Made by a program: the position numbers and the translations under genes
Notes under the pieces: model-generated
Seen by the model: only the letters and a program-made list of their open reading frames with translations
Databases searched by the model: none
What the model was told of the DNA's origin: nothing
Assembly: GCF_900103165.1 (NCBI RefSeq)
Contig: NZ_FNKY01000001.1
Coordinates: forward strand, 2,480,001 to 2,544,000
Direction: 5' to 3'
From: Nitrosospira multiformis
GTDB lineage: Bacteria; Pseudomonadota; Gammaproteobacteria; Burkholderiales; Nitrosomonadaceae
Length of the DNA stretch: 64,000 nucleotides
Shown here: positions 1 through 64,000 of the stretch, in pieces
How positions within the stretch are numbered: position 1 is the stretch's first letter
How the letters are laid out: the number at the start of each line of letters is the position of its first letter

Positions 1-833
1 CTTATCTTGCAGCCAAGAGCGAACTCAAGGAAACGACCCTCGGCATTGGTGCGTATGATGCCCTGCACGCCATGGATTACATGGTTTTCGCCCATCTCCA
101 GCAAGCGCAAGACCAGGCAGCCAAACGCCTTGTGGACGAAGCTACGTCGATTCGCAAGGTCAATGTGGAAAATTTCCCGGCCGCTTATGCCTTCGCCGCC
201 ATTCCCGCCCGCTTTGCACTAGAGCGCGGCGACTGGAAAGGCGCTGCCACGCTCGAGCTGTCGCCCGCCGGGCTGACCTGGAGCAAATTCCCGCAGGCTG
301 AAGCGGTCCTTGTCTTTGCCCGCGGCCTGGGCGCCGCGCGCAGCGGAGATATCGCGGCCGCCCGCAAGGATATCGCACGACTGCAGGCACTCAAGGAAAC
401 GATGACGGCGACTAAACTGGATTATTGGGCGGGTCAGGCCGACTATCAAATTCAGACAGCCAACGCCTGGCTTGCTTTTGCACAGAGTCGAAACGACGAG
501 GCAGTGCGGTGGATGCGTGCCGCCGCGGAAGCTGAAGACGCAAGCGACAAGCACCCGGTGAGTCCGGGTAATGTCGCTTCTTCTCGCGAGCTGCTGGGAG
601 AAATGCTGCTTGAGCTCGACCGTCCGGCAGAGGCATTTGCCGAGTTCGAGCAATCCCTGAAGCGCGATCCCAACCGCTTCCGCAGCATTTACGGTGCCGC
701 TCGCGCAGCGGAGGCGTCAGGCAACCGGAAGGAGGCTCGCGACTATTATGCCAGGCTCCAGATCCTGGCGGCCGATCATGATACCGCGCGTGATGAACTG
801 GCCCAGGCCAAGGCCTTTCTCGGGAAACAGTGA
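1..833 (+). CDS. Tetratricopeptide-repeat protein, C-terminal part (5' end outside window)
   Basis: The reading frame is open from the first bases of the window and ends with TGA at 831-833, so only the C-terminal ~276 residues are present. Helical repeats rich in Ala and Leu with YGAARAAEASGN-type TPR loops fill the sequence. It is a clear paralog of the C-terminal half of the protein at 55530-57167: both share the blocks HAxDYM, AYxFAAIPARxALERG, KxPQAEAVxxFARG, KLxYWAxQxDxQ and the closing FAEFExxLxxxPNR. The family probably acts as a periplasmic or soluble scaffold, but no enzymatic role can be assigned. The gene is followed 69 bp later by a flavin reductase on the same strand and may share its transcript. 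The coding call is firm; the function is unknown. Confidence 0.85.
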   Translation, partial: YLAAKSELKETTLGIGAYDALHAMDYMVFAHLQQAQDQAAKRLVDEATSIRKVNVENFPAAYAFAAIPARFALERGDWKGAATLELSPAGLTWSKFPQAEAVLVFARGLGAARSGDIAAARKDIARLQALKETMTATKLDYWAGQADYQIQTANAWLAFAQSRNDEAVRWMRAAAEAEDASDKHPVSPGNVASSRELLGEMLLELDRPAEAFAEFEQSLKRDPNRFRSIYGAARAAEASGNRKEARDYYARLQILAADHDTARDELAQAKAFLGKQ

Positions 834-902
834 TTGCGGCAACCGCCTCAATCAATTCCCCACGCCAGATTGGCAGGTAATTCTTTTAAGAAAGGAAAAA
901 TC

Positions 903-2120
903 ATGTCTCAATATGACCCCGACAAACTCGAACACCCCTCTCGTCGCTCGGCAAATGACCTGCTTACCAATACCAGCGAAAGCGTAGTGCAAGACGCTTT
1001 TCAAAGTCAGTGCCAGTGCGATCATGACCGCGAAGTGCCCGAAGTCGATCTACTGTCTCCATTGACCATTCGCGGCGTCACTTTCCCCAACCGCATCGCA
1101 ATGTCGCCGATGTGCATGTACTCGGCGGAGGATGGTTTTGCCAATGACTTCCATCTGGTTCACCTCGGCAGCCGGGCGATGGGCGGCGTAGGGCTGGTAA
1201 TCGTCGAGGCGACGGCAGTCACCGCCGAGGGGCGCATCTCACCTGCCGACATGGGAATCTGGAAAGACGAACATATCGAGCCATTGGCCCGGATTGCGCG
1301 GTTCGTGGAGACGCAAGGCGCCATTCCCGGCATCCAGCTCGCTCACGCGGGGCGCAAGGCCAGTTGCGATAAACCATGGACCGGCGGGCACAGCCTTAAA
1401 ACCGCTACCGAAGGTGGCTGGCCGGTTATCGGGCCCAGCCCCCTGCCCTTCGACGCGGGGGACCCGATTCCAGCGGCCATGTCGGAAGCGGATATCGGGC
1501 ATTGCATCGACGCCTGGAAAGCCGCCACCAAACGCGCGCTGGCGGCAGGCTTCAAACTCATCGAGCTTCATGCCGCTCACGGCTACCTGATGCACGAGTT
1601 TCTCTCGCCCATCAGCAACCAGCGCACCGACGAATATGGCGGTAGCCTCGAGAATCGCATGCGGCTATTGCTGCGCCTCGCCGGACGGTTGCGCGAAATC
1701 ATCCCTCATGACCTGCCTTTCTTCGTGCGCATCTCCGCAACCGATTGGACCCACGGGGCCTGGGATATCGAGCAATCGATTGCGCTGTGCAGGGAGCTGA
1801 AGGCGCTGGGCGTGGATCTGATCGACGTCTCCTCCGGCGGCGCGACTCCCGATGCGAAGATTCCCGTATCAAGGGGCTACCAGATTCCTTTCGCCCGGCG
1901 TATCCGCGAAGAAGCAAAAATCCGCACCGGCGGCCTGGGTATGATTACCGACCCGCAGTATGCGGATGAAATCATCACCAGCGGCCAGGCAGACCTCGTT
2001 TTTATCGGGCGGGAGCTGCTGCGAGAGCCCTACTGGGCCATCAAGGCACAACACTCCATGGGGGAGGAACCAGCATGGCCGACCCAATATGGCTATGCGG
2101 TGAAACGTCGGGCAAAATAA
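903..2120 (+). CDS. NADH:flavin oxidoreductase, old yellow enzyme family (YqjM-like)
   Basis: An FMN-dependent ene-reductase that would reduce activated C=C bonds in the cytoplasm using NAD(P)H. The TIM-barrel signatures of the thermophilic-like/YqjM class are present: the active-site Cys71 in SPMCMYS, HAGRK at 148-152, the HGYLMHEFLSP block followed by NQRTDEYGG, and a C-terminal phosphate-binding region (GLGMIT, then FIGRELLREP). The start at 903 has AAAGGAA about 6 bases upstream; an upstream in-frame ATG at 834 lacks such a site. About 45 residues precede the usual family start, including a CQC motif and several acidic residues, which is longer than typical. In some bacteria OYE enzymes are controlled by NemR-type TetR repressors; a TetR gene with paired operators sits far away at 53.8-58.3 kb, so no direct link is claimed. 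Confidence 0.92.
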   Translation: MSQYDPDKLEHPSRRSANDLLTNTSESVVQDAFQSQCQCDHDREVPEVDLLSPLTIRGVTFPNRIAMSPMCMYSAEDGFANDFHLVHLGSRAMGGVGLVIVEATAVTAEGRISPADMGIWKDEHIEPLARIARFVETQGAIPGIQLAHAGRKASCDKPWTGGHSLKTATEGGWPVIGPSPLPFDAGDPIPAAMSEADIGHCIDAWKAATKRALAAGFKLIELHAAHGYLMHEFLSPISNQRTDEYGGSLENRMRLLLRLAGRLREIIPHDLPFFVRISATDWTHGAWDIEQSIALCRELKALGVDLIDVSSGGATPDAKIPVSRGYQIPFARRIREEAKIRTGGLGMITDPQYADEIITSGQADLVFIGRELLREPYWAIKAQHSMGEEPAWPTQYGYAVKRRAK

Positions 2121-2473
2121 GGGCGGGAATACAAGAAGTCCGTGATGGAAAAAGGCTTGATAGCTCGCGTTACTTGCGACCAATGGATTTCACTCAAAAA
2201 GCTATTATTCATTATTCTTTATAACGATGGGAATCGCCGTTAGCAGGAAACCGCGGTCTGTCCCCAATGCTGTTCCAATCAGATAGTTACATGATCGTCT
2301 GAGCAAAACTGCCGGATACTACTGCCTTTTACAAAAGCAGCTTAAGTGCGTTACCGCACAGACCGCTTTCTGATCCGCGTTTATCGTTCAAACTCGCCCT
2401 TTATTTCGATTAGTTTTTAAAAATAGAATGTTCTGGCGAGTGTGTTTCCTGAAGATGAGATAGGAGGTCACAA
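2121..2473. other. Intergenic region with one 'gtctgtcccc' repeat end
   Basis: No credible gene. Positions 2250-2265 (accgcggtctgtcccc) are the inverted complement, with one mismatch, of the repeat end at 2906-2921, and so belong to the same dispersed repeat family as the transposase element downstream. The last ~40 bases are AT-rich and lead into a good ribosome binding site (taggaggt) for the next gene. Confidence 0.55.
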
Positions 2474-2791
2474 ATGAAAACGAAATTATTCATGTCAGTT
2501 GTTCTACCCGCTACGATAGTATTCGCAACCTCGGCTTTTGCCGAAAAAGAGGAAAGAATTCCGTGGGCGGATGTACCGCCTGCAGTTCAGAAAACGATAA
2601 TCGATCACGCAGGCGGTGGAAAAATTGAGGAAATTGAGAAGGAAACGAAAACACAGCACGTTCGAATCCTTCATTTCGATAGCGACAAAATCGTTACTGT
2701 TTATGAAGCTGAGGTAGAAAAACCGGATGGTAAGGAAATTGAGATCAGGGTCGACGAAAATGGCAAGCTCCTCAAGATAAAACATCTGTAG
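2474..2791 (+). CDS. Small secreted PepSY-like protein
   Basis: A 105-residue protein with a Sec signal peptide (MKTKLF..., hydrophobic core, cleavage after TSAFA near residue 23). The mature part is charged. It has the pattern seen in PepSY-like or BLIP-like periplasmic domains: IPWADVPPAVQKTI, a Gly-Gly turn, then alternating strands ending in DENGKLLKIKH. An AGGAGGT ribosome binding site lies 7 bases before the ATG. It stands alone with no operon partner. The family assignment comes from the general look (an alpha helix followed by beta strands and a D-x-x-G-K-L ending), so the function is unknown; a role in peptidase inhibition or metal/redox sensing in the periplasm would be a guess. Confidence 0.8.
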   Translation: MKTKLFMSVVLPATIVFATSAFAEKEERIPWADVPPAVQKTIIDHAGGGKIEEIEKETKTQHVRILHFDSDKIVTVYEAEVEKPDGKEIEIRVDENGKLLKIKHL

Positions 2792-2905
2792 CGTCCGTCA
2801 AATGAACCACCCCCGCGCCAAGAACGCGGGGTATCAAAAGAAAGAAAACCAATAGGGTCAGACTCTGCGAAAAATGGCGAAAAATGGAAAAATGAATGGA
2901 AAAAT

Positions 2906-3059
2906 GGGGACAGACCACGGTTCTCCACTACTCTTGAAATAATTTATCCGATTCTGGTTCCAACATTTTGCGTGGCCGTCCTGGTTTTCCGGGTATTACT
3001 CGTTTTCCTATGACTGACGACATTTGCACGGCGAAACGTTCATTACCAAGTGGGGGGAA
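2906..3059. repeat. Truncated, diverged copy of the 3' end of the adjacent transposase element
   Basis: This stretch repeats 3062-3210 with roughly 10 percent divergence. Both begin GGGGACAGACCAC, continue through the stop codon and last ~45 codons of the transposase (minus strand), and the first copy then breaks off at cattaccaagt. Immediately before it (2869-2907) is a short tract of repeated gaaaaatgg units. It is a decayed piece of a second element insertion, not a gene. Confidence 0.8.
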
Positions 3060-3061
3060 AT

Positions 3062-3860
3062 GGGGACAGACCACAATTCTCCGCTACTCTTGAAATAATT
3101 TATCTGATTCTGGTTCCAACGTCTTGCGCGGGCGTCCTGGTTTTCCGGGTATCACTCGTTTTCCTATGGCTGACGACACTTGCACGGCGAAACGTTCGTT
3201 GCCAAGTATAAAATTGCCATTTGTGGCTCGCCGGATTTCATCCATCAATGGCGGCTCCAATTCGTGGCGAAATAACGCGCGGTATGCTGCCTGTCGGGCT
3301 GCGGCATCCAGACCCAACATCTCATAAAGTGAATGTGGTTCACCAAGGCATCAACCTCACCCTGCGCGTTCGCCCGGTAACTTGACCAACGATATTCCGT
3401 CGGATGCGCTACCATGCCCGCCCGTACCGGATTCAACTCAATGTAGCGTTGGCAAGCCAACAAATAGATTTCGTCTTGTATCAAACAGGAACGGAATCGT
3501 CCTTCCCAGAGCGTCCCGCTTCGCTGGTAGGTGCGATTTACATACTGCACGTAACACTGACCCAGTACCTTCATTAACAATCCCGGCGCTTCGACCCCAT
3601 CAGCCGAAATCAGTAGATGTACATGGTTAGTCATCAGCACATAGGCGTGAACCTGGCATCCTGTCTTACTGGCGTGCTCGGCCAACCAGTCCAAATAGAC
3701 GGAGTAATCCTCGTCAGCGAAGAAGCAAGCTTGGCGATTGTTGCCGCGCTGGATGATGTGCAGGGGAATATTGGGTAAGACAAGACGAGCTCGGCGCGGC
3801 ATGGTGTGACTTCAGTAAGGAACACTGGGTGAGTCTAGCAGAAAACAGTGGTCTGTCCCC
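3062..3860 (-). mobile_element. REP-associated tyrosine transposase (RAYT) element with 13-bp inverted ends
   Basis: The unit is bounded on the left by ggggacagaccac (3062-3074) and on the right by its exact inverted complement gtggtctgtcccc (3848-3860), and contains one transposase gene. Solo copies of the same end occur at 2250-2265 and 2906-2921. RAYT genes are known to be associated with palindromic REP sequences, so these ends may be the substrate of the encoded Y1 transposase. No clear target duplication was seen. Confidence 0.65.
3084..3802 (-). pseudogene. Y1 (HUH) transposase of the RAYT family, frameshifted
   Basis: The N-terminal 150 or so residues carry Y1-transposase hallmarks: PRRARLVLPNIPLHIIQRGNN at the start, the metal-binding HVHLLI (HUH) motif, LWEGRFRSCLI, and the block YIELNPVRAGMV followed by YRWSSYRAN, which contains the catalytic Tyr region. 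Near 3334-3340 the frame is lost: translation runs into VNHIHFMRC, whereas the next frame continues as HSLYEMLGLDAAARQAAYRALF to the natural end GRPRKTLEPESDKLFQE at 3084. One missing base explains this. The intact product would be about 238 residues. It is probably inactive in this copy. In some bacteria RAYTs are domesticated, but the frameshift argues against that here. Confidence 0.8.
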
Positions 3861-3875
3861 TATTTCCGGTGAGCG

Positions 3876-4026
3876 AAATAGATTGATTGGATGCGAAGAA
3901 GCCAGCGTGGCAATAATTGCCATGCTGGCTGATGTACAGGGGAATATTGGATAAAATAAGAAAAGTTCAACGCGGTATGGTATGAATTTAGTAAAAAGCC
4001 CGGGCCGAGTCTAGTAGAAAACCATG
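3876..4026. repeat. Degenerate copy of the 5' end of the transposase element
   Basis: Positions ~3890-4026 resemble ~3715-3848 (gene start plus upstream flank) over their full length, with shared blocks cgaagaagc, tggc.at..ttgcc, aggggaatattgg and gagtctag.agaaaac. On the minus strand it encodes a degenerate N-terminus of the transposase but carries many substitutions. Together with the 2906-3059 fragment it shows that the locus has received this element family more than once. Confidence 0.7.
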
Positions 4027-4097
4027 GGCGGTTCGCAGCTTCCAAGCGGTGGCAAGTAGACAAGATACTTAGATTTTTAATAATTTATCCTTTGGAA

Positions 4098-4160
4098 TTG
4101 ACAAAGTCTTGTTAGAGATGTATTATCCATCCGTCCTAAGGACGGATGGATAATACATCT
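4098..4160 (+). promoter_or_regulatory. Sigma-70 promoter P1 overlapped by 45-bp perfect palindrome (candidate AbiEi operator 1)
   Basis: TTGACA (4098-4103), a 17-base spacer and TATTAT (4121-4126) form a near-consensus promoter reading rightwards. A palindrome with 22-base perfectly complementary arms around a single central base covers 4116-4160, so it includes the -10 box and the expected start point near 4133. Its core is CGTCCTAAGGACG (4132-4144). Because transcription would begin inside the palindrome, a DNA operator is more likely than an RNA hairpin. AbiEi antitoxins are known to autorepress by binding inverted repeats in their promoters. Confidence 0.75.
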
Positions 4161-4250
4161 CCTTAAAGAACTTCCCTATGTGGCAATTTCTCGGATGAAC
4201 CTGACTATCTTAGACGGGGTTACCTTCTAAAACCTCAATGCGCTCAGCTC

Positions 4251-4312
4251 TTGACGTAATATTGTAGTTGCAGTATCCTACACACGTCCTAAGGACGTGT
4301 GTAGGATACTGC
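4251..4312 (+). promoter_or_regulatory. Sigma-70 promoter P2 overlapped by 43-bp perfect palindrome (candidate AbiEi operator 2)
   Basis: TTGACG (4251-4256), 17 bases, TATCCT (4274-4279). A palindrome of 21-base perfect arms around one base spans 4270-4312 and has the same core CGTCCTAAGGACG (4285-4297). The core begins 11 bases after the first base of the -10 box, exactly as in P1, although the outer arms of the two palindromes differ. The transcript would start near 4286, giving a short leader of about 39 bases before the ATG at 4325 with no good Shine-Dalgarno sequence close to it. Confidence 0.72.
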
Positions 4313-4324
4313 TTTATCACTGAT

Positions 4325-5251
4325 ATGACATCCAACGGCTTTCCTATTGTCCGCGCTCTTGCTCTCGAACTCGGGAAGCTAGAAATGCCAGTAGTCCTTC
4401 GATACGATATTGCGCGTATCACTTGGCACTTGTACAAGGCTCAAGTTTATGAAGGCCAACCACTCAAAATTAAACGTGCCGCGCTGGATACACGTACCTT
4501 CACCAATATTGAGCGTAAGCTTCAAAACGACGCAGTTCTAAAATCGTTGCAAGGCCTGCCCGATCGTGCTGCTTATTCGCTCATAGGTGCCAATGTTACA
4601 GACCGCAGCGCCATCATCTGTTCCATTGACCCATTCTGTTACTTATCACATTTGAGTGCCATGGAGTTTCACGGTCTAACCGATCGGATGCCGGAGCAAA
4701 TCTATGTCTCAACGCCTAGGGGCAGCGACTGGACAATTTTTGCCGAAGAAAAAATGGAAAAAGACTTGGGAAAAGACTTCGAAGTCTACCGAAAGAGTGG
4801 CCTTCCTCTACTCCGGCGAACAACGATAACTAAAATCGGGCATCGGTCGGTACATCGTTACGCGAGCATACACCCGGGTGCATTTCGGATAATCAAAGGT
4901 TCACCTATCCGAGTGGCCACAATCGGCCGAACCTTCTTGGACATGCTTCGCAAGCCCGACCTATGTGGAGGAATTGCTCATGTGATCCAGGTCTTTAAAA
5001 AGTATGCAGCAATCAATAAACGCCTCATCTTCGACGAACTGGATCAACACGGCGCCCCTATCGACAAGGTTCGTGCTGGCTTTATCCTTGAAGAAATCTG
5101 TCAGATTCGAGATCCGCGTATTAATGCTTGGAGTATATTTGCTGCTCGTGGCGGCTCCAGAAGATTGGATCCGGCTGCTGACTATGAACCCAATTTCTCT
5201 GAGCGCTGGATGCTATCGATCAACATTGCAACATCCGATGAAGAATTGTGA
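4325..5251 (+). CDS. abiEi: AbiEi-family antitoxin / transcriptional autoregulator
   Basis: A 308-residue protein with the layout of type IV antitoxin AbiEi: an N-terminal winged-helix part (residues ~10-75, with LALELGKLEMPVVLRYDIA and later NIERKLQNDAVLKSL) and a C-terminal AbiEi domain containing DPFCYLSHLSAMEFHGLTDRMP (102-123) and VATIGRTFLDMLRKPDLCGGI. In known systems the antitoxin represses the operon by binding inverted repeats and counteracts the toxin without direct contact. The ATG at 4325 was chosen because it fits the family N-terminus; the frame is open further upstream but runs through the palindrome. The gene overlaps the toxin gene by the sequence GTGA, so translation is probably coupled. 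Promoter-overlapping palindromes upstream fit autorepression. Confidence 0.85.
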   Translation: MTSNGFPIVRALALELGKLEMPVVLRYDIARITWHLYKAQVYEGQPLKIKRAALDTRTFTNIERKLQNDAVLKSLQGLPDRAAYSLIGANVTDRSAIICSIDPFCYLSHLSAMEFHGLTDRMPEQIYVSTPRGSDWTIFAEEKMEKDLGKDFEVYRKSGLPLLRRTTITKIGHRSVHRYASIHPGAFRIIKGSPIRVATIGRTFLDMLRKPDLCGGIAHVIQVFKKYAAINKRLIFDELDQHGAPIDKVRAGFILEEICQIRDPRINAWSIFAARGGSRRLDPAADYEPNFSERWMLSINIATSDEEL

Positions 5252-6138
5252 TTGATCTTCAAGCTTGGGTCGAATCTGAAGATCAGATAGACCGAAAAAC
5301 ATTTCGACGAGCCGTACAATTGATTCTGCGTGGAATTGCACAGTCGCCTATCCTATCATCAATCATGATAATGAAAGGTGGTGTACTCTTGGCCATTCGC
5401 TACCAGAGCAGTCGATTCACCCGTGATATCGATTTCTCTACATCCCAAAGAATCCAAGATGTCGATATTCCTGCTTTGCTGAACACCATCAAAGAAGCAT
5501 TGGTGCCTATCTCAGCAGACAATGAATATGCCTTGGCATTGCGTCTTCAGTCACACGAGATCAGGCCACCAAATCGTCCCGACGTAAGTTTTCCGACGCT
5601 TCAGATGCGCATTGGCTACGTAAGCCGCTTGGAGCCGAGGTCTATGAAGCGTTTAGAAGCAACCGGATCGGCACAGGTAGTTCAGGTCGATTACAGCTTC
5701 AACGAGTGGGCCAGTGAAACGGAGAAAGAATCCATTGACGGCGGTTCGCTGTCAATGTACACCTTTCATGATCTCATCGCTGAGAAATTACGATCTGTTT
5801 TGCAGCAACCCATTCGAGAACGTGGACGTTATCAAGACATTTATGACCTCTTCTTACTCCTACAAATTGGCCATCCACCGGAAGAGGCCGATCGCGAAGC
5901 GGTTTTTCGGAAACTTCTTGAAGCTTGTCGTGAGCGCCAAGTGCCCTTGCACAGAGCTGCGATGCGTGACCCAAAGGTCATTGGACTTTCCAATCAGCAG
6001 TATAGTACCGCTCTACCAAGCCTGATATCAGGAGAACTGCCAAGCTTCGATACCGCTTACAGCGCAGTGCAAAATTTCTTCGAATCCTTACCATGGGATA
6101 CGATGACAATTGGAAACGACAGGGCTAGACTCAGCTGA
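5248..6138 (+). CDS. abiEii: AbiEii-family toxin, nucleotidyltransferase
   Basis: A 296-residue protein of the AbiEii/DUF1814 nucleotidyltransferase family, the toxic half of a type IV toxin-antitoxin and abortive-infection module. The polymerase-beta-like signature is complete: KGG at 43-45, SSRFTRDIDFS at 54-64 with metal ligands Asp60 and Asp62, and the second motif FHDLIAEK (Lys180) followed by RGRYQDIYDLFLLL (192-205). Known members act as nucleotidyltransferases that block growth, in some cases by modifying tRNA. It starts with GTG at 5248, overlapping the antitoxin stop. Nothing looks broken, so the pair is probably functional. The next gene on the other strand may be a third, unrelated defence gene. 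Confidence 0.88.
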   Translation: MIDLQAWVESEDQIDRKTFRRAVQLILRGIAQSPILSSIMIMKGGVLLAIRYQSSRFTRDIDFSTSQRIQDVDIPALLNTIKEALVPISADNEYALALRLQSHEIRPPNRPDVSFPTLQMRIGYVSRLEPRSMKRLEATGSAQVVQVDYSFNEWASETEKESIDGGSLSMYTFHDLIAEKLRSVLQQPIRERGRYQDIYDLFLLLQIGHPPEEADREAVFRKLLEACRERQVPLHRAAMRDPKVIGLSNQQYSTALPSLISGELPSFDTAYSAVQNFFESLPWDTMTIGNDRARLS

Positions 6139-6328
6139 TCTTTAGATAAGAATCCACATTCTTCTGCCACTTGAAATAAAATCTTGGTTGTCCCTAATTC
6201 CCCGCACCTGTCCAAAATGCTTCATAACCTACCCTCCCTGAAGACCATGCACAATAGCGTACTACTAGCTCATAGAAACGTCCGAAGGACCGAAAAAGTC
6301 GTGATCAGCTCATACCCGACGATCTGTA

Positions 6329-6754
6329 TTAAGCAAGCCTTCTGCCCTGTCGGTAATGTGATGGAGAAAGACGCATTACGGTATCGAAAGCCGCTTTGTA
6401 CGCAGAGACTTCCCAAAGCCAAGCCTCTTGGACCTCGTATTTTGGATTATAAAGAACCCAAATCAGATAATCCCATTCGTAATTTCTTGCCTTTCCTACC
6501 AAGGTTACAAAGCTACCGGACTTGCCGCTGGGACGATTGGCTTTGACTTGATAGCGCGCTCCGTTAAACCTGAAGTCGTAGCCTTTTCGAACCGAAGTCA
6601 TTCCCTGCATTGAGACGGAATATTCCTCAGCCGACGCACCCAAAATAAGTGCGGCATCCAATTCAGAAATTGCAGAAGTTATGCAAGGGGCATTACCAAA
6701 TACGCACTCCCATTCAAGAGCCGATTCTACTAATTTCTTCCGTAAATTTTCCAT
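6329..6754 (-). CDS. Small PD-(D/E)xK-nuclease-like protein
   Basis: A 141-residue cytoplasmic protein. Reading from the N-terminus it has an acidic residue in a helix (AISELDAALILGA, Glu31), then GYDFRFNGARYQVK with Asp60 and Gln-x-Lys at 69-71, then a Trp-Asp strand WDYLIWVLYN (94-103). This E...D...QxK arrangement on helix-strand-strand elements is the pattern of PD-(D/E)xK nucleases, with Gln in place of the second acid, as in some restriction enzymes. I recall similar small proteins annotated only as hypothetical. It sits tail to tail with the AbiE toxin gene inside an accessory patch, so a defence role is possible but unproven. No methylase partner is visible. Confidence 0.6.
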   Translation of the reverse strand: MENLRKKLVESALEWECVFGNAPCITSAISELDAALILGASAEEYSVSMQGMTSVRKGYDFRFNGARYQVKANRPSGKSGSFVTLVGKARNYEWDYLIWVLYNPKYEVQEAWLWEVSAYKAAFDTVMRLSPSHYRQGRRLA

Positions 6755-6817
6755 GAACTAAGAATTACTTGTTTCTTTGGTATCTACAAGGATACTCATC
6801 CAGTCATATCAACGCAG

Positions 6818-9196
6818 CTAATAACCCTTCAACCTCGCAAAGGCCGCCGCCATTGCGCCGTTAGGCTCAGGTTCCCGTTTTTGTTGTTGCTGCTTAGGCC
6901 GCGATGAATCGTCCCTTCTGTCACCACGATGTTCAGATTTGTCGCTACGCTGCTCAGGCTTGTTCTCGCGTTGTCCCTGCTGTGATGGGACATCCGCCAA
7001 CCGCATCGTGAGCGCGATCCGCTTGCGCTTTTCATCGATCTCCACCACCTTGACCTTCACCACCTGCCCCACCTTAACTACGGTATGCGGGTCCTTCACA
7101 AACTTATCGGCAAGCGCGGAAATATGCACCAGCCCATCCTGATGCACACCGATATCCACGAATGCACCGAAAGCGGCAACGTTGGTCACCACTCCCTCCA
7201 GGATCATGTCCGGGCGCAAATCCTTCATCTCGTTCACGCCTTCCTTAAAGGTGGCGGTGGTGAATTCCGGACGCGGGTCGCGGCCCGGCTTTTCCAGTTC
7301 ACCCAGGATGTCGCTGATCGTCGGTATTCCGTACTTGCCATCCGCATACTTCGCCGGATTCAGCGACTTCAATAGCTGGCCGTTACCGATAATTGTCTTG
7401 ATATCCTGCTTGAGGTCGGCGATGATTTTTTCCACCAGTGGATAGGATTCGGGGTGCACGGCCGAGGCATCCAGCGGGTTGTCGCCGTTCATGATGCGCA
7501 GGAACCCCGCCGCCTGCTCGAAGGTCTTGTCGCCCAGGCGTGGCACCTCGCGCAGAGCCGCGCGCGAAGTAAACATGCCTTTTTTGTCGCGGTAAGTAAC
7601 GATGCTTTGCGCCACGGTGCTGTTGAGCCCGGATACCCGCTCCAGCAAAAGCGGTGAGGCGGTGTTGACATCCACCCCCACCGCGTTCACGCAATCCTCG
7701 ACTACGGCATCGAGCGAGCGTGCAAGCTGGGTTTGGGCAACGTCATGCTGGTATTGGCCCACCCCGATGGACTTGGGATCGACTTTCACCAGTTCCGCCA
7801 ACGGATCTTGCAAGCGGCGGGCGATGGATACGGCGCCGCGCAATGATACGTCCATGTCGGGCAATTCGCGCGAAGCGAATTCGGAAGCGGAATAGACCGA
7901 CGCGCCCGCTTCCGACACCACAATCGAGGTCAGCTTGAGCGCAGGGCGCAGCTTGATCAGGTCTCTTGCCAGCTTGTCGGTTTCCCGCGAGGCCGTGCCG
8001 TTGCCGATGGAAATCAGCGATACTCCATGTTTTTCGGCCAGCTTTCCCAGAATATGAAGCGACCCCTCCCAATCGTTCTTCGGCTGGTGGGGATAAATCA
8101 CGGCGGTTTCCATGACCTTGCCGGTGGCATCCACCACCGCCACCTTGACGCCGGTGCGCAGGCCAGGGTCGAGGCCCATGGTGGCGCGCGGCCCGGCGGG
8201 TGCCGCCAGCAGCAGCGCCTTCAGGTTGCGCGCAAAAACATGGATGGCTTCGGTTTCCGCACGCTTGCGCAGTGTGCCCATCAACTCGTTTTCCAGATGC
8301 GGAAAACTCTTTACCCGCCAGGTCCAGCGGACAGTATCGCTGAGCCATGCGTCAGCCGGCCGGCCCTGATTCTTGATGCGGAAGCGGGTGGCGATATGTG
8401 CCTCGCAGGGATTGAGCGGTGCATCCCATTTGGGTTTTTCCGCTTCGGAATCGAGCCGCAAGTCGACATGCAGGATTTCCTCGCGGCGGCCACGCAGCAT
8501 CGCCAGGGCGCGGTGCGAAGGGATAGTATTGATTGTTTCGGAAGAGTCGAAATAATCGGAAAATTTGGCGCCTGCCTCCTCTTTGCCCTTGACGATCTTC
8601 GATTCCACTACGCCATGCGCCAGCAGATATTCACGCAGCCACTGGAGCAGTGTTGCATCTTCGGCAAAGCGCTCCATCAGGATCTGGCGCGCGCCTTCAA
8701 GCGCGGCTTTGGCATCTTCCACACCAGGGTTATCGCCCTGATCGGTGGTAAAAGCGGGTTTCAGGTATTTACCGGCTTCTTCCTCGGGTTGCAGCATGGG
8801 GTTAGCCAGCAACGCATCCGCCAACGGTTCCAACCCCGCCTCCAGCGCAATTTGTGCCTTGGTGCGGCGCTTTTTCTTGAACGGCAAATACAGGTCTTCG
8901 AGGCGCGTCTTGTCTTCCGCCTGATTGATCGAGGCCAGCAATACCGGTGTCATTTTACCCTGCTCTTCAATGGAAGCGATGATCGCGGCACGCCTGTCCT
9001 CCAATTCGCGCAGGTAGGTCAGCCGCTCTTCCAGCAGGCGCAACTGGATATCGTCCAGCCCGCCCGTCGCTTCCTTGCGGTAACGCGCAATAAATGGCAC
9101 GGTGGCGCCTTCATCGAGCAGGGCTATCGCAGCAGCGACTTGCGGGGATTGGGCGGCGAGTTCGAGAGACAGGCGTTGCGTAATGGTGGGTAGCAT
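6818..9196 (-). CDS. tex: Transcription accessory protein Tex
   Basis: A 792-residue RNA-binding protein of the Tex/Spt6 family. The N-terminus ([19 protein letters not shown], then [17 protein letters not shown]) is diagnostic. A YqgF/RNase H-like domain follows ([18 protein letters not shown], near residue 340), then helix-hairpin-helix motifs ([12 protein letters not shown], near 510) and a C-terminal S1 domain ([21 protein letters not shown], near 660). After the S1 domain comes a charged tail with Gln/Arg/Lys runs of low complexity, common in proteobacterial Tex. Two in-frame ATGs lie at 9211 and 9196; the second matches the family start better, and neither has a strong ribosome binding site. 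It stands alone. Tex is a housekeeping factor for transcription and stress survival. Confidence 0.95.
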
Positions 9197-9434
9197 GGTG
9201 GATGGCAGCATAGGTTTTATGGAGGAATACTATCTGTAAATAGGCCAAGCATGACGAGGCAGGTCCGATGCAGGACCGCGCCATCATATCATCGATGGAT
9301 GAGGCGGGTATCTGGAGGCAGGTGCCGCACGGGCAGAGTGTAAATCAATGGCATTGATCTCCCGATCACGCCACGTTCGGGCTTCGAAATAGATAAGAAG
9401 AATTTTTTCTACCGGACGCTTCAGGTGCAAGCGC

Positions 9435-10001
9435 TTAATCCTTGGCGCCCATCGCCTGTGTTTTTGGCGCCTCTACCCCTCCCTGGTCGACATAAATGAG
9501 CTTCGTTGTGTCGAATCCCAGCTCATCAGCCTTTTTTATGAACCTTTTCAGTGCTGCGTCATCGACATGCGCGGTCCTGGAAAGAAACCACAAATACTTG
9601 CGATCCGGTCCAGTGACGTAGGAATACTGGTAGGCTTCATCCAGGTCGAACACCACATACGAACCATAAAAAGGACCAAAGAACGATACTTTGAGATAGC
9701 CGATATCAGGGCTTTCTACGAAATATGCCTTGCCTTCTGCCGTCCGCCATTCTTTTTTCTCCGGATCATATCCGCGATTCAGGACCCGGATGCCGCCATC
9801 TTCACGAAGACTGTAATTGGCCGTAATGTTGTTCAGCCCTTTTTCATACGAATGCTCGAGTCGTGCAATCTCAAACCAGTCTCCGAGATATCGCTGGGAA
9901 TCGAAATTCTTCACCGGTGTAATGCCCTTGGGAACCCCGATTTCGCATCCCATCAGCATCAGCGAAGCTGCCGCTACCAGCATAAACAATAATTTTTGCA
10001 T
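9435..10001 (-). CDS. blc: Outer-membrane lipoprotein of the lipocalin family (Blc-like)
   Basis: A 188-residue lipoprotein. The signal peptide ends in the lipobox LMLMGC, so Cys19 would be lipidated; Glu at +2 favours outer-membrane sorting. The mature part begins like bacterial lipocalins (GITPVKNFDSQRYLGDWFEIARLEH, with the GxW motif) and keeps RGYDPEKKEW, FFGPFYGSYVVFDLDE and the closing helix with the TKLIYVDQ ending. Known Blc proteins bind fatty acids or lysophospholipids at the inner face of the outer membrane under envelope stress. The start at 10001 has GAAGGGA 7 bases upstream; the frame stays open further upstream but that part has no family resemblance. A C-terminal tail of about 14 residues exceeds the usual length. 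Confidence 0.92.
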   Translation of the reverse strand: MQKLLFMLVAAASLMLMGCEIGVPKGITPVKNFDSQRYLGDWFEIARLEHSYEKGLNNITANYSLREDGGIRVLNRGYDPEKKEWRTAEGKAYFVESPDIGYLKVSFFGPFYGSYVVFDLDEAYQYSYVTGPDRKYLWFLSRTAHVDDAALKRFIKKADELGFDTTKLIYVDQGGVEAPKTQAMGAKD

Positions 10002-10132
10002 CTGGATTCCCTTCAATAGTCGTGTTAAAAACGATATACCTTCATGCTGCCAGGTTGCTCCCCCGGCAGCTGATTCGCTGCGCATGCACGATGCAAATAG
10101 TCTTATCGGCGTCGAAGCTGTACCTGCGCGCG

Positions 10133-12304
10133 TCAGGAATGCCCTTCGGAAGGCGCCGTCGCCGCCACGGCGGTTTCGCCCTGTCCATCTATGCCTGTAT
10201 CTTCCCGTGCCGCTTCCTCCTCGCGCCCAAGCAGCCTGAGTGCGGCAGCGGTAACGCGCTCGGCTGTAAAGCCGAACCGTTTCATGACTTCCTCTCCTGG
10301 GGCCGAGGCGCCGAAGTGGTCGATACCGATAACCGTTCCCTCTGTCCCCGCAAATCTTTCCCATCCGAGAGAAGCCGCGGCTTCGATGGTGACGCGCTTT
10401 TGCACAGCGGCAGGCAGGACCCGCTCCCGATAACTGTTGTCCTGCTCGGCGAACAACTCCCAGCTCGGCAGGCTAACCACTCGGGCGCGCACCCCCAGTT
10501 CCTTCAACCGTCGCTGAGCCTTGACGCATAGGTCAACCTCGGATCCTGTTCCAATAAGCAATACCTCAGGCGCGCCTCCTGCTGCCTCCGCAAGAATATA
10601 CGCGCCACGCGCAACCCCCGCCTCCTGCGAGAAGGAACGATCCAGAATGGAAAGATTCTGCCGGGATAATACCAGCAGGGTCGGGGTGGACCGCTGCACC
10701 GCAATCATCCAAGCCTCCGCGGTCTCGTTGGCATCAGCCGGGCGAATGACAGTCAAGCCCGGAATCGCCCGCAACCCGGCCAAATGCTCGATCGGCTCAT
10801 GCGTCGGGCCATCCTCGCCAACCGCAATACTGTCGTGCGTGAAGACATACACCACCCGCAGTTCCATGAGTGCGCCAAGGCGTATGGCTGGCTTCATATA
10901 ATCGGAAAAGACGAAAAACGTTGCACTGAACGGGAGTATGCCTCCATGCGCAGCCATGCCGTTGACTATCGCACCCATCCCGTGCTCACGAACGCCAAAG
11001 GCAAGGTTACGCCCTGTGTGGCCCCACTTGCCGCCTACGGCCCCGGAGATGCCTGGTGTGTCGTCCGGTGGCTGAAAATCACCTTGCTCTTTCAGCGCCG
11101 TGTTGGTGGAGGGATTCAAATCCGCCGAACCGCCGATAATATTCGGGATACGCTGTGCCAAAGCGTTCAAAACTTGTCCTCCCGCCACGCGCGTCGATAC
11201 CGGTTTGTCCTCGGGCTTCCACGCCGGCAGTCCTGCCGCAAAATCCGTGGGCAAACGTCCACCCATGACTTGATCCCATTCGGCAGCTTCCGCCGGATAG
11301 GCAGACCGGTACGCATCCAGACGCCGTTGCCACGCCTGCTGATCCGTTGCCCCTTGGTTAATGGCCTGGCGGAAATGCGATACGGCTTCGGGCGGCAGAA
11401 AAAACGTATCAGTCGTAGGCCAACCCAGCGCTTTTTTCGTGGCGGCCACTTCCTCCTCGCCCAATGGCGCCCCGTGGGCGTGAAACGTGTCCTGCTTTTT
11501 GGGGCTCCCGTAACCTATATGCGTTCGCACCAGCAGCAAGGATGGCCGCCCTGTCTCGGCCTGCGCTTCCCGCAAGGCTGCGTCAATATCGTCCGTGTCG
11601 TTGCCGTCCGGCACGCCACGGGTATGCCATCCATATGCCTCAAACCGCCGGGCGACATCTTCGGTAAATGTGAGATCCGTTGCGCCGGCGAGGGTGATGT
11701 GATTCTGATCGTAAAGGTAGATCAGCTTGCCCAGGCGAAGATGTCCGGCGAGGGATGCCGCTTCCGCTGCAACGCCTTCCATGAGATCCCCATCGGAAAC
11801 AAGCGCATAAGTATAGTGATCTACCAGCTTATGGTCGGGACGATTAAAGCGGCCTGCCAGCCATGCCTCGGCAATAGCCATGCCCACGCCGTTGCCGAAC
11901 CCCTGCCCCAGGGGACCGGTCGAAACCTCCACCCCGGGCGTATGAAGGCTGCGCTCGGGATGGCCGGGCGTGCGGCTGCCCCATTGACGGAAGCGCTTGA
12001 TCTCATCCAGGGGCAGATCGTAGCCTGTCAGGTGTAACAGGCTATAGAGGAGCATTGAACCATGCCCGGCGGATAAGACGAAGCGATCACGATCCGGCCA
12101 CAGCGGATCGTGCGGGTTGAATTTGAGAAAGCGTGTCCAGAGAACGTAGGCCATGGCTGCCGCGCCCATAGGCAGTCCAGGGTGGCCTGAGTTGGCCTTC
12201 TGCACGGCATCCATGGACAGTACGCGTATGGTGTTGATGCACAGGTTATCCAAGGCTGTATCGTGTGTTGCACCCTTATAGCCTTCGTTCGGCTGCTCTG
12301 ACAT
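10133..12304 (-). CDS. tkt: Transketolase
   Basis: A 723-residue cytoplasmic enzyme of the pentose phosphate and Calvin cycles that moves two-carbon units between sugar phosphates using thiamine diphosphate. Seen: the N-terminal [32 protein letters not shown], the thiamine-diphosphate motif [30 protein letters not shown] and SRQNL in the pyrimidine domain, and the C-terminal domain with [18 protein letters not shown]. The start at 12304 follows GGAGGATAAAA; an upstream in-frame ATG has no such site. The last ~35 residues ([12 protein letters not shown]...) extend beyond the common end of the family and are low-complexity acidic. In an autotroph this gene would serve CO2 fixation, but no other Calvin gene is nearby. 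Confidence 0.96.
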
Positions 12305-12382
12305 TTTTATCCTCCACACCGGGTACCGGCGAGTTGATACGCTGTTCCTATGAATATTACTGGGAAGTAGCAGGAAATGGAA

Positions 12383-12712
12383 TCAATGAATCAGTTTCGG
12401 ATAAGCTACCGGGTCGAAGTCCACCCATTCTCCGTTTTCCCACGCGCCCCGGGCACTTTCGATGTCTTTCGCGCCGGAGTGTTTCAGGCTATCGATGATA
12501 CGCTGCTTCAGTTCCAGTTTGGCCACTCGAACCGCTACCATCATTCCCGCCGGCCTCGGCCGGGGCTCCTGGCTCGTGGCTTCGCCTTCTTCCGGAAGGC
12601 CGCTCGCCGCGCCATACAGCGAACCGGCGTATCCTCCAACCGCAGCGCCTATCCCGCCACCGGCGGGGTCTCCCACCAGGGTGCCGATGGTCGCGCCTGC
12701 AATCAGTGTCAA
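12383..12712 (-). CDS. Glycine-zipper protein, possibly N-terminally truncated
   Basis: A 109-residue frame starting at TTG (12712). Residues 5-45 form a glycine-zipper hydrophobic helix (GATIGTLVGDPAGGGIGAAVG, then YAGSLYG). The C-terminal half (MMVAVRVAK, SGAKDIESARGAW, WVDFDP) resembles the second domain of general-stress proteins of the YflT/17M type, whose usual first domain (~60 residues before the zipper) is missing. No in-frame ATG exists: the frame is closed by TGA about 42 bases upstream, while an ATG in another frame (GTGATGCGGGCG) would join only after a one-base shift. It may therefore be a broken or atypical copy. It lies between the transketolase gene and the mrp operon on the same strand. 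Confidence 0.5.
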   Translation of the reverse strand: MTLIAGATIGTLVGDPAGGGIGAAVGGYAGSLYGAASGLPEEGEATSQEPRPRPAGMMVAVRVAKLELKQRIIDSLKHSGAKDIESARGAWENGEWVDFDPVAYPKLIH

Positions 12713-12837
12713 GCGGGTGCTGAAGTTATCGCCCGCATCACCTCATGGCAGATTCAGGGTGTTGTTTGAGTGAGGGCGTGGCAAGAGGCAGATCAGTTGT
12801 CCTTAGCATATCGCAACCCGTTGCACGGTGAAAAAAT

Positions 12838-13203
12838 TTATTCGGAAGCTCCTTCGGCTCCATCCGGGGCATGCGTGACTTTTTTGACGCCATCCTCGCG
12901 TCTGCGGTATATCCCTGCACGCATGAGCAGCATCGCGGTCACGGGCGATGTGGCTATCACAAACAGCGCAATCAGCACCTCCTGGAATATGAACCGGTGT
13001 GCCTGCACGGAAGCAATCAATATCGACGCCAGCAACACGCAGCCCAGGCCGAGGGTATTACCCATGGTGGGCCCATGGATGCGCGCAAACAAATCCGGCA
13101 GTCTCAGCAAGCCGGAAGAGCCGATCAGCGTCAACACCCCGCCCGATACAAGCAGCAATGATGCCAACAGATCCGCCCACAAGGGAATGTCTGTCATGAT
13201 CAT
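12838..13203 (-). CDS. mrpG: Mrp-type Na+/H+ antiporter subunit G
   Basis: A 121-residue membrane protein with three hydrophobic segments (residues ~10-30, 45-68 and 75-96). The MnhG/MrpG signature is seen in LIGSSGLLRLPDLFARIHGPTMGNTLG and the closing helix VIATSPVTAMLLMRAG. Subunit G is a small but essential part of the multisubunit Mrp/Mnh/Pha complex that exchanges Na+ or K+ for H+ across the inner membrane. It is the last gene of the six-gene operon; its ATG overlaps the stop of mrpF (ATGA). The hydrophilic C-terminus of about 20 residues is variable in the family. Confidence 0.93.
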   Translation of the reverse strand: MIMTDIPLWADLLASLLLVSGGVLTLIGSSGLLRLPDLFARIHGPTMGNTLGLGCVLLASILIASVQAHRFIFQEVLIALFVIATSPVTAMLLMRAGIYRRREDGVKKVTHAPDGAEGASE

Positions 13204-13481
13204 GGTTCGATCACTTCCCCGCGCAGCAGGAACTTTGCCATCGCGGCTGAACCGACGAAACCGAACAGCGCGATCAGCAGGGCGATATCGAAATAGATTC
13301 TGGAGCCAAACTGGATTCCCAGCGTCAGCATCGTTAGCATACCATTGACATATAAGGTATCGAGCGCCAGTACGCGGTCTTCAGCGGCTGGCCCTCGCAA
13401 CAGGCGGATCGCCGCGCATAGCATGGCCAGTGCGAAAGCCATCAGCGCAAAGGATAGAGCCCAGGGCAGCAGTGGTGTCAT
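13200..13481 (-). CDS. mrpF: Mrp-type Na+/H+ antiporter subunit F
   Basis: A 93-residue protein with three transmembrane helices and the MrpF blocks RLLRGPAAEDRVLALDTLYVN and LIALFGFVGSAAMAKFLLRG. The Arg-Gly-Pro-x-x-x-Asp-Arg-Val motif is characteristic of the family. Its start overlaps the end of mrpE by four bases (ATGA) and its end overlaps mrpG in the same way, so the whole set is translationally coupled. Confidence 0.93.
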   Translation of the reverse strand: MTPLLPWALSFALMAFALAMLCAAIRLLRGPAAEDRVLALDTLYVNGMLTMLTLGIQFGSRIYFDIALLIALFGFVGSAAMAKFLLRGEVIEP

Positions 13482-13966
13482 TCGAAAATCTCCATCAGTG
13501 GACGTTCGTAACGGTGCTTGATCGTTCGAATCCAGGTTTCCTCATCCTGCAAATCCAGCACATGAATCGTCAGGTCACCCCCATCCGCCGAAAGGCCGGC
13601 CCAGATGGTGCCCGGTGTCGCAGTAATTATACAAGCCAGCGCCGCCAGCCCGTATGGATCACGCAGATCAATGGGTATCCTCATGAAGCCCGAATTGGAA
13701 CGTCGCTTCAGGGGCCCAAGAATGATGCCCGCGACGGCAATATTGGAACGGGCGATATCAAACAATACGACGAAAATGAGCCTCACCGCCGCCAGCAGAT
13801 GGTGGGGACGGGCGCGTAATGGTCGCATGGCCGCCGTCCCGAGCGCGATGGCAACCGTCAGTACCAGGCCCAGCACCAGATGACCGGGCGCCAGCGTATC
13901 GTTAAGCAGGAGCCATAAGGCGAGCAGCATCACCGTGAATAGCGTCAGGGATGGCCAGCGTTTCAT
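13478..13966 (-). CDS. mrpE: Mrp-type Na+/H+ antiporter subunit E
   Basis: A 162-residue membrane protein. The N-terminal half is hydrophobic (WPSLTLFTVMLLALWLLLN, then LVLGLVLTVAIALG). The family motifs follow: LIFVVLFDIARSNIAVAG, SGFMRIPIDLRDPYGLAALA and ITATPGTIWAGLSADGGDLTIHVLD. MrpE is required for assembly and stability of the complex. Four-base overlaps with mrpD upstream and mrpF downstream. Confidence 0.93.
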   Translation of the reverse strand: MKRWPSLTLFTVMLLALWLLLNDTLAPGHLVLGLVLTVAIALGTAAMRPLRARPHHLLAAVRLIFVVLFDIARSNIAVAGIILGPLKRRSNSGFMRIPIDLRDPYGLAALACIITATPGTIWAGLSADGGDLTIHVLDLQDEETWIRTIKHRYERPLMEIFE

Positions 13967-15696
13967 CGCCCTATTCCTCCTGTTTCCCCTACTCCCCCCA
14001 CTCCCCCCAGTCCCTCGATGACCTCGATGACCTCTGTCTCGTGTAAGGCATTTGATAACGGACCGCCTCCCAATACCGCGTCGATATACGTCTGCGGCGA
14101 GGACAACGAATGTCCCGCGAGACCCAGAAAGTCCGATGCCGGTCCCGCCCCCACCGCCAGCGCCACGCTCAACAGCAGCAGCACGGCAACCGGTGCTGCT
14201 TCGACCAGGTGCAACTGCGGCGTCACGATCTCACCCGAGTTCCAGAACAGCCGCACGCCCATTTTGCACAGCGCGATGACCCCGATCAGGCTGGATCCCA
14301 GCACTGCCGCCCACAGCACCCATATCGATGTCGGCAGCGCCTCAAGCGGCATGTCGGACGGCACGGTCTCCAGTGCGGCGGAAAGAATCCAGAACTTCGC
14401 GACAAAACCCGATAATGGCGGCAGCCCCGTCACCAGAAGCGCACACGCAATGAAGCTCATGCCCAAAAATGCCATTGCCGCCGGTATGACAATTCCCACG
14501 GCTTCGTCGGGGCGGCTGGGATCAAGCGGTTCTTCAAGATCGAATGATTCAGCCGCATCTTCCGGAACGTTTTCGCCGGATCGCTGGGTACGCTCGATCA
14601 TTTCGCTGAGCATGAAAAAAGCACCCGTAGCCAGTACCGAACTCACCAGATAAAACAATGCCGCACTCTTCATCCCGGCGCCACCCAGACCGAGCGCCGT
14701 CAACAGCGTACCGGCCGATGCGATGACGCAGTAGGCGGCCAGTCGCTGTGGCTGGCGTGCGGCCAGCATACCGGCAGTGCCCAGTACAAGTGTGACCAGT
14801 CCGATACCGAACAGCCAGCCGTCGCCGAATGGGGCCGGACCACCCAAATTGCCGGATGAAATGGACGGGTCGGACAACAGCGAGCCCAATCGCAGCAGCG
14901 CGTAAATCCCTACCTTTGTCATGATCGAAAATATGGCCGCCACCGGCGGGGCTGCGGCGCTATAAGTGGCCGGCAGCCAGAAGTTCAGCGGCCACGCTCC
15001 CGCCTTGAGCAAAAAAGCCACCCCCAGGATCGCCGCGCCGGCTTCAAACAGGATACGGTCGCCATCCGGCAATGTTGGAACGCGTGCCGCGAGGTCCGCC
15101 ATGTTCAACGTTCCGCTTGCGCCGTAGATCAATGAAACCCCGATCAGGAAAACAAATGACCCCGCCAGATTGACGGCGATGTAGTGCAGGCCCGCCTTGA
15201 CCCTCGCCGCACCCAAGCCGTGCAGCGCCAGGCCGTAGGAAGCAGCCAGCAGCACCTCCACGAATACAAACAGATTGAACAAATCACCGGTCAGGAACGC
15301 GCCATTTATTCCCATGACGATAAATTGGAACAGCGACTGAAAATGCGGCCCCATCTTTTTCCAGCGCGCCTGCGCATACACCAGCGATGCCAGTGCCAGC
15401 ACCGCATTCAGCAACAGCATCACCGCCGACAACCTGTCCACCACCAGCACGATGCCGAATGGCGCCTGCCAGCCGCCCAGCAGATAAACACTGATGCCGT
15501 CTGGCCAGATCTCGGGCATTGCATCGCTGACCACATAGATCAGCGCCACTGCGGCCGCCAGGTTTGCCAGCGCGGCGCAAAGGGCCACAATTGCGCGTTC
15601 CGTGCGCCGGGCTTCGGCGAACAGCAGCATGGCCGCACCCGCCACCAGGGGGACGACTACCGGAAATATGGGAAGGTGCTGTATCCAGGTATTCAT
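13963..15696 (-). CDS. mrpD: Mrp-type Na+/H+ antiporter subunit D
   Basis: A 577-residue polytopic protein related to the proton-pumping subunits NuoL/M/N of complex I. Key features: FQFIVMGINGAFLTGDLFNLFVFVEVLL with the conserved Glu of transmembrane helix 5, KAGLHYIAVNLAGSFVFLIG, LLKAGAWPLNFWLPATYSAAAPPVAAIFSIMTKVG with the conserved Lys residues, and GLPPLSGFVAKFWI. About 14 or more helices are visible. The C-terminal tail is a run of Glu, Val, Ile and Gly (EVIEVIEGLGGVGGVG...), a low-complexity ending that looks like a local repeat expansion. Coupled to both neighbours by four-base overlaps. Confidence 0.95.
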   Translation of the reverse strand: MNTWIQHLPIFPVVVPLVAGAAMLLFAEARRTERAIVALCAALANLAAAVALIYVVSDAMPEIWPDGISVYLLGGWQAPFGIVLVVDRLSAVMLLLNAVLALASLVYAQARWKKMGPHFQSLFQFIVMGINGAFLTGDLFNLFVFVEVLLAASYGLALHGLGAARVKAGLHYIAVNLAGSFVFLIGVSLIYGASGTLNMADLAARVPTLPDGDRILFEAGAAILGVAFLLKAGAWPLNFWLPATYSAAAPPVAAIFSIMTKVGIYALLRLGSLLSDPSISSGNLGGPAPFGDGWLFGIGLVTLVLGTAGMLAARQPQRLAAYCVIASAGTLLTALGLGGAGMKSAALFYLVSSVLATGAFFMLSEMIERTQRSGENVPEDAAESFDLEEPLDPSRPDEAVGIVIPAAMAFLGMSFIACALLVTGLPPLSGFVAKFWILSAALETVPSDMPLEALPTSIWVLWAAVLGSSLIGVIALCKMGVRLFWNSGEIVTPQLHLVEAAPVAVLLLLSVALAVGAGPASDFLGLAGHSLSSPQTYIDAVLGGGPLSNALHETEVIEVIEGLGGVGGVGETGGIGR

Positions 15697-16037
15697 GGCT
15701 CGAGCTCTTCGCCCTCGACATGATCGGTGCCCGTCAGGCCGCGTGAAGCCAGCAGCACCACCAGAAACAGTGCTGTGGTGGCGAAGCCGATCACAATCGC
15801 CGTCAGAACCAGCGCCTGCGGCACGGGATCATCGTAAAGGGATGGATCGGCTTGCCTGAGGATATCGATGATGGGAACGAGCCCCACGGTCAGCCGCCCC
15901 ATCCCGAAAATGAACAGGTTCACCGCGTATGAAAGCAAGGTGAGGCCCATGATGACCTGAAAGGTACGCGGACGCAGCAGCAGCCACACGCCCGATCCGG
16001 TCAATACGCCGATTGCCAGGGCATAGACGATTTCCAT
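15693..16037 (-). CDS. mrpC: Mrp-type Na+/H+ antiporter subunit C
   Basis: A 114-residue, three-helix protein homologous to NuoK. Seen: IGVLTGSGVWLLLRPRTFQVIMGLTLLSYAVNLFIFGMG, then DPVPQALVLTAIVIGFATTALFLVV, the hallmark of MrpC. The ATG at 16037 is preceded by AAGGAGAATTG and shares its first base with the stop codon of the mrpAB gene (TGATG), so translation is coupled. A longer open frame upstream has no family resemblance and was rejected. Confidence 0.94.
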   Translation of the reverse strand: MEIVYALAIGVLTGSGVWLLLRPRTFQVIMGLTLLSYAVNLFIFGMGRLTVGLVPIIDILRQADPSLYDDPVPQALVLTAIVIGFATTALFLVVLLASRGLTGTDHVEGEELEP

Positions 16038-19024
16038 CAATTCTCCTTGGCGGCGTATGCCGAAGTGCCGGCCGGGGTCTGTAGGGCCTCTGGAGCTGGC
16101 GCCGTTGCCGGTCTGGCTCCGGACTCCACGTATGCGGTGCCGTGCTTGCGATGTCCGCGCCGCGATTGGTGCGCCAGCGCCACCAGGATCAGCACCGTGG
16201 CGCCAATCACCAGCAGAAATACACCGATATCGAATAGCAGCACGGTGGAAAGATGCAGCTCGCCGATTACCGGCAAGGCCGCATGCCATGTCAGGGCTGA
16301 GAGGAACGGACGCGCTGCCAGCCATGCCGCGAAGCCCGCTCCCGAGGCGCACAACAGGCCCAGCGCGATCCAGTATTGCGGAAAAATCCGGGTACGCGAT
16401 TCCGCCCAGGCGGTACCTCCCACCAGATATTGCAGGATAACCGCCGTCGCCACGATCAGTCCGGCCACAAACCCGCCCCCAGGTTCATTATGCCCGCGCA
16501 GAAGGAAAAAAACCGCCACCATGCCTGCAACCGGCAACAGCAACTGCACGATCACCCCCGGTAGCCGCATCGGTCCCGCTGGCAGCAATGTATGCGGGTC
16601 CGGCGGCAATCCGCTGCTTTGCACATCCTGCTCCTGCTGCTGGATCGGCAATCCCACGCTTTCGGGCGCAGGACGGAACCGCCGCAGCAGCGCGAATACC
16701 GTCAGCGCCACGATTCCCAGCACCGTGATCTCACCCAGCGTATCGAAACCCCGAAAATCCACCAGGATCACATTGATGACATTGGCGCCCCCGGCCAGTG
16801 GCAGGGAATTTTCGATAAAAAACGGCGAAATGCCTTCCCCGGCCCGCCGTGTCAATACCGCATAGCTCAATGCGGCCAGTCCGGTACCAGCAATAATCGC
16901 CAGCACCAGGTCCCGTAGCCGCCGAGTTCGGGCCCGCAGGCGCACCCGGAGCGGAACCCGTTTATCATCCACCGATTTATAACGCGGGGGAAGCCAGCGC
17001 AAGCCCAGCAGGAGCAGGACAAGTGTCACCACCTCCACGATAAGCTGGGTTAGCGCTAGATCTGGCGCGGAAAACCAGACGAAGGTCATGCAGGTGGCCA
17101 GCCCGGCCGCACCCGCCAGGCTGAGTGCCGCAAGGCGATGGTACTTGGCCTGGGTGGCGGCACCGATCGCGCAGGCGGCACCAGCGAGCCACATCAGCGC
17201 GAAAGCGGGTTCAACCGGCGCCACAGCCATATTGCCCGCTGGCAACCCCCCATTTGACAAAGGGATCAGCGCGCATGCAAATGCCGCACAGATCAGCAGC
17301 AGCAATTGCACTTGCAGCCGGTCTGTCGACAGCCACCGCGTCAGCCCATCTGCCAATGAATCCAGCTTTGTAAGAAGATATTCAAAAATAAGCTTGCCGT
17401 CCAGGTGAAAGCGGTCGATCAGCGGCACCACTGCGGTGCCATGATGATATTTTCCAAGCATCCGGTACAGGATGACGCCCCCGGCCATTGCCGCCAGGCT
17501 CATGAGCAACGGCAGGTTCCAGCCATGCCAAACCGCCAGGCTGTGGAAAGGCATGTCTGGCCCCAGCACGGATCGCGCCGCCATATCCAGGTATGGTCCA
17601 ATCGTTTTCGCGGGGATCATGCCGACCACAAGGCAGGTCAATACCAGCAACGCACTGGGAAGCAGCATCCAGAGCGGCGGCTCGTGCGCTTTCCTTGGCA
17701 AATCCGTGGCGGGCGGCCCAAAAAAAACCTGCAGTATAAAACGCAATGAATAAGCAACGCTGAGTACTCCCCAGATCACGGCCATTGCCGGCATGCCGAT
17801 GCGTGTGATCGCATTGCCGCTGATGAATATCGTTTCGGTGAAAAACATTTCCTTCGAGATGAAACCATTGAGCAAGGGTACGCCCGCCATCGCCGCGGCT
17901 CCCACCGTGGCGAGCGTGGCGGTAAGAGGCATTGCGCGATACAAGCCGCTCAGCCGCGACAGGTCGCGCGTGCCGGTCTCATGATCGACCATGCCGGCGG
18001 CCATGAACAGCGATGCCTTGAATGTGGCATGGTTCATGATATGAAAAATGGCCGCGATCAATGCGAGCGAACTGTTAAGTCCCAGCAGCAGCGTAATCAA
18101 CCCAAGATGGCTGATGGTCGAATAGGCCAGGACGCCCTTCATGTCACGTTGAAAAATTGCCATGTATGCGCCCAGCCCGAGCGAGCAAAGGCCCGCGCTG
18201 CCAATGATCCAGAACCACTCATCGGTGCCTGCCAGCGCGGGCCAGAGCCGCACCAGCAGAAACACGCCTGCTTTGACCATCGTCGCGGAATGCAGATAAA
18301 CGGATACAGGCGTGGGCGCCGCCATCGCATGCGGCAGCCAGAAATGAAACGGAAACTGGGCACTCTTGGTCAGCGCGCCCAGTGCCACCAGGATCAGCGC
18401 CGGCAGATACCATGAATGTGCCCGAATCAGATCGCCTGAAGCCAGTACCACGTCCAGATCGTAACTGCCTGTGATGCGCCCCAATATCAGCACCCCCGCA
18501 AGCAGGCACAACCCGCCGGCTGCCGTCACGGTCAGCGCCATGCGGGCCCCGCGGCGCGCGTCGGAACGATGATACCAGTATGCAATAAGCATGAATGATG
18601 TCAGGCTGGTCAACTCCCAGAACACCACCAGCTGAATCAGGTTGCCCGACAGCACCACTCCGAGCATGGCTCCCATGAAAGCCAGGAAGAACGAAAAAAA
18701 ACGCGGCACCGGATCCTGCGCGGACATGTAATAGCGCGCATACAGCACCACCAGCGCGCCCATCACGGTCACCAGCATGGTAAACAACCATGCAAAACCA
18801 TCCATGCGAAAGGTGAAATCCAGACCTAGCCCGGGTGCCCACTGCAGCGTCTCCCGCACCACCTCCCCTTCGGCGACTTGCGGGTAGAATTGCAATGTCA
18901 GGGTGACGCACGCAACCGCGATCGCGCCCGCAAGCCAGGCTTCGGCATTGCGGGCGTGGGAGGGCACAAGCGCGGCGCAGAGACTGCCCACGAATGGCAG
19001 GATAACAATCCAGGCTAGCGACAT
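16037..19024 (-). CDS. mrpAB: Mrp-type Na+/H+ antiporter subunit A fused to subunit B
   Basis: A ~995-residue polytopic protein. Residues ~1-790 are MrpA: LVVFWELTSLTSFMLIAYWYH, FHFWLPHAMAAPTPVSVYLHSATMVKAGVFLL (NuoL-like channel with the conserved Lys), HIMNHATFKASLFMAAG, LLNGFISKEMFF, and the C-terminal NuoJ-like part FVWFSAPDLALTQLIVEVV and VDFRGFDTLGEITVLG. After a short linker (PPDPHTLLPAGPMRLPGVIVQ) comes a full MrpB domain with FFLLRGHNEPGGGFVAGLI and DIGVFLLVIGA. Fused A-B subunits mark the group 2 (PhaAB-type) Mrp systems. The start at 19024 fits the family; an upstream ATG at 19072 has no better site. It leads the operon mrpAB-C-D-E-F-G. Confidence 0.95.
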   Translation of the reverse strand: MSLAWIVILPFVGSLCAALVPSHARNAEAWLAGAIAVACVTLTLQFYPQVAEGEVVRETLQWAPGLGLDFTFRMDGFAWLFTMLVTVMGALVVLYARYYMSAQDPVPRFFSFFLAFMGAMLGVVLSGNLIQLVVFWELTSLTSFMLIAYWYHRSDARRGARMALTVTAAGGLCLLAGVLILGRITGSYDLDVVLASGDLIRAHSWYLPALILVALGALTKSAQFPFHFWLPHAMAAPTPVSVYLHSATMVKAGVFLLVRLWPALAGTDEWFWIIGSAGLCSLGLGAYMAIFQRDMKGVLAYSTISHLGLITLLLGLNSSLALIAAIFHIMNHATFKASLFMAAGMVDHETGTRDLSRLSGLYRAMPLTATLATVGAAAMAGVPLLNGFISKEMFFTETIFISGNAITRIGMPAMAVIWGVLSVAYSLRFILQVFFGPPATDLPRKAHEPPLWMLLPSALLVLTCLVVGMIPAKTIGPYLDMAARSVLGPDMPFHSLAVWHGWNLPLLMSLAAMAGGVILYRMLGKYHHGTAVVPLIDRFHLDGKLIFEYLLTKLDSLADGLTRWLSTDRLQVQLLLLICAAFACALIPLSNGGLPAGNMAVAPVEPAFALMWLAGAACAIGAATQAKYHRLAALSLAGAAGLATCMTFVWFSAPDLALTQLIVEVVTLVLLLLGLRWLPPRYKSVDDKRVPLRVRLRARTRRLRDLVLAIIAGTGLAALSYAVLTRRAGEGISPFFIENSLPLAGGANVINVILVDFRGFDTLGEITVLGIVALTVFALLRRFRPAPESVGLPIQQQEQDVQSSGLPPDPHTLLPAGPMRLPGVIVQLLLPVAGMVAVFFLLRGHNEPGGGFVAGLIVATAVILQYLVGGTAWAESRTRIFPQYWIALGLLCASGAGFAAWLAARPFLSALTWHAALPVIGELHLSTVLLFDIGVFLLVIGATVLILVALAHQSRRGHRKHGTAYVESGARPATAPAPEALQTPAGTSAYAAKEN

Positions 19025-19454
19025 GACACGTTGATTCCGGTTTAGCAAACCCTGACCGTCCCGCCAATCCATCGGATATGGCCATGTGCGGGCAAAAGCG
19101 TCAGATACGTTGAGATGAAGGCAGAACGGGCAGAAGCGAGCGATACGCTCCGGCCCGGGCTAAGCAGTTAACATGCCAGCCCTAATAATATCACTATCTG
19201 ATGAGATACTCGCCAGGAGAACGAGTTCCTGCAGCGGCACGGATTTTTGAAGAGATCGCGCTCCCGGCGCCCAAAGGAAATAGGTATGAATAATGGTTTA
19301 ATGGTGCTTTTATGGCAGTTGCAGCAAAAAGCAAGTAACATCGAAAAGGACGCTTATCGATAAAACCAGCGCATGTATTGGGCAATCCCTTTAACGGCCT
19401 TTTAACGAAAGAACCAACACCGCCCGGGGATGTCGAATTCACCATGATCAAACA
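19025..19454. other. Divergent intergenic region between mrpAB and the Msr fusion gene
   Basis: Just over 400 bases with no credible gene. It must hold the promoters of the leftward mrp operon and the rightward methionine sulfoxide reductase gene. I see no strong palindrome or terminator. No consensus promoter could be singled out. Confidence 0.4.
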
Positions 19455-20801
19455 ATGGAATCAGCGCTCAAAATGAAAGCTGCGATTGCCATGGCAGCCG
19501 CTTTAAGCATTATCATCACCGCTTATGCGATGGAGAAAACCGTGACATCCGCTCAGAAAACAGATTTGAAAACAGATTTTATCGTCCTGGGTATGGGTTG
19601 CTTTTGGGGCGCCGAAAAACGCATGGGAGAAGTTACCGGCGTCATCGACGTGGAAAGCGGCTATGCGGGGGGCGATCTGCCGGGTGCTGGCTACCAGGAT
19701 ATCCTCAATCATGAAAGAGCGCTTCGCATCGGTAAAACAAACGCACGTAATCATGCGGAAGTGGTCAAGGTGACTTTCGACCCCGCCAAAGTCACGCTGG
19801 AAACGGTTCTAGGCAAATTCTGGGAAAGCCACAATCCCACCCAGGGCGACCGCCAGGGAAACGATATTGGGAGCAATTACCGCAGCGGGATTTATTATCA
19901 TGACGCCGCCCAGAAAACCACGGCCCTGGCTACCCAGGCAGCATACCAGGGGGCGCTTGATGCCGCGGGCATCGGCCGGATAACCACTGAAATTCTGCCG
20001 CTAAAAAATTACATCACGGCTGAGGAATATCATCAGAACTATCTGAGGAAGAATCCCGATGGTTACTGCGGTCTGGGTGGTACCGGCGTAAAATATCCCA
20101 AACCGGCTGAGCGGGTTGCGCAGAATGGCACCCCTGCCACTACCGCAGGCGTATCCTCTGCGCGCCTGGATGGCGGTAATCTGAATTTCGCTCAGCAACT
20201 CATCGCGTTCGAGGCCGAGAATTGCGAGTTTTGCAAGCTCTTCGACAAAGACATACTGAGCCACTGGCAATCCGAGGTCCCCGTCGTTGCGACCATGAAC
20301 GCCAATCCGCCCGTTGGCTGGGAATTGGAGAAACCCCTGTTCGCCGCGCCGACCATTGTGCTGTTCAAGAATGGCAAGGAGGTGACCCGCTACACCGGCT
20401 ACAATGGTGAAAAAGCCAATTTCTGGAAATGGCTGGGCTTTCAGCTGCTATCGCCTGAACAACGAAAAATAGCCTTCCAGCAAGGCACTGAACCCCCCTT
20501 CACCGCCACTAACCTGGATGAAAAGCGCCCCGGAAAGTTTGTGGATCCCATCACGGGCGCAACCCTTTTTCTCAGCAATGCCAAATTTGAGAGCGGGACA
20601 GGCTGGCCGAGTTTTTTCGATCCAATTGAAGGGGCTGTTACCGAACACGAAGACAAGACGCATGGCATGCGACGAGTCGAGGTGCGCAGCGCAAGCTCCG
20701 GCATCCACCTCGGGCATGTGTTTAACGATGGGCCCGCTCCCACTTTCAAACGTTATTGCATCAACGGCAACGTTCTGAAATTTATCCCGGACAAAGAATA
20801 A
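19455..20801 (+). CDS. msrAB: Exported methionine sulfoxide reductase MsrA-thioredoxin-like-MsrB fusion
   Basis: A 448-residue three-part protein. A hydrophobic N-terminal segment (residues ~7-25) suggests export to the periplasm. MsrA follows with the catalytic GCFWG (Cys49) and GYAGG, FWESHNPTQGDRQGNDIG and GYCGLGGTGVKYP. Residues ~245-330 form a thioredoxin-like domain with CEFC and AAPTIVLFKNGKEV, without the classic CGPC. MsrB closes the chain: FESGTGWPSFFDP, HLGHVFNDGP and RYCING with catalytic Cys435; its zinc-binding Cys pairs are absent (GATLFLS replaces CxxC). The enzyme would reduce both S- and R-methionine sulfoxide in envelope proteins. In PilB the thioredoxin part precedes MsrA; here it lies between the two. 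No strong ribosome binding site precedes either ATG at 19455 or 19473. Confidence 0.92.
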   Translation: MESALKMKAAIAMAAALSIIITAYAMEKTVTSAQKTDLKTDFIVLGMGCFWGAEKRMGEVTGVIDVESGYAGGDLPGAGYQDILNHERALRIGKTNARNHAEVVKVTFDPAKVTLETVLGKFWESHNPTQGDRQGNDIGSNYRSGIYYHDAAQKTTALATQAAYQGALDAAGIGRITTEILPLKNYITAEEYHQNYLRKNPDGYCGLGGTGVKYPKPAERVAQNGTPATTAGVSSARLDGGNLNFAQQLIAFEAENCEFCKLFDKDILSHWQSEVPVVATMNANPPVGWELEKPLFAAPTIVLFKNGKEVTRYTGYNGEKANFWKWLGFQLLSPEQRKIAFQQGTEPPFTATNLDEKRPGKFVDPITGATLFLSNAKFESGTGWPSFFDPIEGAVTEHEDKTHGMRRVEVRSASSGIHLGHVFNDGPAPTFKRYCINGNVLKFIPDKE

Positions 20802-20823
20802 CTATGCCTCTATATAGTTTTCC

Positions 20824-20962
20824 GTAGGATGGGTGGAGCAAAGCGCAACCCATCATTGGGTTATTTTCCCACCTCACCAAACTACAATCGCGCTACTATC
20901 CGGCCATGATTTGATGTGTTGTGAGCGGTTTGATGGGTTGCGCTTCACTCCACCCATCCTAC
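20824..20962. repeat. 139-bp inverted-repeat element (REP/MITE-like)
   Basis: A 32-base arm at 20824-20855 beginning gtaggatgggtggag and the inverted arm at 20931-20962 match at 30 of 32 positions, enclosing about 75 bases. Similar 'gtaggatgggt...aacccatc' repeats are scattered through many proteobacterial genomes. It lies just after the Msr gene and could also act as a transcription barrier. Confidence 0.8.
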
Positions 20963-21065
20963 AATAGTATCGAGCCGGGAATTAACAGGGCGTGGAAAAA
21001 TTGAGCCAGCCCGTTATTTCCAGCATCACGGGAAATCCGATTCTTGTTGAATAAGGAACGCACTC

Positions 21066-21527
21066 ATGGAACCACTCATCCGGAAGATCATCCTGGCCAC
21101 CGATTTTTCAGAGGCTTCTCAAGACGCCGTTCGCCATGCTGTATGGATGGCCAAATCGCTAAAGGCGGAACTCAAGGTTCTGCATGTGTTTGAGCCGAGC
21201 GGGTGGATGGTCCCCTCGCCCTACTACTTCACGCCTGGATTCGAACAATGGGTGGATGCCAGCCTCGATAAGACCCGGCAGGCAGGAAAAGAATCCCTCG
21301 AGGCCCTGGCGGAGTCGCTGGATATGCAGGCTGAAACCATCTTTGTTGAAGGCCCCACGGGTAAGGAAATTGTCCGGGTCGCCGCCGAACACCATGCCGA
21401 TCTGCTCATCCTCGGCACGCACGGTTATACCGGATGGGATCATTTAACTTTGGGAAGTATCGCGGAATATGTGGTCAGACACGCTGCCTGCCCGGTCCTT
21501 ACCGTCAAGCACCGCCAGACTTCCTGA
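21066..21527 (+). CDS. Universal stress protein, UspA family
   Basis: A 153-residue cytoplasmic single-domain Usp. The N-terminal strand IRKIILATDFSEASQDAVRHA carries the conserved Asp that binds adenine in ATP-binding members. The C-terminal signature LGTHGYTGWDHLTLGSIAEYVVRHAACPVLTV matches the G-x2-G-x9-G-S ATP-binding loop, so this is probably an ATP-binding Usp. An AAGGAA ribosome binding site precedes the ATG. It is a single gene, convergent with a lipoprotein gene downstream. Confidence 0.93.
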   Translation: MEPLIRKIILATDFSEASQDAVRHAVWMAKSLKAELKVLHVFEPSGWMVPSPYYFTPGFEQWVDASLDKTRQAGKESLEALAESLDMQAETIFVEGPTGKEIVRVAAEHHADLLILGTHGYTGWDHLTLGSIAEYVVRHAACPVLTVKHRQTS

Positions 21528-21592
21528 TCGAATATAAGGACTGGCATGAAAATCGAGCCGTCGCGTCTACGTCGGCTCCGCCAGGATAAGTA

Positions 21593-22006
21593 CTACTGCT
21601 GCTTTATGTCCCTGTCTTTGGCATCCTTTGCATTACCGGTGAGGACAAGCACCATCGCTTCGGTTTTTGCATTTTTTACTATTGTGTCTACATAGGACTG
21701 GGCAAAAACCGGATCCGTTTTTTCGGCGACCAATGCCAACTGTAGTCGCTGAACATTCTTTTTGCATGAGTTCTCCGCTGTATCCACGACCAGACGGGCA
21801 TCGGGCGAACCTGCTCTCATCTTTTCGGCACTCGACCAGACACAGATCGAGTATTCCTTGGCGGCCTTTTTAGTGATATCTCCCACCGTTGTTTTTAACG
21901 GAGGCGTTGAGACCCGGGGTACCGGCACTAAAGGAGGCGTGTTTCTGCATCCCGCAAGCATAAAGAAACCTATTCCGATCATGGTAACGATTTGTCGCAT
22001 CTGCAT
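21593..22006 (-). CDS. Hypothetical lipoprotein
   Basis: A 137-residue protein. The start at 22006 (ATGCAGATGCGACAA) has GGAG about 9 bases upstream. The N-terminus is a lipoprotein signal (IVTMIGIGFFMLAGC). A proline-rich stretch follows (PPLVPVPRVSTPPLK), then a helical domain with two Cys residues (EYSICVWSS and ENSCKKNV) that could form a disulfide. I do not recognise the family. It ends convergently with the universal stress gene. Confidence 0.65.
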   Translation of the reverse strand: MQMRQIVTMIGIGFFMLAGCRNTPPLVPVPRVSTPPLKTTVGDITKKAAKEYSICVWSSAEKMRAGSPDARLVVDTAENSCKKNVQRLQLALVAEKTDPVFAQSYVDTIVKNAKTEAMVLVLTGNAKDAKDRDIKQQ

Positions 22007-22029
22007 TATTATTCTCCGCTCCGCCATAA

Positions 22030-22065
22030 GGCAGTTAACATCCGGTTGGCAGTTAACATCCGGTT
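22030..22065. repeat. Two tandem 18-bp repeats
   Basis: ggcagttaacatccggtt occurs twice back to back (22030-22047 and 22048-22065), just upstream of the lipoprotein gene that reads leftwards from 22006. Each unit contains gttaac. It could be a regulator binding site or simple slippage. Confidence 0.6.
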
Positions 22066-22498
22066 TTCACCGGCACGGTTACAGGCAGCGCCTGTACCGG
22101 TCCAGCAAAATTGGACCATACTATATCCTACGATCTCAAGCAACTTGCATGCCATATGCTAAACATCGCAATTAATACTTTGAAAACATGCTGTTATAAT
22201 AGTCTCTTAAATCTACCGGCGTAAAAGTGTCATTATTCCCGGCAACCGCGCAGCCTGCGATATCGCGTACAAAATGGCGTGGACTGAACAAGAGCAGGTA
22301 AGAAGCAAGAGTTTGGGATGAGGTCTGATAGCCTGGCCGCAATCCGGCCACTTTACCCGGAAGAGATACGCCGCCTCGTCGGAAATCGAAAAGTACTCAG
22401 AAAATGGATTATCTGGGTTCAAGGCACTGCTTTCACGGCCACCGTGCCATTTGCGATAAAGGCTTTCTGTAAACCGGGGAGATTGGTTCAGAGGTTTC
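22066..22498. other. Intergenic region, nothing recognised
   Basis: About 430 bases. Several short open frames exist but none has a ribosome binding site or a protein-like composition. The stretch 22130-22215 is AT-rich and may contain the promoter of the lipoprotein gene to the left. Confidence 0.4.
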
Positions 22499-22999
22499 TC
22501 AGGTATCCAGCCGCTTTGCCTTCCAGTAGGCAGATTTCCAATAGGTTTCGCTCAAACGGGAAATAATAACGCCGTGCTTTGTCGACGCATGCAGAAACCT
22601 GCCATCCTCCAGATAGACGCCCACATGCCGGACCGATATACCGGTCTTAAAAAACACCAGATCACCTGCCCGTAGCTGATTCTTGTCAATATCTTGCCCC
22701 AGCTCCGCCTGAAATTCCGTCGATCTTGGCAGCACGATGCCCAGTTTTGTCTTGAAAGTGACATGAACGAGGCCGGAGCAATCGATGCCATTTCTACTCA
22801 AACCACCAAGCTGGTATTTGGTATTTTTCCATTGACCGTATTGCGCATAAAGGCTTTCCTTCACCAGCGCGGAATTGTTCAGGTCCACCTTTGCACCGGG
22901 TACGTAGACGATCTTGGGCGCCCCCCTTTCCGGAACGCTGCTACAACCGGCGAGAGCCGTGATGATGAGCACGCCCACCATCCACCGCAGTCTATTCAT
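22499..22999 (-). CDS. NlpC/P60-family lipoprotein, putative murein endopeptidase
   Basis: A 166-residue lipoprotein with signal peptide and lipobox (ITALAGC, Cys19). The NlpC/P60 catalytic triad is complete: Cys74 in GIDCSGLVHVTF, His125 in RHVGVYL and His137 in FLHAST. The compact, single-domain architecture is like MepS/NlpC, which cut peptide cross-links in peptidoglycan from the outer membrane side. The ATG at 22999 follows a GTG at 23002; either could be used. It stands as a single gene. A close homolog of MepS would be a growth hydrolase, but the exact bond cut cannot be read from sequence. Confidence 0.92.
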   Translation of the reverse strand: MNRLRWMVGVLIITALAGCSSVPERGAPKIVYVPGAKVDLNNSALVKESLYAQYGQWKNTKYQLGGLSRNGIDCSGLVHVTFKTKLGIVLPRSTEFQAELGQDIDKNQLRAGDLVFFKTGISVRHVGVYLEDGRFLHASTKHGVIISRLSETYWKSAYWKAKRLDT

Positions 23000-23386
23000 C
23001 ACAAGCGATTTTCATACGGAATAAACTGATTCTCTGCGACACAACCATTCTCCCGGTAATATCCTGATCAACCGTGCCGCCACGAAATGTCACGACATCG
23101 AGATAACTCGGCGTCCCGTTCAATCACCCTATTCTTGAACCGGCCCGGTGAAATATCCGGGCACTGACGAATTCTAAAGGATTATGCGCAAGCTCAGCAA
23201 TAGACAGCTTCATTTGCCACCACGCCATTACGATGAATGACGTCATCCCGGGCAATAATGCACGCTGCCCCACGGAAGCCAAATGAAAGCAAAACGGTGC
23301 GGCAGAAACAGCGCCCCCATACCCAGTCGGCACGGGGCGCCATGAAAAGAATCAGTGATTAATCAGGATAATCGATGACTTCTGTG
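23000..23386. other. Intergenic region, nothing recognised
   Basis: About 390 bases between two leftward genes. I see no gene, repeat or strong hairpin. The promoter of the NlpC-type gene must be near 23000-23080. Confidence 0.4.
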
Positions 23387-23638
23387 TCACTCTTTTAGCA
23401 CCCCCGTATGTTGCGGCCCGCGGTGCCGTGTTCCAGCAGGCTGTGCATTTTTTTCATGAGTCATTTCCGGAGGGCAATCGCGGCCGGGCATAGCCTTCGA
23501 GCTACTATTCTGATCAGCTTTTTTCATCTTGGACGGCTCGCTACCGATAGCTGCTGGATTGGGTTCCCCCGCCAATGCGGCGAACGAGAAACCCATGGCA
23601 ATCAGCAAGGAAAAAAATAATGAACGTATGGTTTTCAT
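23387..23638 (-). CDS. Small secreted hypothetical protein
   Basis: An 83-residue protein with a clear Sec signal peptide (MKTIRSLFFSLLIAMGFSFAALAG, cleavage after ALA). The start at 23638 follows AAGGAGGTTCAT, an excellent ribosome binding site. The mature part is short, hydrophilic and probably disordered (EPNPAAIGSEPSKMKKADQN..., one Cys, several His and Pro). I do not recognise it. A role in metal or stress response in the periplasm is possible, but nothing proves it. Confidence 0.7.
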   Translation of the reverse strand: MKTIRSLFFSLLIAMGFSFAALAGEPNPAAIGSEPSKMKKADQNSSSKAMPGRDCPPEMTHEKNAQPAGTRHRGPQHTGVLKE

Positions 23639-24022
23639 ATGAACCTCCTTCAATATGCGTAAAATGAAGCCTTACGCACAACCAGCGTAATCCATGGCTG
23701 GACAGCGATTCATAATACTTACAGCCCCCCAACTGCTGGAAAGTCATCCACCGGTTGCCGTACTTTTTTATAGCATAAAAACCATTTTTTGTAAATGGTT
23801 ATTCCGAGATGAATTGTCTCACTAAAGGACGGCAACGAACAGCAAGCCAGGCTAAACCGCAGAACAGGATCGGGCAGGAAACGATGATGCCTTGGCTTGT
23901 TGAGAGGTGGCGTGCAAGGGATGCTGGATTTTGCATGCCAAGGTCTTTGTTATGCGCTATTTACATCCCATCGCCCCATGTCCAGCCCGGATCGGAATGG
24001 CGGCATAAGTCGCCAAAATGAC

Positions 24023-24400
24023 TCACGGCATCTTGTAATCAACCGTCAACATTTCCAGCAAATGCCCGCCGGGATCACGAAAATAAACGCCGCGCCCGCC
24101 ATCATTGTGATTGATATTCATATTTTCCGGCTCGAAGGGGCCACTGCCATAGGGAATATTTTCCGCTTTCAAGCGCTCGAATATTCCATCGAACTCCTCC
24201 TCGGGCACTTTAAACGCATAGTGATGAGATTCATAATTATCGTTAGTATCGAAATCCAGAGAAAGTGTATCGTTTACCTTCACCACAATAAAATGGTGAA
24301 ACTCACCTATGTAATCGAATCCGAATACCCTGGAATAGAACCTGGCGGATTCCACGTTGTTGTGTGCAGGCACAATGGTATGATTTAACGTAATAGTCAT
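24023..24400 (-). CDS. Glyoxalase/bleomycin-resistance (VOC) family protein
   Basis: A 125-residue single VOC domain built of paired beta-alpha-beta-beta-beta units. Visible signatures: LNHTIVPAHNNVESARFYSRVFGF at the start with a metal-ligand His, YESHHYAFKV in the middle and the closing GRGVYFRDPGGHLLEMLTV with a metal-ligand Glu. VOC proteins of this type include glyoxalases, dioxygenases and resistance proteins, so the substrate is open. The start at 24400 follows GGAGAAAGATT; a longer upstream frame does not look like protein. It is a single gene. Confidence 0.87.
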   Translation of the reverse strand: MTITLNHTIVPAHNNVESARFYSRVFGFDYIGEFHHFIVVKVNDTLSLDFDTNDNYESHHYAFKVPEEEFDGIFERLKAENIPYGSGPFEPENMNINHNDGGRGVYFRDPGGHLLEMLTVDYKMP

Positions 24401-24666
24401 AATCTTTCTCCGTTGACGAAAGGCCCCTTTACCCCAATCATAGGGAACCTTCATCCGCATTTCAACGATAGCTGGCAAATTTGCTTTTCAGATCATAATC
24501 TCTGGCACATAATAGGAATGTCAACCATAGCCACTTGCTCTGCGTTGATTCTTCTGCTTTATGTTTATTTAAGCGCGATTCAAGATTCAGAGGATTACTA
24601 CGTAAAATCAAGCGGTTGAATTATGTAGTTTTTTCAGGCTTTATAACAATAAGAGGGGGATTCAAA

Positions 24667-25002
24667 ATGGCTGGGAAATTCGAGATTTATAAAGACAAGG
24701 CGGGTGAATTCAGATTCAGACTAAAGGCAAGCAACGGCCAGTCTATTCTTGCAAGTGAGGGCTACAAGGCTAAATCCGGCTGTACCAACGGCATAGCATC
24801 TGTCAGGAAAAACGCTCCTGACGACGCGCGCTATGAACGTAAAACAACCGAAAGCGGCAAATTCAGGTTCAACCTTAAATCAGGCAACCATCAGGTAATC
24901 GGCACGAGCGAGTCTTATGAATCGGAATCCGCCCGGGATAACGGCATAGAGTCGGTTAAGAAAAATGCACCGGATGCTTCGATAAACGACACCACGGACT
25001 AA
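24667..25002 (+). CDS. YegP-family protein with two DUF1508 repeats
   Basis: A 111-residue protein made of two copies of the ~48-residue YegP/DUF1508 unit: GKFEIYKDKAGEFRFRLKA...GYKAKSGCTNGIASVRKNAP and GKFRFNLKSGNHQVIGTSESY...ARDNGIESVKKNAP. The fold is a small alpha-beta domain that dimerises or duplicates; its function is unknown, although such genes are often stress-inducible. It starts at 24667 after AGAGGGGGATTC and is followed at once by a strong terminator-type hairpin, so it is a monocistronic unit. Confidence 0.92.
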   Translation: MAGKFEIYKDKAGEFRFRLKASNGQSILASEGYKAKSGCTNGIASVRKNAPDDARYERKTTESGKFRFNLKSGNHQVIGTSESYESESARDNGIESVKKNAPDASINDTTD

Positions 25003-25007
25003 CCTTC

Positions 25008-25040
25008 AAGAAGGGCCTCCATCAGGAGGCCCTTCTTACT
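25008..25040 (+). terminator. Terminator hairpin after the YegP gene
   Basis: A 13-base stem aagaagggcctcc / ggaggcccttctt (25008-25020 with 25025-25037) around the loop atca, beginning 6 bases after the stop codon. The T-run is short (ttctta), so it may be a moderate intrinsic terminator. Confidence 0.8.
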
Positions 25041-25151
25041 TCCGGACTACTGAAGATTCAGGCCGGTTGGAGTTGGCGCGGCTTACCTAGGCAGCCTGAC
25101 TAAAGTCGGCACCAAAGTCCGCAGATTTGAATATTCATGATTTAAAGATAT

Positions 25152-25178
25152 TAAAAAACCCGCTTGAAGCGGGTTTAA
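25152..25178 (-). terminator. Intrinsic terminator for the leftward gene at 25209
   Basis: On the minus strand, aaacccgct-tca-agcgggttt is followed by further T residues, a classic rho-independent terminator about 30 bases after the stop codon of the 25209-25529 gene. Confidence 0.8.
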
Positions 25179-25208
25179 TTTGAAACGGGAATAAATTGAA
25201 TTCCGGTT

Positions 25209-25529
25209 TCAGGTGATGCCGCGGCGGGCGCGAGATTTCTGGGTTCTGCGCTGGGGCGCTCCGATAAGACCAGCCAGGGCAACACCGAGAAGCACGAGAG
25301 TTCCCAGTTCAGAGACCCCTTTTATCTCCATAAGATGCACAGGGCCTTGATTCCGGCTTGCCGTTTCAGCAGTATCCGTATCCAATGTAGTGGCTGCCAC
25401 AGTGAAATCCTGAATGGATGTGTGACTTGACAACAGAGCATGATCAGGCGCTGTCCCGGCTTCTTGCACTGCATCCATCATCAACGACATCAAACCTATC
25501 AGTGCAATGATTACGATTGTGCTACGCAT
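25209..25529 (-). CDS. Small exported protein with a PEP-CTERM-like C-terminal tail
   Basis: A 106-residue protein. The start at 25529 has AGGAGAATGGT upstream. The N-terminal hydrophobic segment (STIVIIALIGLMSLMM) could be a signal peptide. The mature part is Thr/Ala-rich. The C-terminus ELGTLVLLGVALAGLIG, then Arg-rich (RRTQKSRARRG), has the three-part shape of PEP-CTERM sorting signals (Pro-Glu-Pro-like start, hydrophobic helix, basic end), but the start reads Ser-Glu-Leu instead of Pro-Glu-Pro. It could be an exosortase substrate variant or just a tail-anchored protein. A canonical PEP-CTERM gene lies at 37583-38356. Confidence 0.65.
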   Translation of the reverse strand: MRSTIVIIALIGLMSLMMDAVQEAGTAPDHALLSSHTSIQDFTVAATTLDTDTAETASRNQGPVHLMEIKGVSELGTLVLLGVALAGLIGAPQRRTQKSRARRGIT

Positions 25530-25889
25530 ACCATTCTCCTTATGTAAAAGCTGCATATTTATCTCAGCCACAGTCAAACTAAAACGAACCTTTGGCAGAG
25601 ATCACCTGCCGCCAAGTTCAGGCATATAACGCCTTTTGTTACATCTTACTCATTCCGACACGACTTCCTATCGGACTTCAGTACTACTCACTTACAAATC
25701 CCTGTTATCAATGTGACTATCATGCAACGGAAGAGTTCCCGTTACCCTCGTTACCATATGCCCGCTGTGCAACACGGGCCAATCCTGGTGAACCCTGAAT
25801 CCTGATTTGGATAACTACTTGAAATAACGAGCTTCTAAATCGCGTCGCTATAGGAGCCGCTATAGGAGCATGTGGGAGCGGGATTTACG
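25530..25889. other. Intergenic region with a small direct repeat
   Basis: No gene seen. Near 25847-25868, cgctataggagc occurs twice in tandem, followed by tgtgggagcggg. The rest is unremarkable. Confidence 0.4.
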
Positions 25890-27233
25890 CTATACCTTCT
25901 GAAAATCGTATATCGATCCCAACGAAAGTATAGCCGTGAGCTCATCCAGCGCGGTTCGACTCTCTCGCAACAGTAACGGATCCGCCAGATCCGGCGGCGA
26001 GATGCGTTCACGATAATTTTTCTCGATCCATACCTTGAGCTCGTTGTAGAGGGGCTGATCGAGAATAACGCGGCTCATCCTGGTGACAGCCTCGAATTCC
26101 GCCTCGGCAAGTACGACACGCAGCCGAAGGCAAGCCGGCCCGCCGCCATTTTTCATGCTTTGACGCAAATTTACATACTCTACGCGCGTAATGGGGTTGG
26201 CTGCGTCCTGGACGACATGTTCAAGAAAAATTCGTGCCGAATCGCAGCTTTCGCATTCAACCGGCGCCAACACCATCATTTCACCGCCGGGAAGACTGAT
26301 CAACTGGCTATTAAACAGATAGGTGCTTATTGCCTCAACAATGGAAATCTCGGATTCAGTGGCTCTTATGAATTGAATTGGATAATCGCATGCCGCCGCT
26401 ATTTTTTCTTCGATTTCCCAGCCATCATCAAATGCCGCCTCATGATAGAGCAGAACGTTACAGTTACTGACAGCAAGCACATCATTGTGAAATGCCCCGG
26501 CGTCGATAGCGGCCGGACTCTGTTGGATGAACAGTTTCTTACCTGCCTTGATCTTATGGAGGCGCGAAATCGCTTCACACGCTTCCAGCGATTGGCGGGC
26601 GGGAAATTTCAATGGTCTTGGCGCGGTTCGATCAGCGGATCGGCCAAATACGAAAATCTCAAGACCGGTGTCGGCGTGATCCTGACACAGGCGCATATGA
26701 TTCGCCGCGCCCTCATCGGCAAAATAAAGACCCGCCGGGAGCGGATCATGGTGCTCAAAATACCGCTCTTCGCTGAAAATCTTCCTGAGTATCGCCGACG
26801 TGGCGGGTGGCTCAATACTTCTATGGAGTTGCGACGGCAGATTAGCTGGCGTGAAGTGCACTTTTGCATCATCGGTATCCGCGCCCGGCGAAACCGTGGC
26901 GGCATTCGCGACCCACATGCTGGATGCGGAGTAGCATGCACGCAGCAGTACAGGCGCGGCCGCGGCGGCTTGACTGATAACGGATATCTCATCGCCGGCA
27001 AAACCCACCTTCCTGAGCATATCGATAGCCGGGCGGCTTTGTGGCGGCAGCACGCCTTGTCTGATCCCCAGATCGGAAAGACGTTTCATTTTTGCCAGGC
27101 CCTGGAGCGCCGCTTCCCTGGGGTTGGAACCGGTCAGCGCGTTCTCCGCCGCCGCGATATTTCCCACCGCCAACCCGCTATAATTATGCGTGGGGCCTAC
27201 CAGGCCATCAAAATTGATTTCAGCCGCGTTCAC
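25890..27233 (-). CDS. astB: N-succinylarginine dihydrolase (AstB)
   Basis: A 447-residue cytoplasmic enzyme of the arginine succinyltransferase pathway, which hydrolyses N2-succinylarginine to succinylornithine, CO2 and two ammonia. The N-terminus (AAEINFDGLVGPTHNYSGLA) is diagnostic. The catalytic His is in DAGAFHNDVLAVSN and the catalytic Cys in NGGGPACLRLRVVL; a long ADEGAANHMRLC block carries the active-site Glu. Length is normal for the family. It begins with GTG. No other ast gene is nearby, so it is an orphan here, while the other steps may be elsewhere or absent. For an ammonia oxidiser, releasing ammonia from arginine would be useful, but that is speculation. Confidence 0.94.
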   Translation of the reverse strand: MNAAEINFDGLVGPTHNYSGLAVGNIAAAENALTGSNPREAALQGLAKMKRLSDLGIRQGVLPPQSRPAIDMLRKVGFAGDEISVISQAAAAAPVLLRACYSASSMWVANAATVSPGADTDDAKVHFTPANLPSQLHRSIEPPATSAILRKIFSEERYFEHHDPLPAGLYFADEGAANHMRLCQDHADTGLEIFVFGRSADRTAPRPLKFPARQSLEACEAISRLHKIKAGKKLFIQQSPAAIDAGAFHNDVLAVSNCNVLLYHEAAFDDGWEIEEKIAAACDYPIQFIRATESEISIVEAISTYLFNSQLISLPGGEMMVLAPVECESCDSARIFLEHVVQDAANPITRVEYVNLRQSMKNGGGPACLRLRVVLAEAEFEAVTRMSRVILDQPLYNELKVWIEKNYRERISPPDLADPLLLRESRTALDELTAILSLGSIYDFQKV

Positions 27234-27295
27234 GCAGGTACCAGACGTTTTAAAATGCTTGATCGATCATGTGCCGTCGCCACGCTGTAGCGTGC

Positions 27296-27973
27296 CTATT
27301 CCGGGATCAGCCTGCCAACGTTATCGTATAACCAGGCCACCAGTGCATGGGCGCTGGCCCCATGATGGATTTCACGATGGCAATTGGGACAAAGCGCCAC
27401 GGCATTGGAGATGACGTCCTGTCCTCCATCGGCCAATTGCCGCATGTAATGCAATTCAAGGTGGGGCAGTCCATCAACGTTCTTGAAAGGCGCGGCTTTC
27501 TCGCAGCATTCACACGTCCCTTCCGCCTGCTGTAATACCCACGCTGTGACAGGCGCATTGCATCGAAATTGCGTAACCGTCACTCGCCGGGATTTCGGCT
27601 TGGCGTTGCCGTTTGGAATAGCGGGAGTTTTTTGCTTGAGCTCATCCCGTACCGCGATCTTGAAAGCGACAACGGGGATCGCCTTTTGACTCTGGGCTTC
27701 CCACAGAAATTTTTCGATCTGTGCCGCAACGGCGCCATCAATGTTTCGAGCGGGCTTGAGACCCGTCACCCAGCTGCGCCCCATGAGTGCAAGCACATAC
27801 GAAATGTTTTGCATCCGGTACTCATATGCCTTCTCACTTCGACCGAATACCTCCGCAAGCCGCTTATAGTAATGTTTCTTTATGAAAGGCTGGCCTAAAC
27901 GCTCGTCGCGCTGCATCTCGACGTAGGCTTGCACGGAAGCTTTAAGTTCTTCGTCGTTCCACTCATCATTCAT
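27296..27973 (-). CDS. HNH endonuclease-domain protein
   Basis: A 225-residue protein. Residues ~1-120 are helical and lack a recognised catalytic motif (an N-terminal module like that of some McrA-type and phage-related HNH proteins). Residues ~150-215 form an HNH nuclease domain: CECC as the first zinc pair, LELHYMRQLADGGQD with the catalytic His, a central Asn (VISNAVALCPNCHREIHHG) and the second zinc Cys pair and His. Such proteins are often solitary restriction-like nucleases cutting modified DNA, but no specificity can be deduced. The gene is single, 62 bp upstream of astB on the same strand, and has no toxin-antitoxin partner. Confidence 0.85.
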   Translation of the reverse strand: MNDEWNDEELKASVQAYVEMQRDERLGQPFIKKHYYKRLAEVFGRSEKAYEYRMQNISYVLALMGRSWVTGLKPARNIDGAVAAQIEKFLWEAQSQKAIPVVAFKIAVRDELKQKTPAIPNGNAKPKSRRVTVTQFRCNAPVTAWVLQQAEGTCECCEKAAPFKNVDGLPHLELHYMRQLADGGQDVISNAVALCPNCHREIHHGASAHALVAWLYDNVGRLIPE

Positions 27974-28048
27974 CCTGATATCCTATTAACATAATGGAGT
28001 CATTCATTCGGAATGGATCGCCATACAGTCCTACAAAAAACATCGTGG

Positions 28049-29839
28049 TCAAGGCTTTCTGTCTCGGTCCGCCTTATTGCTGCGCGAAATGGAAAGCAGA
28101 AGCCATATCCCGCCGATTGTCGCGCACGAATAACCGATCAGCCCAAAGATAGGCAGCCCAAGCAAGGTGGGGCCGCCGGATACGGTCATGACAATGGATG
28201 AGCCCACGATAATTGCCGCGACAACGATACCAATCACCAAGCGGTTGGCGGCAGCACCCAACTGGTCTCCCACATGTTTGAGATGCGCGACCTCTACGTG
28301 AATATCCAGTCTGCCACGCCGGGCAGAACGCACCAACCGGGCAAGATCTCGAGGTAGATCACCGATGAGGGTGGCTATGTCGGCGGCCGCACGCCAGCCT
28401 CGCTTGGCCATGGCCGCAGGCACGTAACGGGCAGCCAGCGCACCCCGTAGCATCGGCAGTGCTTCCCCGGCCAGATCCAGCTCCGGATCCAATTCACGCC
28501 CCATGCCTTCCAGCGTAATAAAAGTCTTGACGAACAGCGCCAAATCCGGCGGCAAAGAAAGCTGATGCGCACGCAGGATAGTCACCAGGTCAGAGAGCAT
28601 ATTGCCCAGCTTCAGCTGCCTTAATGACACGCCGAGATATTGATCGACAAATGTCCCGATTTCACTCGTTAGCGCATCCTCATTGATGTCGCCACCCATT
28701 CCGCCGCCGCTTGTCCAATCGAGCAGCACATCGGCAACACGCATGTGCTCATGCTGAACCAATCCCAACAGGAGACGGGCCAATTGGTCACGGCGTTCCT
28801 CGGTAAGCCGGCCTACCATGCCGAAATCGATAAACGCGAGGCGATTGCCGGGCAAATAAAAAATATTGCCGGGATGCGGGTCGGCGTGAAACAAACCGTC
28901 CTCGACTATCATCTTTATCACCGCATGCACACCACGGCTGGCAAGGATCTTGCGATCAAGACCGGCATGATCCACGGCGGCGAGATCACGGCCGGGAATG
29001 CCGTCGATAAATTCCTGCACGCATACCCGCTCGCCTGTCCATTGCCAATAGACACGAGGGATAACGATGAGAGGGGGCGCGAAGCCGGTCCCGTCCGTAG
29101 CCGCCACAGCATCAAGGCCGGCGGCGGATGTTTCATACGTGGGATCCGGGCCCGAATAGCCCGAGAAATTCATCGCGATGCGTTCAGCATTGCGGCATTC
29201 GACCCCAAAATCCAACTCTCGCCGAAGCGATTGGGTAAATTGCCTGACGACCTCTTGCCAATGAACATAGCGCAGTTCCGAATTTCCCGTTTCAATGGCT
29301 TCCGCCAGCCTTGAAAGCCAGCGCAGATCCGCCTCAATGACCAACCGGATACCGGGCCGCCGCACTTTTACCACCACCTCCCCGCCTTCTTCCAGGCGGG
29401 CGCGGTGCACCTGCGCTATGGACCCGGTTGCCAGCGGCTGGGGATCGAACGCGGCGAATACTTCCTCAGGCGGAGCGCCGAGATCTTCGGTTAGTTGCTG
29501 ATGAACTTCGGCATAAGGTGAAGCAGGCGTGCTGTCTTGCAGTTTGCTGAATTCTGCGATCCACTCAGGCTCGAAAAGATCGACACGCGTAGCGAGAATC
29601 TGACCAAGCTTGACGAAGGTTGGCCCCATTTCCTCCAGTGCCCTCCTCACCCGCGCGTGAGGAGGGAGATGAGCCAGTTCTCCCGCTTCATGCCAGTGCA
29701 ATACCCGGCCAGTCCGCTCCAGCAAATTGGCGAGTCCCATCCGGCGCACCATATCGCCGAATCCGTAACGAATCAGGATCGATGCAATCTCTTGCAAGCG
29801 CCCGAGATCACGGGCCGCCACCAGTGCCTGCCAAAGCAT
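28049..29839 (-). CDS. UbiB/ABC1/AarF-family atypical kinase
   Basis: A 596-residue membrane-attached protein. Atypical-kinase marks are complete: the KxGQ motif in FVKLGQILATRVDL (near residue 75), the Ala-rich loop with TGSIAQVHRARL, the ATP lysine in EVVVKVRRPG, HADPHPGNIFYLP and the metal Asp in AFIDFGMVGRL. Two transmembrane helices close the chain (LVIGIVVAAIIVGSSIVMTV and LLGLPIFGLIGYSCATIGGIWLLL). In ubiquinone synthesis UbiB drives lipid intermediates out of the membrane, and quinone-poor growth results from its loss. This copy is not next to ubiE or ubiJ, so it may be the true UbiB or a paralog. The ATG at 29839 was chosen. Confidence 0.9.
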   Translation of the reverse strand: MLWQALVAARDLGRLQEIASILIRYGFGDMVRRMGLANLLERTGRVLHWHEAGELAHLPPHARVRRALEEMGPTFVKLGQILATRVDLFEPEWIAEFSKLQDSTPASPYAEVHQQLTEDLGAPPEEVFAAFDPQPLATGSIAQVHRARLEEGGEVVVKVRRPGIRLVIEADLRWLSRLAEAIETGNSELRYVHWQEVVRQFTQSLRRELDFGVECRNAERIAMNFSGYSGPDPTYETSAAGLDAVAATDGTGFAPPLIVIPRVYWQWTGERVCVQEFIDGIPGRDLAAVDHAGLDRKILASRGVHAVIKMIVEDGLFHADPHPGNIFYLPGNRLAFIDFGMVGRLTEERRDQLARLLLGLVQHEHMRVADVLLDWTSGGGMGGDINEDALTSEIGTFVDQYLGVSLRQLKLGNMLSDLVTILRAHQLSLPPDLALFVKTFITLEGMGRELDPELDLAGEALPMLRGALAARYVPAAMAKRGWRAAADIATLIGDLPRDLARLVRSARRGRLDIHVEVAHLKHVGDQLGAAANRLVIGIVVAAIIVGSSIVMTVSGGPTLLGLPIFGLIGYSCATIGGIWLLLSISRSNKADRDRKP

Positions 29840-30499
29840 CAAATATCCCTCAGGAATCTATGCTTCGATCGATCGGAATGGATCATAAATAGGGCTCATC
29901 TAATATGATGATTAGAAATCATATTATAACCATGATGAGTCTTATTGTCCCCATCCAAACGCACAAGGATCCTTAAACCTTAATCCCTGGCAGCAGATAC
30001 TTGTTATGAACAGCTGGAAAAATGGGTAACCGCACAGAACCATGCAAGCTTATTCATCGATATAATGCCGCCCGAATGACGGGCTCTTTCAACCTAAATC
30101 CGGTAGCTGGACAGAGTGAAATGCGCTAGATGATCCATCCGATAAATGCGATCCCACCAAGGATGGTACCCATTGCATGGGTATCTGCGTGGCCGGCGCG
30201 CCGGCAAGCAAAGTGAAGCAGCCCTGCGGGAGCTCAGCGGAATTATGTGCCCCGGAGGAATGGTCTGCGTGGACGATACTCAGTCAACAGTGATCCGCCT
30301 AAGGACGGAATCAACTGTATCGACCTGTGTATAAACCGGCAATAGGCTATCAGTCATTCGCATCCGCTCACCCGGAGAACCTGCTTTGTGGGAATCCAGG
30401 TGAGCGGTCGTAGTCCTGTCGCATACCTATAACCGTCTTGATCGGTTGCGCGCGCTCATACAACATACGAGGCGCCGCCCGTGACCCTGCTATAACCAA
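29840..30499. other. Intergenic region with AT-rich inverted repeat
   Basis: About 660 bases with no supported gene. At 29901-29926, taatatgat and atcatatta form a perfect 9-base inverted repeat with 8 bases between, about 60 bp upstream of the UbiB-like gene; it could be an operator. Some protein-like fragments near 30150-30330 lack start signals. Confidence 0.45.
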
Positions 30500-30571
30500 T
30501 CAGCTTACGAAAGCCCCCGAACCGGCCAGGAGAATCAGAATAAAGGTGCCCCAATAAATCATGTTGTCCAT
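30500..30571 (-). CDS. Possible 23-residue membrane miniprotein
   Basis: ATG at 30571 follows aaaggtaatgcc, a plausible ribosome binding site. The product MDNMIYWGTFILILLAGSG then AFVS is one hydrophobic helix with a short polar start. It resembles tiny single-pass proteins of respiratory complexes or stress responses, but no family can be named. It is short enough to arise by chance. Confidence 0.35.
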   Translation of the reverse strand: MDNMIYWGTFILILLAGSGAFVS

Positions 30572-30792
30572 GGCATTACCTTTCACGTAGTTAAGATAAT
30601 TCCTTAGCATGATCCGCGCAAATTGTTACAACTGTTCGTTAGACCGTCTATGTGCTCGAATGGTTTTCCAGGTTTATTGCAACAGGGAGTACGATGAATT
30701 GAGAAAACTTTAACCTGCCGGGAATGTTCAATCCACGCATGAGAAACCACTCGTGGGATGGCCTGAATCCAAGGTATGCTGGGCAAACAAGC

Positions 30793-31061
30793 TAGGGCCT
30801 GTTAACACTTATTTCGCACCCGCGTTGCTACACAAAAAACGCGGAGGCAAGGCGCGAAGCGCAGGCCATAGCAGGCCTATGGCCAAGCTTCGTAACGCGG
30901 CATCCGCGTTTTTTGTGCGCAACCCGAAGGGACGGGACGGCTTTCATCCAGCCCTTCGTTACTCGCCGCTTACGGAGGCCTGCTCCGCCGCGCGGCTCAT
31001 GCCTCGTGCTGGATGAAAGCCGTCACCGTCGCGGGTGTGAAATAAGTGTTAACAGGCCCTA
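30793..31061. mobile_element. 269-bp MITE-like element with long terminal inverted repeats
   Basis: The ends tagggcctgttaacactt... (30793-30815) and its exact complement (31039-31061) form a 23-base perfect inverted repeat that extends to about 32 bases with one mismatch. Inside are two more hairpins: cacaaaaaacgcgga with tccgcgttttttgtg, and gacggctttcatccagc with gctggatgaaagccgtc. The outermost TA at both ends may be a TA target duplication of the IS630/Tc1 type. No coding capacity is present, so it would depend on a transposase elsewhere. Confidence 0.75.
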
Positions 31062-31344
31062 TGATCGAGCGTGGGGATCGCGCCATTCAATTCTGCGGCT
31101 TGATCTGCCGGCAGCCCTTGATGTTGGGGAACCTTTGAATAAACCCCAGGTTCAGGGGTGCCCATCTTCCGCTTTTTCAAGCGGGCTCATTGTCTTACCT
31201 GGCGGCGTTGCTTTTCTGATGATCGCGCGGCAAAGGCGCATTCTGCTGATTCACGCCGCGTGAGCTGGCATGTTGCGTGTGGCGTTTCTCGCTTCTGGCC
31301 TATGGCGATCACCCATTAACAGGCGATGTCCCAGTCCTAAGGCA

Positions 31345-31545
31345 TCAGGAGAATTGTTCGCTGCGTGTGCGCCGTCGTTGAATGGTTTTCCCCGCTGCCC
31401 GCGTGGGAGCCGTTAGTTCACTCATAGGCTCATATGGCGTTTTCTTGCGCTGAGCACGCTTGAGCATTTTAGTTGTGCTGATTTCCAGCCAGTCATCAAA
31501 CTGATCGGGATTATAGTCTGATAAATCGTATTCCTGCTTTCTCAC
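31345..31545 (-). CDS. Small basic hypothetical protein
   Basis: A 66-residue protein starting with GTG at 31545 after AAAGGAGCAAACG, a good ribosome binding site. The sequence has an acidic start (EYDLSDYNPDQFDDWLE), a Lys/Arg-rich middle (KMLKRAQRKK) and a Ser/Thr/Arg-rich end. No known domain is recognised. It sits among mobile-element debris, so it may be an element cargo gene or decayed. Confidence 0.45.
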   Translation of the reverse strand: MRKQEYDLSDYNPDQFDDWLEISTTKMLKRAQRKKTPYEPMSELTAPTRAAGKTIQRRRTRSEQFS

Positions 31546-31744
31546 CGTTTGCTCCTTTAAGCACAAACCAGCAAAAAGATCCGGGGTGGATATGAATATC
31601 CGCCGCCGCTATCCACCCAACCTCGCCTTTTTACTCTTTGAGGAGGAAATGCAAAACAAATACCAACGTTCCGCAACAGATTCTCTGCCGTTTTTCAGGC
31701 ACAATCTGTTCGGTTCCCCACTTAAGTGGTTTTTTCGCGTTTAC

Positions 31745-31975
31745 CTTCGCTATGTGTGGGAGCTAGACGACGAAAGCTTCAACGGACATTTTCAGGGTGA
31801 ATGTCTGAATGACCATTGATCTTCAACCCTGCATGAAGCACGCATTCTGATCGAAGTATGGCGAAGGATTACGATTCAATACGGCCGCATAGCTCGCTTG
31901 GCAATAACACGCCAGCTGAATTTGCAGCCCAACATCCATTTGCAACCCAGGATTCTACTGTGCGTCGTGTAACTG
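31745..31975 (+). pseudogene. Remnant of an IS3-family transposase (OrfB C-terminus)
   Basis: The translation shows DESFNGHFQGECLNDH, then a stop, LHEARILIEVWR, and after a frameshift DYDSIRPHSSLGNNTPAEFAAQHP. This is the conserved end of IS3-family OrfB (integrase core with ...ECLNEHWF, EAR..IE.WR.DYN..RPHSSLG..TP.EFA). One stop codon and one frameshift disable it, and the front part is absent. The remnant marks an old insertion in this scar zone. Confidence 0.8.
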
Positions 31976-32103
31976 TAACTATTAGGAGGTAGCGGGTCAG
32001 ATCTAGTGACGCTGGACAGCGAAATAATTCGTTCGCGGGAATTAACACTGAAATGTGCTAAGAAATAAATACCGGTTAAATGGATCTTGGGTTCGATGTT
32101 CCG

Positions 32104-32286
32104 TTAAATCTCTACCACTAAACTCACGCTTGCAACGGTAATCGAGGAGCCGATACAGTTTCGATGGACAAGATCGACGCTCTGTACACCGACACCATGC
32201 TCCGATTCAAACGCTCTGATTTTCTCTAGAATCAGATCTTCAAGCGCATTCTTGGCTTTGTTGACGGCTGCGATCGAATCTGACAT
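32104..32286 (-). CDS. Small hypothetical protein
   Basis: A 60-residue frame with a GGAGAGGAT ribosome binding site before the ATG at 32286. The product (SIAAVNKAKNALEDLILEKIRAFESEHG then GVQSVDLVHRN) looks like a two-part alpha-beta fold with a helical front and a strand-rich back; I do not recognise a family. Small proteins like this occur on plasmids and integrated elements, in keeping with the neighbouring remnants. Confidence 0.55.
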   Translation of the reverse strand: MSDSIAAVNKAKNALEDLILEKIRAFESEHGVGVQSVDLVHRNCIGSSITVASVSLVVEI

Positions 32287-32429
32287 ATCCTCTCCGAGGC
32301 GCTATTGAGTCTTTGGCGAGTAACCTCTGACCAGCTATCGACACTTGAAGTAGTGCGGCAGCAATCCAAGGCGATGCAGGAAATAAAGGAATCCGACGTA
32401 TAGGTGGATGCTATCGGCGATGGTCGGCA

Positions 32430-32522
32430 TACCTGACCTTGACCGCGATGCACTTAAAGACTTTTTGCGCGGCCTTATTGATCACGTCACTTTAGATCAC
32501 TCCAGTCTAGCTTATTGTATTC
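32430..32522 (+). pseudogene. C-terminal remnant of a site-specific recombinase
   Basis: The frame encodes DLDRDALKDFLRGLIDHVTLD, then HSSLAYCIHYK and a TAA stop at 32520-32522. This resembles the closing segment of large serine recombinases (DREAL..FLRGLVERI.LDP....IHYR). Only this tail remains, and it stops 30 bases short of the 3' end of tRNA-Glu. It suggests that an element once integrated here and was mostly lost. The match rests on pattern memory only. Confidence 0.4.
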
Positions 32523-32552
32523 ATTACAAATAAGCTAATAACTGGGGATTTC

Positions 32553-32629
32553 GTGGCGTCCCCAGGGGGATTCGAACCCCCGTACTCACCGTGAAAGGGT
32601 GATGTCCTAGGCCTCTAGACGATGGGGAC
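32553..32629 (-). tRNA. tRNA-Glu (anticodon TTC)
   Basis: Reads GTCCCCATCGTCTAGAGGCC on the minus strand, with acceptor stem gtcccca/tggggac, anticodon loop CTTTCAC (anticodon TTC), T-loop TTCGAAT and an encoded CCA. All four stems pair. It is the last of a same-strand set gltX, tRNA-Ala, tRNA-Glu. Confidence 0.97.
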
Positions 32630-32677
32630 TAAAGGACTTTCTGAACCGATTGCAACAAATACACCTTTGCCGGAATC

Positions 32678-32753
<76 letters not shown>

Positions 32754-32857
32754 GATACCTGCCAATACCCGACAAAAGGAAGGCGAATTATACTGAGCCG
32801 CCCTGCCCCAGTCAACGTAAAGCGGAACAGGACAAATGGGGTCAAACAATGAAGGCC

Positions 32858-34249
32858 TCAGGCAGGAAAGTAGGCAAGCCGCTCATTCATGCGCTTGAGT
32901 GTTTCTTCCCTGCCGAGCAATTCCAGCACCGCATTTATCGATGGCGTCTGCGCTTCGCCCGTCACCATCACCCGCAGCGGCATGGCCACTTTGGGCATCT
33001 TCAACCCATGGGCCGTGGCGGCAGCCTTGATCGCATCCTGGATGGCATGACTATCCCATTCGATAACGGTAAGCCGCTCCATCAGATCAACCAGCGCCGG
33101 TTTTGCCTCAACGGTGAAATGCTGCGCCTTCAGTTCCTCGATGGGTTCCAGAAAACGGTAGAAATATACTGCCGCATCAGCCAGTTCCGCCACGGTATTA
33201 ACGCGCTCCTTGAGGAGGGTCGCCACTTTCTGCAGGTCAGGACCCACAGCGGCGTTGCAACCATCCGCTTCAAGAAAAGGCATGACGAGTTTCGCCAGGC
33301 GCGCATCATCGGCAATTTTGAGATACTGCTGGTTGAGCCATTGCAGTTTTTCCGGATTAAATTTCGCTGGCGAACAATTAATCGACGCCAGATCAAACCA
33401 TTCGACTAACTGCTCGCGGCTGAATATTTCCTCGTCGCCATGCGACCAGCCGAGCCGCGCGAGATAATTCACCAGCGCTTCGGGCAGATAGCCGTCGTCC
33501 CGGTACTGCATCACCGAAACCGCGCCGTGGCGTTTCGAAAGCCGTTCGCCATCCGATCCCAGTATCATCGGCACATGCGCATATTGCGGCAACGGCGCTC
33601 CCAATGCCTTGAGAATATTGATCTGGCGCGGTGTGTTATTGACATGATCATCGCCGCGAATCACATGGGTGATGTTCATATCCAGATCATCGATCATCAC
33701 GCCAAAATTATAAGTCGGCACCCCATCCGCGCGTAGCAGCACCAGATCGTCCAGCTCGCTGTTCGCGACCGTAATTTCCCCCTTGACCAGATCACGGAAT
33801 GTAACCGCGCCATCGAGCGGATTCTTCAGACGCACCACCGGCTTCACCCCGGCGGGCGGTGTTTGTTTCGAATCGCGCCAGCGTCCGTCGTATCGAGGTT
33901 TCAATCCTGCTGCACGCTGCTGTTCGCGCATCGCATCCAGCTCTTCCTTGCTGGCGTAACAATAATACGCATTCCCCGTGCGCAGCAACTGCTCCGCCAC
34001 CTCATGATAGCGCGATAGCCGCTGCATCTGGTAAAACGGCCCCTCATCGTAGTCCAGCCCCAGCCAGGCCATTCCATCGAGTATCGCCTGCGTGGATTGC
34101 GCCGTGGAGCGTTCAAGGTCGGTATCCTCGATCCGCAGAATAAATTTGCCGCCGTGCCTGCGGGCATAAGCCCAGGAAAACAACGCGGTACGCGCACCGC
34201 CGATGTGAAGATAGCCGGTGGGACTGGGAGCGAAACGGGTACGGATCAT
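32858..34249 (-). CDS. gltX: Glutamyl-tRNA synthetase
   Basis: A 463-residue class I aminoacyl-tRNA synthetase charging tRNA-Glu with glutamate in the cytoplasm. Seen: [20 protein letters not shown] with the HIGH-type motif (HIGG, residues ~16-19), [47 protein letters not shown], and the KMSKS-type loop [13 protein letters not shown] near 240. Length and domain order are standard. The gene is directly upstream of tRNA-Ala and tRNA-Glu on the same strand, so the enzyme and its substrate tRNA are likely co-transcribed. Confidence 0.97.
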
Positions 34250-34441
34250 GGGGATGCCGATTCCTGGCGATTGGAAAAGACCGCTATTTTACGCGACCCA
34301 GACAGGTAATGCTGAGTCATTCGTGGCTAATGTTACCGTAGGTAGCAACTTGGTGCTCTGCGCGTTGATCATGACAGGCAACTTGCGTGAAATCCGGATA
34401 CCTCGTGGGTGATACCTTAGCGGCTTTTATAATTCCGATAT

Positions 34442-34786
34442 TTAACCCCAGAATATTCCCGTTTGATCACGCTGCACCTCGGCCAATAGCCTTGCGATGT
34501 CTCGGCTTTCCGGGTATGGCTCGAAGAGATACCATCTGCTGTTTCGATCCGCACAGTACAGGAACCAGACATTCTTTTTTTCGTCTTTCTTGAAGCGCGC
34601 TACAGCCATTTCACCCCATGTGGCGGGATCGTCGAAATGAGGACGACACTCAAAAAGCTTTACTTCACTTCCTCTAATCTTGAATGTAATCTGTATTTTA
34701 TTTCTGACATGAGCTGGAACCTTGCTCTCGCAATACGCTTTGAAAAGCTTCTCGATTCGCACTCGCTCAAATTCGGACAATGGCAT
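34442..34786 (-). CDS. DUF3024-family hypothetical protein
   Basis: A 114-residue cytoplasmic protein. It begins MPLSEFERVRIEKLFKAYCESKVP, followed by NKIQITFKIRGSEVKLFECRP and a WGEMAVARFKK...WFLYCADRNSRWYLFEPYP block, the standard layout of DUF3024. The function is unknown. The ATG at 34786 is preferred to the upstream TTG. A solitary gene between gltX and tRNA-Val. Confidence 0.8.
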   Translation of the reverse strand: MPLSEFERVRIEKLFKAYCESKVPAHVRNKIQITFKIRGSEVKLFECRPHFDDPATWGEMAVARFKKDEKKNVWFLYCADRNSRWYLFEPYPESRDIARLLAEVQRDQTGIFWG

Positions 34787-34999
34787 CAAATACGGTCCAT
34801 GTTTTTTGTAAAGTATAACGCAACATGTACGGCATCAGTCTCTGCAGCGGATACGTCCGCCAATGGCTTCCTTTTGCTCGCCTGATCCATGGCTTAGTGC
34901 TATCCGCAGGCAGCGCACGCGTTGACCAAAAGTGCGGATTCGTGCTCTAATTGCGCCTCTCTGAGCGGTTATCCACGGAATTAAGGAATCAACCGCAAT

Positions 35000-35074
35000 G
35001 GGCGGTTAACTCAGCGGTAGAGTGCCACCTTCACACGGTGGAAGCCACTGGTTCGATCCCAGTACCGCCCACCA
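35000..35074 (+). tRNA. tRNA-Val (anticodon CAC)
   Basis: Starts GGGCGGTTAACTCAGCGGTA, anticodon stem CCACC/GGTGG around TTCACAC (anticodon CAC), T-loop TTCGATC, acceptor end ACCGCCC-A-CCA. The 3' end is the left end of a decayed integrated element; an imperfect copy of the last bases recurs at 37297. Confidence 0.97.
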
Positions 35075-35091
35075 AAAGATAGTCCAAAGAA
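35061..35091 (+). repeat. attL-like direct repeat at the tRNA-Val 3' end
   Basis: agtaccgcccaccaaaag, four bases, tccaaagaa. The copy at 37297-37330 reads agtaccgccaccaaaag, then tccaaagaa after a similar spacer, with one base missing from the C run. These are the expected remains of attL and attR of an element integrated in the tRNA gene. Confidence 0.65.
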
Positions 35092-35467
35092 ATTCAACAA
35101 AGGCCACATAACCCTCGCCCTTAGTGGTCATACCCAATTTGTCTTTCCCGGGGCACGTAGCAATGGCAGGGCGATGAGCGATGCTCCGGTAAATGCCGCT
35201 CTGCGACGCATGGGATATGACACACAAAACGAAATGACAGGTCATGGCTTTAGAGCAATGGCCAGGACCATTCTTTATCAAGAGATCGGTATTGCCCCTG
35301 AAATAATTGAACACTAGTTGGCGCATCGAGTTGCGAATAGCTTAGGCATGGCATACAACCGGACAAAGTTCATCAAAGAACGTCGGAAGATGATGCAGCA
35401 ATGGGCAGATTATCTTGATACGCTCAAAGCCGGAGCCGAAGTGATACTGTTGCCGCAGCGCGCCTAA
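35090..35467 (+). pseudogene. C-terminal remnant of a tyrosine-type (P4-like) integrase
   Basis: The frame reads FPGARSNGRAMSDAPVNAALRRMGY, EMTGHGFRAMARTILYQ, IIEH, a TAG stop at 35315-35317, LAHRV, AYNRTKFIKERRKMMQQWADYLDTLKAG. This is the catalytic domain of P4-type integrases: the HxxR box in TGHGFRAMART, the second catalytic His in EHQLAH (here the Gln is the TAG), and the nucleophile Tyr in AYNRT. Only about 120 residues remain, with the front part deleted. It begins just after tRNA-Val, the usual position for such integrases. Confidence 0.85.
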
Positions 35468-35988
35468 TTGCCTTTAGGGAGCGCTACCGGGACGGACAGC
35501 GTAGTAGAGCACGGGTAGCACCCGCTAGGTGGGCAGGGGAATCAAAACAGGTGGAGGCAATTTACACATAATTCTCAGCATTATGTTGAATTTCCAGCCC
35601 CCAAAACTGGCTGGTTAGGCGGTACTCATGGGGAAGGAAACCATCGGCAATGGTGGGTGGGCAGAATTGCCTACCTCGTACACCCAATAACCGCTTCCTC
35701 ATCGAACACTTGCCGAGCATAACCGTCATGATGTGTTGTCGCTTGCAGTGTTGCTGGGAATGCTTGCGGAAATGTACACCGAACCCGGACATGAAGCTGT
35801 CAATTCATTGAAGATTGCGCAAGCGCAAGCCCATGCCCCGCGCGGCAATCTGGCGCATGCCGTAGGTCATCTCACTGGGGCGTGGGGAATACTAGCTCTT
35901 ACCCTTGATAACCTATTTTATCATGGGTAAAATGCTCCCATGAGGGGCGACCGGCGCCGAATTCAACGCAGAAGATGGGTGGGCAGTC
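35468..35988. other. Island remnant without a recognised gene
   Basis: About 520 bases inside the decayed tRNA-Val island. A 65-codon frame at 35733-35930 (rightward, MLSLAVLLGMLAEMYTEPGH...) has protein-like composition, but I find no ribosome binding site and no family. Confidence 0.4.
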
Positions 35989-36270
35989 ATGAGCAATCGC
36001 TTCCTGAGGTGGGTCGACACATGGATCGAGGAAAACATCCCTCCCGGCGCCAATTCCGACATAGAAAGTCATGAAGTAAAGACAAAGCGGCTGTCGGAGA
36101 AACTGTTCGCCGAGGCAGCTGCGGCCAACTTCACAAACTTCGAGACCGAGGAGGAGCGGGAGCGCGTTACGTCCCGGGTACTGGCCGCGGTCTCGGACAG
36201 CAGAGACTTTGACATCGATGCCTATCATCTCAAGTCGCAACTCGCGCGGGAGAATGAAGATGGCGACTGA
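35989..36270 (+). CDS. Hypothetical protein, possibly DUF768-like
   Basis: A 93-residue acidic helical protein (SNRFLRWVDTWIEENIPPG, then EVKTKRLSEKLFAEAAA and a Glu/Arg-rich helix TEEERERV). The opening 'FL..W...N.P', a helix and a closing acidic tail recall the small DUF768 proteins of rhizobial and betaproteobacterial accessory regions, but the match is loose. Its end overlaps the next small frame by 11 bases, suggesting a two-gene unit. It lies inside the tRNA-Val island. Confidence 0.5.
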   Translation: MSNRFLRWVDTWIEENIPPGANSDIESHEVKTKRLSEKLFAEAAAANFTNFETEEERERVTSRVLAAVSDSRDFDIDAYHLKSQLARENEDGD

Positions 36271-36415
36271 GCCCCGCATGGTTGGTCTTCAAGGCGGGAT
36301 CGCGTTGGTTGCTTGGCAGCTGCTCGTGACATCCATAATCAAAAGAGGGCTGTCATTTGTTCTCAAGGATCTTCCTGGAGACAAGCCTGTAGTTTTTCGC
36401 ATCGGTAAAGCATAG
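36260..36415 (+). CDS. Small hypothetical protein with one membrane segment
   Basis: A 51-residue frame whose ATG at 36260 overlaps the preceding gene's stop and follows GGGAGA. Its product has a hydrophobic segment (IALVAWQLLVTSII) and a basic end (KPVVFRIGKA). The coupling to the upstream gene supports reality, but the size makes chance possible. Confidence 0.4.
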   Translation: MATEPRMVGLQGGIALVAWQLLVTSIIKRGLSFVLKDLPGDKPVVFRIGKA

Positions 36416-36423
36416 GCGCTTGT

Positions 36424-36447
36424 CATCTATATTCATGAATATAGATG
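36424..36447. repeat. 24-bp perfect palindrome
   Basis: catctatattcatgaatatagatg is its own reverse complement. It lies 8 bases after the stop of the small gene pair, in an AT-rich stretch, and could act as a terminator stem or a regulator site. No T-run follows. Confidence 0.7.
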
Positions 36448-36687
36448 AGTTCGAGAAATGGCCTAAGTAAATCCACTGGGCATTTCCTTCCTTCTCGCAC
36501 AGCTCGCGATTGTCTAGAAAGTGAACTTCTTCGCCATATCGTTAGGCATAGTAATGTTCAGTTGTTGAGTCGTCCGCATAGCAAGTCTCCAATTAAAGTA
36601 ATAGGATTTAATCCTACTATGACTACTATTAGATAGTCCTATTCTAATAGGAAACAGTTACTGCCGATTCATCACCACCCCTTACAT

Positions 36688-37125
36688 TTAATTTGTTGTT
36701 GCCCACAGGAAAATCCCCTCGCCCCCGTTCCTGCTCCTCACATTCCCCGCCAGCCGCCAATTGCATGGCGGTTCACTTCGCCTGTCATGGCCTGTGATCC
36801 GCAAGGAAGTCTTGCGGCCGCAGCTCACTTGAATTCCATCTAAATCCCTCCTCGCCGGCACGACCTGACATCCCGCGCACCTCCCCCCATCCAAGCGGTG
36901 AGAAGAAATCCACGCTGGCCCGTCTCGGCATCCGTGAGCAAGGAGAGCAGGATCAGGCTTTCGTGCCTTATTTCCCGGCTGCTGTTGCGTTGTCCTTCGG
37001 CATTTTGGATGACCTGAAAATTCCAGTAGGAGAACAGTGCGATAGTGCAGATTATGGCTAGGGGAAAAGCCGAACATGGCCATTTCGGAAACAAGAAAGT
37101 TAATGTTCTTCGTTTTATCAGTCAT
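36688..37125 (-). pseudogene. Remnant of a CHASE3-domain sensor protein
   Basis: In one minus-strand frame the text reads LAIICTIALFSYWNFQVIQNAE, then HESLILLSLLTDAETGQRGFLLT. This is a transmembrane helix followed by the CHASE3 motif (LL..LtDAETGQRGyLLT) of membrane sensor histidine kinases or cyclases. The frame then breaks at AWMGGGARDV, and a tail near 36690 (WRLAGNVRSRNGGEG) in another frame may be the end of the kinase domain. The central kinase region is deleted. It is the last feature inside the tRNA-Val island. Confidence 0.5.
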
Positions 37126-37582
37126 CAGGGCAAGCGGGCTCGTTGCAGGGAGTCGCTATTTGTTAAACATCGTTGAATTGGAAAATGGATGGTAGCGTGA
37201 AAATCACGAGGTACGGGGGTATATTTGGGGGTATCCGTTGGAAAAGAAATATTCAGATCACGCATTGACGGCAGTTTCCATGTTCTATTCGGTTGCAGTA
37301 CCGCCACCAAAAGCCGATCCAAAGAAGTCCATAAGAACTAGGAATAACGGGCGGCTATTGGCGACCGGTTAAAAAACCATCCTCAACTTTATGTCGTTAT
37401 ATGCTTCCTGCGAGGAGTACAAGTCTGGAGGAACGAACAAACCTATTGCAGGCAAGTATTCTTCCGAGTCGCCCCTCCCCCTTCAAAGAATTGGATGAGA
37501 TCTTCTTTTCAGAAGAAGTAGTGCTGCAGATCTTCGTCCCCAGCTATCGCTGTCGCTGTAGTTGGGGACGCCAAGACGGATA
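37126..37582. other. Island right edge with attR-like repeat and GGGGGTAT repeats
   Basis: Holds the degenerate tRNA-Val end copy (37297-37330) and two direct repeats gggggtat at 37215-37222 and 37227-37234, a spacing similar to recombination arm sites. A hairpin at 37536-37569 (gtccccagcta with tagttggggac) lies between this and the PEP-CTERM gene end. No gene is supported. Confidence 0.45.
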
Positions 37583-38356
37583 TCAGGTGAAACTAATGCT
37601 CCTGCGCCGTGCAATTCTGCCTATGAGCATTAATCCAGCCAGCAGCATGGCGTAAGTTTGCGGTTCTGGCACCACGCTAGCCTGCGCGGAAAGATCAAAA
37701 CCAACGCTCAGCGATCCGTACCCAGCACGGCTGGTAACAATGCCGAATACCAGGCTTCCTGCTTGAGAATCGGGAGATGGATTCCAGTAGTCGTCAGTTA
37801 ATGAGTACGAAACATTTGACTGGGCGCTACTACTTCCATTTCCTGTATAGTTATTAAAGCTTGCATTGCCCGAAACGGTGGCATGATCGTAGTAGCAATA
37901 ATAACAGTCGGAGTCCCCGATTAAACTAAGCGTATAGGGAACAATCACAGTCAGTACACCGGGGCCATCCGCGAAGAAGTCCAGCGACCTGGTTCCTGAA
38001 GAGCTCGCAGAACCATTTGTCGCCATCGCGCTGCCCGAAAAGCTTAACGACGAAGCTAAGGTAGAGGCATGTACTCCGCCCGCATCCGCGTTGGTCTCTA
38101 TTGTACTTCCCCAATCATTGACTGACTTTGAATTGCTCTCATTCATTCTGCCAGAATCGCCTTGCGAGCTGAGCGATGTTCGGTAGTTGCTGAACGTTGC
38201 CGCAGATTCTGAGCCGTTCAGGCTGGTAAACACTAGCTGAAGTTGGCTCCAATCAAGGGTGGCGGCAGCCGTAATGGGAGTCGCGACTGCACCTTGGCTC
38301 AGCCCAATGCTGATTGAGCCCAGGCCTATGACTAGGCCCTGTCTGAACTTATTCAT
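37583..38356 (-). CDS. PEP-CTERM sorting-domain protein
   Basis: A 257-residue secreted protein. The signal peptide is MNKFRQGLVIGLGSISIGLSQ, with cleavage after AVA. The middle is Ser/Gly/Asn-rich with little charge and a Cys pair in DSDCYYCYYD. The C-terminus VPEPQTYAMLLAGLMLIGRIARRR is a full PEP-CTERM signal (Pro-Glu-Pro, hydrophobic helix, Arg cluster), which an exosortase would cut before anchoring or release to the extracellular matrix. AGGAGATTCAT precedes the ATG. No exosortase gene is in the window. The divergent neighbour is a glycosyltransferase gene of an exopolysaccharide cluster, as is common for PEP-CTERM loci. Confidence 0.93.
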   Translation of the reverse strand: MNKFRQGLVIGLGSISIGLSQGAVATPITAAATLDWSQLQLVFTSLNGSESAATFSNYRTSLSSQGDSGRMNESNSKSVNDWGSTIETNADAGGVHASTLASSLSFSGSAMATNGSASSSGTRSLDFFADGPGVLTVIVPYTLSLIGDSDCYYCYYDHATVSGNASFNNYTGNGSSSAQSNVSYSLTDDYWNPSPDSQAGSLVFGIVTSRAGYGSLSVGFDLSAQASVVPEPQTYAMLLAGLMLIGRIARRRSISFT

Positions 38357-38725
38357 ATGAATCTCCTCAAAATGTACGGTGCATCTCAGCGAATGCTGAG
38401 AGGACAGAATAAAAGAATAGATATCGAATTTCTGGCTGCAAACGCACCGTCAAGCCAGGAGACAGAGGGATATACTTAAAGGTTTTTACGCTTTTACGCC
38501 TGTCTTACTGACCCTGCTCTCTGCACCCCCAGATCAATTCCGGCTTCAAATAGGCCACTTCTATTCTTGGCAGCAGGATCACCCTGTAACTTCTTACAGC
38601 TATCCCTCCCGTCGATTGTCATGCTTAATGAGCATGGCAGCACTCGCGAAATCGAGTTGCGATGAACCACCTTCCATTTATCGATTTTACTTCCCGTGCT
38701 TCCAGGGAGTCAGGGGCAATCATCC
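38357..38725. other. Divergent intergenic region of the surface-polysaccharide cluster
   Basis: About 370 bases between the leftward PEP-CTERM gene and the rightward glycosyltransferase gene. It contains the inverted repeat CTGTA-N6-TACAG at 38584-38599 and the direct context TACAGCTAT shared with 42516-42538. No gene is present. No sigma-54 -24/-12 pair of good quality was found. Confidence 0.5.
38584..38599. promoter_or_regulatory. Inverted repeat CTGTA-N6-TACAG, copy 1
   Basis: CTGTAACTTCTTACAG followed by CTATCCCTC. The copy at 42516-42531 is CTGTATATTCCTACAG followed by CTATTTTTC. Both lie upstream of surface-polysaccharide genes, so this may be the site of a shared regulator. Confidence 0.5.
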
Positions 38726-40006
38726 ATGCGTGTATGTTTTATTTCTCATTCCGCCGGGCGGTACGGCGCGGAATTGGCTTTAGTCGAGCTGCTGCAGGGA
38801 CTGCTTTGCTTGGGTGTTGAAGTTCTGGTGCTGATCCCGAAGAAGGGGCCGCTTCTCGACGAACTTGAGCGTCTGAATATTGAATGGCGAATCGTCGGCT
38901 ATCCCGTTTGGATGTCTCGTCCCAGGCGGCTTCGCTCCCGCGTGATACGCCTGCTGAAAACGGCACTGATGAGTATCCGGGTAGCCTGGATAATCAGGAA
39001 ATGGAATGCGGATGTCGTCTATACCAATACCGTCGTGATCGGGGTGGGTGCGCTGGCCGCCCGGCTATTACGCAGACCCCACGTCTGGCATTCGCACGAA
39101 TCCCTGAAGCATAATCCCAGCCAGAAATTCGATCTGGGCGAACAGACAACCTCTTATCTCCTGCACCGCCTCTCCGCTGCGATTATCGCTACCTCCCACT
39201 CCGTCAAGAATGACTACAAGCATCTTCCTGATCCGGACAAGATCCGCGTCGTCTACCAGTCCGTTACCCCGTGCGCCAATGCCGGCTCACGTGAGCCAGT
39301 CCAGAATCGGCTATTTTTCCAGTGCGTCATCATTGGATCGCTGCATCCATGGAAAGGCCAGGACCAAGCCATCTCCGCGCTTGCGCAATTGACAGACAGG
39401 AACATCAATGCGCACCTGCTGCTGGTGGGGGATGATGGAAGACGCTACCGCGCGCAACTGGTGCAACAGGCAAAAGATCTCGATATGACGCGGCGCCTAA
39501 CGTTTTACGGCTACGCCGAGGATCCCTTGCTTCTTATCAGGAACGCGGATGTGGTGCTCGTATGCTCCCGCTGGGAGGCTTTCGGCCGCGTGGCGATAGA
39601 AGCCATGCTCGCGGGGAAGCCCGTGATAGGAAGCGCGAGGGGAGCCACCACGGAAATCATTCAGCATGGACAAACAGGCCTTCTCTATGAGTGGGGCAAC
39701 ATAGAGGATCTCACGGAAAAGATACAGTTCCTGCACGACAACCCGGAGGAAGCCCGCCGGATCGGACATACCGCTCAGCAATGGGCAGCGAACCGGTTTA
39801 CCCAGAATCGATATGCGCAAGAAATCCTCGATATTCTGTCAGAAGTGGCACCAAACCTATCCGGTACCACAATGCATCATTTTTCAACCGGTAAGGTGGC
39901 TGTGTCAGGGGCGGCTGTGTCGGAAATAGTTGAAAATGAGCCGGTTGCGTCCGGCATGGCTGAGATGGAAACCCAGGTGGAAACATCTAACCGAGGAGCT
40001 ATTTAA
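38726..40006 (+). CDS. Glycosyltransferase, GT4 family
   Basis: A 426-residue cytoplasmic retaining glycosyltransferase with GT-B fold. The N-terminal domain opens MRVCFISHSAGRYGAELALVELL; the C-terminal Rossmann domain carries IGSLHPWKGQDQAISALAQL, RLTFYGYAEDPLLLIRNADVVLVCSRWEAFGRVAIEAMLAG and TTEIIQHGQTGLLYEWGN, the sugar-nucleotide binding E-x7-E motif region. The start at 38726 fits the family better than the ATG at 38696. It adds a sugar to a lipid-linked exopolysaccharide intermediate, by inference from the neighbours. A hydrophobic-acidic C-terminal tail extends the chain beyond the usual end. Confidence 0.93.
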   Translation: MRVCFISHSAGRYGAELALVELLQGLLCLGVEVLVLIPKKGPLLDELERLNIEWRIVGYPVWMSRPRRLRSRVIRLLKTALMSIRVAWIIRKWNADVVYTNTVVIGVGALAARLLRRPHVWHSHESLKHNPSQKFDLGEQTTSYLLHRLSAAIIATSHSVKNDYKHLPDPDKIRVVYQSVTPCANAGSREPVQNRLFFQCVIIGSLHPWKGQDQAISALAQLTDRNINAHLLLVGDDGRRYRAQLVQQAKDLDMTRRLTFYGYAEDPLLLIRNADVVLVCSRWEAFGRVAIEAMLAGKPVIGSARGATTEIIQHGQTGLLYEWGNIEDLTEKIQFLHDNPEEARRIGHTAQQWAANRFTQNRYAQEILDILSEVAPNLSGTTMHHFSTGKVAVSGAAVSEIVENEPVASGMAEMETQVETSNRGAI

Positions 40007-40048
40007 AATATGGAGCGGTATGCCAGGAATGTCTCTTAGGATTTGTTG

Positions 40049-41134
40049 ATGGTTTTCAGGTATGGCATCTTGATTTTCACAGCTATCGCGATTCTGATGT
40101 ACGGCATTCTAAAACCCCATCGCAACTGGGACATGGTGGCTTATGTTGCTGCCGCTTATCACAAGGATGGCTATCGAGGCGCGGACTTGACCAGGGAAAC
40201 CTACGAAGACATCAGAAAGATGGTGAGCAGCAGAAGATTCACACTGCTTACCGCGGGAGAATACAGCGAGACGGTATTCAAGGATTCTTCATCCCTGGAG
40301 CAGCAGATTCCTTTTTATTCCATACGGGTCGCATATATTGAACTCATGCGGCTGCTCAAGAAAACCGGCTTGAGCTATGCAAGATCCACCTTCGTCATCA
40401 GCGCATGCTTCGCCGCGTTATCCGTGTTGGTGCTGGGCCTGATCATTTTAAAAACTTCGGTGCCGATGGGAATGCTGCCCATCGTTGTTGCCGTTACGGG
40501 ATATACGGACCTAGCGCGCCTCTCCACGCCGGATGCGATGGCGTGTTTATTTTCCCTGATGGGAATATACAGCTTGATGGCGAAGCGCAGGATGGTCTTT
40601 CTGATAGCGGCAATCCTGCCTTTGATTAGAAGCGATTTTGTTTTGCTATCGGGTCTTCTGATGGGTTATGCCTATTTGCAGGGGACAAGACTTCTTTCAT
40701 TGCTATTCCTGATCCTTGCCGTCAGTTCTTATATTCTCGTCACAAAACTTAATGAGGGCTATGGATACTTGACGCTCTTTAACTTCGCCTTCATCAGCTC
40801 GCCTGTCCCCTATCCCGCAGATATGGTGATGTCGGCCCGGCTCGGGGATTATGTGGCACCCTATTGGCTATTATTCAATACCCTGATTTTTCATTCCCAC
40901 GCGGTCATATATATCGTGGCGCTCTACCTCTTCTGGCTGAAGGGAGGGTGGCAAATGAAAGAACAGACCAAGTTCTATGGCCTGTTTGCCCTCCCTCTTA
41001 TCTTTACCGTGGTGCACCTGATTTTATTTCCGTCCGACCACTTCCGTTTCTTTACGTTTTCAGCCTCTTTAATTCTGGTCTGGATCCTGGATTCCTTAGC
41101 ACAGCCGGTTGCACCGGCCGCAATGGAGACCTGA
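40049..41134 (+). CDS. Polytopic membrane protein of the polysaccharide cluster
   Basis: A 361-residue protein with about eight to ten predicted membrane helices. The first loop contains HRNWDMVAYVAAAYHKDGYRG with the acidic NWD motif, similar in position to the catalytic Asp of GT-C glycosyltransferases, then a hydrophilic loop of ~60 residues (SSRRFTLLTAGEYSETVFKD) and further helices (TFVISACFAALSVLVLGLIIL and MLPIVVAVTGYTD). It might be a GT-C-type transferase or a polysaccharide polymerase/flippase-like protein; no definite family is recognised. The ATG at 40049 follows cttagg. It directly follows the glycosyltransferase gene with 42 bases between and probably belongs to its operon. Confidence 0.75.
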   Translation: MVFRYGILIFTAIAILMYGILKPHRNWDMVAYVAAAYHKDGYRGADLTRETYEDIRKMVSSRRFTLLTAGEYSETVFKDSSSLEQQIPFYSIRVAYIELMRLLKKTGLSYARSTFVISACFAALSVLVLGLIILKTSVPMGMLPIVVAVTGYTDLARLSTPDAMACLFSLMGIYSLMAKRRMVFLIAAILPLIRSDFVLLSGLLMGYAYLQGTRLLSLLFLILAVSSYILVTKLNEGYGYLTLFNFAFISSPVPYPADMVMSARLGDYVAPYWLLFNTLIFHSHAVIYIVALYLFWLKGGWQMKEQTKFYGLFALPLIFTVVHLILFPSDHFRFFTFSASLILVWILDSLAQPVAPAAMET

Positions 41135-41165
41135 TATTTTCATTCATGGCCCGTTCGCCTGACCA

Positions 41166-42359
41166 TCATTGCCTTCCGCCACCCCAAAGGGAATATTTCA
41201 TGGATGCGAGATAGGCTTTGATGATTGCCCGGTGAGGTTTCGGCAGCAGGCATCTGTATAGCGTGACCATATTTTGTCTCGCCCAGGCCCATACCCGATA
41301 ACGTAATATAAAATAAAAAAAATTCTCTGGAAGATGCTTCCAAACCTGATAACGATTCAGGAGCAGGTCGCCCCATCCTACCCTTAAAGCATGAGGCAGC
41401 AGGATTTCCGGGGGATAGTGAACGTCAAAGGGATAGGGCTGCTCCAGCGTTGCACCTGTCAAAAAGTACGTGCGGATTACCCTGGCCGGATCGTCGCCGA
41501 AATAACGCGGGTGAGCAAGCCATAAGTTCGGTCTCATATCCGCCTCAAAAAAATAGAGGTTCCCATCAATGCTGGAGCGGATGGAACTGATGTTCACGAA
41601 ACCGTGCGCACCCAAGGCGCTGCCCAGTAAGCCGAGGTCATCAAAAACCCTTTGTTCCAATAGGGAAAGCTGGATAAATCGCCTGACCGTGGTTGGACCG
41701 AATCTGTACTTGTATTTTTCCGGGATGGAGTAGGCAAAATGGATGAGCTTTCCGTTCTGATAAAAAGCCTCCATGGACACCTCGACGCCCTGTACCTTCT
41801 TTTGTACCAGAACGGGATAAGCTTTGACTCTTCCTATCGCACTCTCCAGATCGCCAGGGTCCGAGCTTTCGAATATTCCGGTGCCTCCCGAAGCGGAATC
41901 AAGCTTGATGAATAAAGGGTGACCCAATTCCCTTGCAGCATTCCTTAGTCCCTCTTCATCGTTGGCAATCCGGAAATCGGGAGTGAGCAGCCCATTTTTC
42001 CTGAAAGCCTGGGACAAGCCGGTTTTTGAGAAGACATGCGCAAGATGTTCCTTTGAAGTAACGGGAAGCAACGCCAATTTTTCATCGGTGGAAAGATCGG
42101 AATGCAATATCTTGCCCAAGGTGGGATCATCTCCGATCACGACCAGAGAGTATTCCCTTTTTACCTTTTCTGACGCGATCTTCAAAAGAACATCATTTTG
42201 TTTTGCAAGAAAATAATCCCGTATCGACCGATTCCTTTTAAAAAGGGGATTGGTCGAAATTACGTCCACGGTAAATCCAGTCCGTGTTAATAAGTTTAGC
42301 GCGGCCACCATCAACTCTGGCCACGCGCCACCTATCAAAAGGGCATCGAGCTTATGCAT
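41166..42359 (-). CDS. ATP-grasp family protein
   Basis: A 397-residue cytoplasmic enzyme. The front part is a Rossmann-like pre-ATP-grasp domain (LDALLIGGAWPELMVAALNLL). The ATP-grasp core follows: HPLFIKLDSASGGTGIFESSD (Gly-rich loop near 170), YPVLVQKKVQGVEVSMEAFYQ with the ATP-binding Lys-Lys and Glu, and FFEADMRPNLWLA with a metal-binding Glu/Asn pair. Such enzymes join a carboxylate to an amine or thiol through an acylphosphate, and in exopolysaccharide clusters they may add amino acids or other substituents to sugars; the substrate is unknown. It reads toward the glycosyltransferase pair from the opposite side. The start at 42359 was preferred to an upstream TTG. Confidence 0.85.
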   Translation of the reverse strand: MHKLDALLIGGAWPELMVAALNLLTRTGFTVDVISTNPLFKRNRSIRDYFLAKQNDVLLKIASEKVKREYSLVVIGDDPTLGKILHSDLSTDEKLALLPVTSKEHLAHVFSKTGLSQAFRKNGLLTPDFRIANDEEGLRNAARELGHPLFIKLDSASGGTGIFESSDPGDLESAIGRVKAYPVLVQKKVQGVEVSMEAFYQNGKLIHFAYSIPEKYKYRFGPTTVRRFIQLSLLEQRVFDDLGLLGSALGAHGFVNISSIRSSIDGNLYFFEADMRPNLWLAHPRYFGDDPARVIRTYFLTGATLEQPYPFDVHYPPEILLPHALRVGWGDLLLNRYQVWKHLPENFFYFILRYRVWAWARQNMVTLYRCLLPKPHRAIIKAYLASMKYSLWGGGRQ

Positions 42360-42793
42360 TTTATTTTGTCGCGTTTCCAAAGATGGGAGCGTCGTGATTG
42401 GAAGCCGTTACCGAGCCGCCAAGGGGAAAAATCCGCTTTGGGGATCTGATACTCAACATTAAGTGTCAATGTCGGAACAGCTTTTGATTCTAGCCTTTTC
42501 GTTGCACCCGGCAAGCTGTATATTCCTACAGCTATTTTTCATTTGAATTTTGTTGTTGGCCAATGGCGAGTGCCCGGCAACAGCTTAAGGGAAGTAGTTC
42601 TACATGGGTACACATGACGAATCATGCCGTGCACAAAACCCGTCATCACTCGGGATTTGAAGTTTGTTACGGACGCCGAACTTAATGATTCACATCACAA
42701 TCGGCAACACGTTTCTTCGATATCATGGCCACAGTCACCGGATTCTAACCAATCAGCACCATGGCCAGTCAGTGCACATCGGGCAGAATGTGA
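42360..42793. other. Intergenic region with CTGTA-N6-TACAG repeat
   Basis: About 430 bases between two leftward genes. It contains the regulatory inverted repeat at 42516-42531 described separately; otherwise no gene or strong signal is seen. Confidence 0.45.
42516..42531. promoter_or_regulatory. Inverted repeat CTGTA-N6-TACAG, copy 2
   Basis: CTGTATATTCCTACAG, followed by CTATTTTTC as in copy 1 (TACAGCTAT is common to both). It is 157 bp upstream of the ATP-grasp gene start and 2 kb downstream of the GT4 end. Both copies sit in intergenic DNA of the same cluster. Confidence 0.5.
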
Positions 42794-43153
42794 TTATTTG
42801 GACTGACTTTCGAAATAAGCACTGGCCTCAAGCAGTGGCTTGGGATCACCGCCTTGGCGCGCAACGATCGCCGCCGTCTCTCTGTAGTGCTTTGCCAGCG
42901 ATCCTGCCTGCCGGGGGTATAGCGGTTCCCGCACCTTTGACTTCTCGTCATTTTCCTTTCTGAACTTCTTTCTGATCGCTTCGTTATTGGTTTGTTGAAG
43001 TATCTCATCGGCCCTTTTTTTGTCCGGGGTCAACTCCGCGGCTCCTTTTGTAACCGCATAGGCCAGTTCCTCGGCTCCGGCGCCCGTCGTCACTGTCATG
43101 GCAACGATCAACAGGACAAGGAAGGTCTTGGTCGAGTGGATACGATGTATCAT
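42794..43153 (-). CDS. Small exported hypothetical protein
   Basis: A 119-residue protein whose start at 43153 follows AGGAGG at nine bases. The signal segment is TKTFLVLLIVAMTVTTGAGA. The mature part is charged and helical (KGAAELTPDKKRADEILQQTNNEAIRKKFRKENDEK, then YPRQAGSLAKHYRETAAIVARQ). The last third, with AKHYRETAAIVARQGGDPK, has the look of a heme- or metal-independent four-helix fragment, but no family is recognised. It reads leftwards 58 bases after the deacetylase-like gene and may be co-transcribed with it. Confidence 0.7.
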   Translation of the reverse strand: MIHRIHSTKTFLVLLIVAMTVTTGAGAEELAYAVTKGAAELTPDKKRADEILQQTNNEAIRKKFRKENDEKSKVREPLYPRQAGSLAKHYRETAAIVARQGGDPKPLLEASAYFESQSK

Positions 43154-43211
43154 TTGGAACATCCTCCTAACCATTTACGTTTCTGGCAAAAAATTGGGCA
43201 GTAGTGAATGC

Positions 43212-45335
43212 TCATTGAGTCAGCGCCCGGTCAATTGAAAATACCGTGGAGTTCGTATTCACGGTAACCCGCCCAATAAACTGACCCCCATACAGATCTC
43301 CGCCCGAGAGACCCGTAACAAGAAGATTGGACACAAGTTTGTCGGCGGACAGCGTGACCTGATTCGCCGTGCGATTCCATGTCGCTTGAATAGCCGCGGA
43401 TTTGGTATCGAGACTTTCCTGCGTATAGTCGCCAATCAGATAATAGGGATAGTTCTTGACCGGCAAGTTGAACAGCCGCTCATATTCTGTAAAGACAGCA
43501 TTCAGCCAGTCAAACTGGAGGGTATTACCGCTTTCGTCATATTTGGCCAGGTTCGTCTGATGGAAAAAATGCGGCCACTTATTGAAGGTCAGCATGTGCC
43601 GCAATGCGATATCGGCTTCGGTCGCGAGAATCTCCGCATAATTCCGGGGGGTGCAAAGCGCTTCCGGTATTTCACATGGATTTTGCCCGGTACTTACAAA
43701 TCGCCCGTGAAACAGATAGTTGTATTCGTCTTCCAACTGGAGTGGATTCGTCACATTATAGAAAATATTGGCGGGCCAGCGTGGCAACGCAAGCCGATCC
43801 TTCTGGCTGCCATCATCGTACTGAGTGATATACCGTTCAACGTTCTGGGCCCGTTGCGATGAATCAAAGGCAAGATAGTCCACGCCAGCCTTGGCAACGG
43901 CCTGAAGAAACAGCGGATTGGCCCCACCCTCATCAAATGGCACGTCGTCAGCTTGGACGTTGAACATCTCCGGATGCAAAGCGATATCATCGGTGCATTT
44001 GGGATCTTTCAGGCCAGAGTGCTTGCCACTCACGAGCACCCGGCTGTTCTGACTTTCCTCGGGAAGACCCAGAAGCGCCCAGACTTGCCGGTTCTTGATA
44101 ATCTCCGCCTGGATGGCCGCAATCGTGGTAAAGGCAGCATAATCACAACGCGCATCCGCCGTCACCGGCGCCTTATGCATGTCTGCATGCGTATAAGTGT
44201 GGTTGATGAAGCGGAAATGCGCTTTATTGGCAACCACGGCCGCCACCAAGTCTTCCGCCAGGTTGGCGGTCAATGTCGCCGCCCCCGGATCCACCACCGC
44301 CCCGGAACCATTGAATGCAAAATCCAGCTTAAAAGTACCGGCTGCCGGATGCGCAGCGCGAAAGGCAGTCTGTTTGTTCACTGCATTGTTAATGTCATCG
44401 CCTCTCAACCGATAAGTATGGGCAGGATTATTTCTCTTGAGAGCGGGATCCCACAGGCTGTTGGCAAGAAACAAATCGTCCGAATGAGCAGCCATATGAA
44501 CATGGCGTGCCCCAACGAATACCCCTTGCGTCACCCAGTTGATAAACTCGTAGGCTAGAACATTTGAATGGACGAGGAATGGGGCATGAGTAATCGTCGA
44601 AATCATCACTTCGCGTACCGGTGTTGTCCGGGAAGGCAGCATGTATCGTACGATCGATACCAGCGCTTCACCATTCTGGGTTCTCAGTAGGGGCTCAACG
44701 CTGGGAACAGAACCATCCCGAAGGCCGTTGGCATCATTTCGAGGATTCGCGGCGAAGGCAAAGTCCGTGATGGGAAGTGGGTTAGCCTGATTCACATACT
44801 CAAAAACTTCCTTGCTGTATCCACCAGGCACTGTCCACCGGGCGACGTAATCGGTTGAGCTGGATGAATAAACCAGGCCATAATCCAGATAGACCCCATA
44901 AGGGGGAACCGGGTCCCGATAAGTGCCCGGCCATCCCGACAGCACCGCTTGGCGGACGCCAAAGCCTTTCTGGTAATCGTGCAGGATGTCCCATTCCGCT
45001 GGCGTGAAGCCCGGAACCAGATCGGCATCCGTCAGGATGATGCCATTATAGTTGCCTACACAGCCCGCCTCCTCAGCCTTGCAGGCAGCTCCGGCAGAAG
45101 TAGAGGCAAGCATCGCTGCCGTTAAATCCTGCGTGCCGGCATTTAATACCTCGTATGGCACCCCCATTTGTTCAAGCACAGGCTTGATGTAGGCGAACCC
45201 CAGATCTTCCGCCACCTCGCCTGTCGTGATGACCAATATCCTGAGTTTGATGGCGTTATCAGCAAACGCAGGCGACGACGCCACAGCAATGAAAGCCAGC
45301 CATATCGTCATTGAAGCAAACAGCAAGCGTCTCAT
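43212..45335 (-). CDS. Secreted polysaccharide deacetylase, CE18/Agd3-like
   Basis: A 707-residue secreted protein: signal peptide MRRLLFASMT then IWLAFIAVAS and a cleavage site near AFA. Residues ~30-250 form an N-terminal domain with ILVITTGEVAEDLGFAYIKPVLEQMGVPYEVL, resembling the carbohydrate-binding CBM87 part of fungal Agd3. Residues ~275-640 form the catalytic barrel, with the deacetylase metal pocket HSDDLF (284-289, Asp286/Asp287) and NHTYTHADMH (378-387) providing the H-x3-H zinc ligands, the CE4/CE18 arrangement. It would remove N-acetyl groups from exopolysaccharide at the cell surface. It follows the ATP-grasp and glycosyltransferase genes in the same surface cluster. The start at 45335 gives the correct signal peptide; a longer upstream frame was rejected. 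Confidence 0.85.
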   Translation of the reverse strand: MRRLLFASMTIWLAFIAVASSPAFADNAIKLRILVITTGEVAEDLGFAYIKPVLEQMGVPYEVLNAGTQDLTAAMLASTSAGAACKAEEAGCVGNYNGIILTDADLVPGFTPAEWDILHDYQKGFGVRQAVLSGWPGTYRDPVPPYGVYLDYGLVYSSSSTDYVARWTVPGGYSKEVFEYVNQANPLPITDFAFAANPRNDANGLRDGSVPSVEPLLRTQNGEALVSIVRYMLPSRTTPVREVMISTITHAPFLVHSNVLAYEFINWVTQGVFVGARHVHMAAHSDDLFLANSLWDPALKRNNPAHTYRLRGDDINNAVNKQTAFRAAHPAAGTFKLDFAFNGSGAVVDPGAATLTANLAEDLVAAVVANKAHFRFINHTYTHADMHKAPVTADARCDYAAFTTIAAIQAEIIKNRQVWALLGLPEESQNSRVLVSGKHSGLKDPKCTDDIALHPEMFNVQADDVPFDEGGANPLFLQAVAKAGVDYLAFDSSQRAQNVERYITQYDDGSQKDRLALPRWPANIFYNVTNPLQLEDEYNYLFHGRFVSTGQNPCEIPEALCTPRNYAEILATEADIALRHMLTFNKWPHFFHQTNLAKYDESGNTLQFDWLNAVFTEYERLFNLPVKNYPYYLIGDYTQESLDTKSAAIQATWNRTANQVTLSADKLVSNLLVTGLSGGDLYGGQFIGRVTVNTNSTVFSIDRALTQ

Positions 45336-46058
45336 ATTCAACTTCTTTTCATGAAATAAAATTTCCTTTTCGCAAATCCTATGAACGTTAAGACAGCAAG
45401 TATCGCAAGATAGTGTCAATGGCTGCCTAAAACCGATGCGATCAGGACAGCTCCAGCTATTTCCATGCAACTTATTCTCTCGCGATAATCCTCACGCTAT
45501 AACGTTTAGTCCTTGTAGAAGGATGACCGGAAAACCGATCATTGCAATAATTTTATTACCGTCAAGCGTAAGAAAACCTTGCGCAAGCGATTGAACAGAT
45601 GGCGTCCGAATTTTGCCGACAAATAGGCACTTGAGAGTGCGCTATCGCAAACCTGCCGGAATTCAGCCTATATCCAATAGTTGACCGGATGAAGTGTGTA
45701 GTTTTTGGGGTGCGGGGCAAGGCACAACGAAGCGGAATGGCCGATCTATTCCACTACAATCGGACGTTCTCGTCCTTTCGCAAAAGGTATTCCCACTCGC
45801 AATGTAGGAATAGTGAGATTTATGCTGGGGGCCAGCACGGTCCTGCATCAATGGCAACCGGGCGATGGAGAACTGCCGAAACGTCAAGGGACAGAGTATT
45901 CAAACCCGGACAATCCATTAGGCGGCTTTCCGAACCTGTCCAAGCAGGCAGTCAGTTTTCGCCTAATGAGTTATCCGGATTAAAACAGGCAGGCGAGGCA
46001 AACCGGCTGCATATGCCGCCCATACACGCTGCAATAGCGAATTTCTGCCGCGCAAAAA
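45336..46058. other. Intergenic region with one structured repeat
   Basis: About 720 bases without a supported gene. It includes an imperfect 19-base-arm inverted repeat at 45906-45978 and an AT-rich promoter-like part near 45540. Frames of up to ~210 codons exist on the plus strand but have no ribosome binding site or domain. Confidence 0.45.
45906..45978. repeat. Imperfect inverted repeat (about 19-base arms)
   Basis: The left arm ccggacaatccattaggcg and the complement of the right arm ccggataactcattaggcg match at 16 of 19 positions, and a small inner hairpin (cctg-tccaag-cagg) lies between. It is a stable stem in intergenic DNA, of unknown role. Confidence 0.55.
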
Positions 46059-46556
46059 CTATCCGGCATACGCCCGCGCTAATTCATCAACATCTATTTT
46101 CTTCATACGGAGCATCGCCTCCATCACCCTTCCCGACTTTTCCGGGTCGGCGTCACTCATCATTTTGGACAAAATGCTGGGAATTATTTGCCAGGACGCA
46201 CCAAATTTGTCCTTCAGCCAACCGCACTGCTGTGCTTTTTCGTCTCCGCCTTCGGATAGTTTCTCCCAGTAATAATCCACTTCTTCCTTGGTTTCACAAT
46301 CGATCTGAAACGAGATGGCCTCGTTGAACTTGAACGTAGGGCCGCCGTTAAGCGCGGTGAATGCCTGCCCATCCAGTTCAAACGCAATGGTCATTACTGA
46401 TCCTGCTGGTTTTCCATGCACCTCACGTCCCGCTTCTCCATAGCGGGAAATGTTCAAAATCCTTGAATTCCGAAATATGCCGATATAAAACTCAACCGCT
46501 TCTTCAGCCTGGCTATCGAACCACAAACAAGGGGTGATCTTTTGAGTATTTGGCAT
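46059..46556 (-). CDS. PhnB-like VOC-family protein
   Basis: A 165-residue cytoplasmic protein of the PhnB/3-demethylubiquinone-type VOC superfamily. Signatures: KITPCLWFDSQAEEAVEFY at the start, FELDGQAFTALNGGPTFKFNEAISF, then WEKLSEGGDEKAQQCGWLKDKFGASWQIIPSIL, the conserved closing of PhnB-like proteins. Known relatives form metal-free dimers with varied functions, so the substrate is unknown. The start at 46556 has GGAGAAAACGTC upstream. A single gene. Confidence 0.9.
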   Translation of the reverse strand: MPNTQKITPCLWFDSQAEEAVEFYIGIFRNSRILNISRYGEAGREVHGKPAGSVMTIAFELDGQAFTALNGGPTFKFNEAISFQIDCETKEEVDYYWEKLSEGGDEKAQQCGWLKDKFGASWQIIPSILSKMMSDADPEKSGRVMEAMLRMKKIDVDELARAYAG

Positions 46557-46706
46557 GACGTTTTCTCCAGTCGGGATTAATAATAAATATGAATGACCAT
46601 CATATCGGCTAGTCGTTTGCCGAACGCTGATATCGACAAAACGGGGAATTAAAATCATTTTTACACTTTACAATACCCCAGCCGGCCTCCTTTCGCTGGC
46701 GGTCAC

Positions 46707-49259
46707 CTACTGCTCAAGCAACGTCACCACACCGCTCGTACCGTCAACTTCCACCATGTCCCCGTCCTTGAGTCTATCCAGTATTCCCGGCAGGTTGACC
46801 ACCGCTGGAATGCCGAATTCACGGGCAACGATCGCACCATGCGACAAATAGCCGCCGGTTTCCACCACCAGCCCGCCCGCACTCAGGAAAAGTGGTGTCC
46901 AGCCGGGATCGGTGGAGGGAGCGACGAGAATATCGCCTGGCTGCAACCGGTAGCCCTCGGAGGGGTGGCGCAGAAGGCATGCTCTACCTGTGGCGCGGCC
47001 TGTACCGGTGGGTATGCCCCGGTAACGTGATAAATCATTTTCTGGCGCAACGGTACCTTGCCCCTGCCAGCTCGGCGTCGAATGCTTAGATGCCTCAACC
47101 AGTACATCCGGCGCTATCTCCTGTGACCATTGCTCGAATAGCCTGTTCCGCTCGACCACACGCGCCCTCACACCGGCTGCCGGGATATCACCGCCTAGCG
47201 CCCGCAGTATTTCAGAGAGCATGAGCTGAAAAATATCCGCTTCCTGCGCCAGCGCCCCCTGCCTGGCCAGATAGCGTCCGGCAGCCAGCAACAGCTGGCG
47301 TTCCGGTTCCATATAGGCGACCAGGGCGCTGCGTGCGGCTTCACGCTGGTTGCATTCCTGGCGTGCCGCTTTTACCAGTCCCCTGATAAACGCCCGTTTC
47401 CAAAATGGCACGCCAACCTTGATGCGCGTCAGGGCTTCCGCCACGGCTGCCTGCTGGCGAACCCGCAGAGCCACTTCATCAACTTCGGCCAGTTGTGCCA
47501 GTGACGACAACAAGTATTCCGGCGTTTCCCGCCATCGCGGATTGCGGAAATAGGTTTCATACAACCCGCGATGGCCGTAATGCTCAAGGAACGTATCGAA
47601 AGCTTGCTGAAATTCCGGATCTTTCCCATACTGGCAGAGCTGACGGCTGCCCGAAGCTTCATGGCTTTCTCGCGACGCGATTTCCCATGACAAACGTGCC
47701 AGGGCCATCAGCTCATAGCCTTGACGTGCCGTTACGCTCGGCTCGCCGCCTGCGAGCAAGGCCGTACCCAGCGCATATCCCTCGCCCGGAAAATATTTAT
47801 CCAACTGCTCGACCAACATTGACAAGCTTCCGCCGCCGGAGCCCTGCAGAAAGAATAAATCGACCGCGCCCCGCCCTGCTCGAAACTGGCGCAGGATTTC
47901 CGCCCGCAATCCTGCCGCATCCTCGGGAAGCGTTTGTTTACGCCACTGGCCCGCCTCAATCATCGTGCACTCAACGGCTCGCATGCCCCGGCGGCGTTGA
48001 GCCGGAGAACGCAGCATATAACGCAACACCCGGCGCAAACGTGCGAGACGATCGCCAAGATTCGTCGCGGGCACCGCAATTTCCGGCTGATAGCCGCCAA
48101 TCAGCCCATTCAACGCCTTGGGATCGACGCCTAATGCATCGAAACATTCCCACTGCAACAAGGAAAGCGCCAGATAAAGCCGGCCGTGAAAGAGGCCGGC
48201 GCGTTGCGCACCCGGCAGCACCGGGTAACCGGCCAGCAGGTAGCCCTGCGTGAGCAGTCCATTGACGAGCTTGCGTGAATTGCTCCAGTCGATGGCCGAC
48301 AGCGGCTCGGGCACCACTTCGCAGGTATTGCCGCGCGTCCAGTACACCGGCTGGGTTTGTAATGGGGCGTAGGCGTAATGGGGCCTTGCGGTAACCGGCC
48401 GGCCCTGGGTCAGCCAAAACCGGTCCCCATCCCACGCCCATTCCAGATCGTAGAATGGATGTGTGAAATCCAGCGCTACAGCGGCGTCGCGCAGTAACTC
48501 GGCCAACTGTAAGGCTTGACTGGAAGAAAGAACAAAAGCCCCGGCTTCAGCCGCCGGTGTGGGGATCATTGCCGTTCCACCACCCGGTCGGGTGACGGCT
48601 TTGGCCGCCTTGCCGCCCATTCGCCGGTGAAGCAATGTCCAGTGATCATCGAGCGGATCTTCGGCAAAAACATATTCATCGCCATCGGTCTGCCCACTGA
48701 CCAGCGCCTCGCCCAGGCCCCATTGTGCGTGAATGACCAGCCGGTCGTCACGGCCGCTAATGGGGTCGCAGGTAAAGGCGATGCCGGAGGCAACAGCGGG
48801 CAGCAGGGGCATGATAATCACCGCCATACCCGGCACCGTATCATCCGTACCCAGCCCCAGTTTTTGCCGGTAAGCGATAGCCGCCAGCGACCACAGCGAT
48901 GCCCAGACCTCGCGAATAGCCGCCTGCACCTGTTCCATGCCGCATACATTCAGACACGAGCGGTAAATGCCGGCGAAAGAAGTCTTGGCCGAGTCTTCCC
49001 CGGCAGCCGAAGAGCGCACGGCCAGCGGCTTATTCAACCAGTCGCGGACAGCCAGGGCTTCCTGCAATGCGCCAGTTAATTCCGGGGGCAGTGCCGCTCC
49101 TGCATGTAACGGACACCACCCGGCTGGAATCACCAGTCCTTCCGGTACCGGCAAACCAAATTGCTTGAGCCGCACCAATTGCCAGGCTTTGCCCCCCACC
49201 ATCACCGCATCGGCGGCCAGAACGCCTTGCCAGTCGAGCATTGCCGGTTGCGCCGCCAT
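46707..49259 (-). CDS. PEP-synthase-like / pyruvate phosphate dikinase family enzyme
   Basis: An 850-residue enzyme with the two-part plan of phosphoenolpyruvate synthases and rifampicin phosphotransferases. The N-terminal ATP-grasp part has VGGKAWQLVRLKQFGLPVPEGLVIP and AVRSSAAGEDSAKTSFAGIYRS. A middle helical region follows (residues ~300-720). The C-terminal swivelling His domain has GDILVAPSTDPGWTPLFL and the phospho-His motif GGYLSHGAIVAREFGIPAV, ending in a beta-turn-rich tail. In this family the enzyme may make PEP from pyruvate or phosphorylate an antibiotic; sequence alone cannot decide. It lies three bases after a TetR gene on the same strand, so the regulator probably controls it. 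Confidence 0.9.
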   Translation of the reverse strand: MAAQPAMLDWQGVLAADAVMVGGKAWQLVRLKQFGLPVPEGLVIPAGWCPLHAGAALPPELTGALQEALAVRDWLNKPLAVRSSAAGEDSAKTSFAGIYRSCLNVCGMEQVQAAIREVWASLWSLAAIAYRQKLGLGTDDTVPGMAVIIMPLLPAVASGIAFTCDPISGRDDRLVIHAQWGLGEALVSGQTDGDEYVFAEDPLDDHWTLLHRRMGGKAAKAVTRPGGGTAMIPTPAAEAGAFVLSSSQALQLAELLRDAAVALDFTHPFYDLEWAWDGDRFWLTQGRPVTARPHYAYAPLQTQPVYWTRGNTCEVVPEPLSAIDWSNSRKLVNGLLTQGYLLAGYPVLPGAQRAGLFHGRLYLALSLLQWECFDALGVDPKALNGLIGGYQPEIAVPATNLGDRLARLRRVLRYMLRSPAQRRRGMRAVECTMIEAGQWRKQTLPEDAAGLRAEILRQFRAGRGAVDLFFLQGSGGGSLSMLVEQLDKYFPGEGYALGTALLAGGEPSVTARQGYELMALARLSWEIASRESHEASGSRQLCQYGKDPEFQQAFDTFLEHYGHRGLYETYFRNPRWRETPEYLLSSLAQLAEVDEVALRVRQQAAVAEALTRIKVGVPFWKRAFIRGLVKAARQECNQREAARSALVAYMEPERQLLLAAGRYLARQGALAQEADIFQLMLSEILRALGGDIPAAGVRARVVERNRLFEQWSQEIAPDVLVEASKHSTPSWQGQGTVAPENDLSRYRGIPTGTGRATGRACLLRHPSEGYRLQPGDILVAPSTDPGWTPLFLSAGGLVVETGGYLSHGAIVAREFGIPAVVNLPGILDRLKDGDMVEVDGTSGVVTLLEQ

Positions 49260-49261
49260 GA

Positions 49262-49876
49262 CTACGGCCGCGACCTCAGTCCAAACAGAAAGAGATCAAG
49301 CATCCGGGAAAATTCCTCTGTCAACAACAGATCTTCATGCAGCAACCAGCGCAGCAGCGCCGCCAGATAGAGAAACTCCAGGTAAACCGCCAGGATGACC
49401 GGCTCCCGCGCTGCGCAGAACTCTCCGCTTGCCTGCCCTTGCGCAATAAAATGGCCGAAAATACGATCCAGACCGCTACGCGACCCGGCATCCAGCCGGT
49501 GTGGCTCGCTCAGCCGGAATTGTACGTAGGGTAGCAGATAGGCACGATGCGACTGGGACCATGCGGCGCTGCGTTCCAGAAACGCCCGTAATTGGCCCTC
49601 AAAACTTGGTAGGGAAACAATATCAGCCAAAACTTCGGGCCATGCTTTTTCCAGTTCGCGATGAAAGCGATGGCGCAGCAGGGCCTCCTTGGCCGGAAAG
49701 TGCTTGTACAGCGTCCCCTTGGCGACATCTGCAACGTCGGCAATGCGCTCCATGGTCACCGCCGCGAAGCCCTCGCTTTCAAACAATCCCCAGGCCGTAT
49801 CCGTCAGGAAATCAAGTAACTGCAGACGTTTACGCTCGCGGCGGCCAGGCTCAACGAAATTTTTCGCAATATGCAT
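49262..49876 (-). CDS. TetR-family transcriptional regulator
   Basis: A 204-residue regulator. The N-terminal helix-turn-helix is intact: FLTDTAWGLFESEGFAAVTMERIADVADVAKGTLYKHFPAKEALLRH. The C-terminal ligand-binding domain is helical (LRAFLERSAAWSQSHRAYLLPYVQF...). The start at 49876 follows AGGAATAAAA. Its stop precedes the PEP-synthase-like gene start by only three bases, so the two form an operon that is probably autoregulated. Upstream, AT-rich DNA near 49915-49955 (tgtatataaatgtac) may hold its operator. Confidence 0.92.
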   Translation of the reverse strand: MHIAKNFVEPGRRERKRLQLLDFLTDTAWGLFESEGFAAVTMERIADVADVAKGTLYKHFPAKEALLRHRFHRELEKAWPEVLADIVSLPSFEGQLRAFLERSAAWSQSHRAYLLPYVQFRLSEPHRLDAGSRSGLDRIFGHFIAQGQASGEFCAAREPVILAVYLEFLYLAALLRWLLHEDLLLTEEFSRMLDLFLFGLRSRP

Positions 49877-50176
49877 TTTTATTCCTGCTGAGTTCGCCAC
49901 ACCAGCGTCTATTGCGGTATTCTTACCTTAATAATATAAACTGTGTATATAAATGTACGACGTTCATCTATTTATTGCAATGCCTGTTTGGCCTTTCACG
50001 CACATAAATAAAACTTAAGGTTTAATCTCTGGCTTTGCATATGCTGCTAAGGTAATCTTGCGATGACACGCGAGAAAGCCCATTACCGCTAAATCCGCTA
50101 ACAACATGATGCCGGTTTTGGTCCTGGAATAGGTGAAAGAGAATGCGAAACAGTCTAATGGCGCGCTGAACTGGTA

Positions 50177-51082
50177 ATGCTATCCCTAGCCCCCAAAATT
50201 TTAAGACATAGCCTCCTGTGTGGCCTGCTTGCCAGCGCTTTATCTCTTGCGCCAGCATTTGCACAAAACCCGATTACCTTCGAATTCAAAGGTGTGGATC
50301 AAGCTGTCAAAACACTCTCTTTAAAAGACCTGGGCGCCATCACGCCAGCAGTCTCGCTGAAGGTTTTTGAAGTACACGAAAATGCTGAACGCATTTATCG
50401 CGCTTTTCCAGCCCGGCCTGTATTGGATAAAATATTCGGCAAGGAGTGGGAAAAAGCACAGGAAATCGTATTCACCTCCATCGACGGATATCAACCAAGC
50501 ATTCCGATAGCGAAGTTCCTCGCATATGACGCCTACTTCGCCTTCGCACATGAGAATGGCGCACCATTCACGATGACCAACACGCTACAGAACAATGAAA
50601 TCGTACCACTCGGACCGCTGTACCTGATCTGGGACAATATCAACTCAAAAGTACTGCTTGAATCCGGCGCATCGGACATGCCCTACCAGATCAAGAGCGT
50701 CGAGATCAAGTTCGTGGCGCCGTTTCCCAATATCGCTCCCCCGGCAAATGCCTCCGCGGAAGTACAGCGGGGATTCGCACATTTTCGTAAATATTGCATG
50801 GCATGCCATACGATCAATGGCGAGGGGGGTGGCAAAGCACCGGAACTTAATTATCCGGTCAGTGTGGTCGAATATATCAAGCCTGAATACCTGAAGCGCT
50901 GGATCGAGAATCCCCAAACCATCCGGTACAACACAACGATGCCGGGGCTTGCGAAAGAGATTCCTGACCGGGGAAAGATCACGGAAGAACTTATCCTGTA
51001 TCTCAAGGTAATGAGTATTACAAAGCGTGCCCCCATGAAGCCATCGGACCAAGGAGAATTAGATAGGCATCCACGTCCGTAG
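50177..51082 (+). CDS. Exported mono-heme cytochrome c with N-terminal sulfite-oxidase-fold-like domain
   Basis: A 301-residue periplasmic protein. The signal peptide is LLCGLLASALSLAPAFA (residues ~14-29). Residues ~30-185 (ITFEFKGVDQAVKTLSLKDLGAIT..., ending in VPLGPLYLIWDN) look like the strand-rich SUOX molybdopterin-type domain that occurs without cofactor in some cytochrome proteins. The cytochrome c part follows, with CMACH (Cys207, Cys210, His211) and the axial Met255 in TTMPGL. It could pass electrons between a periplasmic dehydrogenase and a terminal oxidase. The gene stands alone and diverges from the TetR/PEP-synthase pair across about 300 bases of noncoding DNA. Confidence 0.85.
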   Translation: MLSLAPKILRHSLLCGLLASALSLAPAFAQNPITFEFKGVDQAVKTLSLKDLGAITPAVSLKVFEVHENAERIYRAFPARPVLDKIFGKEWEKAQEIVFTSIDGYQPSIPIAKFLAYDAYFAFAHENGAPFTMTNTLQNNEIVPLGPLYLIWDNINSKVLLESGASDMPYQIKSVEIKFVAPFPNIAPPANASAEVQRGFAHFRKYCMACHTINGEGGGKAPELNYPVSVVEYIKPEYLKRWIENPQTIRYNTTMPGLAKEIPDRGKITEELILYLKVMSITKRAPMKPSDQGELDRHPRP

Positions 51083-51430
51083 CTGTAACAACCTGCATTT
51101 GAAATCGCCCCGACCGGCATTCAGCGCGATTTTGAGTCAGGAATAACTGCAACTATTCATCCCCGCAAACCGGAATTAACTGCTAATGAACCTGCGTTTA
51201 TCCCCGTCGACCTGCATTTGATCTTCGCGAACCGGGAATAAGTGCGACTGACGTGTCCCTTATTTTAGATCGGCAATCCCGCCGCCCATTTCCGATCGTG
51301 TAACTCGCTCGGTCCCATTTTAGAAAAAGGTCAACTGAATTTATTGAAAACGAGCGACTTGCTCTTGACCGATCTCCAACCAAAAGGACGATTTTGAGGG
51401 AAGTATGGCGCAACCCCCCAAGTTGCAATC
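51083..51430. other. Intergenic region with imperfect recurring motifs
   Basis: About 350 bases. Near 51083-51240 similar phrases recur (cctgcatttga, cctgcgttta, accgg...aat.a.tgc), suggesting degenerate repeats of some 50 bases. No gene is recognised. Confidence 0.4.
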
Positions 51431-52225
51431 TCAAGGCTTTTCTGCTTCAAACAGTATGGCTTGCATGGGATAGCGCGTGGGATTTGAGCCATACTCTTTT
51501 GTCAGCGCTTCCGCCAGCGCCTCGACTATCTTCTCGGGTTCGACTTCGCCGCGCTCCCTTATTTCCTCGATGACCGGACTGAACACCAGCCCCCGCGCGA
51601 AGGCCACTACATCCATAATATCGTATTCCCGTCGCTGAACCGAGATGCCAATTCGCGCAAAGCCTGAACGAATAAGCGCTTCTTTGATAGGGTCGATTTC
51701 GAAGCAGGAAACGGGAAGTTCGAGGAACTGGGGCGGGTTCGAGGGAAAGAATTGCTTCATCACCTCAAAAGCCAGGCTGGCGAATGGATTGTAGCGCCGG
51801 GAGTCCCACACACTGAACAAGTACCGCCCTCCACGTCTCAGCGTCCGGTGCGCCTCGCTAAACCCCACATCTTTATCGAAGAACATCACCCCGAACTGGC
51901 AGACCACCGCGTCGAACGCCTCGTCATCGAAAGGCAGCGCCATGGCGTCGGCGATCTGGAACGTGACCTGCTCATGGGGGAGAAACTTTGCGCGCGCTAC
52001 ATCCATCATGGAATCGCTGATGTCGATCGCAGTCAATAGCGCGTCCTTGGGAAGTCCGTCACGCAATCGCCGGGTGACTATTCCTGTGCCGGCCGCGATT
52101 TCGAGCACGTCGCGGACGGATCTTCCCGTTGTGCGTCGTGCGATGTCGGTAGCATAGTACTCGAAAAGCACGTGTCCGAGATCGCGATCGTAAGCGATGG
52201 CGACATCGCCAACATAACCTGCCAT
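51431..52225 (-). CDS. SAM-dependent methyltransferase
   Basis: A 264-residue class I methyltransferase. The Rossmann motif I is VLEIAAGTGIVTRRL (near 42), motif II TAIDISDSMMDVAR, motif III/IV VTFQIADAMALPFDDEAFDAVVCQFGVMFFDK, and the motif post-loop LRRGGRYLFSVWDSRR. The UbiE/UbiG-like arrangement suggests a small-molecule or quinone methyltransferase, but the C-terminal third has no substrate motif. The start at 52225 follows GGAGAATTGTC. A solitary gene next to the metallo-hydrolase gene on the same strand. Confidence 0.88.
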   Translation of the reverse strand: MAGYVGDVAIAYDRDLGHVLFEYYATDIARRTTGRSVRDVLEIAAGTGIVTRRLRDGLPKDALLTAIDISDSMMDVARAKFLPHEQVTFQIADAMALPFDDEAFDAVVCQFGVMFFDKDVGFSEAHRTLRRGGRYLFSVWDSRRYNPFASLAFEVMKQFFPSNPPQFLELPVSCFEIDPIKEALIRSGFARIGISVQRREYDIMDVVAFARGLVFSPVIEEIRERGEVEPEKIVEALAEALTKEYGSNPTRYPMQAILFEAEKP

Positions 52226-52327
52226 TTGACAATTCTCCAATAGTAGATGGGTTACAGGGGACCTGGCTGTTCAGGCCCCCACGGTATGGGACTGTGGAGT
52301 CTACACAAGCATTAAATTGCCAATCCG

Positions 52328-53098
52328 TTAAAAAATACAGGACTCACCATCCTCAGGTACCAATACGCGTTGTGTCATGCCCTTTTCATTGATGAACTCA
52401 CGCAGTTCTTTTCTTGAAAGCATGGCATGGTTCACGGATTCCATGTGGCTCGCAATAATGGTTGCCTTGGGAGCGGCTTTATAAACCTCGTAAACATCCT
52501 TCTTATCCATGATAATCGGTTCATAGTCCAGGACCTGAGCGTCTCCGCTGTTAAGGATGATGACATCGGGCTCGTATTTCTTCAGGTTTTCTTCGACTCC
52601 CTTGTACCAGACGGTATCCCCCGCGATGTAAAGCGTCTTTTCATCGGAATGTTTGAATACGACACCCGACACATGGCCCAACAGGTCGGCCCATTTTTCA
52701 ACAGTTTTTTCTCCACCATGCCTGCCCGGGGTTTTGATGAGTGTGATGTCATCAAAAACCGTGTTCGCCCCCAAAACCCGTATGTTCTTGAAGCCTTGCC
52801 CCTGAATTTCGGCTGCATCATTCTCGTTTTGCGTAAAAATCAGCATGTCTTTAGGCACTAGCTTTATGGCCGCGTCATCCCAATGATCCATATGAACATG
52901 GGTCACAATGACTGCATCGACATCAAGGATCTCGTCCATCGGAATAGGCAGATCCACCACCGGATTAGCTATGTGACTATTGATGGTCCCATCGAACCCT
53001 GGAAAAGCTCCTTTTTCTCCCAGCATGGGATCAACCAGGAATTTTTTTCTTGCATATTCGATAATGAGTGTTGCATTTCGCAGTTGCTGGAATTTCAT
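52328..53098 (-). CDS. Metallo-beta-lactamase-fold hydrolase (UlaG-like)
   Basis: A 256-residue cytoplasmic protein. Metal motif THVHMDHWDD at residues 66-75 (His67, His69, Asp71, His72), a later His in TPGRHGG, TLYIAGDTVWYKG with the bridging Asp, and a closing His in ATIIASHMESVNH. It resembles UlaG/YtnP-like hydrolases, which act on lactones or phosphoesters. The gene forms a tight cluster with the membrane protein gene at 53109 and the TetR gene at 53758, all leftward, so it probably is a target of that regulator. Confidence 0.88.
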   Translation of the reverse strand: MKFQQLRNATLIIEYARKKFLVDPMLGEKGAFPGFDGTINSHIANPVVDLPIPMDEILDVDAVIVTHVHMDHWDDAAIKLVPKDMLIFTQNENDAAEIQGQGFKNIRVLGANTVFDDITLIKTPGRHGGEKTVEKWADLLGHVSGVVFKHSDEKTLYIAGDTVWYKGVEENLKKYEPDVIILNSGDAQVLDYEPIIMDKKDVYEVYKAAPKATIIASHMESVNHAMLSRKELREFINEKGMTQRVLVPEDGESCIF

Positions 53099-53108
53099 GA
53101 GAACCTCC

Positions 53109-53735
53109 TTAAAGTTTTCTAAAGATATGAAAAACGATTGCCGTCACAATCAGAAGCAATAGGGGCCAGAATTGAGCGACATTTTCGTACCATTGCGTTC
53201 CCACCGTGATGGGAATTTCCAGCGTGAAATCCACCTGATTCTCGTCTTTCCCGGATAAATAAAGCCTGTATTCACCCATTTCGCCCATACGCAATGCCCG
53301 GGTGATAGTGCCAGCCTCGTAGACTTCCGCAGGAATCGTCAGCAGTGTTTCCGAGGGTGTGTAGCCTTCCATTCTTGCGAGCCTTATGGCCAGCGGCCAC
53401 TCACGCGCGGACTCGGGGTAAAGAAGATCGATTGTGACATCCAGCGTTCCGGGGGCGGGTATTTTTCCGCACAGGACAGGAACGGACATCGCGCTGTTTG
53501 CATTCTCAGGAATTTCATAGTCTCCGGGAATGAAATAACCGGAGTACCCTATCACCAGGGATCCTGACTCTATTGTGCATGTGCCGCCACGAAAGCCCTT
53601 AGGATAGGTATTTGACTGATCTCCCTGGGAACTCACGTGAAATTGCAAGCCAACCGCGACAATAATTGCGAGAGCTCCGGTCAGGATCAGGAAACGCCGC
53701 ATGCCTGTCGATAAACTTCCCCAAATGCCGTCCAT
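53109..53735 (-). CDS. Membrane-anchored hypothetical protein
   Basis: A 208-residue protein starting at 53735 after AGGAGACTTA. An N-terminal transmembrane helix (RRFLILTGALAIIVAVGLQF), an exposed domain of mostly beta strands (two Cys, in GGTCTIESG and PVLCGKIPAPG, possibly a disulfide; EIPITV at the end) and a C-terminal helix (FWPLLLLIVTAIVFHIF). I do not recognise the family. It is placed between the metallo-hydrolase and the TetR gene, with 22 bases to the latter. Confidence 0.7.
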   Translation of the reverse strand: MDGIWGSLSTGMRRFLILTGALAIIVAVGLQFHVSSQGDQSNTYPKGFRGGTCTIESGSLVIGYSGYFIPGDYEIPENANSAMSVPVLCGKIPAPGTLDVTIDLLYPESAREWPLAIRLARMEGYTPSETLLTIPAEVYEAGTITRALRMGEMGEYRLYLSGKDENQVDFTLEIPITVGTQWYENVAQFWPLLLLIVTAIVFHIFRKL

Positions 53736-53757
53736 TAAGTCTCCTATAAAATTCTGG

Positions 53758-54393
53758 CTAAGTCGATTCCATCGATTCCATGGTAGCCGCTGATACAGGT
53801 ACTTCTGTCTGCAAGGGTGACCACTCCGTGCAACGCAGAACGTCCTCGGCGGCAAGCCGGGCGATGTAGGCTGCCTTGCTGTTTTGGGTGACCATGGCAG
53901 TTATAATTGCGCCCTCGATGATCAGGCCGAGTTTCTGGATGGCAATATCGGGATTACTGGCACCGCTTTCCACAACCAGTGTCCCGAGCCGGCCAATTAT
54001 CTGGTCGCGGTATGCGCCTGCCATATCCCTTACCCAGCCGCTCCCCTTCTCATGTTCCGCCACGGCATTAACGAATATGCAACCAAAAAAATCTTCTTTC
54101 TCGAACCATTTTTGGAGCAGATCGAACAGGGCGAGGATGCGGTTCTGGGGGGAACATTTCAGAGCTGGCAGATCCAGGTCGAACCAGTGAAACCACATGT
54201 TTGCTTCCGTATCGAGCACCGCCTTGAGCAGGTTTTCCTTGGAGCCGTAATGCGTATAGAGGCTTTGACGGGCCACGCCTGCTTCCTCAAGAATCCGTGT
54301 AATGCCGGTCGCATGTATTCCCGCCTGGCAGAACAGGCGGCGCGCGGCCAAAAGCAATTTTTCCTCCGTCGATTTAAGGGTCTTTTTCTTCAT
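53758..54393 (-). CDS. TetR-family regulator (YxaF/LmrA-like C-terminal domain)
   Basis: A 211-residue regulator. N-terminal helix-turn-helix: LLLAARRLFCQAGIHATGITRILEEAGVARQSLYTHYGSKENLLKAVL. The C-terminal domain has FFGCIFVNAVAEHEKGSG, a hallmark of the YxaF/LmrA-type TetR C-terminal domain, with Cys residues that could sense electrophiles. The start at 54393 follows GGAGGAATAGG. A copy of TAGACCGATCAGTCTA lies upstream of the OsmC gene (55238-55253) and another upstream of the PD40 gene (58291-58306); this regulator is the natural candidate to bind them. The truncated oxidoreductase gene ends one base before this start codon. Confidence 0.9.
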   Translation of the reverse strand: MKKKTLKSTEEKLLLAARRLFCQAGIHATGITRILEEAGVARQSLYTHYGSKENLLKAVLDTEANMWFHWFDLDLPALKCSPQNRILALFDLLQKWFEKEDFFGCIFVNAVAEHEKGSGWVRDMAGAYRDQIIGRLGTLVVESGASNPDIAIQKLGLIIEGAIITAMVTQNSKAAYIARLAAEDVLRCTEWSPLQTEVPVSAATMESMEST

Positions 54394-54394
54394 C

Positions 54395-54601
54395 CTATTC
54401 CTCCACAGCCTGCATTGATTGATGTGGACTTGCCCATCCGGAAGCGCCCGAGGTGGCCAATTGTTTCCTGATTTTTCCCACCGCGGCTGTTTTCTCCAAT
54501 ACCAGCGGCTCAAGACCAATTCTTTTCAGCTCATACGCCGCCGACAATCCCGCTGGGCCCGCGCCGATCACTGCGACATCATGTACACCGGTCATATCCA
54601 T
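54395..54601 (-). pseudogene. N-terminal fragment of a FAD/NAD(P)-binding oxidoreductase
   Basis: A 68-residue frame starting VHDVAVIGAGPAGLSAAYELKRIGLEPLVLEKTAAVG, the dinucleotide-binding G-x-G-x-x-G fold of flavin monooxygenases or thioredoxin reductases. A normal enzyme has at least 300 residues; here the frame ends shortly after the first helix (SPHQSMQAVEE, then stop) and no other part of the enzyme follows. It is a truncation, probably a deletion remnant between the OsmC and TetR genes. Confidence 0.75.
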
Positions 54602-54616
54602 TCTCCACGGTGATCA

Positions 54617-55162
54617 TCAAAGCTCAGCTGCCAATTCTGTCTGCTTGCAATTGATCTCGACGTCGAGCGGAACCGGGCGGATGATGGTGTCCGGAATGGG
54701 CGCGGTCTTCAGCAGCTTGTCCAGAATTTCCTTCACCTTGTCGGGAGCGGAATCGGTCCGGATGTCCACTTCCACCCCGATGCTCTCAAATCCTGGATTG
54801 GCGGCTTCAAGGCCATAGGCGGCACGGAAATTTACCCGGCCGGAAACATCGAGCCGCAGCGATTTTACCGTGATGCCGGCAGCCGACAGCCCACCGATAT
54901 AGGTGGCGGTAAGGCAATGTCCGACTGCGGTGAGCAGCATGTCCTCCGGTGTTATGCCGACTCCGCTACCACCGTAGCGCTCCGGTTCATCGCCGGTGAC
55001 TTCCTGGCCGTCCGTAACACGTGAGACGGTGCGGTAGCCGTTGTTCCAGACAATGGTCGACTGAAATCGGGGCTTGGAAAGAGGCCCATCTGCATCCGTC
55101 TCGATAAGATCCTGCGTTGTCCGCAATCTATCGAGGTCGATTCCATTCACGTATTTCATCAT
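54617..55162 (-). CDS. OsmC/Ohr-family protein
   Basis: A 181-residue protein of the OsmC superfamily. The family core reads GITPEDMLLTAVGHCLTATYIGGLSAAGI with the peroxidatic Cys83, after a stretch of beta strands (RFQSTIVWNNGYRTVSRV). A second Cys (174, INCKQTE) is close to the end, not in the usual partner position, so thiol peroxidase activity is uncertain. The ATG at 55162 follows GGAGATGAACGATA. The leader resembles that of the PD40 gene at 58234, including the first codons (MKYVNG against MKCVNG) and the operator TAGACCGATCAGTCTA. Confidence 0.9.
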   Translation of the reverse strand: MMKYVNGIDLDRLRTTQDLIETDADGPLSKPRFQSTIVWNNGYRTVSRVTDGQEVTGDEPERYGGSGVGITPEDMLLTAVGHCLTATYIGGLSAAGITVKSLRLDVSGRVNFRAAYGLEAANPGFESIGVEVDIRTDSAPDKVKEILDKLLKTAPIPDTIIRPVPLDVEINCKQTELAAEL

Positions 55163-55529
55163 TATCGTTCATCTCCTCTCATCATCGGAGTACCTATGCC
55201 ACGCTTGATTTTCATGCATTCAGAGTAGCATCAAAGATAGACCGATCAGTCTAGTTATCATTCTATACCGTGAACAAAGACATTACAAGAAGTACGGATA
55301 TGAATTTTTTGAAGAGTGAATTCCCCTGCCAGGAGAAAGCATCAATTGATGCAGGCTTGATCGTTCAGGGATGCGAACGAATACCTTTTTGTGTGTAGTG
55401 GTAAGAAATCGCTGGACAGATTATTTACGGGATCAAGAGCCGAAGGCCGTGACCAGCGACCGTTCCTAGACAATGAGATAACCGCTCGCCTGAAACCAGC
55501 TATCCGACCTTGGGAGAGCATCTATACAG
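55163..55529. other. Duplicated leader/operator region, copy 1
   Basis: Positions ~55150-55350 align with ~58215-58395 (roughly 70-75 percent), including the ribosome binding site, the operator at 55238-55253 and a divergent short start atgaattttttgaagagtgaattc (55301). The rest to 55529 holds nothing recognised. Confidence 0.65.
55238..55253. promoter_or_regulatory. Candidate TetR operator, copy 1
   Basis: TAGACCGATCAGTCTA: the arms TAGAC and GTCTA are exact complements around CGATCA. Located 76 bases before the OsmC start codon and repeated identically at 58291-58306. Palindromes with TAGAC arms are typical of TetR/NemR-type regulators; the TetR gene lies next door. Confidence 0.65.
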
Positions 55530-57167
55530 TTACCTTTCAACTATACGCTTAGCCTCGACTATCCCGGGGCGCGGGCTGTCAGAGTACTCGGTCAATTTAA
55601 GCAGCTGCTCCGAGTAGTGAACTGCTATCTGCTCATTGCCCACTCGTTTTGCATTTTGAGCCGCTCCCGCGATCGCGGCATATCGGTTGGGCTGTTGTTC
55701 AAGAACTTTTTCGAACTCAGCGAAAGCATCAGCCGGTTTACCGTCGCGTTCAAGTGTCGTCGCCAGCATCTCTCGCGCCGGAACGACTGGCCCAGGAGTG
55801 ACGACATTCTTTGCGCTCGCATCTTCACGTTCTGCCGCTCGGCGCAGTATTGTGATACCCTCATCGTGTTTGCCTTCAGCAAAGGCTGCCAGTCCGCGTA
55901 CTACCTCGACCTGGATGTCGATCTGATCCGCCCAGTAGTTCAATTTCATAGATGCCGCCGCATCACGAAGTTCAGCCAACCGCTTCGCCTCGAAGTTCGC
56001 CTTAGCCGGCTCTCCACTCATCGCTGAACCAATACCGCGGGCGAAAGCGTTGACCGCTTCAGCCTGTGGATACTTCCTCCATGGGTAGGTATCCCGGGCA
56101 TGTAATGGCAAATTCGCGGCCTCCTGCCAGGCTCCGCGTTCAAGTGCGATCCTTGCGGGGATGGCGGCGTACGGATACGCGACCCCAAGCATGTCGATTC
56201 CATATCTCGCTTGTTCTTGCTCCATGACCTTTCGCGCCGCAAGATCCTGACCTAACTGTAGATGGGCATATGCCATGTAGTCGGATGCATGATGCCCGTC
56301 GTGGGTAATCAAGTCATCAGCCGTCGCGGCCGCACGACGGTTTGTGTCAATCGACTCTTGCCAGAAGCCTGTGAGGGTGAAGATGTGCGATGGCATGTGC
56401 AAGGCGTGAGGCGCGTCCGGAGCGATTTTCGCGTACTTCCTTGCAGCGTCAATCCCACGCTTGGCCAACGGTGGATAGTCATAACTGTGAATCAGATAGT
56501 GTGCCACTCCAGGATGGTTGGGTTCTCGGGCAAAGATTGGCTCGAGTAGCAGGGCGGCGTGCAATTGGTTGCTATAGGTTTTGTCAGTAGGATTGAAATT
56601 CCTTGATAGAATGAGCGCATACAACACGGTTGCCTCACTGTCGTCGGGGTTCCGTTGCGCCAGCTGCGCCATCGCTTTTTCGAAGGCATCAGCCCTTTCT
56701 CGATAGTTCGCGTTGTTCAAGCCTTTAAAGAATATATCGAGTGCATCGACATAGTCACGTTCTCGCTGAGTCTTCAGCCCGGAATTACGTGCGGCATCGA
56801 GTAGTGTCGGCCCCTCAGTCATTGCTTTTTCTGACAAGGTGACTGGCCAGGCAAACGGGTTATCGAGAATCGCTAGAGCTTTTACCCAATGAGCCATGCC
56901 ACAAGTGGGGTCGGCCTTGAGTACGTCGTCAGCCGTTGCAATGGCACGCTGCCATTGAAAAGAGTGGTAGTACGCTATTGCCACATTAAATTTGGCTTGT
57001 GCCGTAGCGTTGCACTCCACTTTGAAGTGGACATCGCCAATCATGGGTTTATGTGAACCCCCGTCATCCGCTCTTGCGACTTGAGTCAATGCCAGTGCCA
57101 AGAGCGTTGATATTAATACCTTAGCGCCTTTCCTCATGAATTCATTCCAGGCTTCCTTGGGTGTCAT
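55530..57167 (-). CDS. Secreted TPR-repeat protein
   Basis: A 545-residue protein with a signal segment (LISTLLALALTQVARA, residues ~18-33). It then has helical TPR-like repeats across the whole length (QAKFNVAIAYYHSFQWQRAIATADDVLKADP, a TPR motif, then GVAHYLIHSYDYPPLAKRG and others). Two HxxxHxxx-type patterns occur (APHALHMPSHIFTLTG and DGHHASDYMAY). The C-terminal half is paralogous to the gene at the left end of the window. Its ATG at 57167 overlaps the stop of the PD40 gene (ATGA), so the two are coupled. TPR proteins of this sort serve as scaffolds or periplasmic chaperones; the actual role is unknown. Confidence 0.85.
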   Translation of the reverse strand: MTPKEAWNEFMRKGAKVLISTLLALALTQVARADDGGSHKPMIGDVHFKVECNATAQAKFNVAIAYYHSFQWQRAIATADDVLKADPTCGMAHWVKALAILDNPFAWPVTLSEKAMTEGPTLLDAARNSGLKTQRERDYVDALDIFFKGLNNANYRERADAFEKAMAQLAQRNPDDSEATVLYALILSRNFNPTDKTYSNQLHAALLLEPIFAREPNHPGVAHYLIHSYDYPPLAKRGIDAARKYAKIAPDAPHALHMPSHIFTLTGFWQESIDTNRRAAATADDLITHDGHHASDYMAYAHLQLGQDLAARKVMEQEQARYGIDMLGVAYPYAAIPARIALERGAWQEAANLPLHARDTYPWRKYPQAEAVNAFARGIGSAMSGEPAKANFEAKRLAELRDAAASMKLNYWADQIDIQVEVVRGLAAFAEGKHDEGITILRRAAEREDASAKNVVTPGPVVPAREMLATTLERDGKPADAFAEFEKVLEQQPNRYAAIAGAAQNAKRVGNEQIAVHYSEQLLKLTEYSDSPRPGIVEAKRIVER

Positions 57168-58234
57168 TTTCTGGTTTTGGCAAGTAAATTAGGTGGTGGC
57201 CCGATCGGCTCGAATTTTTTCAATAATGGAATATCCTCTTTGCTTATCCATCGGATATCCGTATCAAATGTGTTTTGGGGTTCCCAACTGCCGGTAAATT
57301 TCTTACCATCAGGCGTGAAAGTCCAGCACATTTCTTCACCAGGGGTATTGATGACATCGCCAAGATTGATCGGTTTCTGCCATTCTCCATTGGCATCCTG
57401 ATGTGAAATCCACATATCGTGCCCACCCCGGGAATCCGGATCAATCCGTGTACTAGTGATGACCATACTCTTGCCATCTTTTGATACCCCGGTCCAGTGC
57501 ATATGGTCACGCTGTGGAGAATTGATTTTCGCTCCCAGGCTCACCGGTTTCTGCCACACCCCATCTTTTTTTTCGACTTTCCAGATATCACTCTCTTGCG
57601 TAACTCCCGGTTGGCTGTAATTGAAATAAATGAGGCTGTCGGAAATAATAATCGGACAATGCTCCTCACCGGTTGGGGTATTGATACTGGGAAGTTCCGG
57701 AACATCGTTCCAGTTTCTGGCCGACTGCCATATACCATTTACCTTCTGAACGACATAAAGATCACCTGACAACAGGTTACCCGGTTCATATCTCGTAAAA
57801 TAAATGACATTGCCATCGTCCGAGAAGCTGGGTTCCAGGTCCCAGGCCGCTGTATTGATATTTGGCCCTACGGTCGGATCGATGTCAGGACCGAGATGAA
57901 TGGGTTCCTGCCATACACCATCCACATTGCGAGCCATCCATATGTCGAAATTGTAAGGGGTGCCGGGTGATTCGATACTGCCCGCGCGAGTTGAAACAAA
58001 AATAGCTGTTTTGCCGTCTGCACTGTAAGTAATTTCTATTTCCGAACCTGATGAGTTGATGGGTGCTCCCATATCTTTTGATGCAGCAGGCGGCTCAGTT
58101 GCTCCACCGCCTTCGGTTCCGTGCATACCCGGCATGGCATAAGACAGATTGCTTGCCAGCATTAATACCGGTAGCGTGGAACAAAGCTTCATAACAAAGC
58201 TGTCTTTCGTTCCATTCACGCATTTCATCGTCAT
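57164..58234 (-). CDS. Exported PD40/TolB-like beta-propeller protein
   Basis: A 356-residue periplasmic protein. The N-terminus reads MTMKCVNGTKD, then a signal-like segment (LCSTLPVLMLASNLSYA). The mature part has a Gly-rich start and at least five PD40 repeats of the type YSADGKTAIFVSTRAG, SFSDDGNVIYFTRY, WTGVSKDGKSMVITSTR and WTFTPDGKKFTGSW, forming a beta propeller as in TolB. It ends with PPNLLAKTRK. Such proteins bind partner proteins or carbohydrates in the periplasm; no substrate is known. It is translated together with the TPR gene downstream (ATGA overlap) and lies behind a copy of the TetR operator at 58291-58306. Confidence 0.88.
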   Translation of the reverse strand: MTMKCVNGTKDSFVMKLCSTLPVLMLASNLSYAMPGMHGTEGGGATEPPAASKDMGAPINSSGSEIEITYSADGKTAIFVSTRAGSIESPGTPYNFDIWMARNVDGVWQEPIHLGPDIDPTVGPNINTAAWDLEPSFSDDGNVIYFTRYEPGNLLSGDLYVVQKVNGIWQSARNWNDVPELPSINTPTGEEHCPIIISDSLIYFNYSQPGVTQESDIWKVEKKDGVWQKPVSLGAKINSPQRDHMHWTGVSKDGKSMVITSTRIDPDSRGGHDMWISHQDANGEWQKPINLGDVINTPGEEMCWTFTPDGKKFTGSWEPQNTFDTDIRWISKEDIPLLKKFEPIGPPPNLLAKTRK

Positions 58235-58290
58235 CGTTCATCTCCTTATCATCGCTGAGAAACTGATGCCATTTTCGAGGAGCATCAAAA

Positions 58291-58306
58291 TAGACCGATC
58301 AGTCTA
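58291..58306. promoter_or_regulatory. Candidate TetR operator, copy 2
   Basis: TAGACCGATCAGTCTA, identical to copy 1 at 55238-55253. It lies 57 bases upstream of the PD40 gene start codon, with the same surroundings (agcatcaaa before, ttcattctatac after), within a duplicated ~180-base leader. Confidence 0.65.
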
Positions 58307-58490
58307 TTTTCATTCTATACCCTAAAAAAAGACATTACAAGAGGAGTGGAGATGAATTTTTTGAAGAGTGAATTCCTTTCCCAAGAGAAAGCTGTCAAAT
58401 AAAGTAAGAGACTCTGCGGGAAAATTAGAGGCCTTGCTTCACAAGCGAGGGGGAAAGAAATCTCTTCTTATCCTAGTGTTTGTTTCAGTT

Positions 58491-59312
58491 TCAGCTACTC
58501 ATACCTGTTACAACCGCTATGGCTTTGATTCCCATACCCGTCGCCACGGCCCCCGCAAGAATGGCGAAGCTTTTTTGCAATGCCGGACCCGTAAAGTGGT
58601 GGGCAAATCTGCTGGCCATCAGCATTGCTGTCACCGCACCTGCCACGAAGGGCAGCGCAATGGGCCAGTTCATGCTTCCAGCCACCATTGCCGAGAATGC
58701 ACCGGCCCCGGACACCATTGCAATGACCGCGAGCGAGGTGGGCACGATGGTCCTCATGTGAAGAAGGGTGGCTTTTTGGAGTGCGGGCACGATGATGAAG
58801 CCGCCTCCCACCCCGAGAAGGCCAGAGAGAAAACCGGCTGCAATTCCAGATAATGCGAGCGATCTCGCGCAACGGGCGTCCCAGATAAGTCGTCTGCTGA
58901 AATCGTCGAGCTGGCACGGCGTAGCCAGCAAGGACGGTGTGGCTTTCGCAGAATGGCTTCCCGAACGCCTGAACATTCTGATGGCGATATAGCCGAGCAC
59001 TGCCGCAAACAGGAGGCTCAAGGCCGCATCGGGTATTTTCCGGGCGATGTATATCCCCACTGGCGACGCCAGTGCGCCGGTGAGCGCGATGAAGCCAGCC
59101 GCCCGATACCTTACCCTTCCCTGTTTCAATGCCAGGAGCGCGCCGATGGCAGCCGTAATGCTAACCGCAAACAGGGCAATGGGCGCAGCCTCCGCTACCA
59201 GTAATTGCAAACCAAAAACGAGTAGCGGAACGGCGATGATGGCGCCCCCCGCCCCGGTCAGCCCGAGTATTACGCCGACCAGGGCACCAAAAAGCGCGGC
59301 CATCATTGACAT
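58491..59312 (-). CDS. tauE: Sulfite exporter of the TauE/SafE family
   Basis: A 273-residue inner-membrane protein with about eight helices in two homologous halves. Each half carries a TauE signature: the first is GALVGVILGLTGAGGAIIAVPLLVF, the second is SGIAAGFLSGLLGVGGGFIIVPALQK. TauE-type proteins export sulfite, sulfoacetate or related anions. The start at 59312 was chosen at the family N-terminus (MSMMAALFG); a longer upstream frame overlaps the preceding gene. It is the last gene of the sulfur operon, 11 bases after the SQOR stop, and would remove sulfite produced by the persulfide dioxygenase. Confidence 0.85.
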   Translation of the reverse strand: MSMMAALFGALVGVILGLTGAGGAIIAVPLLVFGLQLLVAEAAPIALFAVSITAAIGALLALKQGRVRYRAAGFIALTGALASPVGIYIARKIPDAALSLLFAAVLGYIAIRMFRRSGSHSAKATPSLLATPCQLDDFSRRLIWDARCARSLALSGIAAGFLSGLLGVGGGFIIVPALQKATLLHMRTIVPTSLAVIAMVSGAGAFSAMVAGSMNWPIALPFVAGAVTAMLMASRFAHHFTGPALQKSFAILAGAVATGMGIKAIAVVTGMSS

Positions 59313-59323
59313 GAGCACGACAC

Positions 59324-60610
59324 TTAGGTGGGGCTGCCCGGGCGGGCAAGCCATTCGCGCCCTTTCAGGAAACCGTGCCAGTAAAACCAGGGAAGGAATT
59401 TTGCCTTGAGCAGCCAAGCCAGAAAGCGCGGAACCGTTGGGTCGAGACGAAAGGTTGGAAGCAGCTTGCCGCCATACCCGAACTCGGCAAGAATGACCTT
59501 GCCCTTCTCCACCGTGAGCGGACAGGAGCCATATCCATCGTAGAGCGTTGCCATTTCCCTACTCTCCCTGGCAGCCAGGAGGTTTTCCGCAACCACGACG
59601 ATCTGCTTCCTGACGGCAGCGGCGGTCTTCGCGTTAGGGGAGGAACACACGTCCCCGAGAGAGAAGATATTCGCGTAGCGGGTATGTCGCAGTGTCTTGT
59701 GATCGACCTCACACCATCCCGCGGCATCAGCCAGCGGGCTCTTGCGCACGAAATCCGGCGCGGCTTGGGGTGGCGAAACGTGCAACATATCGAAGGATTT
59801 TGCCACCCATTCGACGCTTCCATCCGGCTGGCGGATATCAAAGTAGGCGATCCTGTTTGGCCCATCCACCTTGACGAGATTGGAGCTGAACGCGAGATTT
59901 GCGTTATAGCGCTTTACATACTCCATCAACGGCGGAACAAAGGCTGCCACGCCGAACAGCACAGGCGCGGCGCTGTTGAACTCCACGCTGACTTTGTCGA
60001 GCAGCCCTTGCCGCAGCCAGTGGTCGCAGGACAGGTACATCGCCTTCTGCGGGGCGCCCGCACACTTGATCGGCATGGGCGGCTGGGTGAAAAGCGCCTT
60101 GCCGCCCTTGAGTTCCTTCACCAGAGACCAGGTATACGGCGCCAGATCGAAACGGTAATTGGAAGTGACGCCATGTTTCCCGAGCGTATCCTCCAGCCCC
60201 TCGATCTGCTCCCACGCAAGGCGCAGGCCTGGACACACCACCAGTTGCCTGTAGCCGATAGAACGGCCGTCCGCCAGATGAACAAGATTGGAGTTCGGAT
60301 CAAAAACGCTCGCGGCAGTCTGGATCCAGGTGGATCCTGAGGGAATGACGCTGGCCATGGGCTGCACGGTTTTTGAAATGTCATACGCGCCTCCTCCCAC
60401 GAGTGTCCAGGCTGGCTGATAATAGTGCCTGTCACTGGGCTCGACGATCGCTATACGCAGAGAAGGCTGACGTCGAAGCAGGCTGGCGGTGATGCCTATG
60501 CCTGCCGTGCCTCCTCCGATCACGACGATATCAAAGTCTTCGCCCCAGCTGCATGCGGCGTCGATCGGGGCTGTGGGTGTGTCGTTGTTCCAGGTACGCT
60601 CGTTCATCAT
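59324..60610 (-). CDS. sqr: Sulfide:quinone oxidoreductase (SQOR-like)
   Basis: A 428-residue flavoprotein. FAD motif: DIVVIGGGTAGIGITASLLRR near residue 28. The text follows the eukaryotic-type SQOR closely: KCAGAPQKAMYLS with catalytic Cys183, SFDMLHVSPPQAAPDFVRKSPLADAAGW, RHTRYANIFSLGDVCSSPNAKTAAA, DGYGSCPLTVEKGKVILAEFGY with the second catalytic Cys near 363, and an amphipathic C-terminus ending in WFYWHGFLKGREW. It would oxidise sulfide at the inner membrane, reduce ubiquinone and hand the sulfane sulfur to glutathione. AGGGGGACGAA precedes the ATG. It lies between the persulfide dioxygenase and TauE genes. Confidence 0.93.
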   Translation of the reverse strand: MMNERTWNNDTPTAPIDAACSWGEDFDIVVIGGGTAGIGITASLLRRQPSLRIAIVEPSDRHYYQPAWTLVGGGAYDISKTVQPMASVIPSGSTWIQTAASVFDPNSNLVHLADGRSIGYRQLVVCPGLRLAWEQIEGLEDTLGKHGVTSNYRFDLAPYTWSLVKELKGGKALFTQPPMPIKCAGAPQKAMYLSCDHWLRQGLLDKVSVEFNSAAPVLFGVAAFVPPLMEYVKRYNANLAFSSNLVKVDGPNRIAYFDIRQPDGSVEWVAKSFDMLHVSPPQAAPDFVRKSPLADAAGWCEVDHKTLRHTRYANIFSLGDVCSSPNAKTAAAVRKQIVVVAENLLAARESREMATLYDGYGSCPLTVEKGKVILAEFGYGGKLLPTFRLDPTVPRFLAWLLKAKFLPWFYWHGFLKGREWLARPGSPT

Positions 60611-60674
60611 TTCGTCCCCCTTCTTTCAATTGTTCTTGCTCCGCCCGGCCCCGCGCTCTTTGTTTTCCAGCGTT

Positions 60675-61535
60675 TTAGATCACGTTCAGTGGTATTTTCA
60701 GGTACGAAATCCCGTTATCTTCGGGAGGAGGCATTTGCCCCGCGCGCACATTTATCTGGACGGACGGAAGTAGGAGAGTGGGCAGGTCGAGCGTGGTATC
60801 CCGCGCTTGCCGCATGGCCACGTACTGGTCTTCGTCGATACCATCGTGCACATGGATGTTATGAACGCGCTGCTCAGCCACGGTAGTCTCCCACCGGATA
60901 GAGCGGCTTGCCGGAGCATAATCATGACAAACGAAGAGACGCGTTTCCGCTGGATAGGCAAGAAGCCTGCGTATCGACCGGAACAGACGCCGGGCATCCC
61001 CACCGGGAAAGTCAGCACGCGCAGTGCCAAGATCGGGCATGAAGAGTGTATCGCCCACAAAGATTGCATCGCCCATCTGATAGGACAGGTCCGCCGGGGT
61101 GTGGCCGGGCGTCAAGATCGCCGTTGCCGTCATCCTGCCGATACTGAATGTTTCACCGTCGGCCAGCAGATGATCGAAGTGACCGCCATCCGGCGTAAAG
61201 TCCGATCCCAGATTGAAAATCTTCTTGAAAGTCTCCTGCACGGCAGGAATCTCCTTCCCAATAGCCGTTCTGCCGCCCAGCTTGTTCTTGAGATAGTCCG
61301 CGGAGGTCAGATGATCGGCGTGCGCATGCGTTTCGAGGATCCATTCCGTCTTCAGTCGTTTTTCGCTGATGAAGGCGATTATCCTGTCTGCTGAGGCCAT
61401 GCGTATCCTGCCTGATTTCGGGTCGTAATCCAGCAGGGGATCGATAATCGCGCAACTGCCAGCAGGCTCGTCATAAACGACGTAGCTCAGTGTCCATGTG
61501 GCCGGGTCGAAGAATGCCTCAATATTGGGTTTCAT
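60675..61535 (-). CDS. Persulfide dioxygenase, ETHE1/Blh-like
   Basis: A 286-residue metallo-beta-lactamase-fold enzyme that oxidises glutathione persulfide to sulfite. Metal motif ETHAHADHLTSADYLKN (His70, His72, Asp74, His75), then LTPGHTPADLSYQMGDAIFVGDTLFMPDLGTARADFPGGDA and a closing HDYAPASRSIRWETTV. The GTARADFPGGDA block is typical of the Blh/ETHE1 group. The start at 61535 was chosen at the family N-terminus (MKPNIEAFFDP); an in-frame ATG far upstream runs through the neighbouring FmdB gene. It is the middle gene of the sulfur operon and should act directly after SQOR. Confidence 0.92.
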   Translation of the reverse strand: MKPNIEAFFDPATWTLSYVVYDEPAGSCAIIDPLLDYDPKSGRIRMASADRIIAFISEKRLKTEWILETHAHADHLTSADYLKNKLGGRTAIGKEIPAVQETFKKIFNLGSDFTPDGGHFDHLLADGETFSIGRMTATAILTPGHTPADLSYQMGDAIFVGDTLFMPDLGTARADFPGGDARRLFRSIRRLLAYPAETRLFVCHDYAPASRSIRWETTVAEQRVHNIHVHDGIDEDQYVAMRQARDTTLDLPTLLLPSVQINVRAGQMPPPEDNGISYLKIPLNVI

Positions 61536-61563
61536 CTGCAGTCTCTTTCTGGCCAAGCGCGAG

Positions 61564-61806
61564 TTAAGCGTGCCCACATCCACACCCTGGCGCGTGCACG
61601 TGTTTTGCCAGTCCAGTTTTTGGCTGAAGTGAACGCATTGCTTGATCCCGGCCTCGCGCCATTTCCCCATGCATGGCAGGAACAGAAAGAATCAGTTTTT
61701 CTGTTGAGCTTCCGCATGCCAAACAATCCGGGTTAGGCGCGTGGATTGAATGGCGTACTTCAAATTGAAGTTTGCACTCTGTACACAAGTAGTCATAAGT
61801 TGGCAT
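61564..61806 (-). CDS. FmdB-family zinc-ribbon protein
   Basis: An 80-residue protein with the FmdB-type zinc ribbon: MPTYDYLCTECKLQFEVRHS, then DCLACG completing two CxxC pairs. The C-terminus is Cys/His-rich (HVHAPGCGCGHA). FmdB-type proteins are named after a putative formamidase regulator; the true role is unknown and could be metal delivery or protein binding. The ATG at 61806 follows tagggattctaa. It lies between the carbonic-anhydrase-like and persulfide-dioxygenase genes, 28 bases before the latter, so it belongs to the operon. Confidence 0.85.
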   Translation of the reverse strand: MPTYDYLCTECKLQFEVRHSIHAPNPDCLACGSSTEKLILSVPAMHGEMARGRDQAMRSLQPKTGLAKHVHAPGCGCGHA

Positions 61807-61892
61807 TTAGAATCCCTATATCCATTAAAACACGCTAAGACGTGACCACCCGGTATGACAAGTGATCACGTTTCCGGTTTTTTCTCTTGAGC

Positions 61893-62546
61893 TTAGCTCC
61901 AACGAGGTGGTTGTTTACCTTTGACACCGAACGGGACCGAGGTAACGTCAGTTCTTGCACGTTTCTCAGGATCAAGTGTGGGAGCCCTAAGGCGGCGCGT
62001 CTCCACTTCCCAGATCCAGCCACTGATTACAGTATCTTTAGGTATGAGAGGGTGATTCTTGAAAGCTTCGACTGTCTTCATGCAGGTTACGTCCACATCA
62101 TCCATCATGCCGATCCACTTGGCGAACGCACCTTTTTCCAGCTTCAACTCGGGTAAAGTGGAATCCAATGTAATATTGTCAGGATCAATGCCCTTGTCAC
62201 GAAAGTGTTTCTCCAAATCTTGCGCATTTACAGACAACATGCCGCACTGCGTATGTTGAACAATGACGATTTCTTTCGTGCCGAAGAAATTACACGTGAG
62301 CATGGCGGAGCGTATCGCATCGTCGGTCACAATCCCGCCCGCGTTTCGGAAACAATGTGCATCGCCATGTCCTGCCGGTGTGTCCACGTGAATGCCAAGG
62401 GCTTCATCTACTGGCAGGCGCTCATCCATGCAGGCGAGCACCCACAAATTGAGGTTGTTCGCCCCTTTAGGCCCATAGCGTCGACGTGTTGCCCAGAAAT
62501 CGTATGCCTCGACACGTGTGCTCAGCTCCTCTTGGAGAGTTTTCAA
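61893..62546 (-). CDS. Beta-carbonic-anhydrase-like enzyme, possible COS/CS2 hydrolase
   Basis: A 217-residue protein of the beta-carbonic-anhydrase family. The zinc ligands and catalytic dyad are all present: ACMDERL (Cys39, Asp41, Arg43), then QHTQCGML (His98, Cys101). The central GHGDAHCFRNAGGIVTDDAIRSAMLTCNFFGTKEIVIV fits the clade that includes mycobacterial Rv1284 and the carbonyl-sulfide hydrolase of Thiobacillus thioparus. Only a handful of active-site-entrance residues separate CO2 hydrases from COS/CS2 hydrolases, and I cannot decide by eye. Its position at the head of an SQOR-persulfide-dioxygenase operon favours COS or CS2. It starts with TTG after AGAGGAGACTCAAAA. Confidence 0.85.
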   Translation of the reverse strand: MKTLQEELSTRVEAYDFWATRRRYGPKGANNLNLWVLACMDERLPVDEALGIHVDTPAGHGDAHCFRNAGGIVTDDAIRSAMLTCNFFGTKEIVIVQHTQCGMLSVNAQDLEKHFRDKGIDPDNITLDSTLPELKLEKGAFAKWIGMMDDVDVTCMKTVEAFKNHPLIPKDTVISGWIWEVETRRLRAPTLDPEKRARTDVTSVPFGVKGKQPPRWS

Positions 62547-62677
62547 TTTTGAGTCTCCTCTTTAATTGGTTGTAATTTAAAAACTACTCCCTAAAGCGAA
62601 CTACTTTTTAAGTAGAACCTAAAGGGGTTTCATAAACGGATATTTAACTCGCACATCCGGGATGCAATAACATTGCA

Positions 62678-62693
62678 TGCAAATCCCATGCCA
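62678..62693 (-). promoter_or_regulatory. Sigma-54 (-24/-12) promoter of the sulfur operon
   Basis: On the minus strand: TGGCATGGGATTTGCA. The consensus is TGGCACG-N4-TTGCW. All fixed positions match except C to T at position 6; GG and GC are correctly spaced. Transcription would start near 62667, giving a leader of about 120 bases before the TTG start at 62546. Confidence 0.78.
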
Positions 62694-62756
62694 TGAAGAA
62701 CAAAAATAAAACTCCCACATATTCAATTGCTTAACTTTTCATTCTTGTCATTTTAG

Positions 62757-62791
62757 TGAAGCCGTGCTTCAATCAGTGAAGATCAACTTCA
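62757..62791. promoter_or_regulatory. Two inverted repeats TGAAG-N5-CTTCA (candidate enhancer sites)
   Basis: TGAAGCCGTGCTTCA at 62757-62771 and TGAAGATCAACTTCA at 62777-62791. Arms are identical, centres are 20 bases apart (two helix turns). They lie about 97 and 117 bases upstream of the predicted start point, a normal distance for sigma-54 activator sites, and 18 bases or more before the activator's own ATG. Confidence 0.75.
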
Positions 62792-62808
62792 TACATAGCC
62801 CACAATCC

Positions 62809-64000
62809 ATGAACAACAATCCTCTTTCTGAGTTAACACCGGATTTTTTTCTGCAAACCTTTATTCTTGAGCTTATGCATGCCAGCGAACAACAGGGACA
62901 AAAACATTGCGAACAGTTAATTGAGCATATAGCCAAAACTGCAGGCTGTTTTTTTGAAGAAACTTATCGAGAAAATACTCATAAAAATGAACAGCTCGAT
63001 AATGAAAGCTATACCGAACTCATACTCGGCATCAAAAACAATATCGGTGGTAAATTTTCACTGGTTTCCAGTACCCAGGACTGTATTACAGTTACCAATT
63101 CCCGCTGTCCTTTTGGCGAACAAGTCACCAACTTTCCTGAGTTATGCAGGATGACTTCCAGCGTATTTGGGGGTATCGCAGCCAGAAACTTTGGCTATGC
63201 CAAAGTTGACATCAAAAAAAGCATAGCTCGCAAGGATGGCAAATGTGATGTATGTATTTACACCAATCCACAGGCAGCAAAAGGACAGCGTGGAATGGAA
63301 TATACCGATACAACGCCAGTCAAGGAAATTAACGATACCAAGGAATTGCAGTGTCGAATTGAAACAAGCATGCAAAGGCTTTGGCAGAAACAGAATAGGA
63401 AAATATCAGAAAAACATCAGCCCCCTGCAATCATCGCAAAATCACCAATGATGCAGAAAATACTGGAATTAATCGAGGTTATTGCACCCACTTTGGCAAC
63501 GGTTCTGATTCAGGGTCAAACAGGTGCAGGTAAAGAGCTGATAGCACGTGCGATACATGCGATGAGCGATCGCTCCCATAAACCATTCATCGCCATTAAT
63601 TGCGGCGCGATTCCAGAAAGCCTGATTGAAAGCAGCTTGTTTGGACATGAAAAAGGCGCTTTTACAGGAGCCATAGAAGTTCACGAAGGCTATTTCGAGC
63701 GGGCCGAAGGCGGTACCTTGTTTCTGGATGAAGTCGATTCATTGTCACCAGCAGCACAAACCAGATTACTTCGTGTGATCCAGGAAGGAGAATTGGAGAG
63801 AGTTGGCGGTAAACAAACATTAGCGGTTGATGTAAGGATCATCTCAGCAACAAATCAAAACCTGGAAGATCTTGTTAAACAGGATCGGTTCCGCAATGAC
63901 CTGTACTACCGCATCAACGTAGTTCGTTTAAGCATTCCTCCCTTGGCCGAACGGCCAGAAGATTTGCCTTATCTCGTGCAATTGATCATTCAGCGATTGA
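62809..64000 (+). CDS. Sigma-54-dependent transcriptional activator with a Cys-rich sensor domain (3' end outside window)
   Basis: The first ~397 residues are present. Residues ~75-150 form a sensor domain with NSRCPFGE (Cys100), LCRMTSSVFGGIAARNFGYAKV (Cys113) and CDVC (Cys146, Cys149), which resembles the methanogen output domain (MetOD1) seen in some regulators; the Cys residues could bind metal or a sulfur species. Residues ~215-397 are the AAA+ domain: GQTGAGKE (Walker A, 236-243), GAFTGA (283-288) that contacts sigma-54, GTLFLDE (Walker B, 302-308) and the R-finger region RFRNDLYYRI. The C-terminal DNA-binding part lies beyond the window. It diverges from the sulfur operon and probably activates it through the paired inverted repeats. 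Confidence 0.93.
   Translation, partial: MNNNPLSELTPDFFLQTFILELMHASEQQGQKHCEQLIEHIAKTAGCFFEETYRENTHKNEQLDNESYTELILGIKNNIGGKFSLVSSTQDCITVTNSRCPFGEQVTNFPELCRMTSSVFGGIAARNFGYAKVDIKKSIARKDGKCDVCIYTNPQAAKGQRGMEYTDTTPVKEINDTKELQCRIETSMQRLWQKQNRKISEKHQPPAIIAKSPMMQKILELIEVIAPTLATVLIQGQTGAGKELIARAIHAMSDRSHKPFIAINCGAIPESLIESSLFGHEKGAFTGAIEVHEGYFERAEGGTLFLDEVDSLSPAAQTRLLRVIQEGELERVGGKQTLAVDVRIISATNQNLEDLVKQDRFRNDLYYRINVVRLSIPPLAERPEDLPYLVQLIIQRL

Follow-up and report, generated by a model that had tools for sequence, protein, structure and literature searches.

A predicted sigma-54-dependent operon for CS2 hydrolysis and sulfide disposal in the ammonia oxidiser Nitrosospira multiformis

We found that an operon of Nitrosospira multiformis probably serves inducible hydrolysis of CS2 (and COS) together with sulfide disposal in this ammonia oxidiser. 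The operon lies in a window of 64,000 nucleotides (positions 2,480,001 to 2,544,000 of contig NZ_FNKY01000001.1), and its gene content and enzyme families can be read directly from the DNA (Table 1). Five leftward genes encode, in order, a CS2-hydrolase-like beta-CA, an FmdB zinc ribbon, a persulfide dioxygenase (PDO), an SQOR-type sulfide:quinone oxidoreductase (SQR) and TauE, and a sigma-54 activator gene is divergent from them. This arrangement, described in the initial annotation, was confirmed in place and strand. Pfam search supported it with Pro_CA, Zn_ribbon_8, Lactamase_B (PDO), Pyr_redox_2 (SQR) and TauE in the operon, and with Sigma54_activat and an N-terminal MetOD1 domain in the activator. 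The activator gene is cut by the window end, and its true end is G000:C1:2544368. RpoN and three AMO-family genes are present in the host genome.

Table 1. Coordinates of the operon genes, the activator and the control elements in the window.
Feature	Position	Strand	Evidence or remark
CS2-hydrolase-like clade-D beta-CA, 217 aa, TTG start	61893..62546	-	C39, D41, R43, H98, C101, F87-F88, insertion TPAGHG
FmdB-family zinc ribbon, 80 aa, His/Cys-rich C-terminal tail	61564..61806	-	Pfam Zn_ribbon_8
ETHE1/Blh-type persulfide dioxygenase, 286 aa	60675..61535	-	4ysk 390 bits; ETHE1 4chl 62 bits
SQOR-type sulfide:quinone oxidoreductase, 428 aa	59324..60610	-	human SQOR 341 bits
TauE/SafE sulfite exporter, 273 aa from ATG	58491..59312	-	Pfam TauE 149 bits
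Sigma-54 activator, 519 aa; sensor MetOD1 / V4R-Bet3-like, AAA+, C-terminal region	62809..64000, runs 368 bp beyond window	+	Pfam, AF2 + Foldseek
Upstream enhancer dyad TGAAG-N5-CTTCA	62777..62791	.	98 bp upstream of -24 element
Downstream enhancer dyad	62757..62771	.	20 bp from other dyad; 78 bp upstream of -24 element
Sigma-54 -24/-12 promoter TGGCATGGGATTTGCA	62678..62693	-	132-147 bp upstream of CS2-hydrolase-like gene
Inverted repeat ATGCAAT-N3-ATTGCAT	62662..62678	-	just downstream of -12 box

From the head gene to TauE (counted from ATG 59312), the intergenic gaps are 86, 28, 64 and 11 bp. Across 58200-62900, terminator-like sites numbered 4 against 5.3 expected from shuffles, so there is no excess of internal terminators; sigma-70-like sites in the operon numbered 3 against 2.9 expected. 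One weak stem-loop was seen between the CS2-hydrolase-like gene and the FmdB gene. We infer that the five genes are co-transcribed. The locus might instead hold two independent units, a CS2-hydrolase module and a self-controlled sulfide module, that became adjacent by chance; however, the short gaps and the shuffle counts argue against this, and the sulfide module has no regulator gene here. The comparisons below use the best 80 of 114 matches (relatives, with closely related loci kept and not thinned) and 125 family genomes; these two sets overlap (G099 and L002, for example, share coordinates) and are not independent samples.

CS2 hydrolases are enzymes that hydrolyse CS2 and COS. The closest solved relative of the head enzyme was CS2 hydrolase, with 173 bits compared with 61 bits for COS hydrolase. 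In a tree holding one characterised CS2 hydrolase sequence, and 3vqj as a 68-residue stretch only, the head enzyme and CS2 hydrolase were placed together (support 100/99), and COS hydrolase fell outside; branches in this tree are long. The Cys/His/Cys zinc ligands, the Asp-Arg dyad and the Phe-Phe motif are all there, and C39, D41, R43, F87, F88, H98 and C101 were invariant in 26/26 aligned sequences. PDG was read in 12/26 relatives. The Phe-Phe motif is called characteristic of CS2 hydrolase in the available text of one report (PMC6382920). The top Foldseek matches were 3ten/3teo, the CS2 hydrolase of Acidianus A1-3 (44% identity), found with a low-confidence AF2 model (pLDDT 61, TM ~0.5). 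That protein is likewise a clade-D beta-CA with the same zinc ligands and an NFFGT stretch containing Phe-Phe; the host enzyme differs by additional 2-aa and 6-aa (TPAGHG) insertions, which we take to be features of the Acidithiobacillus thiooxidans S1p CS2 hydrolase, and in standing at the head of an operon that has FmdB and a sigma-54 activator.

The COS hydrolase of Thiobacillus thioparus THI115 (3vqj) is also a clade-D beta-CA and splits COS, but it has LL in place of the Phe-Phe of CS2 hydrolase. We rejected identity with COS hydrolase proper because this protein falls outside the head-enzyme group, and on sequence COS appears less likely than CS2 to be the main substrate. A COS-hydrolase homologue lay directly upstream on the same strand in 3/80 relatives (L069, L072 and L075; best 80 of 114), and the record of L072 gives Gammaproteobacteria. 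It is very improbable that the operon starts with a plain carbonic anhydrase whose task is to provide this autotroph with bicarbonate. The Pro_CA match would suit such a role, as would the sole NCBIfam match, a CA family scoring under its cut-off, and the 'carbonic anhydrase' annotation carried by plasmid-borne relatives. However, both sequence and tree are nearest to CS2 hydrolase, the promoter is of an inducible type and the surroundings are sulfur genes; moreover, CO2 hydration by CS2 hydrolases and COS hydrolase is negligible or none according to the accessible part of PMC8209446. Sequence, tree and gene context together led us to reject the carbonic anhydrase as the principal interpretation. 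The suggestion of the initial annotation that the CA-like enzyme is of a COS/CS2-splitting type agrees with its grouping with CS2 hydrolase and not with CO2-hydrating carbonic anhydrases.

The activities of the downstream enzymes are predicted from their families. The PDO has an MBL fold with HxHxDH and later His/Asp motifs and is near solved bacterial members, among which we take 4ysk to be a PDO; its score against NCBIfam Blh (389 bits) is under the cut-off of 625. The SQR is closest to human SQOR and retains both cysteine contexts (PIKCAGAPQK and GSCPL), which presumably hold the catalytic cysteines. For FmdB, zinc handling is possible.

The promoter architecture is evident in the DNA. TGAAGN5CTTCA occurs exactly twice in the 64 kb, both copies being the dyad pair, and eight times in the genome (once for a reversed control pattern), where only the copies of the pair are close together. 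The paired enhancer sites claimed earlier are therefore real, and the pair is conserved: it was kept in 27/30 relatives with a divergent activator (each dyad with at least 8/10 bases; best 80 of 114), and among loci with other activator types many had it in weaker form, at another place or not visibly at all. Upstream of the gene, a -24/-12 element with a score of 10/12 or more was found in 72/81 sequences (relatives being the best 80 of 114) and on the opposite strand in 3/81; the score was lower in the other 9/81. As a control, 60/2456 300-bp chunks reached at least 10/12, and these were cut from the same loci, so that some promoters may be among them. A stretch akin to the inverted repeat, TTATTGCAT, was seen in several relatives.

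Among the 125 family genomes, the composite promoter was present in 36, which are the 36 holding the close activator type, and in 0/89 others searched. All 38 sites were 14-18 bp from an activator gene, and the control pattern gave none. On this one-to-one tie, and on the 72/81 against the controls, we rejected a chance promoter. With the -24/-12 element, paired upstream sites and RpoN all found, the operon is predicted to be sigma-54-dependent, and control through the paired sites, as first proposed, is strongly supported by comparative sequence. A composite-pattern search for further regulon members in the host genome gave one site only, that of the operon.

The activator likely starts at ATG 62809, which is retained in close relatives; GTG 62764 was rejected, as it falls within a dyad. 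Three other matches to the activator in the genome cover the AAA region alone. The AF2 model of the sensor (pLDDT 78) gave a weak-to-moderate fold match to 7vqf (E 4e-3, TM ~0.56), and the sensor cysteines C100, C113 and C146 were invariant. The protein may thus have a Bet3/V4R-like small-molecule sensor joined to a sigma-54 AAA+ domain, as in the phenol-responsive activators MopR/DmpR; however, no PDB sequence matched a profile of the sensor at E<=1, and the neighbours of the host gene are sulfur genes.

FisR is a divergent sigma-54 activator that controls PDO-SQR-TauE in Acinetobacter baumannii and was first described in Cupriavidus pinatubonensis, as given in the available text of PMC7315123. 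That system shares with the host a divergent activator, a predicted sigma-54 promoter, and PDO, SQR and TauE in one operon, whereas CS2 hydrolase and FmdB are not listed in the same part of the source. The present activator could accordingly be a functional FisR sensing sulfide or persulfide, with the CS2-hydrolase-like enzyme as one more sulfide-related target, and the three invariant cysteines would fit. We consider this unlikely. An activator lay within 3 kb of 35/37 enzyme copies in the family, but SQR accompanied only 14/37 (SQR proximity being scored in enzyme-bearing genomes), and 44 of the 70/125 family genomes with SQR were without the CS2-hydrolase-like enzyme. Fisher's test in this family comparison gave a p-value of 5e-21, with phylogeny ignored. 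In addition, a FisR-like protein from C. metallidurans has PAS_4 as its sensor and aligns to the activator only from residue 197 on. We rejected FisR orthology because the sensor domain differs from that of this C. metallidurans protein.

The conserved unit consists of the activator, the CS2 hydrolase and FmdB. In the best 80 of 114 matches, the activator was near in 73/80 (with the threshold lowered for L021, L048 and L073, where the gene is split or cut) and FmdB was beside the enzyme gene in 75/80 (L066 being scored without FmdB by the distance rule, though a match exists there). On this comparison the sulfide module reads as an add-on to the unit. The initial annotation had advised looking for the same gene order in other genomes, and the fused order recurs in L029, L033, L038 and L049 (best 80 of 114), which argues against chance adjacency of two units. 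In L020 the PDO is in two frames, and in L026 it is on the other strand. In the sister genome G097, an SQR (87% identical) and TauE stand beside an ArsR-type regulator gene, with PDO divergent, and by context this resembles BigR/SqrR. The host window has no ArsR-type regulator, and the sigma-54 activator is in its place. The G097 layout suggests a regulator swap; it would also suit two independent units, as would the 23/37 family enzyme copies for which the flanking 5 kb showed no SQR, although some may have been missed at contig ends. Overall, we regard a chance neighbourhood as quite improbable.

The module is patchy, with 35/125 family genomes and 7/23 in its own genus, where the named relatives are Nitrosospira and Nitrosovibrio. 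Among the matches listed, it was also found in Thiobacillus, Thiocapsa, Sulfuricella, Thiohalobacter and an actinomycete. The first four live on reduced sulfur. Protection of AMO cannot be the reason in these sulfur oxidisers and the actinomycete. The occurrence in the four sulfur-oxidiser genera, and the apparently intact SQR and PDO of the host, would favour a mainly nutritional operon in which CS2, COS or sulfide is an auxiliary electron donor and SQR quinone reduction feeds respiration and reverse electron flow. We find this somewhat unlikely, since the operon genes would export sulfite rather than oxidise it, and the copies lacking a nearby SQR also speak against it.

CS2 hydrolysis with sulfide disposal would proceed as follows. 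CS2 or a CS2-derived compound would bind the Bet3/MopR-like sensor, and the activator on the two phased dyads would drive RpoN at the -24/-12 promoter. The head enzyme would hydrolyse CS2, with COS as intermediate, and release CO2 together with two H2S; FmdB would be an accessory, perhaps for zinc. SQR would then turn H2S into persulfide, PDO would oxidise persulfide to sulfite, and TauE would carry sulfite out of the cell. The route from CS2/COS through sulfide and persulfide to sulfite, as the initial annotation had it, fits the gene content. The main benefit is probably that AMO, a copper enzyme, and respiration are shielded against CS2 and sulfide, electrons to quinone being secondary. CS2 has long been recognised as an AMO inhibitor, and the title of Hyman 1990 reportedly names this effect in Nitrosomonas europaea.

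The activator occurred without the CS2-hydrolase-like enzyme in 7/40 activator genomes, and in 7/7 it was divergent from a DUF938-SDR-DUF1326-PpoB2 operon; therefore, the ligand may not be CS2 itself. We tentatively raise the possibility that ammonia oxidisers and methanotrophs have a regulon for CS2 stress that has not been described before. Its activator might sense CS2 or a CS2-derived copper-binder (e.g. dithiocarbamate), and the same paired-dyad promoter might drive the CS2 hydrolase and, in relatives, DUF938-SDR-DUF1326-PpoB2 (copper-chaperone family), protecting or re-metallating the copper monooxygenase. In some ammonia-oxidising bacteria (AOB) the sulfide module might have been captured into this regulon from ArsR-type control, so that H2S is destroyed at once.

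The initial claim that no described sulfur operon combines such parts with sigma-54 control cannot be kept in that form, as FisR control of PDO-SQR-TauE is already known from the available part of PMC7315123. Each component has known relatives; the unusual part is the CS2-hydrolase/FmdB head with its own non-FisR activator. In the literature searched, neither sigma-54 control of a CS2 hydrolase nor the presence of such an enzyme in AOB was the subject of a listed title, and we met no account of the combined operon or its switch, which is weak evidence of absence given partial coverage; nor did the search, mostly of titles and abstract starts, show which genes could make ammonia oxidisers resistant to CS2. 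The comparison suggests that the same sulfide-oxidation genes have come under three kinds of regulator, namely FisR, the ArsR type and the host activator. If our reading is true, Nitrosospira, Nitrosomonas and methanotrophs would possess an inducible CS2 hydrolase as a genetic basis for CS2 resistance that can be tested by deletion, the operon would yield a CS2-responsive promoter, and these organisms would be candidate sinks for CS2 and COS.

We compared the predicted product of the first gene of the leftward operon with solved proteins. The top match was the Acidianus CS2 hydrolase 3ten/3teo (173 bits, E 5e-50), and the COS hydrolase 3vqj gave 61 bits. A 24-row tree grouped the window enzyme with its relatives and 3ten (100/99) and placed 3vqj outside this group with a Thiobacillus paralogue; given its long branches and the partial PDB sequences used, it supports the grouping but leaves the distances unfixed. 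Residues C39, D41, R43, H98, C101 and F87-F88 were invariant in 26/26 aligned relatives, picked from the best 80 of 114 matches to the enzyme. The relevant passages of PMC6382920 describe the Phe-Phe motif as characteristic of CS2 hydrolase. Compared with the archaeal enzyme, the window enzyme carries a 2-residue and a 6-residue insertion, the latter TPAGHG. The A. thiooxidans S1p enzyme (Smeulders 2013) reportedly has PD and TPAGGG insertions relative to the archaeal one, and its C-tail is reported to be longer. At the first place 12 of the 26 aligned relatives have PDG (PKG in the window), and at the second 21 of 26 have T/SPxGGG. If the S1p insertions are as reported, the window enzyme would be of the S1p type. 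CO2 hydration is described as negligible or absent for CS2 hydrolases and COS hydrolase in the part of PMC8209446 that concerns them, and CS2 hydrolases have been described in Acidianus and Acidithiobacillus, as cited there and in PMC7308577.

Genes of the operon and its divergent regulator, in window positions
Feature	Position	Strand	Basis
CS2-hydrolase-like beta-CA	61893-62546	minus	sequence similarity, Pfam
FmdB zinc ribbon	61564-61806	minus	Pfam
Persulfide dioxygenase (PDO)	60675-61535	minus	similarity to solved proteins, Pfam
SQOR-type sulfide:quinone oxidoreductase (SQR)	59324-60610	minus	similarity to solved proteins, Pfam
TauE	58491-59312	minus	Pfam
Divergent activator	from ATG 62809, 519 aa; stop 368 bp past window end	plus	

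In two Thiobacillus MAGs (L069, L075) and a MAG labelled Gammaproteobacteria (L072), the gene immediately upstream of the CS2-hydrolase gene, and co-oriented with it, encodes a COS-hydrolase homologue. The tree took in the L069 copy alone of these three, and the L075 open frame is short. Such a homologue would be a natural partner for the predicted CS2-COS-H2S route. At 15145-16653, L069 carries another member of the activator family in addition to its first.

The genome (3.5 Mb; window at G000:C1:2480001-2544000) contains one rpoN-type gene and three AMO-family genes (PF02461), and 0/14 control genomes had an AMO-family gene. From its named same-genus relatives, we infer an ammonia-oxidising host of the Nitrosospira group. 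These relatives, matched by coordinates, are Nitrosospira multiformis Nl7 (L002 = G099), Nitrosospira briensis Nsp8 (L029 = G095) and the Nitrosovibrio strains L033 = G114, L038 = G110 and L049 = G112. Window positions 53758-58234 hold TetR, a truncated flavoprotein frame, OsmC-like, TPR and PD40 beta-propeller genes. A comparable group was seen, partly by eye, near the CS2-hydrolase module in the ammonia-oxidising bacteria L002 and L013, and a PD40-like gene near that of L055.

We investigated the gene neighbourhood in the best 80 of 114 matches to the enzyme, which include Nitrosomonas, Nitrosospira, Methylobacter, Methylomonas, Sulfuricella, Thiobacillus, Thiocapsa and Thiohalobacter. FmdB adjoins the enzyme in 75/80 loci and the activator lies within 4.5 kb in 73/80; for the 56 loci flanked by 3 kb or more on each side, the counts are 54/56 and 55/56. 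All six window parts occur together in 6/80 loci (L020, L026, L029, L033, L038, L049), the last four in the window's gene order. Among 125 genomes of the family, the enzyme was found in 35, the activator in 40 and SQR in 70. Enzyme and activator share 33 genomes, seven have the activator without the enzyme, and two assemblies (G006, 190 contigs; G106, 260 contigs) have the enzyme without the activator. The activator lies within 3 kb of 35/37 family enzyme copies, and SQR within 5 kb of 14/37. When 398 genomes were drawn evenly from the phylum, with one of the searches scoring no more than three first-look candidates in each genome, the enzyme and the activator were each found in the same two genomes, both of this family.

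A plasmid of Methylobacter sp. YRD-M1 (L082) has genes in a row for the enzyme, FmdB, a ZIP zinc transporter, the activator and a cupin. This copy is bounded by IS3 and IS1 transposases, which may offer a route for transfer. One family genome has a broken third module copy (L110, G034:C1:2277000-2290000), in which transposase-like genes, identified by eye, separate what is left of the activator from what is left of the enzyme; FmdB, SQR, TauE and a split PDO are still there.

The sister genome G097 has neither the enzyme nor the activator. Its SQR, 87% identical to that of the window, stands with TauE next to one gene of the ArsR family and one encoding DUF6691, and its PDO is divergent. These gene arrangements suggest a regulator swap, in which the sulfide module probably came under the sigma-54 promoter.

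The window has two perfect TGAAG-N5-CTTCA dyads, 20 bp apart, 98 and 78 bp upstream of a -24/-12 element. This element scored at least 10/12 in 72/81 upstream regions, compared with 3/81 on the other strand, 60/2456 control chunks and 26/1620 shuffles. Both dyads (each at least 8/10 bases) were found at about -98 and -78 in 27/30 loci with a divergent activator, the exceptions being L055 (one dyad), L058 and L073; the remaining loci had similar dyads at other distances (e.g., near -137 or -158) or none seen. The full composite, made up of a dyad, 5 bp, a second half-site, 70-78 bp and the -24/-12 element, was present in 36/125 family genomes, exactly the 36 with the close activator type. It was found neither in the four genomes with a distant type (48-50% identity) nor in the 85 others, and its reversed control gave 0 matches. 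An activator gene begins or ends within 14-18 bp of each of the 38 composite sites. The window's own genome has a single site. Such conservation is in part due to shared descent. But the Methylobacter locus L019 has the same architecture twice, before the CS2-hydrolase gene and, at position 9188, before a DUF938 operon. Just beyond the -12 box of the window, an inverted repeat (ATGCAAT-N3-ATTGCAT, 62662-62678) is partly kept in relatives and is possibly a repressor or start-site element.

The seven activator-only genomes (L103-L109) have the activator divergent from DUF938, SDR, DUF1326 and PpoB2-family genes, assigned by Pfam in L103 and by eye from translations in the other six. A -24/-12 element precedes this operon in 7/7, and both dyads (at least 8/10) in 6/7, L104 having one. 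The operon is likely to be a second target of the activator family, judging from these promoters.

The initial annotation held that no described sulfur operon combines the six parts with sigma-54 control. This is too wide, because A. baumannii has FisR-PDO-SQR-TauE under sigma-54, as described in the part of PMC7315123 that deals with this system; PDO-SQR-TauE is arranged there as in the window. However, the sensor differs from that of the FisR-like protein of C. metallidurans (L086), which has a PAS_4 domain and aligns to the activator from residue 197 onward only; the window sensor is MetOD1 (Pfam), and a FisR-type activator was rejected on this ground. Three L086 cysteines have the spacing reported for FisR C53/C64/C71. 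With the predicted sensor model (pLDDT 78, pTM 0.76), Foldseek gave TRAPP Bet3 proteins as best matches (E 1.8e-5) and H-NOX, MopR and DmpR as weaker ones (E about 3e-3 to 7e-3). Sensor residues C100, C113 and C146 were invariant in 22/22 aligned sequences, and we take the MopR zinc site as their possible analogue. A small-molecule sensor is the simplest reading. As the activator tracks the CS2 hydrolase and not SQR, CS2 or one of its derivatives is a more plausible candidate ligand than sulfide.

The literature matches listed, with most subscription papers outside their scope, describe no sigma-54-controlled CS2 hydrolase, and no CS2 hydrolase in ammonia-oxidising bacteria or methanotrophs. 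CS2 is said to inhibit AMO (Hyman 1990). AMO is a copper enzyme, and CS2 forms with amines dithiocarbamates, which bind copper; a link of the DUF938-SDR-DUF1326-PpoB2 operon to AMO copper or dithiocarbamates is speculative. For the operon of the window, strong genomic evidence points to known enzymes that are combined in a new way with an activator from an uncharacterised family.
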